From: a virus
IMG/VR virus record: IMGVR_UViG_3300032058_000080
Coordinates: 1-29,152 of that record
DNA length: 29,152 bases
Reading direction: 5' to 3' (one strand)
Position numbers and translations under genes: made by a program. Below the pieces are notes generated by a model. That model was not told where the DNA came from, made no database searches, and saw only the letters and a list, made by a program, of their open reading frames with translations. Position 1 is the first letter of the stretch. Each line of letters starts with the position of its first letter. Shown here piece by piece: positions 1 through 29,152 of the stretch.

Positions 1-2
1 CG

Positions 3-1526
3 GCGGTCAAGCTCGGCGCGTGGATACAAGGCATTAATATTGCCTTTGAGACCATGCTTGGCAATGCACAGGCGGCGAAGGTGTTTATTGCCCAGCTGTG
101 GGAGCTCGCCAGGGTTACACCGTTTACGCGCCGCGAGGTTGTTGAGCTTGCCCAGCGATTGCTGGCCTATGGCTTTGCAGTGGAGCAAATACCTAGGCTG
201 ATTACTGATATATCCGACGCCACCTCCGCTCTTGGTGGTGGTACAGAGCTCATGAACCGGATAGCGCTGGCTATCGGGCAGATATATACCAAGGGCAAGC
301 TTGCTGGCGAGGAGATTCGGCAATTGGCGGAAGCCGGTATCCCAGTCAAAATGATATTGGCTAATGCGTTGGGCGTTACCACCGCACAGCTGGAAGACCT
401 CCAAGAGAAGGGTATTGACGCTAACACTGCCCTGAGCGCGCTCCTTGGCTATATCGAAACCCGCTATGGCGGGCTGTCCAGGCGAATGATGAGTACGCTC
501 TCCGGCGCGTGGAGTAACCTAATCGACGCTGTCGAAGGTTTATTAATCCGGCTAGGCGAAAAGGTTGCGCCTAAGCTGGCCAGTGTGGTTCGTGCCATTA
601 CCACGGCGATTGAGTCTTTAGCCAATAGTCCAGCGTTTGAGGCTATTATTACCCGTATTTCCTTATGGTTAGACCCGCGACGCATTATGCGTGTCTTAGG
701 CTATATTGTAGGCGTCACGATTAACGTCGGCCGGGCGCTGGCTAACCTTTTTAAGGTTATTCCGACCAACGTTGTTGGTAACCTGATGCAATTATTTACT
801 TTCATTGCAAACATAGTCGACTGGTCGCTCGAAGCGGCAAAGCGGTTAGGCCAATTCTTGGCGCAAGTTGGTCGAGTGGTCAAAGACCAATGGAGCGCTA
901 TTTTAACAGCGCTGGCAGAAACATTGAGTGTTGTTGCTGATAAGGTAGGCGTAATTATTAGGTTAATCGTTACAGCGCAAGCGTTGCTCATCGGCCTCCA
1001 AATCGGTGCTAAAAAAGGTGTCATTGGTGCAATCATTGGTGCAATCATCGGCGCCGCCGCTGGCTGGTTTGGCCAGAAACTCCTAGGCGACCTATTCAAA
1101 CGCGAATTCCAAGACCTAAAGGCCACGGTGCAAAGCATATGGTCAGGCGCCCAATTACCAGGGTTTCCAACCCTCCCCGCGTGGGGTGAAAAAACAACAA
1201 TTCGTGACCTCTTCGCTCCGAACTACCAGCTTATGAACTGGTTTGAAAGCCTCGTTCCTGAGGTCCAGGACTCTACCGCCGCGCTCCGCGATATAGCGAA
1301 GGCAACACAGGTGACCGCTGAAAATACCGCACCGCTGCGCCGGCTGGCGGACGTCATTGGAGGTGGTCAGGCTGCACAGGAGCTTATACCGCGCTTGGCG
1401 TTCGGTGCACCGGTGGCGCCACGCTATGTGACTGTCCGAATTAAAGCTGACAATAAACATGATGAAGAAGTCGCCTATGCGGCTATCAGGCAACTTGCTG
1501 ACGGGATAGGTGTTTATACGCTATGA
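3..1526 (+). CDS. Tail tape measure protein, C-terminal part (5' truncated)
   Basis: The frame is open from base 3, and the codons before the first ATG (54) already read like the family, so this is the end of a longer gene. The first 150 or so residues match the conserved tape-measure domain: a TPF motif, a 'LLAYGF' helix, 'QIYTKGKLAGEEIRQLAEAG' and a 'GLSRRMMSTLSGAWSNL' segment. A strongly hydrophobic, Gly/Ala/Ile-rich stretch follows around residues 315-345, as expected of a protein threaded through the tail tube and able to insert in the host membrane. The family sets tail length in siphoviruses and myoviruses and is released at DNA ejection. The stop overlaps the next start (ATGA), so translation is coupled to the tail hub gene. 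Confidence 0.9.
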   Translation, partial: AVKLGAWIQGINIAFETMLGNAQAAKVFIAQLWELARVTPFTRREVVELAQRLLAYGFAVEQIPRLITDISDATSALGGGTELMNRIALAIGQIYTKGKLAGEEIRQLAEAGIPVKMILANALGVTTAQLEDLQEKGIDANTALSALLGYIETRYGGLSRRMMSTLSGAWSNLIDAVEGLLIRLGEKVAPKLASVVRAITTAIESLANSPAFEAIITRISLWLDPRRIMRVLGYIVGVTINVGRALANLFKVIPTNVVGNLMQLFTFIANIVDWSLEAAKRLGQFLAQVGRVVKDQWSAILTALAETLSVVADKVGVIIRLIVTAQALLIGLQIGAKKGVIGAIIGAIIGAAAGWFGQKLLGDLFKREFQDLKATVQSIWSGAQLPGFPTLPAWGEKTTIRDLFAPNYQLMNWFESLVPEVQDSTAALRDIAKATQVTAENTAPLRRLADVIGGGQAAQELIPRLAFGAPVAPRYVTVRIKADNKHDEEVAYAAIRQLADGIGVYTL

Positions 1527-3463
1527 ACATTGCATTCAGGCTAGACTGGCTAGGCAGTGGTCGCAACGCTCCGCAGTACTGTGGAGGTGTGTTGTCATTA
1601 AGCGCATTGGTAGACAGGTGCTCCACTTCCAATGTTTATATCGACAAGCATAGCGGCGCGCTAATGCTTAAGCCACAGGCAGAATCGTGGATACCGTTAT
1701 CCGGCTTCCTAGGCGATACAGCGCAGTGTGAGCAGGTCGATTGCGGTGCGGTTAAGTTCATTGTTGTTCATTCCACACCGGCTACGCTCCAAACAGCTAT
1801 GCAGTTCCCTGAGAATTGTGGGCTGTGTATGCTATTGTACACTCCGTCTGTTGTAGGTGTATCCGAACCGCTACTGGACCTAGACGTTGGAAGTATTACT
1901 CTACATTTTTTTACCGACGGACGAGTAACATCTACATATGTTGACCACCGATTTAGCGGTATGCAAAATAATATTGTCCGTCTGTTCTTCTTCCCTTTGG
2001 CTAATAATGTGCTTGCAGTCCGGACCGACAATGAAGGTGTAAACATAATAACAAGTGATGCTGTGCTTCCGGCTTACCAGCTAAAACTTAAGGCATATAC
2101 ACGGCTACGGTTCGCTGTCTCCAGGCTGACTTATCCTCAGAATGGTGTTTTTCTTACGCCGACTTTGACCTTTCCACGCGAGCCGGAGGAGGGGGAGCAT
2201 GTGGCAATCAAAGAAGTTGGCGAGGTCTTCGGCCGTGGTGGCTATGTTCTTACAGCGCGAGCGAATGATGGTTCGTCCTGGGACGGGACGCGCGAATATC
2301 GTATCCGGGCAGATTTATTGAGCTCTGAGGTCCACAGTACCCCTATCCTCCGGCGTGTAACAGTGCTATTAGCCAAAGATTATACTCCTGAGATTCCAGA
2401 TTTGACCGATATATCCGACCTAGTCCGCTCGGCAAGGCTGGTGAATGGTGAAAAGCTAGAACTAGAGTTGTGTCGTTCGTCCGATAACCCGTCCTGGGCT
2501 GATGGACTACACAATAGATTGATATCCGTAGAGATTGATAGCAAGCCGGTCTTCGTGGGGCTAACGGAGGGGGTATCCGCCACCGCGTGGAAGCTGTATA
2601 AGCTTACTGCGCAACCTCTGACGAAGGTATTGGCTGCTCCATGCCTTACAAATAAGCTATGCTTTGATGGTGTATCCCACACAGAGGCTATTAAGCAGTT
2701 ATGCCTATCCACAGGCATGCTTACTGAAGCTGATATTGAGGTCGACGAAGACGATACTAAGCTTCCGGACACGCATAGTGCCGACCAGAATGCTGATAAT
2801 GATAGCGAGCTAACAACTAAGCCGTTCGATACGCCAGAACAGTGGATAAAGCGTATCTGCGAGCAAACCGGATGGAGGTTCCATTTCGGTTATTCCCATT
2901 ATGATGGTCGCCCCGTCCTTAGGTATTATGACCCTTTATCCTTTGACCCGGAGGATGTGCTATATGTCCTTAGCGCTGTCACAGATTCGACCACAGATGG
3001 CAAAATATTTGAACTGTCCTGGGACTACCAAGCTCCAGAAGCCAATATTATTGCGGTTATCGGCAAGAAAGAAGAAGGTACGTACCACGCCGCCGTGTAT
3101 GAAGACAAAGCTTCCATCGACCCCTCATTGCCACCGGAGGAGCGACCGGATAACTGGCTCGGCTATAAGCTCCCGCTAGTCCTAACGTTCGAGTCAGTTT
3201 GCCCAGTGGAGTGGCTCAAAGCATTAGCAGTTCGCCTAGGGGTAGAGGTGTCGCAGGTTCGCCGTGTTGCTACCGTCGAAAGTGACTGGCTGACCAGTAC
3301 CCGCCCGCTGTGGATTAACGATATTGTGGAGCTCCGGGGCTTGGAGCTTGATGAACCACGCTTTAGAGTGGTGGAGGTTGATAGTGTCGAGTTTGTCCGC
3401 CCTAGACCGCGTATCCGGTTCCGGGCAGTTCAGCTAAAGGAGGTGCATAGCATATGGATATAA
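1523..3463 (+). CDS. Putative tail hub / baseplate protein
   Basis: The 646-residue product follows the tape measure gene with an ATGA overlap, the usual place for distal tail or tail-hub proteins. The N-terminal 250 residues are beta-rich and unrecognised. The middle has 'LVRSARLVNGEKLELELCRS' and 'TPEQWIKRICEQTGWRFHFG', patterns seen in phage hub-like proteins that build beta-domains at the tail tip. The C-terminal part ('WINDIVELRGLELDEPRFRV') also resembles hub beta-domains. An acidic linker lies near residues 410-440. No peptidase or lysozyme motif was seen. The role is inferred from position and general pattern; the exact family is not identified. Confidence 0.6.
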   Translation: MNIAFRLDWLGSGRNAPQYCGGVLSLSALVDRCSTSNVYIDKHSGALMLKPQAESWIPLSGFLGDTAQCEQVDCGAVKFIVVHSTPATLQTAMQFPENCGLCMLLYTPSVVGVSEPLLDLDVGSITLHFFTDGRVTSTYVDHRFSGMQNNIVRLFFFPLANNVLAVRTDNEGVNIITSDAVLPAYQLKLKAYTRLRFAVSRLTYPQNGVFLTPTLTFPREPEEGEHVAIKEVGEVFGRGGYVLTARANDGSSWDGTREYRIRADLLSSEVHSTPILRRVTVLLAKDYTPEIPDLTDISDLVRSARLVNGEKLELELCRSSDNPSWADGLHNRLISVEIDSKPVFVGLTEGVSATAWKLYKLTAQPLTKVLAAPCLTNKLCFDGVSHTEAIKQLCLSTGMLTEADIEVDEDDTKLPDTHSADQNADNDSELTTKPFDTPEQWIKRICEQTGWRFHFGYSHYDGRPVLRYYDPLSFDPEDVLYVLSAVTDSTTDGKIFELSWDYQAPEANIIAVIGKKEEGTYHAAVYEDKASIDPSLPPEERPDNWLGYKLPLVLTFESVCPVEWLKALAVRLGVEVSQVRRVATVESDWLTSTRPLWINDIVELRGLELDEPRFRVVEVDSVEFVRPRPRIRFRAVQLKEVHSIWI

Positions 3464-3648
3464 AGACACGCAAAGCACTAACTAGACTTGAGCAGGCTAT
3501 CCGGAGGCCAACTGTCCAATACCCCACAGTAGCTAACCACGGTTTGTTGCTGAGCGCACTAGAGCAGGTTTATCCTGTTCTAGTTGATGGTAACATAGTT
3601 TTCACGCTAGGGGCAACGGGATTAGCCGACGATGTTTTCGTCCCATAA
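3454..3648 (+). CDS. Small tail-cluster protein of unknown function
   Basis: The 64-residue ORF has a strong Shine-Dalgarno site (AAAGGAGGTG) about 9 bases before its ATG and overlaps the upstream gene by 10 bases, so it is very likely translated. The first 20 residues are basic and helical; the rest is neutral and aliphatic. No domain or signal peptide is recognised. Its stop codon lies at the edge of repeat R1, so it is the last gene of the tape-measure transcript. It may be a small tail or chaperone protein, but this is only inferred from place. Confidence 0.6.
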   Translation: MDIKTRKALTRLEQAIRRPTVQYPTVANHGLLLSALEQVYPVLVDGNIVFTLGATGLADDVFVP

Positions 3649-3886
3649 TTCCGCCTTATATATATAGGCGAAGGACACATGCCTTTTCAAAAAAAAATTT
3701 CATTAAAGCTAAATGAGGTCCAATTTTCCCTTGTAAAATAAGGCCAAATCCCATTTAATGAAGGCTTTCGCTTCATTAAATGATTAAATGAGCTGAGCGT
3801 GCTTGTTGTATGGCATTTTCAATTTCCGGAAAATAAAAAATCGGTCGGGTAATATATAAGAGGGAATTTTGTCTGTGGAGTGGAGT
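3646..3886 (+). repeat. Long intergenic repeat R1 (copy 1 of 3), probable transcription punctuation
   Basis: This 240-bp segment recurs at 19311-19552 and 24706-24938 in the same orientation, always before a rightward block. It holds a string of stems: CGCCT/AGGCG just after the upstream stop, an AAGG/CCTT stem followed by TTTTC, TCATT/AATGA, CCTT/AAGG, a perfect 12-bp inverted repeat CATTTAATGAAG (3752-3763 and 3771-3782) and the palindrome TTTCCGGAAA. It ends with a shared GGTCGGGTAATATATAAG block and a GGAGTGGAG segment that serves as ribosome binding site of the 3892 gene. No protein is encoded. A terminator plus phage-specific late promoter is the most likely reading; no good sigma-70 promoter was found inside it. 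Confidence 0.85.
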
Positions 3887-3891
3887 CCTAA

Positions 3892-6800
3892 ATGCATGCA
3901 TATGACAGTGGTGTAGTCAAGCTAAAAGAAAGTTCTCCTGTGAGCTGGGGGGCAGAGGGGACTTGGCGTATCCAATTTGAGGCTATCGATGAGCATTTTA
4001 TTCGGTTCCGGTCTTTTACATCATGGCTAGAGCTTGATGATTCTCCGCTTCTTGAGGCTGGCTTCACACTGCAGTGGAGTGGTCTTCCGACTGGCCACGT
4101 CCTTGCTTATGCATTGCGCTCGGGGGAGGTTTGGCTATACGATTTTACCGCCGGTGCATGGATAGACCGCGTCGATGACTGGACTAATTGCACCGGCCTG
4201 CTAGACGGTGAATATACCGAGCTCCATCCAGCTGAGTATTATTTTGCCACGGTGGTTCTTTTTACTCCGACAGACTTTCCAGATGGTGCAACCGCATTCA
4301 GTAACCCGTTTATCCTTTATTCCCCAAGTTCAGGCTATTCCATATACCACGAACCTTTTTTCCTTGGTGATATCTACGCTCCTCCGCGTGAATTTGATAT
4401 TAGCGGCGAGTACCAAGCTTCCGTAGGTCTCTCCTGTGTGGCCTGGGCGCGGATTAAACAAGAAGTCGGAGATTATGGAGAGTGGATATACTATAATTCC
4501 GTCGATGGCATGGGTGCAACAGAAGGCTTTATCGGGATGTTTGCGTACACAAGTGGCTGGCGCTACAATGATGTTCAAATTGTAACGTTTGACCCACCGA
4601 TTGAGTTTGAGCTTGACATTGAGGATATTCGTGTCTCAGCGCGACAGACCGGGTTCAGCCTTGAATTGCCTCTTGGCGGCCTTGCAACAACAGCTGCAGG
4701 GGCAACGTCTGATACTCCTTTTGAAAGCGTGGAGGTTTTAGGCACTGCGCGCGCAGTGTTTTGTGGCTTGCATCCATGGCTTGAGTTTGGAGTGACCGAA
4801 ACATATATCTCTGATGATTATGAGACGCGCGCGAGTATTGATACCGATGGTGTAATGACTGTCAGCGCTAATACCGACATACTTGTCGGTATGCCGTATG
4901 CTGTTACCTTTAATTCCATAATATGGCCGTTCCGCTACCGCTATAAAGGGTACGCTAAACATGGAGAGACTACTAACATCGCTGGCGTGTACGTTGAAGA
5001 TTTGTTTGAGAATGTTTGGCCGATTAGCGAAAACAGCCCCGTCTATAACTGTCCTGGCCGATATTTCGGCGAGGTGCTTGGAACACAGTATATAGGAGGA
5101 GTCCAGGAGGTTAATCGTGTCTTTGCGCTTAAGGCGGTCAATCCAGATGACGGCAACCTTCCGCGTAACTATAAGCGTGTCCAATTGCTATTGCGTAAGC
5201 GTTCCCCGTTTCCGGAGGTTAGTGATGTTTCTTGGTCCTTCCCGAATAGATTTCTATTCGATGATTTTTCAGAAGGCTGGTCGGCGCATAATTGTACCAT
5301 CCAGCGCATTGATGGCTATTTGCAAGTGACTCCGACCGGCAGCGGCGCTTACATTGAAAAGACATTTACTCCAGACAGTCCGACTCCGGAGGAGTTGCGC
5401 TATTGGTGCGGCCACAGGTGGGCTGAGCTAGTGGCCACTCCGGTAGAGGGTATTAAGCTTGAATTTGTCCGCAGTAGCTCGTTGGTCTTGGACCAAGTTG
5501 CGCCAGGTGTTTTCGATACAACTGCCGGGCGGTCCGGAGTGACGGACACCGAAGAGTCTTATATTGACCAGGCACTTCCTGCCGCTGGGCATTTAGATAT
5601 TTACGGCCAGTACATTTCGGATGAGTCTCCCGACCTGTCTTGGAGCTGGGGTGTCGGGCTCATTAAGAAGCTCCGCGTACATGTTCCAACAACAACAAAG
5701 CTATACGGCCTATACGGCCGCACTAGGGAGGAGCATAATATCCGCCTATCGTGGAGGCATGGCTTTGCCCAAACGTTTTATGCTGGTACATATATAGGCA
5801 ACGTAGACCATGAGCGCTATTTGCACCGGCTAGGCGCATTGTTCGTCGATGGTCGCATTGCTACGGAGGTTCCGGCATATTTGTATTATTCTACTCCTAA
5901 CGCTGAAGTGTGGGACTTGTACACGGTAGCTGAGGCGGTCCATGAGCGTGAAGTCCCCCCCAGCGTGTGGGAGTGGACTTTGGCCGAGTATGACCCTAGC
6001 TGGGAGGTTAGCGGTCATATGTGGAGTTACCTTGAGCAGGTGCTCTATTGCCCGTTTACCGCACCGGCATGGTTTCTTCATGTTAATAAGTTTGTTGAAG
6101 GTTCGCCGTTAGAAGTCATGCCGCGCGTTGACCGTCTGTATTTTGAGTCTCCAGTAATTTCCGCGGAAAGTGGAGTTTTGACGCTTTATTACGAGTACCT
6201 AGGCCAACCGCAAGTGACTGGCGAACTGCTTGAAGGTGGCTTGGCTCCGCTGGATGCTGGTAAAGATTATTACAGCTACCAGTGGCGGAGGGCGGAGTCC
6301 ACAGCGTGGACTGATGATATAACCGACAAGCTCGGTATCCCGCTAACGCCACCGCTGTGGAATACAGGGGAGCTTCGCTTCTGGGAACATGTCGCAGGTG
6401 GGCTTAATATCCGCCCCGGTGTTATGCGCCGCGTTGCTATCCAGGATAAGGGAGCGCTAGCAGGTGGTATTGGTCTAGCTGGCTCGCGTTTTTCTGCGAC
6501 CGTCTACCTATCGACAGCCGATAGCCTAAAGCGATATAATGCAGTTGGGTTAGGGTTTCGGTCTGCTTCCGCTCGTGATAATGTCGATGATACAGCGCTT
6601 GCACAGCTGAACGGTGTGCTATATGAGGTGTGCCGGAAGGACCGGACGTTATATTTGCACTTGACCACGGACGGTGGCCGGACGTGGAGCGTTCCGCAAA
6701 CTATAGCTACGGAGGTGTTGTTCATGGATATTGCCTTCAGTATGACCGCAGCGTCTGGAGTGATAGCATACCTTACCGCCAACGGTGTGGCCGCGCAGCG

Positions 6801-6978
6801 TGTTACGCTTGCCGGTGCTCCACAAGGGAGTGCTGTCCAGGTTGTTAGTGGGAGCTTCTCAGATGTTGCTATAACCACTAATCCACATAACGATTTCTTT
6901 GTCCTTGCAGTCCAGCAGCCTGATGGTACGCTCTTACGATATACAAGCCCCGACGGGCTGGACTGGCAGGAGGTGTAG
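3892..6978 (+). CDS. Large tail adhesin / receptor-binding-type protein with Asp-box motifs
   Basis: The 1028-residue product is rich in Trp, Tyr and beta-strand patterns, lies between the tail hub and lysis genes, and is the first gene after repeat R1. The C-terminal 120 residues carry an Asp-box-like motif (TTDGGRTWS, near residue 924) and a second, degenerate one (TSPDGLDWQ, near 1018), as in sialidase-like beta-propellers and other carbohydrate-binding phage proteins. The catalytic Arg triad of true sialidases cannot be assigned, so binding rather than cleavage is the safer reading. The ATG has GGAGTGGAG about 8 bases upstream, supplied by the repeat. The gene likely encodes host recognition or a tail-tip structural protein; the family is not identified. 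Confidence 0.6.
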   Translation: MHAYDSGVVKLKESSPVSWGAEGTWRIQFEAIDEHFIRFRSFTSWLELDDSPLLEAGFTLQWSGLPTGHVLAYALRSGEVWLYDFTAGAWIDRVDDWTNCTGLLDGEYTELHPAEYYFATVVLFTPTDFPDGATAFSNPFILYSPSSGYSIYHEPFFLGDIYAPPREFDISGEYQASVGLSCVAWARIKQEVGDYGEWIYYNSVDGMGATEGFIGMFAYTSGWRYNDVQIVTFDPPIEFELDIEDIRVSARQTGFSLELPLGGLATTAAGATSDTPFESVEVLGTARAVFCGLHPWLEFGVTETYISDDYETRASIDTDGVMTVSANTDILVGMPYAVTFNSIIWPFRYRYKGYAKHGETTNIAGVYVEDLFENVWPISENSPVYNCPGRYFGEVLGTQYIGGVQEVNRVFALKAVNPDDGNLPRNYKRVQLLLRKRSPFPEVSDVSWSFPNRFLFDDFSEGWSAHNCTIQRIDGYLQVTPTGSGAYIEKTFTPDSPTPEELRYWCGHRWAELVATPVEGIKLEFVRSSSLVLDQVAPGVFDTTAGRSGVTDTEESYIDQALPAAGHLDIYGQYISDESPDLSWSWGVGLIKKLRVHVPTTTKLYGLYGRTREEHNIRLSWRHGFAQTFYAGTYIGNVDHERYLHRLGALFVDGRIATEVPAYLYYSTPNAEVWDLYTVAEAVHEREVPPSVWEWTLAEYDPSWEVSGHMWSYLEQVLYCPFTAPAWFLHVNKFVEGSPLEVMPRVDRLYFESPVISAESGVLTLYYEYLGQPQVTGELLEGGLAPLDAGKDYYSYQWRRAESTAWTDDITDKLGIPLTPPLWNTGELRFWEHVAGGLNIRPGVMRRVAIQDKGALAGGIGLAGSRFSATVYLSTADSLKRYNAVGLGFRSASARDNVDDTALAQLNGVLYEVCRKDRTLYLHLTTDGGRTWSVPQTIATEVLFMDIAFSMTAASGVIAYLTANGVAAQRVTLAGAPQGSAVQVVSGSFSDVAITTNPHNDFFVLAVQQPDGTLLRYTSPDGLDWQEV

Positions 6979-6981
6979 CTT

Positions 6982-7437
6982 ATGAAGGTTAATTTTGACG
7001 TGTTTAATCCGCTCCAACCAGGGACAGGGTTGATGTTCCGCCAAGCATTGAATTCGGTGCTGGAGTACCTCCATGATGTTGCTCAGCAGCTAGAGCTTGC
7101 TCTAGAAGTCCTGTCCACGTGGTGGTCCGATGGCGAATTGCCCGACCAGGCAGGTAAGATAGCTATTGACACTACTGATAACCGCGTCATTGTTCGAAGT
7201 GGTTACCAGTGTATTATTGACGGCGTTCCGGTCGAGCTTCGGCAAAATATCTGGCAAGGCTATAATACCGGCGAGGTTAATTATATTCATATTAAGCTGT
7301 CTGATACCGGTATTCCTAGCCTAATAGTGTCCACAAGTCCGCCAACGGAGGGTAACCTTATTGCAACGATTTCCGAGCTTGAGGAGCTGAATACCAATCC
7401 AGAAGGCAAACCATATGCAGCATTAAGGAGTTCCTAG
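6982..7437 (+). CDS. Tail-associated protein of unknown function
   Basis: The 151-residue product starts 3 bases after the adhesin stop, with AGGAGG overlapping that gene's end. The N-terminal 45 residues are predicted helical ('RQALNSVLEYLHDVAQQLELALEVL'); the remainder is beta-rich with a 'YQCIIDGVPVELRQNIW' segment. The pattern resembles small baseplate or fibre-attachment proteins that pair a helix with a beta-sandwich. No named domain is recognised. Tight spacing to its neighbours puts it in one transcript with the adhesin and the lysis genes. Confidence 0.6.
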   Translation: MKVNFDVFNPLQPGTGLMFRQALNSVLEYLHDVAQQLELALEVLSTWWSDGELPDQAGKIAIDTTDNRVIVRSGYQCIIDGVPVELRQNIWQGYNTGEVNYIHIKLSDTGIPSLIVSTSPPTEGNLIATISELEELNTNPEGKPYAALRSS

Positions 7438-7438
7438 T

Positions 7439-7705
7439 ATGGATATCTCTTTGCTCAAAGATTTAACCGCAAGTGGAGCTGTTATCATTGTTGTTGCATT
7501 GTTCCTGCGCGCAATCGAAAAGTGGCGCATCGAGTGGAGTTCAATCATGGCTGATGTTACCGAGCGTCAAATTACAGCATTACACCAAATAGTCCAAGAG
7601 CTTAACGAGACGAGCAAACAGCTCCGCGAAACGTCGGAGGTGCTTTGTAAAGCGCTCCAAAGCATAACAAAGGCAGGTGTAGGCAATGATTCGCATAGCT
7701 CTTGA
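7439..7705 (+). CDS. Holin-like single-span membrane protein (BhlA/UviB-like)
   Basis: The 88-residue product has one hydrophobic segment near residues 8-24 ('LTASGAVIIVVALFLRAIEKW') followed by a charged, coiled-coil-prone helix rich in Glu, Gln, Lys and Thr. This layout, and the position directly before the amidase, match BhlA/UviB-type small holins of Gram-positive phages. Such proteins permeabilise the membrane so that the endolysin can reach the wall. AAGGAG precedes the ATG by 8 bases. The 3' end overlaps the amidase start by 20 bases, so both should be made together. Assignment rests on topology and context, not on a motif. Confidence 0.65.
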   Translation: MDISLLKDLTASGAVIIVVALFLRAIEKWRIEWSSIMADVTERQITALHQIVQELNETSKQLRETSEVLCKALQSITKAGVGNDSHSS

Positions 7706-8267
7706 CCCGGGCCACGGAGGAAAAGACCCCGGGGCAACGTATAAGGGCATTACAGAAGCTAAGCTTGTATTTAATGAGCGCCAAGAGGATGGTGTTACCG
7801 TTGCCGATGGCCTAACAAACCGCCTGGCGCATTATTTGCGTGAACGTGGCCACAGCGTGTTATTTACCCGCTCTGCCGACGAGAACCCTCCTAAGCGTGT
7901 CCGGGCCGAACGGGCCATTAGCTGGGGCGCGCAAATGTATATAAGCGTGCATGTTAATGCCGGCGGCGGCTCGGGCTCGGAAGTCTGGATTAACCCCGAC
8001 TGCCGCTTTGTAGAAGGAAGTAAGGCTATTGCTAATGTGGCGCTAGAAGTGGCGCAAAGGTTGGGCGTCCGGTCCAGAGGTATTAAACTTACCACAGATA
8101 ACGCGCGAGCTAGAAACGTCATTGGCAGGCTCCGCAATAGAATGCCTGCTGTGCTAATTGAGGTTGCTTTCATTGATAACGATTTGGAGCTCCTCCTCTT
8201 AACAAACAAAATTTGGCGTGACGCGTGGGCATATAATTTAGCTAAGCGTTTGGCGCGCATAAAATAA
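7686..8267 (+). CDS. N-acetylmuramoyl-L-alanine amidase (Amidase_3), endolysin
   Basis: The 193-residue protein is a complete Amidase_3 catalytic domain. Visible zinc ligands are H10 (DPGHGG), E24 and H89 (SVHVNA), and the catalytic Glu is E159 (LIEVAFIDN). It cleaves the bond between N-acetylmuramic acid and L-alanine of peptidoglycan. There is no signal peptide and no wall-binding domain, so it fits a compact endolysin released through the holin-like protein encoded just upstream. An AGGTGTAGG segment precedes the ATG. It is the last rightward gene before the convergent leftward operon. Confidence 0.93.
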   Translation: MIRIALDPGHGGKDPGATYKGITEAKLVFNERQEDGVTVADGLTNRLAHYLRERGHSVLFTRSADENPPKRVRAERAISWGAQMYISVHVNAGGGSGSEVWINPDCRFVEGSKAIANVALEVAQRLGVRSRGIKLTTDNARARNVIGRLRNRMPAVLIEVAFIDNDLELLLLTNKIWRDAWAYNLAKRLARIK

Positions 8268-8276
8268 GCCGTGCAT

Positions 8277-8306
8277 AAAAAAGCCGTGATGTTCGTTCAT
8301 CACGGC
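8277..8306 (-). terminator. Rho-independent terminator of the leftward operon and small RNA
   Basis: A perfect 9-bp stem (GCCGTGATG, 8283-8291, with CATCACGGC, 8298-8306) and a 6-base loop are followed on the minus strand by six T (8282-8277). On the plus strand the hairpin is followed by A, so it is not a proper terminator for the amidase transcript. It stops leftward transcription before it runs antisense into the lysis genes. Confidence 0.88.
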
Positions 8307-8340
8307 AAAAAAACAAGGAGGAGGAACGGAAAGGAGGTAC
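8277..8340 (-). ncRNA. Predicted small RNA with anti-Shine-Dalgarno arm
   Basis: Between a consensus leftward promoter (8347-8374) and a terminator hairpin (8283-8306) lies room for an RNA of about 64 nt and no protein. On the minus strand it begins near 8340 with GTACCTCCTTTCC, then GTTCCTCCTCCTTG, then seven U, the 9-bp hairpin and six U. ACCTCCTTTC equals the 3' tail of Firmicutes-type 16S rRNA. Both CU-rich segments are complementary to the ribosome binding sites of many leftward genes, for example 11 bases at the 11722 start. It could therefore block or compete at Shine-Dalgarno sites of phage or host mRNAs. Expression and function are inferred; it might also arise by processing from the helicase transcript. 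Confidence 0.65.
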
Positions 8341-8346
8341 GTGTTT

Positions 8347-8374
8347 ATTATACAGTTTTTCCTGAATTTGTCAA
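8347..8374 (-). promoter_or_regulatory. Consensus sigma-70-type promoter for the small RNA
   Basis: On the minus strand TTGACA (8374-8369) and TATAAT (8352-8347) are both perfect, separated by 16 bases. The -35 box overlaps the stop codon of the helicase gene. Start of transcription is expected near 8340, about 57 bases before the terminator stem ends; no ORF fits. Confidence 0.8.
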
Positions 8375-9951
8375 GAGCAATATAGTTTCCCTCCTGGCGC
8401 GCATAGATATAGCCGTTTCCTCGCTCTAGTTATTCCAACGTAGTAAATCCTCAGTATATCGTCCCTCCTCTCCTGTGTATTAAAATCCACGTAGAATGAT
8501 GGTGATAAGTCGGGGTACAGGATTACATTATCTGCCTCACCGCCCTTTACGCTGTGGATAGTGCCGACCACTAAGAGTGGTGTTTGTTCCAGCGCTCTAA
8601 ATCCGCGCTTTTTAAAAACCTTGACAGGATATTCGTATCCATTTTTCCTCGTCGCCAGGAGTGACTGCATAAGCCAATCCTCGTCGCCGGAGAACACGGC
8701 CGGGAAGTCGTCCCGGAATACTTTGAGCAATAAGTCAATGCTTACCTCCTCATGTGGCTTCAGCTTTGCCAATCGCTCAATCTCTGTTTTAGCTCCGCGT
8801 GGCAAGAGCTTCGCTGATAAGTCCTGCGCCCAGTAGTAAAGCTCTGAATATGTCCACGGGCGTGCGTGGTCGGTACAGTCCTCGCGTATGAGTAGATAAT
8901 TCCGGAGTGCCATCGCCCCATGACCGAATAGTGGATTCCAGTCTCCACGCGTCCGCCGCCAAGGGTTGTGGAAGGGTAGTCCGTATTTCCGCAGTACTGC
9001 AATTGTCGGCTCCAAGAACATTGAGCAGAAAGCCAAAATAGCCACAGTTTCGCCGTTGCTCAAATGCCTTTCGATTATTTCCAGAAGTGCCTCCGGATAC
9101 CGCCACTGTACGTTGATTTTTAGCACTTCCCCTTCCTCTTCCCGTGGATAGTACTCTTTAGGCTCCCTGTGCTGAATTCTATCAGTAACAGATTTGGCTA
9201 GCCTGTGCACCGCGCGTGGCACTCTGTAAGATTGCCGTAAAACCTTCTTTTGTTCCTCCGGGAGCGGTGGCTGGAGCATAATATCGTAAGAGCTCCCCGC
9301 CCACGAATACAAACATTGGTCATCGTCTCCGGCCAGGAAAAGCCGGCTTGTATGTCCTGCCCAACTCCTTACCAAGCTAATTGATAGCCGGGACAAGTCC
9401 TGTGCCTCGTCGATGATTAGTACTTGAGCTTTTTTAGGCTTAGCGGATTCCCGGAGTGCCAGCTCCAGCATGTCCGTGAAGTCGATTCCTCCATTAGCCG
9501 TTTTCCATTCCTCCCAGCGTTCCGCAAACTGTGTAACTGATTGAGGCCAGAAGTGGCGGGGAGTCTGCCTGGCTCTCAAAATATTGTATGCCGAAAATAG
9601 CTTGTCTCCAGTGGTCTCCTTCTGGTATTCCTCAAAAGATTCATCAATCGTCGCCTTGGCTCCAGAAAGTGCGTAGACAGGATAACATTGATTCCAGTCT
9701 GCAATGGCATTAGCGGTCTCAAGCAATGGAGGTCGGCCAAGTGCCTGATAAGCCAGGGAGTGGAGTGTCCCCACATTGTCCTCCGGCATAAGACCCTTTA
9801 TCCGTGATGCAATCTCTCTAGCAGCTGTCCGGGTTAGGGAAGCGATGAAAATTGTATCTCCTGACGTTCCATTATTTAGCTCTTTCTCCACTTGCCTTTT
9901 TAAAAACGTTGTTTTTCCCGTTCCGGGAGGCCCGAAGATTCTATATTCCAT
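8371..9951 (-). CDS. Superfamily 1 (UvrD/Rep-like) DNA helicase
   Basis: The 526-residue protein shows the SF1A set in order: Walker A GPPGTGKTT (7-15), motif Ia-type 'SLTRTAAREI', 'GTLHSLAYQAL', Walker B DEAQD (181-185), motif III GDDDQCLYSWAG (208-219), motif IV-like 'SYRVP', motif V 'TIHSVKGGEADNVIL' and motif VI 'YYVGITRARKRLYL'. It is shorter than PcrA/UvrD (about 720 residues), so accessory subdomains are reduced, as in many phage helicases. It should unwind DNA 3' to 5' during replication or recombination. GGGAGGAGG precedes the ATG. The gene overlaps the primase gene by 11 bases and is last in the leftward operon. Confidence 0.93.
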   Translation of the reverse strand: MEYRIFGPPGTGKTTFLKRQVEKELNNGTSGDTIFIASLTRTAAREIASRIKGLMPEDNVGTLHSLAYQALGRPPLLETANAIADWNQCYPVYALSGAKATIDESFEEYQKETTGDKLFSAYNILRARQTPRHFWPQSVTQFAERWEEWKTANGGIDFTDMLELALRESAKPKKAQVLIIDEAQDLSRLSISLVRSWAGHTSRLFLAGDDDQCLYSWAGSSYDIMLQPPLPEEQKKVLRQSYRVPRAVHRLAKSVTDRIQHREPKEYYPREEEGEVLKINVQWRYPEALLEIIERHLSNGETVAILAFCSMFLEPTIAVLRKYGLPFHNPWRRTRGDWNPLFGHGAMALRNYLLIREDCTDHARPWTYSELYYWAQDLSAKLLPRGAKTEIERLAKLKPHEEVSIDLLLKVFRDDFPAVFSGDEDWLMQSLLATRKNGYEYPVKVFKKRGFRALEQTPLLVVGTIHSVKGGEADNVILYPDLSPSFYVDFNTQERRDDILRIYYVGITRARKRLYLCAPGGKLYCS

Positions 9952-11497
9952 TATTGACCTCCTCCCACGGGATAGCCCACGCTAGCTTAGAAGTCTTAGC
10001 CACGTAAATAGTCTGAGCATAAGCTCCTGCCGCTCGGAGCATTATTGCTAATTGCCGCACACTGATTGTTTCTCCCAGTGCCCGAGTGGTGTAACAGGCC
10101 AGTGACCGCAGGATAATATAGACCGTACCGCCTTTTATGAATGGTGCATCGTTCATAAGCGCTTCCTGGTATTCCGATTCTTCGGCCACAGGGTTATCCC
10201 GCAGGTATCGAGAAACCAACTCCCGAATTTGCTCTTCTCCGGCCTCGCCTACGTCTAAGGCTTCGCAGGAGTCCAGGAGTAGCTGAGCTAAGACTTGCCA
10301 GCGGCTTTTGGGGATTTTAGGGATTAGAATATTTGCGCTCGCCGCAATGACGTCCCGGAAGCTAGCTTCGTTAATGAGCTTGCTAACCTTTAGTTGTGAT
10401 ATCGCTTCCGTTACTCCGTCATGCTCGATTTCCAGCCGGTAAGTCGGCTCTCCATACGTCGAGAATTTGACAACCTTCGCTATCCGGAATTGCCGCTGTG
10501 GTATGAGTGCCGCAAGTTGAGCGTTCACAATATCCAGTGCGCTCTGCTTATCGCTTACCTGTAATGGTGGCGGGTCGCTTGGGTTTTCTCTTGCCTTCGC
10601 TATTGTCCGCTCGTAATATTGAGCTGTCTTGATATCGCCTTTCCAGCGCCGGCGGTGTGCCACGAGTAAATCGCAAATTTGTTGGTCCGTCCATCCCGCC
10701 CTTGCTGCCCTGACTGCCAGGCTTAAGTCATATCCACTAAGGCTTTGGTCAATCAAATCACTCCGCTGGTGCTCGAATGTGTCCAGTACAGTTTTATCCG
10801 CAGCAATTAGTTGTTGCCACAGCTCAATCGGAGGAGTCCCTTCAGGGTTTAGGGTAATCGTTGCTTTTTTATCCGCATAAATAGAATGTTGAACGTTGAT
10901 AGGCAAAATTGATGTTGCGTCTAAGATGTCTTCTATGCTGTAAAGGTGTCCTGTCTCCTGCTCTATCATCACGGCTGTGCCCGCCTTGCTGTTAATTGTG
11001 CCGGGCAAGCGGAGTACACGCATCAAATCGTGGGTGCTGTCTATTGCCCAACCTTTCTCTTTAGCAATATGCTGTAGAGCAGCCTGGAGTGTCCTCACTG
11101 CTAGTCCCGCCCGCTCCAAGTCAAACTCCGGAGCTGAGAGCTGCCAGTAGGCATGGACGCCGCCGCCAGTGTTAATGACGAGTGATGGCTCAAGCATGAA
11201 TTTGCCAAGAATTTCGTCATAGACAGCCTTATGGCTAGGGGGGAGGGTTGGCTTCTTGTGGTAAGCGGTCGCTACGTCGATGTCTGCCCACAGGGCTGGG
11301 ACACAGAGGAGTGTGTCCCTGCTCCCGCGCGAATATGAGTTGCCAGGTGTTTTGTGTACCGCTACGCCAAAATAGACGTCCTTTAGTCCCCTGTACTTTG
11401 AGCTTAATTCGGAGAAGCTTTTAATGTCGCTCCACTCAGAGCGCTTACTTTGCCATATGTAGGTATATCCTTCCTCAACCAGGCTGAAAATCTCCAT
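9941..11497 (-). CDS. AEP-superfamily primase (RepB/PrimPol-like)
   Basis: The 518-residue protein carries archaeo-eukaryotic primase motifs: the metal-binding DxD (D72 and D74 in LWADIDV), the motif II His (H115 in NTGGGVHAYWQL) and a basic motif III region with DLMRVLRLPGTINSK (near 157-171). The segment at about 255-310 ('YDLSLAVRAARAGWTDQQICDLLVAHRR') resembles the primase C-terminal domain of plasmid and phage primases. No helicase ATPase motifs were found in the remainder, so an SF1 or SNF2 partner would do the unwinding. It should make primers for phage DNA synthesis. GGGAGGG precedes the ATG; the 3' end overlaps the helicase gene. Confidence 0.88.
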   Translation of the reverse strand: MEIFSLVEEGYTYIWQSKRSEWSDIKSFSELSSKYRGLKDVYFGVAVHKTPGNSYSRGSRDTLLCVPALWADIDVATAYHKKPTLPPSHKAVYDEILGKFMLEPSLVINTGGGVHAYWQLSAPEFDLERAGLAVRTLQAALQHIAKEKGWAIDSTHDLMRVLRLPGTINSKAGTAVMIEQETGHLYSIEDILDATSILPINVQHSIYADKKATITLNPEGTPPIELWQQLIAADKTVLDTFEHQRSDLIDQSLSGYDLSLAVRAARAGWTDQQICDLLVAHRRRWKGDIKTAQYYERTIAKARENPSDPPPLQVSDKQSALDIVNAQLAALIPQRQFRIAKVVKFSTYGEPTYRLEIEHDGVTEAISQLKVSKLINEASFRDVIAASANILIPKIPKSRWQVLAQLLLDSCEALDVGEAGEEQIRELVSRYLRDNPVAEESEYQEALMNDAPFIKGGTVYIILRSLACYTTRALGETISVRQLAIMLRAAGAYAQTIYVAKTSKLAWAIPWEEVNNGI

Positions 11498-11518
11498 CGT
11501 GCATTCCCTCCCGGAAGT

Positions 11519-11722
11519 CTATTTTCCGAAAGCTTGTTCGCGTGTTACCTCGCAAACAGGTAGTTCCTCATAGTAGACTTGAGCAGATGTCCGGTCAATC
11601 TCAGCTATTTGCACACACTCTGTTACCACTATAAAATATCTATTGTCATAGGTCTTGAGTAGGAAGATATTACTAGTGTCCGAGTCCTCGAGTGACAAAT
11701 CATGCGCTAGTAAAATAGACAT
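11519..11722 (-). CDS. Small unknown protein of the replication operon
   Basis: The 67-residue ORF is acidic and predicted to be beta-strand rich, with no recognised domain. It has a very strong ribosome binding site (AAAGGAGGTAC, 7 bases from the ATG) that is fully complementary over 11 bases to the 5' end of the small RNA predicted at 8277-8340. It ends 21 bases before the primase start and starts after a strong hairpin (11765-11784), so its translation may be set separately from the gene upstream. Confidence 0.7.
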   Translation of the reverse strand: MSILLAHDLSLEDSDTSNIFLLKTYDNRYFIVVTECVQIAEIDRTSAQVYYEELPVCEVTREQAFGK

Positions 11723-11764
11723 TGTTGTACCTCCTTTTTTTTTGGATGTTTGAAGTGAGAGAGT

Positions 11765-11784
11765 GGGGGCGGGTAACCGCCCCC
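11765..11784 (-). terminator. Strong GC hairpin between replication genes
   Basis: GGGGGCGG and CCGCCCCC form a perfect 8-bp stem with a 4-base loop just after the stop of the 11789 gene. On the minus strand it is followed by CACTCTCT, the same octamer that follows hairpins at 14161, 15716 and 16677, and then by A rather than T. It may be a partial terminator or an mRNA-end stabiliser; a standard U-tract is missing. Confidence 0.55.
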
Positions 11785-11788
11785 AGTG

Positions 11789-12472
11789 TTAGCCAATGTA
11801 GTCTTCGGCCGTGATTTCCCGGCCGCTAATGAGAGCTCCGACCACGTTGCCGTAGTTCCGGAGCTCATCTGTGATATCCTGCGGTACTTCGCCAACGAGC
11901 TTGAAGGTTGCCACGGGATATGTGATTCCCTGAGCGTTCCGGGCTTGTGCAATCCCTAGCTCGGTTATCACAGACCAGATAGGTTTGCCGGCGGAGGCCA
12001 GGCGCAAGAAGTACTTCCTGCAAGGGCCAACGGACGTGGGGGGCAGGATAACGATTTTGGGGATAAGCTCCCCCTCCTGGAGGAGTAATAGCTGCCGCAT
12101 TAGCTTGCATGCTTGGCCGCGGCCACCGTCCGAACCGAATTGTGAATATTGACACATGGTGCAATCCCCTCCGGGAGTGCCAACGCCGACCTTGCTATCC
12201 CGGCTGAAACAGTCCGGTGCGCTAGTGCCAGAGCTCATGTCCGAGCTCCAGTACGCTCGGCAGTCCCTCCAGTGGACTATGACACCGGTAAGTGTGGGGG
12301 CATTGGCCAAGCTTCCTTCTAACGTGGGTGCTTGCCATCCGCCTCCCGAAAGCCGTACTCGGTCTAAGTCAAATTCGGACACTGCCCCGCCAGTGTTGGC
12401 AATAAGCGTGTCAATATTCACTTTCGCTATCCAGGTTTCCTTCTCCTTCTGCGCCAGCTTATTGCTTGTCAT
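11789..12472 (-). CDS. Conserved phage-type Cys-rich protein of the replication module
   Basis: The start chosen is the ATG at 12472 (227 residues), because the upstream in-frame GTG lies inside the AAGGAGGTG ribosome binding site. A four-Cys cluster (C88, C104, C107, C122) with the pattern 'GTPGGDCTMCQYSQFGSD' looks like a zinc-binding loop. The C-terminal part is beta/alpha with 'PKIVILPPTSVGPCRKYFLRL'. I recall the same Cys-loop plus 'LPPTS' arrangement in unnamed proteins beside replication genes of other phages, perhaps with a ssDNA-binding role, but I cannot name the family. The gene overlaps the upstream one by 14 bases. Confidence 0.7.
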   Translation of the reverse strand: MTSNKLAQKEKETWIAKVNIDTLIANTGGAVSEFDLDRVRLSGGGWQAPTLEGSLANAPTLTGVIVHWRDCRAYWSSDMSSGTSAPDCFSRDSKVGVGTPGGDCTMCQYSQFGSDGGRGQACKLMRQLLLLQEGELIPKIVILPPTSVGPCRKYFLRLASAGKPIWSVITELGIAQARNAQGITYPVATFKLVGEVPQDITDELRNYGNVVGALISGREITAEDYIG

Positions 12473-12998
12473 TGTAATCACCTCCTTCCATTATACTGAT
12501 TATTCTGGCGATTGTCGCCAGTTCCTTGCTCAAAGTGCTCTTTGCTCTGTAAAGAGCACGGGCAAATGAGTAGACGTCCAAGGTTACAGTGATACCATCG
12601 ACGTCTATTGTTGCTCCTCCCGCTACCAAGTGAAGCGAAAAGTCGAGTGTTTGAAGAGTCGCCTCTCCTCCGCTAATTAAGTGAGCATCAATTGCCGCAG
12701 AGGCAAGAATACAGAGGATTGCCTCCTCTATAGTGCCAGTCCTCAGACACCAGAGCTCTTGCGCTCTGGCCAGTAAGCCTTCGGAGGCGCAGAACTCCCC
12801 GTCCGAGCTGATTTTTAGTGTAACAGGTGCTACGCTTAAGTATTGGCAAGTGCCAACGTATTTTGCATGACGTAGTTCGGACGCCGACACGCCGGGCTCA
12901 AGTAATATTAAGTCGACCTCACGAATGAGCTTCCTCACAAAGTCCCTGTCGACGATTACTCCGTCTCCGTCTCCTCTTCCTATCCTTAAGGTTACCAT
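12459..12998 (-). CDS. Unknown protein of the replication operon
   Basis: The 179-residue product has no recognised domain. It begins with a basic and acidic N-terminus, followed by mixed beta/alpha segments, an Ala/Leu-rich middle ('EEAILCILASAAIDAHLI') and a helical C-terminus ('ALYRAKSTLSKELATIARIISIM'). AAAGGAGGAAG lies 6 bases before the ATG. It overlaps the Cys-rich gene and follows the small HTH gene by 18 bases, so it is co-transcribed. A role in replication or its control is inferred from location only. Confidence 0.6.
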   Translation of the reverse strand: MVTLRIGRGDGDGVIVDRDFVRKLIREVDLILLEPGVSASELRHAKYVGTCQYLSVAPVTLKISSDGEFCASEGLLARAQELWCLRTGTIEEAILCILASAAIDAHLISGGEATLQTLDFSLHLVAGGATIDVDGITVTLDVYSFARALYRAKSTLSKELATIARIISIMEGGDYNDKQ

Positions 12999-13016
12999 TG
13001 TTCTTCCTCCTTTATT

Positions 13017-13211
13017 TTATTTCTTATATTCTGCGTTTGTCTCTCCGGCGAGTATCTTCTCCAGATACTCGCGGAGAATGTAGGTCCTGCCGCCTATCTT
13101 CAACGCTGGCAGGACTCCACGCTTAATAAGGAGTCTCACTCCTGGCGCACTCCTGCCAAGCATTCTGGCCGTCTCTTCGACGGTGCACCAGCGTTCTTGT
13201 AGGTTATTCAT
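13017..13211 (-). CDS. Small excisionase-like helix-turn-helix protein
   Basis: The 64-residue protein is an HTH_17/MerR-like winged DNA-binding domain: 'WCTVEETARMLGRSAPGVRLLIKRGVLPALKIGGRTYILREYLEKIL'. The first helix pair and the recognition helix come before the wing with the typical K-I-G-G-R-x-Y turn. Such proteins act as excisionases or small regulators. No integrase gene is seen in this window, so transcription or replication control is more likely than excision here. GGGGGTG precedes the ATG, and the gene overlaps its upstream neighbour by 8 bases. Confidence 0.85.
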   Translation of the reverse strand: MNNLQERWCTVEETARMLGRSAPGVRLLIKRGVLPALKIGGRTYILREYLEKILAGETNAEYKK

Positions 13212-13590
13212 TTATGCTCACCCCCTTTGCTACTATGCTGTAACGCTCCGTGATGTTGACATACGGCTCTAGCTCCGGAGGGATATTCTCCTCACGGGCT
13301 AGAGCCGAAAGCTTGCTGCTGTGGATGCTTAGTAGGTATTCAAGTCCTGTGCTTTGGAGGATTCCAAGCACAGTGCTAACGTCGGCGTCGCTGCGGAGCG
13401 AAGCCCACAGCTGCCGGCGGAGGTAGACGGTTTCGCCCGTGTCAGTGTGGATGCTTTGGAGTCCTTTGCGCTCGAATTCCTCGAGCAGCTTTTGTTCTAG
13501 GGCACTTAGTTGTTCCTTGACTTTCGCTAGCTGGCTCTCTAGCCTCTTTTTCCTTTGGGTAAGCTTGACGAATTGCTTGACGCTTCTCAT
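13204..13590 (-). CDS. Coiled-coil phage protein of unknown function
   Basis: The 128-residue product starts with a long basic and acidic helix (about residues 5-42) predicted to form a coiled coil ('RKKRLESQLAKVKEQLSALE'). A conserved-looking strand pair follows: 'GLQSIHTDTGETVYLRRQLWA'. I recall this helix plus 'TVYLRRQLWA' layout in unnamed phage proteins, loosely like Siphovirus Gp157. GAGGAGGAGG precedes the ATG by about 4 bases. It lies first after the zinc-motif gene and is probably in the same transcript from the promoter at 14087. Confidence 0.65.
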   Translation of the reverse strand: MRSVKQFVKLTQRKKRLESQLAKVKEQLSALEQKLLEEFERKGLQSIHTDTGETVYLRRQLWASLRSDADVSTVLGILQSTGLEYLLSIHSSKLSALAREENIPPELEPYVNITERYSIVAKGVSINE

Positions 13591-13620
13591 GTCCTCCTCC
13601 TCGTATGGGGGGTATGCCCT

Positions 13621-14046
13621 TTAGGCATCTGCCGCCAGGGCTTTTTTGTATTCCGGCTGGAGTTTCAAGTCGAGCATATTATCATGCTCTATCCACCATG
13701 CCGCCTGGGTCTTGGTGGATGCAGCTGCCAGAACGGCCCGCCGACATCGCTCGATGTCGGTTTCGCTGGTCCCACGCTCTTTCCAATTGTCGAGTTTGGT
13801 AAAAACGCGGTTTATCCACTCCAGTCTGATGCTATTCGCCCACGCCACTTGCTTCTCAGTCCCCGTTAGCTCAGGTAGCCCGAGCTCTTGAGTGAGTGCC
13901 TTTTCTTCTCTCCTCTTTTCTTCAATGTAGCAGGCTTTGCAGAGCTTGCTAGCCTCATACTTGAGTTGAGATTCCCTAGAAGTGTACGAACCGAATAGCG
14001 CTATCCTTTCCTCATGTCCACATGACCTCTTTACTGTGTATTTCAT
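13621..14046 (-). CDS. Zinc-motif protein, paralogue A
   Basis: The 141-residue protein has C9-x-H11 (SCGHEER) and C36-x2-C39 (LCKACYIEE), a likely zinc site, followed by 'LPELTGTEKQVAWANSIR'. The 'LTGxEKQ(I/V)AWAxxIR' motif is a feature I know from uncharacterised bacterial and phage proteins. A close paralogue sits at 16718-17143 (roughly two-thirds identical by eye, same length, same KALAADA end). It has its own strong promoter and a ribosome binding site ACAAGGAGGAGAAC. The function is unknown; a nucleic-acid-binding or host-factor-binding role is possible. It starts the replication transcript. Confidence 0.75.
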   Translation of the reverse strand: MKYTVKRSCGHEERIALFGSYTSRESQLKYEASKLCKACYIEEKRREEKALTQELGLPELTGTEKQVAWANSIRLEWINRVFTKLDNWKERGTSETDIERCRRAVLAAASTKTQAAWWIEHDNMLDLKLQPEYKKALAADA

Positions 14047-14086
14047 TGTTCTCCTCCTTGTGTGGTGTTTGTTGTCTTACATTATA

Positions 14087-14151
14087 ATTATAGTACATGC
14101 TTTGCTGTTTGTCAATCGGTTTTGCAAAAATTTTTAAAAAATTTTTTTTTA
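14087..14151 (-). promoter_or_regulatory. Strong promoter P1 with A/T upstream element
   Basis: Minus strand: TTGACA (14115-14110), 17-base spacer, TATAAT (14092-14087), with a run of A5/T5-type tracts (14125-14150) directly upstream of the -35 box like an UP element. Transcription should start near 14080, giving a leader of about 34 nt for the 14046 gene and the operon down to the helicase. Confidence 0.88.
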
Positions 14152-14160
14152 GAGAGTGGG

Positions 14161-14188
14161 GGAGAGGAGGTTTGAGTCCCTCCGCTCC
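14161..14188 (-). terminator. Hairpin before P1
   Basis: GGAG-A-GGAGG pairs with CCTCC-G-CTCC with one central mismatch, just after the stop of the 14197 gene. It is followed on the minus strand by CACTCTCT and an A/T tract instead of an immediate U-run. It belongs to a set of hairpins at equivalent positions whose arms differ but still pair. Confidence 0.55.
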
Positions 14189-14196
14189 TCCTTGCT

Positions 14197-14520
14197 TTAG
14201 CGTGTCCGGAAGCGAGCATAGCGGTCAAAGAGGCGGATTGCAGCTTCGGCCACAGCGCCGCTTCCGCTGTACAGAAAAGCAACGTATCTGATAACCGGTT
14301 CGCTATCCCGAAGCAAATCTAGGTATCTCCCCTCCCCATCCGGGAGGCGCACAGTCAGACAGTACGGACATTCTGCGCTCAAGGCCAGCTCCCCGTCCCG
14401 CGTTTGGAAGCCGACTGACTCCGCAGGGTATGGAGCATCGCTTCTGTTGGCACACTCGTGTGTGAACGAGCAGTCGAAGATTTCCAGAGCATCCCTGACG
14501 ATTTCCTTTGCTATTGACAT
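14197..14520 (-). CDS. Unknown accessory protein, paralogue of the 15264 gene
   Basis: The 107-residue protein aligns by eye over its whole length with the 111-residue product of 15264-15599: an N-terminal 'IVRDALEIFD' helix, a short variable beta-region, 'PVIRYVAFLYSGSGAVAEAA' and a basic end. It has three Cys (including CPYC) not kept in the paralogue. AAAAGGAGGAGGAG precedes the ATG. It is 19 bases downstream of the 14540 gene and most likely shares the P2 transcript. No known domain is recognised; context suggests an early accessory role. Confidence 0.65.
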   Translation of the reverse strand: MSIAKEIVRDALEIFDCSFTHECANRSDAPYPAESVGFQTRDGELALSAECPYCLTVRLPDGEGRYLDLLRDSEPVIRYVAFLYSGSGAVAEAAIRLFDRYARFRTR

Positions 14521-14539
14521 TGTTCTCCTCCTCCTTTTC

Positions 14540-15220
14540 TCAGTCTTTAATAGTTATAATAAAAGTATGTGTTAGTAGTGTCTCTCTGTTCAGAACCTGC
14601 TCCTTGTAGAGTAAGCCAGCAGGTACCCCGTCTCGGGTATAGCCTAATGCCAATGTGGTGTCCGGGCTCTTAAGCTCTGGCCGGTAGCGAAGTACCGGCA
14701 TGCCTTCCCAGCTCAACAGTTCATAGGCTGCCCAGGCTCCATGCCAGCCTCCAAGCACTGGAATTGTGAGCTCTGCATGAATCTGGTACGGGTTGAGAAT
14801 TAAAAACTGATGCGTATAGTCAAGCGTGATGGTGTCGATAATCGCCTCGTTTGCCGTTGTGGAGAGCTTGACAATGTGCGATGGCTTGGCATAGTCAAGC
14901 AGCAACTTCCAGGGGCTTGAAACAATCGCCCATTCGTCCATTGTAAGCTTATGCCAGGCAATGAGCTCATTATCATAAGCCGTTGCCTGGATTTCCCGCC
15001 CACGAAGTGTGTGCATCCTCCGGCATGCGTGGTCGCGCGGCGTGAGGAGCGTAACTCCTCCTAACAACTCCCTGAAAGCAATGTAGGACCGGGACGTAAG
15101 AAAACGAATCATCATTCCCTTGTCCTTTTTAAAGAACTCCACGCCACGTGCGCCGACCATATGTGTATGGCGTGGTATGCAGATTAGTGCAGTGTCGCGA
15201 GTCGCTTTAATAAGGTACAT
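14540..15220 (-). CDS. Unknown accessory protein (226 aa)
   Basis: The start is set at the ATG at 15220, which has CAAAGGAGGAGG 5 bases upstream; a longer in-frame reading to 15262 would run through a hairpin. The product is beta-rich, without membrane segments, and contains 'PVLGGWHGAWAAYELLSWEG' and 'GMPVLRYRPELKSP'. It may be a distant relative of the 263-residue product of 15767-16558 (compare 'YELLSWEGMPVLRY' with 'YDLVLTHKGSPVLEL'), but the match is weak. No named family is recognised. It is co-transcribed with the 15264 and 14197 genes. Confidence 0.6.
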   Translation of the reverse strand: MYLIKATRDTALICIPRHTHMVGARGVEFFKKDKGMMIRFLTSRSYIAFRELLGGVTLLTPRDHACRRMHTLRGREIQATAYDNELIAWHKLTMDEWAIVSSPWKLLLDYAKPSHIVKLSTTANEAIIDTITLDYTHQFLILNPYQIHAELTIPVLGGWHGAWAAYELLSWEGMPVLRYRPELKSPDTTLALGYTRDGVPAGLLYKEQVLNRETLLTHTFIITIKD

Positions 15221-15232
15221 TTTTCCTCCTCC

Positions 15233-15263
15233 TTTGAAGAAGGGGGTAAAGCCCCCCTTCAAA
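15233..15263 (-). other. Hairpin abutting a ribosome binding site
   Basis: TTTGAAG plus GGGGG (15233-15246, with a two-A bulge) pairs with CCCCC plus CTTCAAA (15252-15263), a 12-bp stem. It fills exactly the space between the stop of the 15264 gene and the GGAGGAGG of the 15220 start. There is no U-run, so it is more likely an RNA processing or translation-control element than a terminator. Confidence 0.6.
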
Positions 15264-15599
15264 CTAAAGCTTTAGCCAAAAGATGCGATATGCTCTATAT
15301 CGCATCCATCGCTGGTACAGTTGTTGGGCCGCTTGCTTGACGTCATCGCTAACACCATGTTGGTTAGCCACATACTCGATAACCGCCGGCCAATCCATCG
15401 AAGGGTCAACCCAAAAGGTCTTACTGTCGCACATAACAACAAGGCCGTCGGAGTGAGTGGCACTCCTGGCCAAAACTCCTGTTTCAGAGCGGATTCCTAG
15501 TGGCTCTCCCGCCACTGGGGCGTCGCCTCGATACCAGTGTCCCCAGCTGGCATCGAGAATCCTCTTTGTCTCGCGTACAATGTTCTTTGTTGCTTTCAT
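15264..15599 (-). CDS. Unknown accessory protein, paralogue of the 14197 gene
   Basis: The 111-residue product shares the same plan as the 107-residue product of 14197-14520: 'IVRETKRILDASWGHW', a variable middle, 'AVIEYVANQHGVSDDVKQAA' and a basic aromatic end. The Cys residues of the paralogue are mostly absent, so a metal site is unlikely to be the common function. The ATG has CAAGGAGGAAC upstream and promoter P2 lies about 50 bases before it. Together with the 15220 gene it looks like one half of a duplicated large-plus-small gene pair. Function is unknown. Confidence 0.65.
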   Translation of the reverse strand: MKATKNIVRETKRILDASWGHWYRGDAPVAGEPLGIRSETGVLARSATHSDGLVVMCDSKTFWVDPSMDWPAVIEYVANQHGVSDDVKQAAQQLYQRWMRYRAYRIFWLKL

Positions 15600-15646
15600 T
15601 GTTCGTTCCTCCTTGTGTTGTTGTTGTGTTGTTGTCTTACATTATA

Positions 15647-15708
15647 ATTATATCACAGATGTTGCTGTTTGTCAATCAGTTTTGCAAAAATTTTTAAAAA
15701 TTTTTTTT
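15647..15708 (-). promoter_or_regulatory. Strong promoter P2 with A/T upstream element
   Basis: Minus strand: TTGACA (15675-15670), 17-base spacer, TATAAT (15652-15647), and A/T tracts (15685-15708) upstream. The leader to the 15599 start contains the same GTAAGACAACA segment as P1, P3 and P4. Confidence 0.88.
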
Positions 15709-15715
15709 AGAGAGT

Positions 15716-15744
15716 GGAGGAGGAGGATTAATCCTCGCTCCTCC
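15716..15744 (-). terminator. Hairpin before P2
   Basis: GGAGGAG-GAGGAT pairs with ATCCTC-CTCCTCC, 13 bp with one bulged G and a 2-base loop. It is followed on the minus strand by CACTCTCT and an A-run. It lies 22 bases after the stop of the 15767 gene. The T-run is displaced, so termination efficiency is uncertain. Confidence 0.6.
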
Positions 15745-15766
15745 TTGTGCTGGCATACCGGAAGCC

Positions 15767-16558
15767 CTAGAGGACTATGTTCTCCTTGAGCATGTAAGCA
15801 TAATTGTAGTTGTAGTCCTCCACTCCTACCATGAACGGCTCAACGGGCAATGTGCCCGTTGGGACGAGCACCATACGGCCGTCTGTCAGGTCGTACGGTT
15901 GACGGAGGAGCCTCGCCGTTGGCAATTCCAGAACAGGCGAACCCTTGTGCGTTAGTACCAAGTCATACACAGCCGGTGCATTTGCCGGCTGCAATTGATA
16001 GTCAGGCCGCAGCCAGAAGGTTTGATTGATGTAGCACGGCTGCTCATCCTTCCGGTAAACCACGGGTATTGAGTCCCGTGGTTCATCGTCTTCCAGTCTG
16101 CGGAAGTATACCAGGGCCGCCTGCTCCTGATAGTGGAGTGAGCTTATAGCGGCTTCTGGCTCAAAAGCCCAGTTTGCCGCCGGGTCGAACACGACCCTGA
16201 CAGCATGCCAGAACTCTCCCCGTCCGGGGTCGTATCTGGCAGACTCAGACCTTATCCAGTCTGTAAAGCTGTAGTGAATGACCATATGGGAGCTGTGCAT
16301 CTCCCTGACTTTCCGGTCTCCGGTCGGATGCCAGAAGTACCGACCGGCGTATTTGTCTGTGGGCCGAATAACATCATATGTCACATCTTTGTGATTCCAA
16401 AAGATGATATATCCATCATCCTCTGTAATCCTCATTGTCTTTTTCCGCCCGTCGAGCGTAATGCTCGACGAGTGGAGCTCATGCAAAGTGCATGGCCCCA
16501 ATGTGAGTGTGCTACTTGCGCTCTTGAATGGTATGTCGATTATAAGCTTTGCTTTCAT
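15767..16558 (-). CDS. Unknown accessory protein (263 aa)
   Basis: The product is beta-rich, with many aromatic residues and no predicted membrane segment or signal peptide. It begins 'MKAKLIIDIPFKSASSTLTLGP' and contains 'GRYFWHPTGDRKVREMHSS' and 'VYDLVLTHKGSPVLELP'. It may be distantly related to the 226-residue product of 14540-15220. The ATG has ACAAGGAGGAGAAC upstream and its own promoter P3. No catalytic motif could be assigned. Its place in the string of singly promoted small genes suggests an early host-interaction or counter-defence role, but this is inference. Confidence 0.65.
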   Translation of the reverse strand: MKAKLIIDIPFKSASSTLTLGPCTLHELHSSSITLDGRKKTMRITEDDGYIIFWNHKDVTYDVIRPTDKYAGRYFWHPTGDRKVREMHSSHMVIHYSFTDWIRSESARYDPGRGEFWHAVRVVFDPAANWAFEPEAAISSLHYQEQAALVYFRRLEDDEPRDSIPVVYRKDEQPCYINQTFWLRPDYQLQPANAPAVYDLVLTHKGSPVLELPTARLLRQPYDLTDGRMVLVPTGTLPVEPFMVGVEDYNYNYAYMLKENIVL

Positions 16559-16601
16559 TGTTGTTCTCCTCCTTGTGTGGTGTTTGTTGTCTTACATTAT
16601 G

Positions 16602-16666
16602 AGTATATCACAAGTGTTGCTGTTTGTCAATCAGTTTTGTAAAAATTTTTAAAAAATTTTTTTTTT
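16602..16666 (-). promoter_or_regulatory. Strong promoter P3 with A/T upstream element
   Basis: Minus strand: TTGACA (16630-16625), 17-base spacer, TATACT (16607-16602), and A/T tracts (16641-16666) upstream. It drives the 263-residue gene. Confidence 0.85.
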
Positions 16667-16676
16667 AGAGAGTGGA

Positions 16677-16702
16677 GGAGAGGAGGCTTGAGTCTCCTCT
16701 CC
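16677..16702 (-). terminator. Hairpin before P3
   Basis: GGAGAGGAG (16677-16685) pairs perfectly with CTCCTCTCC (16694-16702), extendable by a C-G pair and one wobble pair. It follows the stop of the 16718 gene and precedes CACTCTCT and an A/T tract on the minus strand. Confidence 0.6.
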
Positions 16703-16717
16703 AGTAGGGTATGCCCT

Positions 16718-17143
16718 TTAGGCATCTGCCGCCAGGGCTTTCTCAAACCTTGGCCGGAGCTTCAAATCGAGCTCATGCTGGTGGTCTATCCACCATTTCG
16801 CACTGGTTTCGCTTGATAGGACTTCGATAAGAGCTCTCCTGCAACGGTCGATATCGGCTTCGTTAGCTCCTCGCTCCCTCCAACTCTCAAGTTTGGCTAA
16901 GAAGGGTTTTGCCCACTCTAGCCGGATGCTGTTGGCCCATGCAATCTGTTTTTCACTGCCTGTTAGCTCAGGGAGGCCAAGAGACTCAGCGTCGGTTTTT
17001 TCCGCCTGCTTCTTCTCCTCGATGTAGCAAGCTTTGCAGAGCTTGCTAGCTTCCCACTCGAGTTGTTTTTGGCGAGAATTGTACGAACCGAATAGTGCGA
17101 TTCGCTCCTCGTGTCCGCATTTCCGCTTTACTGTGTACTTCAT
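16718..17143 (-). CDS. Zinc-motif protein, paralogue B
   Basis: The 141-residue protein is a close copy of the 13621-14046 product, with the same C9-x-H11 and C36-x2-C39 residues, 'LPELTGSEKQIAWANSIR' and the same KALAADA ending. Variation is concentrated between residues 45 and 55 and between 80 and 125. It has its own promoter (P4) and CAAGGAGGAG before the ATG. The DNA after both paralogues keeps a small stem (ATGCC/GGCAT) with the stop codon in its loop, showing that the duplication included the 3' end. The function is unknown; two maintained copies suggest distinct targets or a dosage effect. Confidence 0.75.
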   Translation of the reverse strand: MKYTVKRKCGHEERIALFGSYNSRQKQLEWEASKLCKACYIEEKKQAEKTDAESLGLPELTGSEKQIAWANSIRLEWAKPFLAKLESWRERGANEADIDRCRRALIEVLSSETSAKWWIDHQHELDLKLRPRFEKALAADA

Positions 17144-17192
17144 TGTTGTTTCTCCTCCTTGTGTTTTGTTGTTGTTGTTGTCTTACATTATA

Positions 17193-17257
17193 ATTATAGT
17201 ACACTTTTTGCTGTTTGTCAATCGGTTTTGCAAAAAATTTTGAAAATTTTTTTTTTA
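17193..17257 (-). promoter_or_regulatory. Strong promoter P4 with A/T upstream element
   Basis: Minus strand: TTGACA (17221-17216), 17-base spacer, TATAAT (17198-17193), and A/T tracts (17231-17257) upstream. It drives the zinc-motif paralogue B. Confidence 0.88.
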
Positions 17258-17268
17258 GGGAGTGGGAG

Positions 17269-17291
17269 GAGTGGAGGCCAAGCCTCCACTC
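17269..17291 (-). terminator. Hairpin after the Csx16-family gene
   Basis: GAGTGGAGG (17269-17277) pairs with CCTCCACTC (17283-17291); one more C-G pair can form, leaving a 3-base loop. It lies 4 bases after the stop of the 17296 gene and is followed on the minus strand by CACTCCCT and an A-run. Confidence 0.62.
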
Positions 17292-17295
17292 GTTA

Positions 17296-17589
17296 CTACT
17301 CCAGACCGTAAACGAGATACCCGCTGAGCTCTGCCCCAGCGGCCTCCATCTCTTCCACGGTCAGGTCCTGCCCGCCTCGGACAGGACTCTTGAAGTCGAC
17401 GGTCCAGACCTCCCTAGCCTCTGCGGCCAAGGAGAGTGGGAGATTCCCAAAGACAACCTTGCCGTGGATGTCTTCCGCAGTGGCTGTCTCGAGAATTGTG
17501 GCTTTGTCCACAAGCTCATCGCCCAGCTTCTTGCGAAGCCAAGCGATGAAGCCTGAGTGCCGACTAACAATTACAATGTCTCCTTGCAT
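17296..17589 (-). CDS. csx16: Csx16-family protein (VVA1548-like), candidate type III anti-CRISPR
   Basis: The start chosen is the ATG at 17589 (97 residues), since the in-frame GTG upstream lies inside the AAAGGAGGTGA ribosome binding site. The protein follows the Csx16/VVA1548 plan: N-terminal 'IVIVSRHSGFIAWLRK' (S9-R10-H11-x-G13), 'GKVVFGNLPLSLAAEA' in the middle, and 'GGQDLTVEEMEAAGAELSGYLV' at the end. Csx16 is normally found beside type III CRISPR systems, and, from memory, this group has been linked to cleavage of cyclic oligoadenylate second messengers (ring nuclease activity). On a phage it would switch off type III signalling. It forms a single-gene unit with promoter P5 and a 3' hairpin. 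The family match is good; the anti-CRISPR role is inferred. Confidence 0.82.
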   Translation of the reverse strand: MQGDIVIVSRHSGFIAWLRKKLGDELVDKATILETATAEDIHGKVVFGNLPLSLAAEAREVWTVDFKSPVRGGQDLTVEEMEAAGAELSGYLVYGLE

Positions 17590-17621
17590 TTTGGTCACCT
17601 CCTTTCCTTTACTCTAGGTAT

Positions 17622-17681
17622 AGTATATAACGGATGATTCGCTTTGTCAATCGGTTTTGAAAAAAATTTTTTTATTTTTTT
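17622..17681 (-). promoter_or_regulatory. Promoter P5 for the Csx16-family gene
   Basis: Minus strand: TTGACA (17650-17645), 17-base spacer, TATACT (17627-17622), and an A/T tract (17659-17681) upstream that reaches into the stop codon of the SNF2 helicase gene. There is no hairpin between the two genes, so read-through from the helicase is possible. Confidence 0.85.
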
Positions 17682-19206
17682 AGCTGACGGTACGGAGGTT
17701 GCTTAGCACAGCCTGGACAACGTCTTGGCGTGTCTTTAGTGCTCGGGACACAGTCACGTCGATTGTGTCTTTCGCCAAGATGTGGATTATCTCCACGGGG
17801 CGTGTCTGTCCGGCGCGATGGACTCTTGCCTTTGCCTGCTCGTACACGCCAAGCGACCAAGGTAGTGATGCAAATATTGCATATCGCGCTGCGGTTAGGT
17901 CTATCCCTAGGCTTCCTACTTGGCTCTGAACCAGGAGTACGCTGCCAGGAGTGGTTCGCCACTCGGCTAAATCGTCCTTCCGCTGGCCAGACAGTATATA
18001 CGCAGGTTGAGTAATCGCTTTGGCCAGTGCCTCAATCTCAGCGCGGAACTCGCAGAATATGACAACACGCTCATCGCTAATTCCGTCCAGTATGTCTTTG
18101 ATAGCATCAATTTTAGCATCGTGAAAAGCCAAAGTAGTGCCGTCCACGTCGGCGTGTCCGGCGGTTATTTGTCTTAGCCGGAGCGTCTTAACCAGAGCGT
18201 TTTGTGCTGTGATAGCTCCGCGCTCTAAATCGTAGATTATTCCCTCTTGTGCCAGTGCGTATGCCTCGCGGGCTGCCTGCGGGAGCGTAACCGGATGTTC
18301 CGCTTCCAAGAGTTTAGGCAGGCTTAATACGTTGTTGGTTACTCGATAAGTGACCGCCTTCATCCTATTTGCCAATTCATCCAAATTCCTGTACCCTACC
18401 ACAGCGCGGAAGTGGTTCACTACTGCATATCTTTCCTTAAAGGCGCTGTAGCTCCCGCCAACAATGCCAGGGTCCAAGGCTCTAAATTGACCGTATACGT
18501 CAAGAGGCGAGTGGGGCATTGGCGTCCCTGTGAGTGCCAATTTGTACGGAATTGCCTTTCCTAGCTTCTGGGCGGCTTTGCTCCACACTCCGCTAGGCGA
18601 CTTCAGTCTGTGGGACTCGTCCATAATGAGGAAGCTAAATCGATGTTGTGCTAGTCGGTTGACTAGCTCCACGTTGGCCAATAAATCATAGTTCACAGTG
18701 AGGAGTGCCGGCTCAGTTATCCTTTCCAAGACCGCGCTGTGCTTCCCGTTGCTGTCCACAAGTGTGTAATAGTTGAGTGTTGAGTATAGCCCAGCCTGGT
18801 ATTCCCACACACCGGCAACGGCTTTGGGGCAGAGGACCAGGACGCGCTTGTGTCCTCTGTGCTTGATAATCTCTAACGCTACACGGGTTTTTCCCGTCCC
18901 CATATCCATGGCCAGCATTGCGGAGCGCAAAGGAAGTGCGAACTTCAGTGCTTGTACCTGATGTTCCCATAAGTCAGAAGAGAACTCTATGTCCACAGGT
19001 GCGCTCTCCATGTCTTCCTTGAGCTCGGGAGGAGGTGTCTCTCCTAACTGCTGCGTGAGCTGATACAAGGCTTGCGCCACAGATGGTGTTCGTGTAAGCC
19101 GCCAATATTGCCCGTCCCATTTCCCCCCTAGGGAGCGGAAGAGCTCCCTGCTCGGGTAGTGGTTGACAAGGTACTCCGTGTCTGTAGCCATAATTGATAG
19201 TCTCAT
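17680..19206 (-). CDS. SNF2-family (SF2) DNA helicase/translocase
   Basis: The 508-residue protein shows SF2/SNF2 motifs: Walker A DMGTGKTR (101-108), DESH (196-199), LTGTP (225-229), 'SLGIDLTAARYAIFASLPWS' (motif V) and 'QAKARVHRAGQTRPVEI' (motif VI). About 80 N-terminal residues hold a small 'FRSLGGKWDGQYWRL' domain also seen before SNF2 cores in other phage and bacterial proteins. Such phage enzymes remodel replication or recombination intermediates and are often encoded beside a VRR-NUC nuclease; here the VRR-NUC gene lies just across the divergent intergenic region. GAGGAGGAAC precedes the ATG, and promoter P6 lies upstream. Confidence 0.92.
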   Translation of the reverse strand: MRLSIMATDTEYLVNHYPSRELFRSLGGKWDGQYWRLTRTPSVAQALYQLTQQLGETPPPELKEDMESAPVDIEFSSDLWEHQVQALKFALPLRSAMLAMDMGTGKTRVALEIIKHRGHKRVLVLCPKAVAGVWEYQAGLYSTLNYYTLVDSNGKHSAVLERITEPALLTVNYDLLANVELVNRLAQHRFSFLIMDESHRLKSPSGVWSKAAQKLGKAIPYKLALTGTPMPHSPLDVYGQFRALDPGIVGGSYSAFKERYAVVNHFRAVVGYRNLDELANRMKAVTYRVTNNVLSLPKLLEAEHPVTLPQAAREAYALAQEGIIYDLERGAITAQNALVKTLRLRQITAGHADVDGTTLAFHDAKIDAIKDILDGISDERVVIFCEFRAEIEALAKAITQPAYILSGQRKDDLAEWRTTPGSVLLVQSQVGSLGIDLTAARYAIFASLPWSLGVYEQAKARVHRAGQTRPVEIIHILAKDTIDVTVSRALKTRQDVVQAVLSNLRTVS

Positions 19207-19246
19207 TGTTCCTCCTCTAATGATTAAGTAATTCCGTTCCTTGTAT

Positions 19247-19275
19247 ATTATATCGCTTTTCTACCTTTGTGTCAA
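19247..19275 (-). promoter_or_regulatory. Promoter P6 for the SNF2 helicase
   Basis: Minus strand: TTGACA (19275-19270), 17-base spacer, TATAAT (19252-19247). The A/T tract upstream is shorter than in P1-P4. It points away from repeat R2 and starts the leftward transcription region. Confidence 0.85.
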
Positions 19276-19310
19276 TCAGTGTGCTAAAAAATATTGCCCG
19301 GTATCCCTTC

Positions 19311-19552
19311 CCCATAATTCCGCCTTATATATATAGGAAAAGGACATACCCCCTTTCAAAAAAAAATTTCATTAAAGCTAAATGAGGGTCGATTTTCCCT
19401 TATAAAATAAGGGTAAATCCCATTTAATGAAGGTTGTCGCTTCATTAAATGATTAAATGCAGGGGGTTGCTTGTTGTATGGCATTTCGATTTCCGGAAAA
19501 AAAATTTTGGTCGGGTAATATATATAAGGGAATTTTGCCTGTGGAGTGGAGT
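19311..19552 (+). repeat. Long intergenic repeat R2 (copy 2 of 3)
   Basis: This is the most diverged of the three copies, but it keeps the 12-bp inverted repeat CATTTAATGAAG (19421-19432 and 19440-19451), the CCTTA...TAAGG stem (here extended to CCCTTAT/ATAAGGG), TTTCCGGAAA and the GGTCGGGTAATATATA block. The first stem has lost its CG pairs (AGGAAAAGG instead of AGGCGAAGG). It fills most of the 410-base gap between the divergent SNF2 and VRR-NUC genes, with its end pointing to the rightward operon. Confidence 0.85.
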
Positions 19553-19581
19553 TGCGTGTGTCCAATGTGAGGCTCGGGAGA

Positions 19582-19610
19582 TTGCTTATTTTTCGACAAT
19601 ACGCTATAAT
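19582..19610 (+). promoter_or_regulatory. Possible promoter for a leaderless VRR-NUC mRNA
   Basis: TTGCTT (19582-19587), 17 bases, then a perfect TATAAT (19605-19610). The start point would fall at or next to the ATG of the VRR-NUC gene at 19617, which has no Shine-Dalgarno site. It may act in addition to the repeat R2 signal. Confidence 0.45.
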
Positions 19611-19616
19611 AATGCT

Positions 19617-19904
19617 ATGCGTGAGTCCATTATCCGCAGTAATATCATTAAGTATTTGCGCTCCGCCGGCGCGTATGCCAGAAGTGTTCATGGTTCGCCT
19701 TATATGGCCGGTATGCCCGACATTGTGGCGTGTTACAACGGCAAAGCGCTAATGCTAGAAGTCAAATGCCCGAAAAAGCAGGCTACACCGCTGCAGGCGG
19801 CCGAGCTAGAGCGATGGCGGAATGCAGGTGCAATCGCTGAAGTAGTCCACAGTGTGGAGGACGTTGCATGCCTGCTAAAATCAATTGCGCCTATGACGAG
19901 CTAG
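19617..19904 (+). CDS. VRR-NUC domain nuclease
   Basis: The 95-residue protein is a minimal VRR-NUC (PD-(D/E)xK fold) domain: 'RESIIRSNIIKYLRSAGAYARSVHGSP' then the G-x-PDI motif with D35, E48-V-K50 and 'TPLQAAELERWRNAGAIAEVVHSVEDVACLL'. Members cut branched or flapped DNA, and stand-alone phage versions usually pair with SNF2-type helicases. The ATG at 19617 is preferred: the only earlier in-frame ATG (19449) lies inside repeat R2. No ribosome binding site is visible. The 3' end overlaps the first ParB-like gene by 37 bases. Confidence 0.9.
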   Translation: MRESIIRSNIIKYLRSAGAYARSVHGSPYMAGMPDIVACYNGKALMLEVKCPKKQATPLQAAELERWRNAGAIAEVVHSVEDVACLLKSIAPMTS

Positions 19905-20458
19905 TCCCTATCGATAAGCTTAAGCCGCATCCGCGGAATCCGAACAGGCATAGCTTGCGACAAGTCGAGTATTTAGCTATGCTTATCCGCGAGCATGGCT
20001 GGCGTGCCCCTATTACTGTGTCCAATAAGAGTGGATTCGTTGTCCGTGGCCACTGCAGGCTTGAGGCCGCTAAACGTTTAGGGCTTGAGTCCGCTCCTGT
20101 TGATTACCAGGATTATCCTGACGAACACGCTGAGCTTGCCGACCTCTTGGCTGATAACCGGATAGCTGAGCTGTCTTTCCGTGATGTGGATTTGCTTACC
20201 GATGTTCTAGGCGAGCTCCAACTTGCTGACGTTGATTTAGAGCTTGCTGGATATAATGCAGGGGCGCTCCTTGATTTGTTAAAGCTCCAAAACCTCTATA
20301 AATCTCCGCCTCATGAGGTGTCTCATGAGTGTATTATTATCCCGTGCAAGCCCGAAGTATACGACCTATTTTGGCGTGTCATTAATAGCTACCCGCAAGA
20401 GGATATCTCAGACAAGGTGGCCGCATGGTTAGAATCGATTGTGCCTACGATGAGCTAG
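19868..20458 (+). CDS. ParB-like nuclease-domain protein, tandem copy 1
   Basis: The 196-residue protein has a ParB/sulfiredoxin-like N-terminal domain: 'DKLKPHPRNPNRHSLRQVEYLAMLIREHGWRAPITV' followed by 'VVRGHCRLEAAKRLGLESAPVDYQDY', the GHxR box typical of ParB-type phage proteins. Residues 1-115 are nearly repeated in the next gene; the C-terminal 80 residues differ more. Phage members of this type lie beside methylases and terminases and may bind or nick DNA, or hydrolyse CTP, but activity cannot be read here. GGAGG precedes the ATG. Its last codons (SIVPTMS) are a duplicate of the VRR-NUC end (SIAPMTS). Confidence 0.85.
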   Translation: MPAKINCAYDELVPIDKLKPHPRNPNRHSLRQVEYLAMLIREHGWRAPITVSNKSGFVVRGHCRLEAAKRLGLESAPVDYQDYPDEHAELADLLADNRIAELSFRDVDLLTDVLGELQLADVDLELAGYNAGALLDLLKLQNLYKSPPHEVSHECIIIPCKPEVYDLFWRVINSYPQEDISDKVAAWLESIVPTMS

Positions 20459-20830
20459 TTCCTATAGACAAGCTTAAGCCGCATCCGCGGAATCCGAACA
20501 TGCATCCCGAAAAGCAAATTGAAGCTTTGGCGGAAGCGATTAAGCTTTTTGGCTGGCGTGTTCCTATTACTGTGTCTGCCAAGAGTGGTGTTATTGTCCG
20601 GGGTCATGCCAGGCTTGAGGCCGCTAAACGTTTAGGGCTTGAGGCCGTCCCCGTGGATTACCAGGATTATCCTGACGAATACTCCGAGCTTGCCGACCTT
20701 GTGGCTGATAACCGGATAGCTGAGCTGTCTTGGATTGATACAATCGATGAGCAAGCTATCATAGCTGACGCAAGTACATATGTTGAGTTCCTAGAGCGTT
20801 TGAGGCCGCCGGTGCTGGACTCCAAGCCTG
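19886..20830 (+). repeat. Tandem gene duplication, 554-bp period
   Basis: The segment coding for residues 7 to about 115 of ParB copy 1 is repeated 554 bp downstream. Start, CAYDELV codons and the overlapped upstream stop codon (19902 and 20456) all keep this offset. Stretches such as AAGCCGCATCCGCGGAATCC are identical in both. The duplication carried the terminal codons of the VRR-NUC gene with it. Confidence 0.85.
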
Positions 20831-21006
20831 TGATTGTTGCTGAGAAGCCTCTAGAGGATTTGGTTATGATAATATTGAATCTTGCTAAGCCTGTTGCAGA
20901 CCGCTTTAAAGTAGTCCTTGGCGAATTGACGGGGGAACGTTTGTATGCGCTACTTCTTGACTCCCAACGAAAGAATATTGAAGGTATTGCAACCTCTAAT
21001 CGATAG
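20425..21006 (+). CDS. ParB-like nuclease-domain protein, tandem copy 2
   Basis: The 193-residue protein repeats the ParB-like domain of copy 1 ('CAYDELVPIDKLKPHPRNPN', 'IVRGHARLEAAKRLGLEAVP', 'QDYPDE', 'DNRIAELSW'). GHAR here replaces GHCR. The C-terminal part keeps only a weak similarity to copy 1 ('IILNLAKPVADRFKVVLGEL'). The copies are offset by exactly 554 bp, and the gene starts inside the end of copy 1. Two diverged copies suggest a hetero-oligomer or two DNA targets. It overlaps the DpdA-like gene by 62 bases, tying it to the base-modification cluster. Confidence 0.85.
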   Translation: MVRIDCAYDELVPIDKLKPHPRNPNMHPEKQIEALAEAIKLFGWRVPITVSAKSGVIVRGHARLEAAKRLGLEAVPVDYQDYPDEYSELADLVADNRIAELSWIDTIDEQAIIADASTYVEFLERLRPPVLDSKPVIVAEKPLEDLVMIILNLAKPVADRFKVVLGELTGERLYALLLDSQRKNIEGIATSNR

Positions 21007-21688
21007 CCGCCACCAGTGGGCTAAGGGACGAGTAGGTCCGCTATTTGCGTGGCCGAAAACTATGCCCAGTCCGCAATACTCTCCAATATTCGTCGACTGT
21101 GGCGCGTATAGCGCCAGAGGGAGTGACCTGGACGCTGACCAATATTACAAAGCAATAGCCAATTGGCTAGCAATGACGAATTATCCGACTGACCAAATAA
21201 CCATTGCCGCAATGGACGTCATCGGTAATGCCCAAAAGAGTTGGGAGAATTTCCTACTAGCCAAAGAGTATAACATTGAGGTTGTTCCCACCTACCACCT
21301 TGGCGAACCGAAAGAATATCTGTATCGTATCATGGACGTAACTAATTATTTTGCATTAGGCGGATGTAATATTGCAGGCTTCAAAGGTAGGTTTAAAGCG
21401 AAGAAGGACTGGCTCGACGCCTGCTGGACAGAGATTCTGAAGCGGAATAAGGAGGCCAAAGTCCACGGTTTTGGCGTCTCCTGCAGAGAGCTCATTATTA
21501 ATTATCCGTGGTCTTCGGTTGATTCTACATCGTGTCTGCATATTTTTAGCTCCGGCTATGGGAGTTATTTTGACAAATTTTTAAACATAGCCGAGCGAGC
21601 TAATCCCGAATTGGATGTGAATTCTTTGTTCGTTGACCAATATCTTAATGAATTATATGATATATTACATACAAAGGAGTGTGTCTAA
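20945..21688 (+). CDS. dpdA: DpdA-like DNA-guanine transglycosylase
   Basis: The 247-residue protein resembles the tRNA-guanine-transglycosylase-like DpdA enzymes of phages: 'PIFVDCGAYSARGS' (D51), 'TIAAMDVIG' (D91), 'VVPTYHLGEP' (115-122), 'FALGG' (136-140), 'VHGFGVSC' (173-180) and 'YPWSSVDSTS' with D193, the expected nucleophile. DpdA exchanges guanine in DNA for a 7-deazaguanine base. The genes for three enzymes of 7-deazaguanine synthesis follow directly, which strongly supports this role over tRNA modification. The start overlaps ParB copy 2 by 62 bases, with GGGGGAA upstream; the stop overlaps the QueD start (TAATG). Confidence 0.85.
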   Translation: MRYFLTPNERILKVLQPLIDSRHQWAKGRVGPLFAWPKTMPSPQYSPIFVDCGAYSARGSDLDADQYYKAIANWLAMTNYPTDQITIAAMDVIGNAQKSWENFLLAKEYNIEVVPTYHLGEPKEYLYRIMDVTNYFALGGCNIAGFKGRFKAKKDWLDACWTEILKRNKEAKVHGFGVSCRELIINYPWSSVDSTSCLHIFSSGYGSYFDKFLNIAERANPELDVNSLFVDQYLNELYDILHTKECV

Positions 21689-22044
21689 TGTTGTTAGGCT
21701 ATTCTACCTGTGTCCATGCCGCGCATTGGTTGCCAGGCTACAAAGGCGATTGTGCCAGGCTGCATGGCCATACCTACAAAATCGACGTCGAAGTAGCGGG
21801 GGAGGTTGATTCCGCCACCGGTATGATCATAGACTTTAAGACCATTAAGCGCTGGATTGATTCGCTAAAGCTTGACCACCAAGCGCTTAATAATATACTT
21901 GATGTTCCTACCGCGGAAAACTTGGCAACGTGGATAGTGGTGCAACTTGAGAAGATTATTAAAGCCGAAAGCGCGCCGGTCGCATTGAAGTGTGTCCGTG
22001 TTTGGGAGACAGAGCATGCATATGCCGAAGTACAGAGTAGCTGA
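21688..22044 (+). CDS. queD: 6-carboxy-5,6,7,8-tetrahydropterin synthase (QueD)
   Basis: The ATG at 21688 is chosen, with AAAGGAG about 9 bases upstream; the in-frame GTG at 21679 lies inside that site. The 118-residue protein has the complete zinc triad H13, H26 and H28 ('AAHWLPG', 'CARLHGH'), catalytic C22, the D63-H64 pair and E107 near the end. QueD turns 7,8-dihydroneopterin triphosphate into 6-carboxytetrahydropterin, the second step of the preQ0 pathway. The gene overlaps both its neighbours, so supply is matched to DpdA. Confidence 0.95.
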   Translation: MLLGYSTCVHAAHWLPGYKGDCARLHGHTYKIDVEVAGEVDSATGMIIDFKTIKRWIDSLKLDHQALNNILDVPTAENLATWIVVQLEKIIKAESAPVALKCVRVWETEHAYAEVQSS

Positions 22045-22591
22045 GGAGTTTTTTAGCATCCAGGCCGAAGGCCCGGACGCTGGCACTCCTGCGTGGTTTA
22101 TCCGCTTGGCAGGGTGCTCGCTGGGCTGCCCGTTCTGCGATACGTGCCACATCCAGCGCTACGAACGTACGGCCAAAGAATTGGCAATAAGTGCCCGAAA
22201 GCCGTACGTTGTTGTTACCGGCGGCGAACCGCTGGAACAGGACTTAGCGCCACTTATTGCTGAACTCGGTGCGTTGAGTAAAATTATTGCAATCGAAACC
22301 AATTGCCTATATGCCGTTCCGCAAACTAAGTATAATGTCAAAGTTATTGCATCGCCAAAGCCTAAGTCCGAGTGGTTTGTCCATCCTGACTTGCGAGTAA
22401 GTGCATATAAGCTGTTGGTAACACCAGAGCTGTCGAGTGGAGTTATTGCTAAGTTTTTAGCCACAGGTGTGCCGGTTTACCTCCAACCGCTGTGGGATGA
22501 TTCCAAATCGCTCAAACGTACGCTTGAGTATATCGACGAGTATCCAGTCCGTATGTCCTTCCAGTGGCATAAGTTGTTTCATTTGCCGTAG
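22016..22591 (+). CDS. queE: 7-carboxy-7-deazaguanine synthase (QueE), radical SAM
   Basis: The ATG at 22016 is chosen because GGGAG lies 7 bases upstream. The 191-residue protein shows 'FFSIQAEGPDAGTPAWFIRLAGC', the radical SAM cluster C34-x3-C38-x2-C41 (CSLGCPFC), DT after it and 'TGGEPLEQ' (68-75). It rearranges 6-carboxytetrahydropterin to 7-carboxy-7-deazaguanine (CDG). No QueC, which would make preQ0 from CDG, is encoded in this window. The gene overlaps QueD by 29 bases and ends 9 bases before FolE. Confidence 0.95.
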   Translation: MHMPKYRVAEEFFSIQAEGPDAGTPAWFIRLAGCSLGCPFCDTCHIQRYERTAKELAISARKPYVVVTGGEPLEQDLAPLIAELGALSKIIAIETNCLYAVPQTKYNVKVIASPKPKSEWFVHPDLRVSAYKLLVTPELSSGVIAKFLATGVPVYLQPLWDDSKSLKRTLEYIDEYPVRMSFQWHKLFHLP

Positions 22592-22600
22592 GAGCTAACC

Positions 22601-23155
22601 ATGTATAATGACCTCAAAGATATGTTTACTACCATCCTGACCGCAGTAGGCGAGAACCTTGAGCGTGACGGTCTCCGCGAAACGCCCGACCGGGCTGCTA
22701 AGGCGTGGATGGAGCTTTTGAGTGGTTATTTCGATAGCCCATATAACTATGCTAAGACGTTTGATAATGTTGAGCAGGTTGACCAGCTAGTCCTAGTCCG
22801 TAATGTCCCGATTTTTTCGGTCTGTGAACATCATTTATTGCCGTTCTTTGGCTTTGCTAATATCGGCTATATCCCTAATAAGCGTATCCTGGGGGTTAGT
22901 AAGATAATCCGCGCTGCTCGTGCTGTGTCCAGAAAGCTCCAAGTCCAAGAACGCCTTACTCAAGAGATTCTTCAATTCCTTGTTGATTCCACAGAACCGC
23001 TAGGGGCGGGAGTGGTTGTCCAAGCGCATCATATGTGTATGCAAATCCGTGGCGTCCAGGAAGCTAATGCCTCCATGGTTACTAGTGCCTTCCACGGTGC
23101 GTTGCTGACAAATATAGCTGCAAGGGAGGAGTTTTTCCATGCCTCGTCCAACTAA
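22601..23155 (+). CDS. folE: GTP cyclohydrolase I (FolE)
   Basis: The 184-residue protein is a full-length GTP cyclohydrolase I with 'RDGLRETPDRAAKAW', 'CEHHLLPFFGFANIGYIP', 'RKLQVQERLTQEI' and 'HHMCMQIRGVQ'. Zinc ligands C75, H78 and C146 are present. It converts GTP to 7,8-dihydroneopterin triphosphate, the substrate of QueD, so the first step of the base pathway is phage-encoded even in hosts with low folate flux. TAGGAG precedes the ATG. The stop overlaps the small terminase gene by 17 bases, which links base modification to packaging in one operon. Confidence 0.96.
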   Translation: MYNDLKDMFTTILTAVGENLERDGLRETPDRAAKAWMELLSGYFDSPYNYAKTFDNVEQVDQLVLVRNVPIFSVCEHHLLPFFGFANIGYIPNKRILGVSKIIRAARAVSRKLQVQERLTQEILQFLVDSTEPLGAGVVVQAHHMCMQIRGVQEANASMVTSAFHGALLTNIAAREEFFHASSN

Positions 23156-23528
23156 GCTCACTAAAGAGATACAAGACAAGATTGTTACTTATATAAGCCG
23201 CGGAGCTTATATCGAGACCGCTGCTGCGGCGGCCGGTATCTCCAAAGATACGCTATACCGCTGGCTAAAGCGTGGCGCCAAGGAGAAAAGTGGTATCTAC
23301 CGAGAGTTTTCTGACGCGATAGAAAAAGCCGACGCCGTCGCCGAATTGTATATCCTTCAACAGCTCCAGCAACTAGGTGATAAAGCCTGGCAAGCCCACG
23401 CATGGAGGCTTGAACGCCGGTGGCCAGAGCGCTGGGGACAGCGATATAAGGTTGAGGACCTGAATCCAACGAAGGAGATACGGCTAAGCTGGAGAATGGT
23501 TAATAACAACAGTGAGGATAATAGTTGA
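23139..23528 (+). CDS. Terminase small subunit
   Basis: The 129-residue protein begins with a helix-turn-helix ('IQDKIVTYISRGAYIETAAAAAGISKDTLYRWLKRG') followed by 'EFSDAIEKADAVAELYIL' and an aromatic 'WRLERRWPERWG' helix. This order is typical of small terminases of Gram-positive phages. It should bind the packaging start site on phage DNA and recruit the large subunit encoded next. The GGAGGAG site lies about 8 bases before the ATG. It overlaps the large subunit gene by 17 bases. Confidence 0.88.
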   Translation: MPRPTKLTKEIQDKIVTYISRGAYIETAAAAAGISKDTLYRWLKRGAKEKSGIYREFSDAIEKADAVAELYILQQLQQLGDKAWQAHAWRLERRWPERWGQRYKVEDLNPTKEIRLSWRMVNNNSEDNS

Positions 23529-24726
23529 GGCTCCACCGCTCCATAAATCACAGTATGAGATATTTACCGACCAGCGGCGCTTCAAGCTCGTAATTTGCGG
23601 CCGAAGGTGGGGCAAGACAACCTTAGGTGCGGCCACGGCGCTTGAAGCTGCCTGTCAGGGGAAGCGGGTTGTTTGGACCGCGCCAATATACAAGCAAGCT
23701 GTGGAGGCTTGGACAATGCTTAAGCCGCTGGCTTTGACGCTAGGGCTGAGCATAAAGGAGAGTGACAAGGTTATTATGTTCCCCGCCGGTGGCCAAATAG
23801 AGATTCGCTCGGCGCACGAACCGGATTCGCTCCGTGGCATTAAGATTGACCACGCCATACTTGACGAAGCTGCATTGACTCCAGAGGTGGCTTGGTATGC
23901 AGCTATCCGACCAGCGTTGATGGATTCTAAGGGCTCAGCGTTATTTATTAGCACTCCGCGTGGGCGCAACTGGCTGTGGCGGCTATATTGCGAGGTAAAG
24001 GATAACCCGGAGTGGAGTATTTGGCAGCTGCCCACATACACTAATCCTTTCATTCCCAAAGAAGAGATTGAGGCTTTGAAGGAGCAATTGCCCGACCAGC
24101 TATACCGCCAGGAGGTTTTGGCGGAGTTTATCGATTTTTCCGGCTCAGTCTTTAGTGCTGCCTCCAGCTGTGCAACCGCAACTCCACAGGATTGTGCGCT
24201 CCCGCACCATCAGTATATTATCGGCGTGGATTGGGGTAAGCGCATCGATTTTACGGTTTTCGTTGTTTTGGACGCCTCCACGCTGGAGGTTGTTTATGTT
24301 GAGCGCACACAAGCGGATTATATGCTCCAGCTGGAACAGCTAAGACAACTATATCATCGATTTAAGCCAATCTTAATCGCCGCCGAACAGAACGCAATGG
24401 GTGATGCGTTGATTGAGCAATTGCTTCGGGAGCAGCTGCCTGTTAAGCCTATCCTGACAACACACCTGTCAAAACAGGCTATGCTTGAAAGTCTCCAGCT
24501 GGCTTTTGAAAGCCGAGCGCTCCGCATTATCCCGGATACTGAGCTTTTGCTTGAGCTGGAGGCGATAGAGGCCGTCCGGACGCCCACAGGAGTGGTTCGT
24601 TATTCCGCCCCGAGTGGTGTTCACGACGATTTAGTTATGGCTTTGGCTTTCGCCTGGTCCTGTGCCGGCTGTGCCAGGAGTACCACAGTCCTGACCGCGC
24701 CGCGCAATTCCGCCTTATATATATAG
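23512..24726 (+). CDS. Terminase large subunit
   Basis: The 404-residue protein has the ATPase motor (Walker A GRRWGKTT, 30-37; 'STPRG', 147-151; Walker B LDEA, 117-120) and an RNase H-like nuclease with 'GVDWGKRIDFTV', 'AAEQNAMGDAL' and 'GVHDDLVMALAFAW'. It packages and cuts phage DNA. The GTG start at 23512 lies inside the small subunit gene and has no close Shine-Dalgarno site, so it depends on translational coupling. The last residues (RNSALYI) are coded by the first bases of repeat R3, so the natural C-terminus has been set by the repeat. Confidence 0.94.
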   Translation: MRIIVEAPPLHKSQYEIFTDQRRFKLVICGRRWGKTTLGAATALEAACQGKRVVWTAPIYKQAVEAWTMLKPLALTLGLSIKESDKVIMFPAGGQIEIRSAHEPDSLRGIKIDHAILDEAALTPEVAWYAAIRPALMDSKGSALFISTPRGRNWLWRLYCEVKDNPEWSIWQLPTYTNPFIPKEEIEALKEQLPDQLYRQEVLAEFIDFSGSVFSAASSCATATPQDCALPHHQYIIGVDWGKRIDFTVFVVLDASTLEVVYVERTQADYMLQLEQLRQLYHRFKPILIAAEQNAMGDALIEQLLREQLPVKPILTTHLSKQAMLESLQLAFESRALRIIPDTELLLELEAIEAVRTPTGVVRYSAPSGVHDDLVMALAFAWSCAGCARSTTVLTAPRNSALYI

Positions 24727-24938
24727 GCGAAGGGAAATGCCCTTTTCAAAAAAAAATTTCATTAAAGCTAAATGAGGGCCATTTTTCCCTTGTAAAATAA
24801 GGCCAAACCGCATTTAATGAAGGTCTTCGCTTCATTAAATGATTAAATGAGTCTGAGCGTGCTTGTTGTATGGCATTTTGATTTCCGGAAAATAAAAAAT
24901 CGGTCGGGTAATATATAAGAGGATTTTTTGCCTGTGAG
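24706..24938 (+). repeat. Long intergenic repeat R3 (copy 3 of 3)
   Basis: This copy is close to R1. It keeps CGCCT/AGGCG, an AAGGG/CCCTT stem (AAGG/CCTT in R1), TCATT/AATGA, the perfect CATTTAATGAAG inverted repeat (24811-24822 and 24830-24841), TTTCCGGAAA and GGTCGGGTAATATATAAG. Its first 21 bases encode the terminase end. The final GGAGTGGAG seen in R1 and R2 is replaced by GTGAGGG; the portal gene uses its own GGGAGG site further on. Confidence 0.85.
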
Positions 24939-24973
24939 GGTAAACTTATTATGTGGGTGCAGGGAGGTGTGCC

Positions 24974-26095
24974 GTGAAGCTATTTCAACGCTTTCAAAAG
25001 CCTAAGCCTGGCGAGAGGCTTGTGGATAGCAGGTCCTATGACCTATCGCGTATCCGCCCCGTGGCGGAGAAGGTTGCTACTTCCTCAATCCGGGCTATGC
25101 TGTCTGACCCGGATATTAAGAGCGCGCTAGAGATTAAGACCGCCGGTGTCCTCATTGCCGGCTGGGAGGTTAGTGGTGAGAATGCGGACTTCGTCCGAGA
25201 CGTCTTGACCAGGGTTAAGATTAGCGACATTCTTAGATACGTCCTGCGTCATGTGCTAACCTACGGCTACGGCATCGTCGAAAGCGTATGGGCGTACGTG
25301 GATTCCAGGCTTGTTATCGATTCGCTTATTGTCCACGATTCCCATCGCTTTGAGCTAGAGCTTGGCGCTAATGGCGATATCCAGCAGGTTCGTGTGCTGA
25401 CTACTGGCCAGGTGCTTCCTCGCGAGCGTGCGCATGTTCTGACTCTCCAGTCCTACAAGACAAGGGAGGTGTATACTGACCTTGACGCATGCTATTCCTA
25501 CTGGCGGCTTAAGCAAGACGTCCTGCTTTGGCTAGCTATTTGGCTTGAGCGCTATGGTATCCCGACCGTCCACGGCTCTGTCCCGCTAGGCACAACGGAG
25601 GAGCGCAAGCGGGAATTGCTCGGGATTCTAGCTAAGCTCCATCGTGATAGCGCAGTCCTCACGGAGGAGGGGACTCGGCTTGAGCTTCTGGAAGCCAACG
25701 CCGCTAGCGGTGATGTTTGGATTTCCATCCTTGACTGGTTGTCAATGCAAATTATCCGCAGTATCCTTGGTCAATCGTTGGCAACAGACGAACCAAGCCG
25801 CGGGACAGGGACGTACGCTTTGGCGCGTGTGCATTGGGACGTGATGGAGTTGACATTCCAGCAGCTTCGGCAATTGCTTGAGCAGTTTGTCCAGACCGAG
25901 TTTATTGCTCCGCTAATCTGTTATAATTTTGCAGGTGCTGAGTCTCCAATATTCCACATCAAAGAGCCAGTCGGGACAATGCTTACATTGACTGACGCTA
26001 TTTACAAGCTTATTGACGCTGACGTCCTGTCTCCTAACGAACCGTGGATTCGCCAGCTCCTGGGGCTTCCGAATGAGACTCCTACGGATAGCTAA
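24974..26095 (+). CDS. Portal protein (DUF935, Mu gp29-like)
   Basis: The GTG at 24974 (373 residues) is preferred, with GGGAGG 7 bases upstream; a longer GTG start at 24953 lacks such a site. Family features are 'SDPDIKSALEIKTAGVLIAGWEV', 'DILRYVLRHVLTYGYGIVESVW', 'SYWRLKQDVLLWLAIWLERYGIPTVHG' and 'SQ(S)LATDEPSRGTGTYALARVH' type segments near 290. This matches the DUF935 portal group of Mu-like heads, which form the ring through which DNA enters. It overlaps the MuF gene by 23 bases and is the first gene after repeat R3. Confidence 0.88.
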   Translation: MKLFQRFQKPKPGERLVDSRSYDLSRIRPVAEKVATSSIRAMLSDPDIKSALEIKTAGVLIAGWEVSGENADFVRDVLTRVKISDILRYVLRHVLTYGYGIVESVWAYVDSRLVIDSLIVHDSHRFELELGANGDIQQVRVLTTGQVLPRERAHVLTLQSYKTREVYTDLDACYSYWRLKQDVLLWLAIWLERYGIPTVHGSVPLGTTEERKRELLGILAKLHRDSAVLTEEGTRLELLEANAASGDVWISILDWLSMQIIRSILGQSLATDEPSRGTGTYALARVHWDVMELTFQQLRQLLEQFVQTEFIAPLICYNFAGAESPIFHIKEPVGTMLTLTDAIYKLIDADVLSPNEPWIRQLLGLPNETPTDS

Positions 26096-26834
26096 TCGCA
26101 TAGTCGCTCGCGTAATCGACGAGGTTAGACCTTATTTGTCTGACATTGTTATGCGCCACGCAATGGGCGTTGAGCTTATTCCTCCAGGCTTGGTTACGCG
26201 AATTGAGTTGTTATTTACACGCCTAGCTAGCGAGGTTGTTCAGCAGGTCCAGCCTCAATTCGTGTCGCCTACCAGGTGGCGGAAGGTAAACGCAACGCCG
26301 GTCTATGGTGCAGAGTGGTTTAATGCATATATTCGCCAGTCCGCTCTGCTAATTTGCCAACGCTACGGAGAAGTATTGGCTATAAGGATTAAGGAGCTTA
26401 TATCCGCCGGCCGAACAGTCGATGAGATGACCAATATCCTGCAGGCAGAGCTCCCTGCGCTTACGGAGTGGCAAGTTCAGCGGATAGTGAGGACAGAGAC
26501 AATCCGGCTGTATAATTACAATATAATAGCCGTAGAGGCTCCGATTAAGTCCGTCGCCGGCTGGGTCTACGATTCCGCGTTGGATGTTCGGACCTGCGAC
26601 ATCTGCGCTGCCAGGGACGGTAAGCTTGTGACCAAGCGCGAAGTTGCGGAAGGGGAAGGCATCCCGCCGCTCCATCCTAACTGCCGCTGCTCATTGGCGC
26701 CAGTGATGTTGGACGAGGTTGATAAGTATAAGCGCTTGGACGGCACCGAGCCGCCGCTGCCGAAGCGACACAGGGGATTAGTAAATGTTGACTTGCCGGC
26801 CAATATAAAAGCGTCTTTATTGCAGGCTACTTGA
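26073..26834 (+). CDS. MuF-like minor head protein
   Basis: The ATG at 26073 gives 253 residues and overlaps the portal gene. The C-terminal half is the phage head morphogenesis (MuF/SPP1 gp7) domain: 'VQRIVRTETIRLYNYN', then 'DVRTCDICAARDGK' with C175 and C178 and 'PPLHPNCRCSLAPV' with H201, C204 and C206. These proteins sit inside the capsid near the portal and are needed for assembly or DNA ejection. No toxin domain is fused at the C-terminus, unlike some MuF polypeptides. A 43-base gap follows before the next gene. Confidence 0.9.
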   Translation: MRLLRIANRIVARVIDEVRPYLSDIVMRHAMGVELIPPGLVTRIELLFTRLASEVVQQVQPQFVSPTRWRKVNATPVYGAEWFNAYIRQSALLICQRYGEVLAIRIKELISAGRTVDEMTNILQAELPALTEWQVQRIVRTETIRLYNYNIIAVEAPIKSVAGWVYDSALDVRTCDICAARDGKLVTKREVAEGEGIPPLHPNCRCSLAPVMLDEVDKYKRLDGTEPPLPKRHRGLVNVDLPANIKASLLQAT

Positions 26835-26877
26835 CAATATTATAATTTTCTGCTAAGACATATGAGGAGGCTTTGCA

Positions 26878-27330
26878 ATGGGTCTGCTAGAAGCTATAGA
26901 CAGGGTTACTGCTCGTGTATCCTCTCTCCGCTCAGATAGTGGAGCGCTGCTCACTCGTCCGTGTCAGACCGCGCGGACTCTAAAGACGGGTACGCTTTCA
27001 TGGAGTGCTGGCACTGCTGCGAATACGCCTAAATCATTATCGATTAATTTAACTGAGAGTTATAAGTCGCTAACTATTAATGTTGTCAATAGCTCATCGT
27101 CTGTTGCACTGTTTGGTGCGGTCCTTGATGTAGCTGGTAGCACCGCTTCGGCTTTGACTACCTTTGTTATCCCTGCGGCCGGGGCGTTGAACGGTATCCA
27201 GATTGATGGCCAAAGCATAACGCTTCCGTCTCCGGCGTTCGTTGGGGTTTTGCAAGTTACGCTTACCAATTTGTTGCAATCCCCGCAAGGCGGAATTACG
27301 GCCACAGTGTCGGTTATTGGAGTGACGTAA
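26878..27330 (+). CDS. Head-cluster protein of unknown function (150 aa)
   Basis: The product has a short helical N-terminus and a long low-complexity beta-rich body full of Ser, Thr, Ala, Val and Gly ('TLSWSAGTAANTPKSLSINLTESYKSLTINVVN'). That composition is common in capsid decoration, fibre or head-spike proteins. A GAGGAGG site precedes the ATG by 7 bases. It shares its stop/start (TAATG) with the next gene. No family is recognised. Confidence 0.6.
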   Translation: MGLLEAIDRVTARVSSLRSDSGALLTRPCQTARTLKTGTLSWSAGTAANTPKSLSINLTESYKSLTINVVNSSSSVALFGAVLDVAGSTASALTTFVIPAAGALNGIQIDGQSITLPSPAFVGVLQVTLTNLLQSPQGGITATVSVIGVT

Positions 27331-27944
27331 TGCGGACCAGAGTAGAGCTAGCGGAGGGGTCTCCGTGTATCCCATATATTCCAGAGGGAGCGCCTAGGCT
27401 GTTCACAGTTTATAGCACTCTTTCCAGCACTTACATTGAGCCAGGTTTTTCCTCAATGCCGTCCATGTCCGTATGGCCTAACGTTAGCAATATCCAGGAT
27501 ATAACCATTATGATATGGATAAGAGTCCTGCAGCCATGGGAGTATGACATACATAAGCTCCTGGTGTTGGTTTATCCGTCCAAGGTTATTGACATCCAGC
27601 TAGAAGTCGGAGATTACACAGACGCCACGCTGAAAATTTACGAGAACTCCGTCCTGAAAACCTCAGTCCCGTGCCCTGAGTGGATAGTAGGCTTCCTACG
27701 CGCGACCGAAGGTGTTCGTTATTATTTACCGCTCCAGGCGCGAGCGACATCGAGCTTTGTTGAGGCCAATCTGTTAGGCACCAAAGCTCGGTATACTGCG
27801 CAATTGGGTAGTCCGCTTATCTCTGTTTATGCAGATGTAATGACCGGGTGGTGTCGCCGCGCATTAATTTATCCTTATGATATTATCGACCGTCAACAAC
27901 AGCAAAAGCTTATGATAGGAGGAGATGGCAGATGGCTGTGGTGA
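27330..27944 (+). CDS. Head-cluster protein of unknown function (204 aa)
   Basis: The product is beta-rich and aromatic ('VYPSKVIDIQLEVGDYTDATLKIYENSVLK') with a basic, Gln-rich end. No domain is recognised. GGAG lies about 10 bases before its ATG. It overlaps the protease gene by 13 bases. Together with the 150-residue gene it forms a two-gene insert between MuF and the prohead protease, positions that are usually adjacent in Mu-like heads. A virion-surface role is a guess from composition and place. Confidence 0.55.
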   Translation: MRTRVELAEGSPCIPYIPEGAPRLFTVYSTLSSTYIEPGFSSMPSMSVWPNVSNIQDITIMIWIRVLQPWEYDIHKLLVLVYPSKVIDIQLEVGDYTDATLKIYENSVLKTSVPCPEWIVGFLRATEGVRYYLPLQARATSSFVEANLLGTKARYTAQLGSPLISVYADVMTGWCRRALIYPYDIIDRQQQQKLMIGGDGRWLW

Positions 27945-29041
27945 AAGTCGAAGAAGGTTTTGAGTTCCCGGCCGAAGCATATTTGTACGTCCCCGACCCC
28001 GATAAGCCGAGCACATGGAAGCTCCGCATCTGGGAGACTCCGGATGATAAAATTACTCGTGCGCAATTAGGCCGAGCGGCAGCAGCGTTAGGGCCGGGTT
28101 TCCGTGGCCAGCGTGTTGACCTCCCGCAGGAGGATAGACGTACCTGCGCCAGAAAGCTTATAGGCCTATACCGTAAGCTTGACGTGCCAGATGAAGAGAT
28201 TCCAGACTACCTTTGGAGGATTGCCGGCATGACCGCAAGCGATGATGATATCATTGAGCGTGAGGCTATTCTTTGTGTCGCGGGCGAGTATCCCGATAAA
28301 GGTATTACGCTAACGGAGGTTGATTTGGACGTCCTAGCAAGCTCCGCCGCCCAGCGTGAAGTGCCTATCCGGATTGAGCATATCTCCACTCCGCTAGACG
28401 GATACCTTGGCAAGGTCAAACGCGCCTGGCGCGAAGGTAAATACCTAAAGGCTATACTTGAGTTTACCCGCCCTGCTTGGGAGCTCTTGGCCCGGGCCGG
28501 CGCGCGTGAGCTATCAATTGGGATTACGCAAGACAAAAAGCTCCGCGAAGTGAGCGTCGTCCGCAATCCCCGTGTTGCGGAGGCTCGCGTATTTAGCGCT
28601 GATGAATTTGAGCTTATCTCAACAAATAACATAACGCTAACAGAGGAGGCTGGTCTTATGACAGCTAATGATGCTATGAATGAAGTTGAAGCCTTGAAGC
28701 AGCGAGTCAAAGAACTAGAATTTTCGCTGCGAGTGGAGCGAATCAATAGAGAGCTTGATGGTTATATTGCACAAGGTAAGCTCCTTCCCGCGCACCGCGA
28801 CATTGTGAGTGCGCTTATGGCGCTGGATGGAGATATCCAATTTAGTGGCCAGTCTGTTACTCCTTATGAGCTTGTCAAGCAGTTCATTGATTCGCTTCCT
28901 CCGCTAATTGAGCTTGGAGCTAATAGTGGTGTTAAGGAGACAGTGCAGTTTGGCTCCGAAGAGCTAAGCCCTGAGGAAAAGCAAGTTGTAGAAAAGCTCG
29001 GCTTGAGCTCCGAGCAGTATCTTAAGTACAAAGGAGGCTAA
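27932..29041 (+). CDS. Prohead protease fused to scaffold domain
   Basis: The 369-residue protein opens with a 'PSTWKLRIWETP' and 'AAALGPGFRGQRVDLP' domain common in phage protease-type proteins, then a herpes/HK97-like protease core: 'VPIRIEHISTPLDGYLGKVKRAW' (catalytic His), 'GARELSIGITQDKKLREVSVVRNPR' (catalytic Ser). From residue 243 a charged coiled coil follows ('NEVEALKQRVKELEFSLRVERI') and an acidic C-terminus, as in scaffolds. AGGAGGAG precedes the ATG. The enzyme would remove the scaffold during capsid maturation. Family naming is by pattern only. Confidence 0.8.
   Translation: MAVVKVEEGFEFPAEAYLYVPDPDKPSTWKLRIWETPDDKITRAQLGRAAAALGPGFRGQRVDLPQEDRRTCARKLIGLYRKLDVPDEEIPDYLWRIAGMTASDDDIIEREAILCVAGEYPDKGITLTEVDLDVLASSAAQREVPIRIEHISTPLDGYLGKVKRAWREGKYLKAILEFTRPAWELLARAGARELSIGITQDKKLREVSVVRNPRVAEARVFSADEFELISTNNITLTEEAGLMTANDAMNEVEALKQRVKELEFSLRVERINRELDGYIAQGKLLPAHRDIVSALMALDGDIQFSGQSVTPYELVKQFIDSLPPLIELGANSGVKETVQFGSEELSPEEKQVVEKLGLSSEQYLKYKGG
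28658..29041 (+). CDS. Nested scaffold protein from an internal start
   Basis: Inside the protease gene and in the same frame, GAGGAGG (28643-28649) lies 8 bases before an ATG at 28658. The 127-residue product begins exactly where the protease core ends and the coiled coil starts. The arrangement matches nested scaffolds such as lambda Nu3 and Mu Z. The excess of free scaffold over protease fusion would be set by the strength of this site. Confidence 0.72.
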   Translation: MTANDAMNEVEALKQRVKELEFSLRVERINRELDGYIAQGKLLPAHRDIVSALMALDGDIQFSGQSVTPYELVKQFIDSLPPLIELGANSGVKETVQFGSEELSPEEKQVVEKLGLSSEQYLKYKGG

Positions 29042-29046
29042 AGGTC

Positions 29047-29152
29047 ATGGCATATGCCAACGTTACCGAAAACGCAGTGCTTTCCTACCGTGAAGGTAAG
29101 CTAGTTGCTTACCCCGTCGCCGACGAGACAACAATTTATAAGGGTTCGCTGG
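29047..29152 (+). CDS. Start of a capsid cement / decoration-type protein (3' truncated)
   Basis: An ATG at 29047 follows AAAGGAGG by about 10 bases. The 35 visible residues ('VTENAVLSYREGKLVAYPVADETTIYKGSL') resemble the N-terminus of small phage capsid-cement proteins, which stabilise the shell and usually lie before the major capsid gene. The gene runs out of the window, so length and family are not certain. Confidence 0.6.
   Translation, partial: MAYANVTENAVLSYREGKLVAYPVADETTIYKGSL

Follow-up and report, generated by a model that had tools for sequence, protein, structure and literature searches.

A candidate short non-coding RNA with an anti-Shine-Dalgarno arm at the end of the early gene block of an uncultivated phage

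A 103-bp gap between two converging genes of an uncultivated phage carries what appears to be a self-contained non-coding transcription unit with an accessible anti-Shine-Dalgarno (anti-SD) arm, a reading that is supported as far as sequence can go. The phage is represented by a 29,152-bp virus record, which was analyzed over its whole length and is called the window here. The explanation that we tentatively favor, possible rather than probable, is that a short non-coding RNA is made from a consensus promoter and that its two anti-SD seeds would cover the SDs of the phage's own early genes, together with similar host SDs, while late mRNAs would be largely spared. The arm seems best described less as a copy of the 16S rRNA tail than as an antisense of the phage's own early ribosome binding sites (RBSs). 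Most likely, the candidate is a small RNA, or the 3'UTR end of the early operon, that would occlude strong SDs in trans.

The promoter–terminator unit and its setting

On the minus strand, a TTGACA −35 hexamer (8369–8374), which overlaps the stop codon of a UvrD-like helicase gene (8373–8371), is separated by 16 nt from a TATAAT −10 hexamer (8347–8352). As the earlier note on this DNA had claimed, both boxes are perfect, and the promoter matches the consensus at 12/12 positions. Judging from the distance to the −10 hexamer, transcription would start at 8342–8340 (minus), giving a predicted RNA of ~64–66 nt that ends in an intrinsic terminator (8277–8306, minus). The terminator consists of a 9-bp stem (8306–8283) with G-C in six pairs and a loop of 6, directly followed by TTTTTT (8282–8277), in agreement with the ~64 nt, the 9-bp hairpin and the U-run described earlier. 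A 7-U run (8307–8313, minus) lies immediately before the hairpin. When a promoter of at least 11/12 with a terminator no more than 140 nt downstream was searched for, one was found in the real window, namely the candidate unit, and none in 400 Markov-shuffled windows, which contain on average 0.34 promoters of at least 11/12.

The earlier statement that the RNA carries no ORF also stood, as no convincing reading frame was found on the RNA strand of the predicted RNA. On the plus strand, a GTG frame of 52 codons (8271–8429) overlaps the unit; it has neither an SD nor a PHROGs match. A plus-strand gene behind the RBS-like stretch was considered and rejected, the only frame there being a 14-codon GTG frame 3 nt past GGAGG.

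The upstream neighbor of the unit is the UvrD-like helicase gene (8371–9951, minus), the last gene of the leftward operon, and the converging neighbor is an Amidase_3 endolysin gene (7686–8267, plus). The leftward genes, from 19206 down to 8371, encode SNF2-like and UvrD-like helicases, a primase-like protein and small unknown proteins, and the rightward genes, from 19449 to the end and from 54 to 8267, include those for terminase, portal, tape measure and amidase. We call the leftward block “early” and the rightward block “late”, labels inferred from gene content. SDs are strong on leftward genes and mostly weaker on rightward genes. Genes like those for queuine tRNA-ribosyltransferase and QueE are clustered with one for GTP cyclohydrolase at 20945–23155 (plus), which suggests 7-deazaguanine modification of phage DNA or tRNA, and two adjoining genes at 19868–21006 (plus) match the same ParB-like families and are likely a tandem duplication.

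The early leftward block, whose strong SDs are the proposed targets (8371–19275, minus), has six further promoters matching the consensus at 11 or 12 of 12 positions, with first hexamers at 19275, 17650, 17221, 16630, 15675 and 14115. Four of the six (14115, 15675, 16630 and 17221) lie in a repeated module, in which a GGAGG/CCTCC hairpin is followed by CCACTCTCT or CCACTCCCT, A/T tracts, TTGACAAACAGCAA, and TATAAT or TATACT; the module ends with a leader of the type GTAAGACAACA...ACACAAGGAGGA(G) and then ATG. Of this module, the promoter at 17650 has only the A/T tract and the sequence around the −35 hexamer. The early genes at 14046–17221 (minus) take the form of repeated cassettes, in which differing small genes each have their own consensus promoter and a near-identical leader and RBS. 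The four GGAGG/CCTCC hairpins (14120–14200, 15690–15770, 16640–16720 and 17235–17305, minus), each just 5' of a repeated early promoter, are strong (predicted folds of −22.6 to −25.1 kcal/mol) and differ in their stems, and they are not of the classical terminator type.

The terminator of the candidate also ends the early leftward operon, and the arm is at the same time the 3'UTR of that operon. The small RNA that had been called autonomous does have its own promoter–terminator unit, but for this reason an independent start is likely rather than proven. Because of this double role of the arm, processing of the long mRNA could release the candidate RNA even without its own promoter.

The arm and its fit to early ribosome binding sites

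The predicted RNA folds only as the terminator hairpin (−15.9 kcal/mol, z −4.6), and its 5' half is predicted to be unstructured, with an unpaired probability of at least 0.94 for the arm bases. The arm contains two anti-SD segments on the minus strand, each with CCUCC: segment 1, GUACCUCCUUUCC (8328–8340), with ACCUCCUUUC at 8338–8329, and segment 2, GUUCCUCCUCCUUGU (8313–8327), with the second CU-rich segment that had been noticed earlier in the 5' arm, CCUCCUCCUU, at 8324–8315. Stretches of 36 nt containing CCTCC twice account for 0.26% of the real sequence vs 0.02% of the shuffled.

The CCUCC core is widespread in bacteria generally, and the 16S resemblance of the arm therefore does not single out Firmicutes, to whose 16S rRNA tail a sequence within the arm had been declared identical. 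Such a likeness is expected, since an RNA able to pair with SDs has to look like the 16S tail. Segment 1 has 9–10 nt in common with the tail; segment 2 has no 16S counterpart and fits the early leaders. The S. aureus 16S segment GGAUCACCUCCUUU, as printed in PMC13009471, contains ACCUCCUUU.

The antisense of the arm is AAACAAGGAGGAGGAACGGAAAGGAGGTACGT, and 9 of the 14 leftward RBSs have at least 10 consecutive bases complementary to the arm. Since any pyrimidine tract binds any SD, the control arms were built as antisense to pairs of strong SDs from other phages. The mean longest match to the early RBSs was 9.29 for the arm and 7.2 for the control arms, and 0/2000 control arms matched the early genes as well, also with the repeated modules collapsed to one or removed (here and below, several control choices were tried successively, and the counts are indications, not formal probabilities). 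The mean duplex energy with the arm was −22.5 kcal/mol for leftward and −14.8 kcal/mol for rightward genes; the late genes, with their weaker SDs, bind the arm less. By energy, 0, 3 and 7 of 500 control arms were as good as the arm, as were 12/500 of the strictest controls, which were drawn from only 14 sequences. Of arms shuffled with the two CCUCC cores kept, 1/300 was as good. The reversed arm binds with an energy equal to that of the arm, so that judging specificity by energy alone was rejected and the specificity claim rests on exact matching.

The two segments each prefer a different RBS flavor of the same phage. Segment 1 favors the AAAGGAGGU type (−18.5 and −20.3 kcal/mol) and fits best the RBSs of the genes starting at 11722 and 17598. 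Segment 2 favors ACAAGGAGGAG-type sites (the AAGGAGGAG type; −20.7 to −23.9 kcal/mol), with its best fit to the ACAAGGAGGA(G)-type RBSs of the genes starting at 17143, 16558, 15599, 14046 and 13590. Some of the strongest predicted arm pairings fall inside genes. The promoter, the terminator, the unstructured arm and the complementarity above controls are properties of the sequence itself.

Proposed action and alternatives

In the mechanism that we propose, host RNA polymerase would make the short non-coding RNA from the consensus promoter located where the early block ends, and the single-stranded 5' arm would present its two anti-SD seeds. The seeds would base-pair with the early phage mRNAs at their strong, stereotyped SDs, and also with similar host SDs; the pairing would keep ribosomes off the early mRNAs, turning the early genes down and largely sparing the late mRNAs with weaker SDs. 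We infer that the RNA is transcribed, pairs with its targets in the cell and represses them, and that this serves the passage from early to late genes. A complication for an early-to-late switch is that the candidate promoter belongs to the early consensus type, so that the RNA and its targets would be produced at the same time. The decoy tail for SDs envisaged in the earlier note keeps its accessible anti-SD arm in this mechanism, but an antisense to the phage's own early RBSs, in two flavors, would describe that arm better than a copied 16S tail. The direct interference with ribosomes that was also suggested is unsupported: the partners of the arm would be SDs rather than the 16S tail.

A more specific version, which we regard as rather improbable, is that one short RNA, with a seed per flavor, would serve specifically as the complement of the early RBS code of this phage, so that strong-SD early genes would be turned down as a class and translation would pass to the weak-SD late genes. 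If true, a whole gene class would be switched simply, at translation, by a shared strong RBS and one RNA against it, and matching anti-SD RNAs would be predicted in other phages that have blocks of strong-SD and of weak-SD genes, where they could be searched for.

We consider it unlikely that the early operon simply has its 3'UTR and terminator here, with a weak or idle promoter and a CU tract that acts from the mRNA 3' end, after processing, or not at all. In favor of this reading, no other good terminator follows the leftward block, and the arm is situated after the last stop codon and before this terminator. Against it, chance would rarely put a 12/12 promoter at precisely this place, and the shuffled windows contained no comparable promoter–terminator unit. 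A relic is a quite unlikely but serious rival, since the early RBSs match one another about as well (9.02) as the arm matches them (9.29). An early-gene leader inserted in reverse would have left the RBS-like stretch on the plus strand, and the RNA would be made with functionless CU segments. Indeed, the plus strand of the arm resembles an early leader, which we count against our preferred explanation, and its ACAAGGAGGAGGAACG is nearly the same as ACAAGGAGGAACG, the leader of the gene starting at 15599. Against a relic, two different RBS flavors adjoin here, and no promoter, hairpin or gene start of the module occurs beside them.

The location of the unit between converging blocks, directed at the amidase gene, could also point to a boundary element, whose promoter would fire against late transcription from the amidase side; the RNA would be a by-product, or read-through antisense to the amidase would delay lysis. 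We find this decidedly unlikely, as the strong terminator halts the RNA short of the amidase gene and the CU segments are left unexplained. Generic anti-SD seeds and a promoter that is strong by consensus would suit an RNA that covers host SDs and shuts off host translation, but the early SDs of the phage itself are targets no worse than the strong SDs of other phages, and such a host-directed role seems highly improbable.

Related elements and known systems

Blastn with 1.4 kb found no relative among phage records, blastn of the 111-bp unit against plasmids gave only one weak 30-nt match, and the exact core of the unit was absent from IMG/VR. Searches for relatives of the helicase, amidase and terminase yielded none close enough for judging conservation of the locus. 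None of ten helicase relatives inspected had a promoter/anti-SD unit behind the helicase, none of nine records scanned had the promoter–CCTCC pattern, and the four matches to the early-promoter pattern all lacked the module (0/4).

A search of IMG/VR for a promoter followed by CCTCCTTTC gave 43 loci vs 4 for one control 9-mer. Leader hairpins and apparent SDs of opposite-strand genes make up most of the 43. Only L014 (with its copy in L013) and L048 look like promoter–anti-SD–terminator units, so that a broad class of this kind is not shown. In L014 (7962–8060, plus) and L048 (minus, near 1588–1651), promoter, CCTCCTTTC and intrinsic terminator are present, the last within ~30 nt, and in L014 an exonuclease-like gene of 525 codons overlaps at its end with the promoter, parallel to the helicase-gene overlap in the window.

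Phage contigs also contain a leader element directly behind a consensus promoter, in which a long stem closes a pyrimidine-rich loop of ~22–25 nt with an invariant CCTCCTTTC and an SD and a start codon come next (L007, L008, L009, L010, L011, L017, L019, L032, L038, L041, L042 and L049). It precedes two unrelated genes, of 254–255 aa and about 56 aa. The stem varies over three groups with compensating changes (GGTGGTGGGC/GCTCACCACC, GGTAGCTGGC/GTCAGCTACC and GGTAGTAGGC/GCCTACTACC); this covariation was read by eye, and the automatic consensus fold missed the stem because the alignment did not place the 3' arms in register. No Rfam family matched L007, L008 or L011, the representatives that were scanned. 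The element is unrelated to the window and shows that an exposed anti-SD loop is kept by phages elsewhere.

That chromosomal sRNAs use anti-SD seeds and that phage RNAs act on phage mRNA, c4 by blocking an RBS, is established. A search of the open-access literature yielded no description of a phage RNA that acts as a general anti-SD, and a multi-target anti-RBS RNA against a phage's own early genes was likewise not found there. RoxS/RsaE and FsrA of Firmicutes pair with SDs through several single-stranded C-rich seeds and block translation (PMC10433868), in line with the earlier note, which says that sRNAs with C-rich loops block ribosome binding in Firmicutes. The candidate arm is predicted to have single-stranded C-rich seeds complementary to SDs as well, whereas RoxS, RsaE and FsrA are chromosomal, have metabolic targets and carry C-run seeds in another fold; the candidate does not belong to their families, as no Rfam family reached its gathering score anywhere in the window.

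The alpha-r14 / NfeR1 sRNAs of alpha-rhizobia silence mRNAs at the RBS through repeated exposed anti-SD motifs, CCUCCUCCC, and in NfeR1 the identical motif is unpaired in each of three hairpins (PMC10746234). The candidate similarly exposes more than one anti-SD motif in a single RNA, but it stands outside this group in having a linear arm, two different segments and one hairpin, the terminator. Hfq-binding sRNAs have a 3' module of an internal U-rich run, a terminator hairpin and a U tail with a reported minimum of 7 (PMC5558911); the candidate has 7 U before the hairpin and a tail of 6 U vs that minimum. In Gram-positives, Hfq is not generally needed by characterized sRNAs (PMC10433868).

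Short phage RNAs acting on phage mRNAs include lambda OOP, P22 sar and P1/P7 c4, of which c4 pairs around an RBS and OOP is 77 nt long (PMC12197685), about the length of the candidate RNA. The candidate is not a cis-antisense RNA of the OOP kind, since it would end at ~8277, short of the opposite-strand amidase gene (stop 8267). For each of OOP, sar and c4 one main phage target is described, whereas the candidate would hit many early RBSs in trans.
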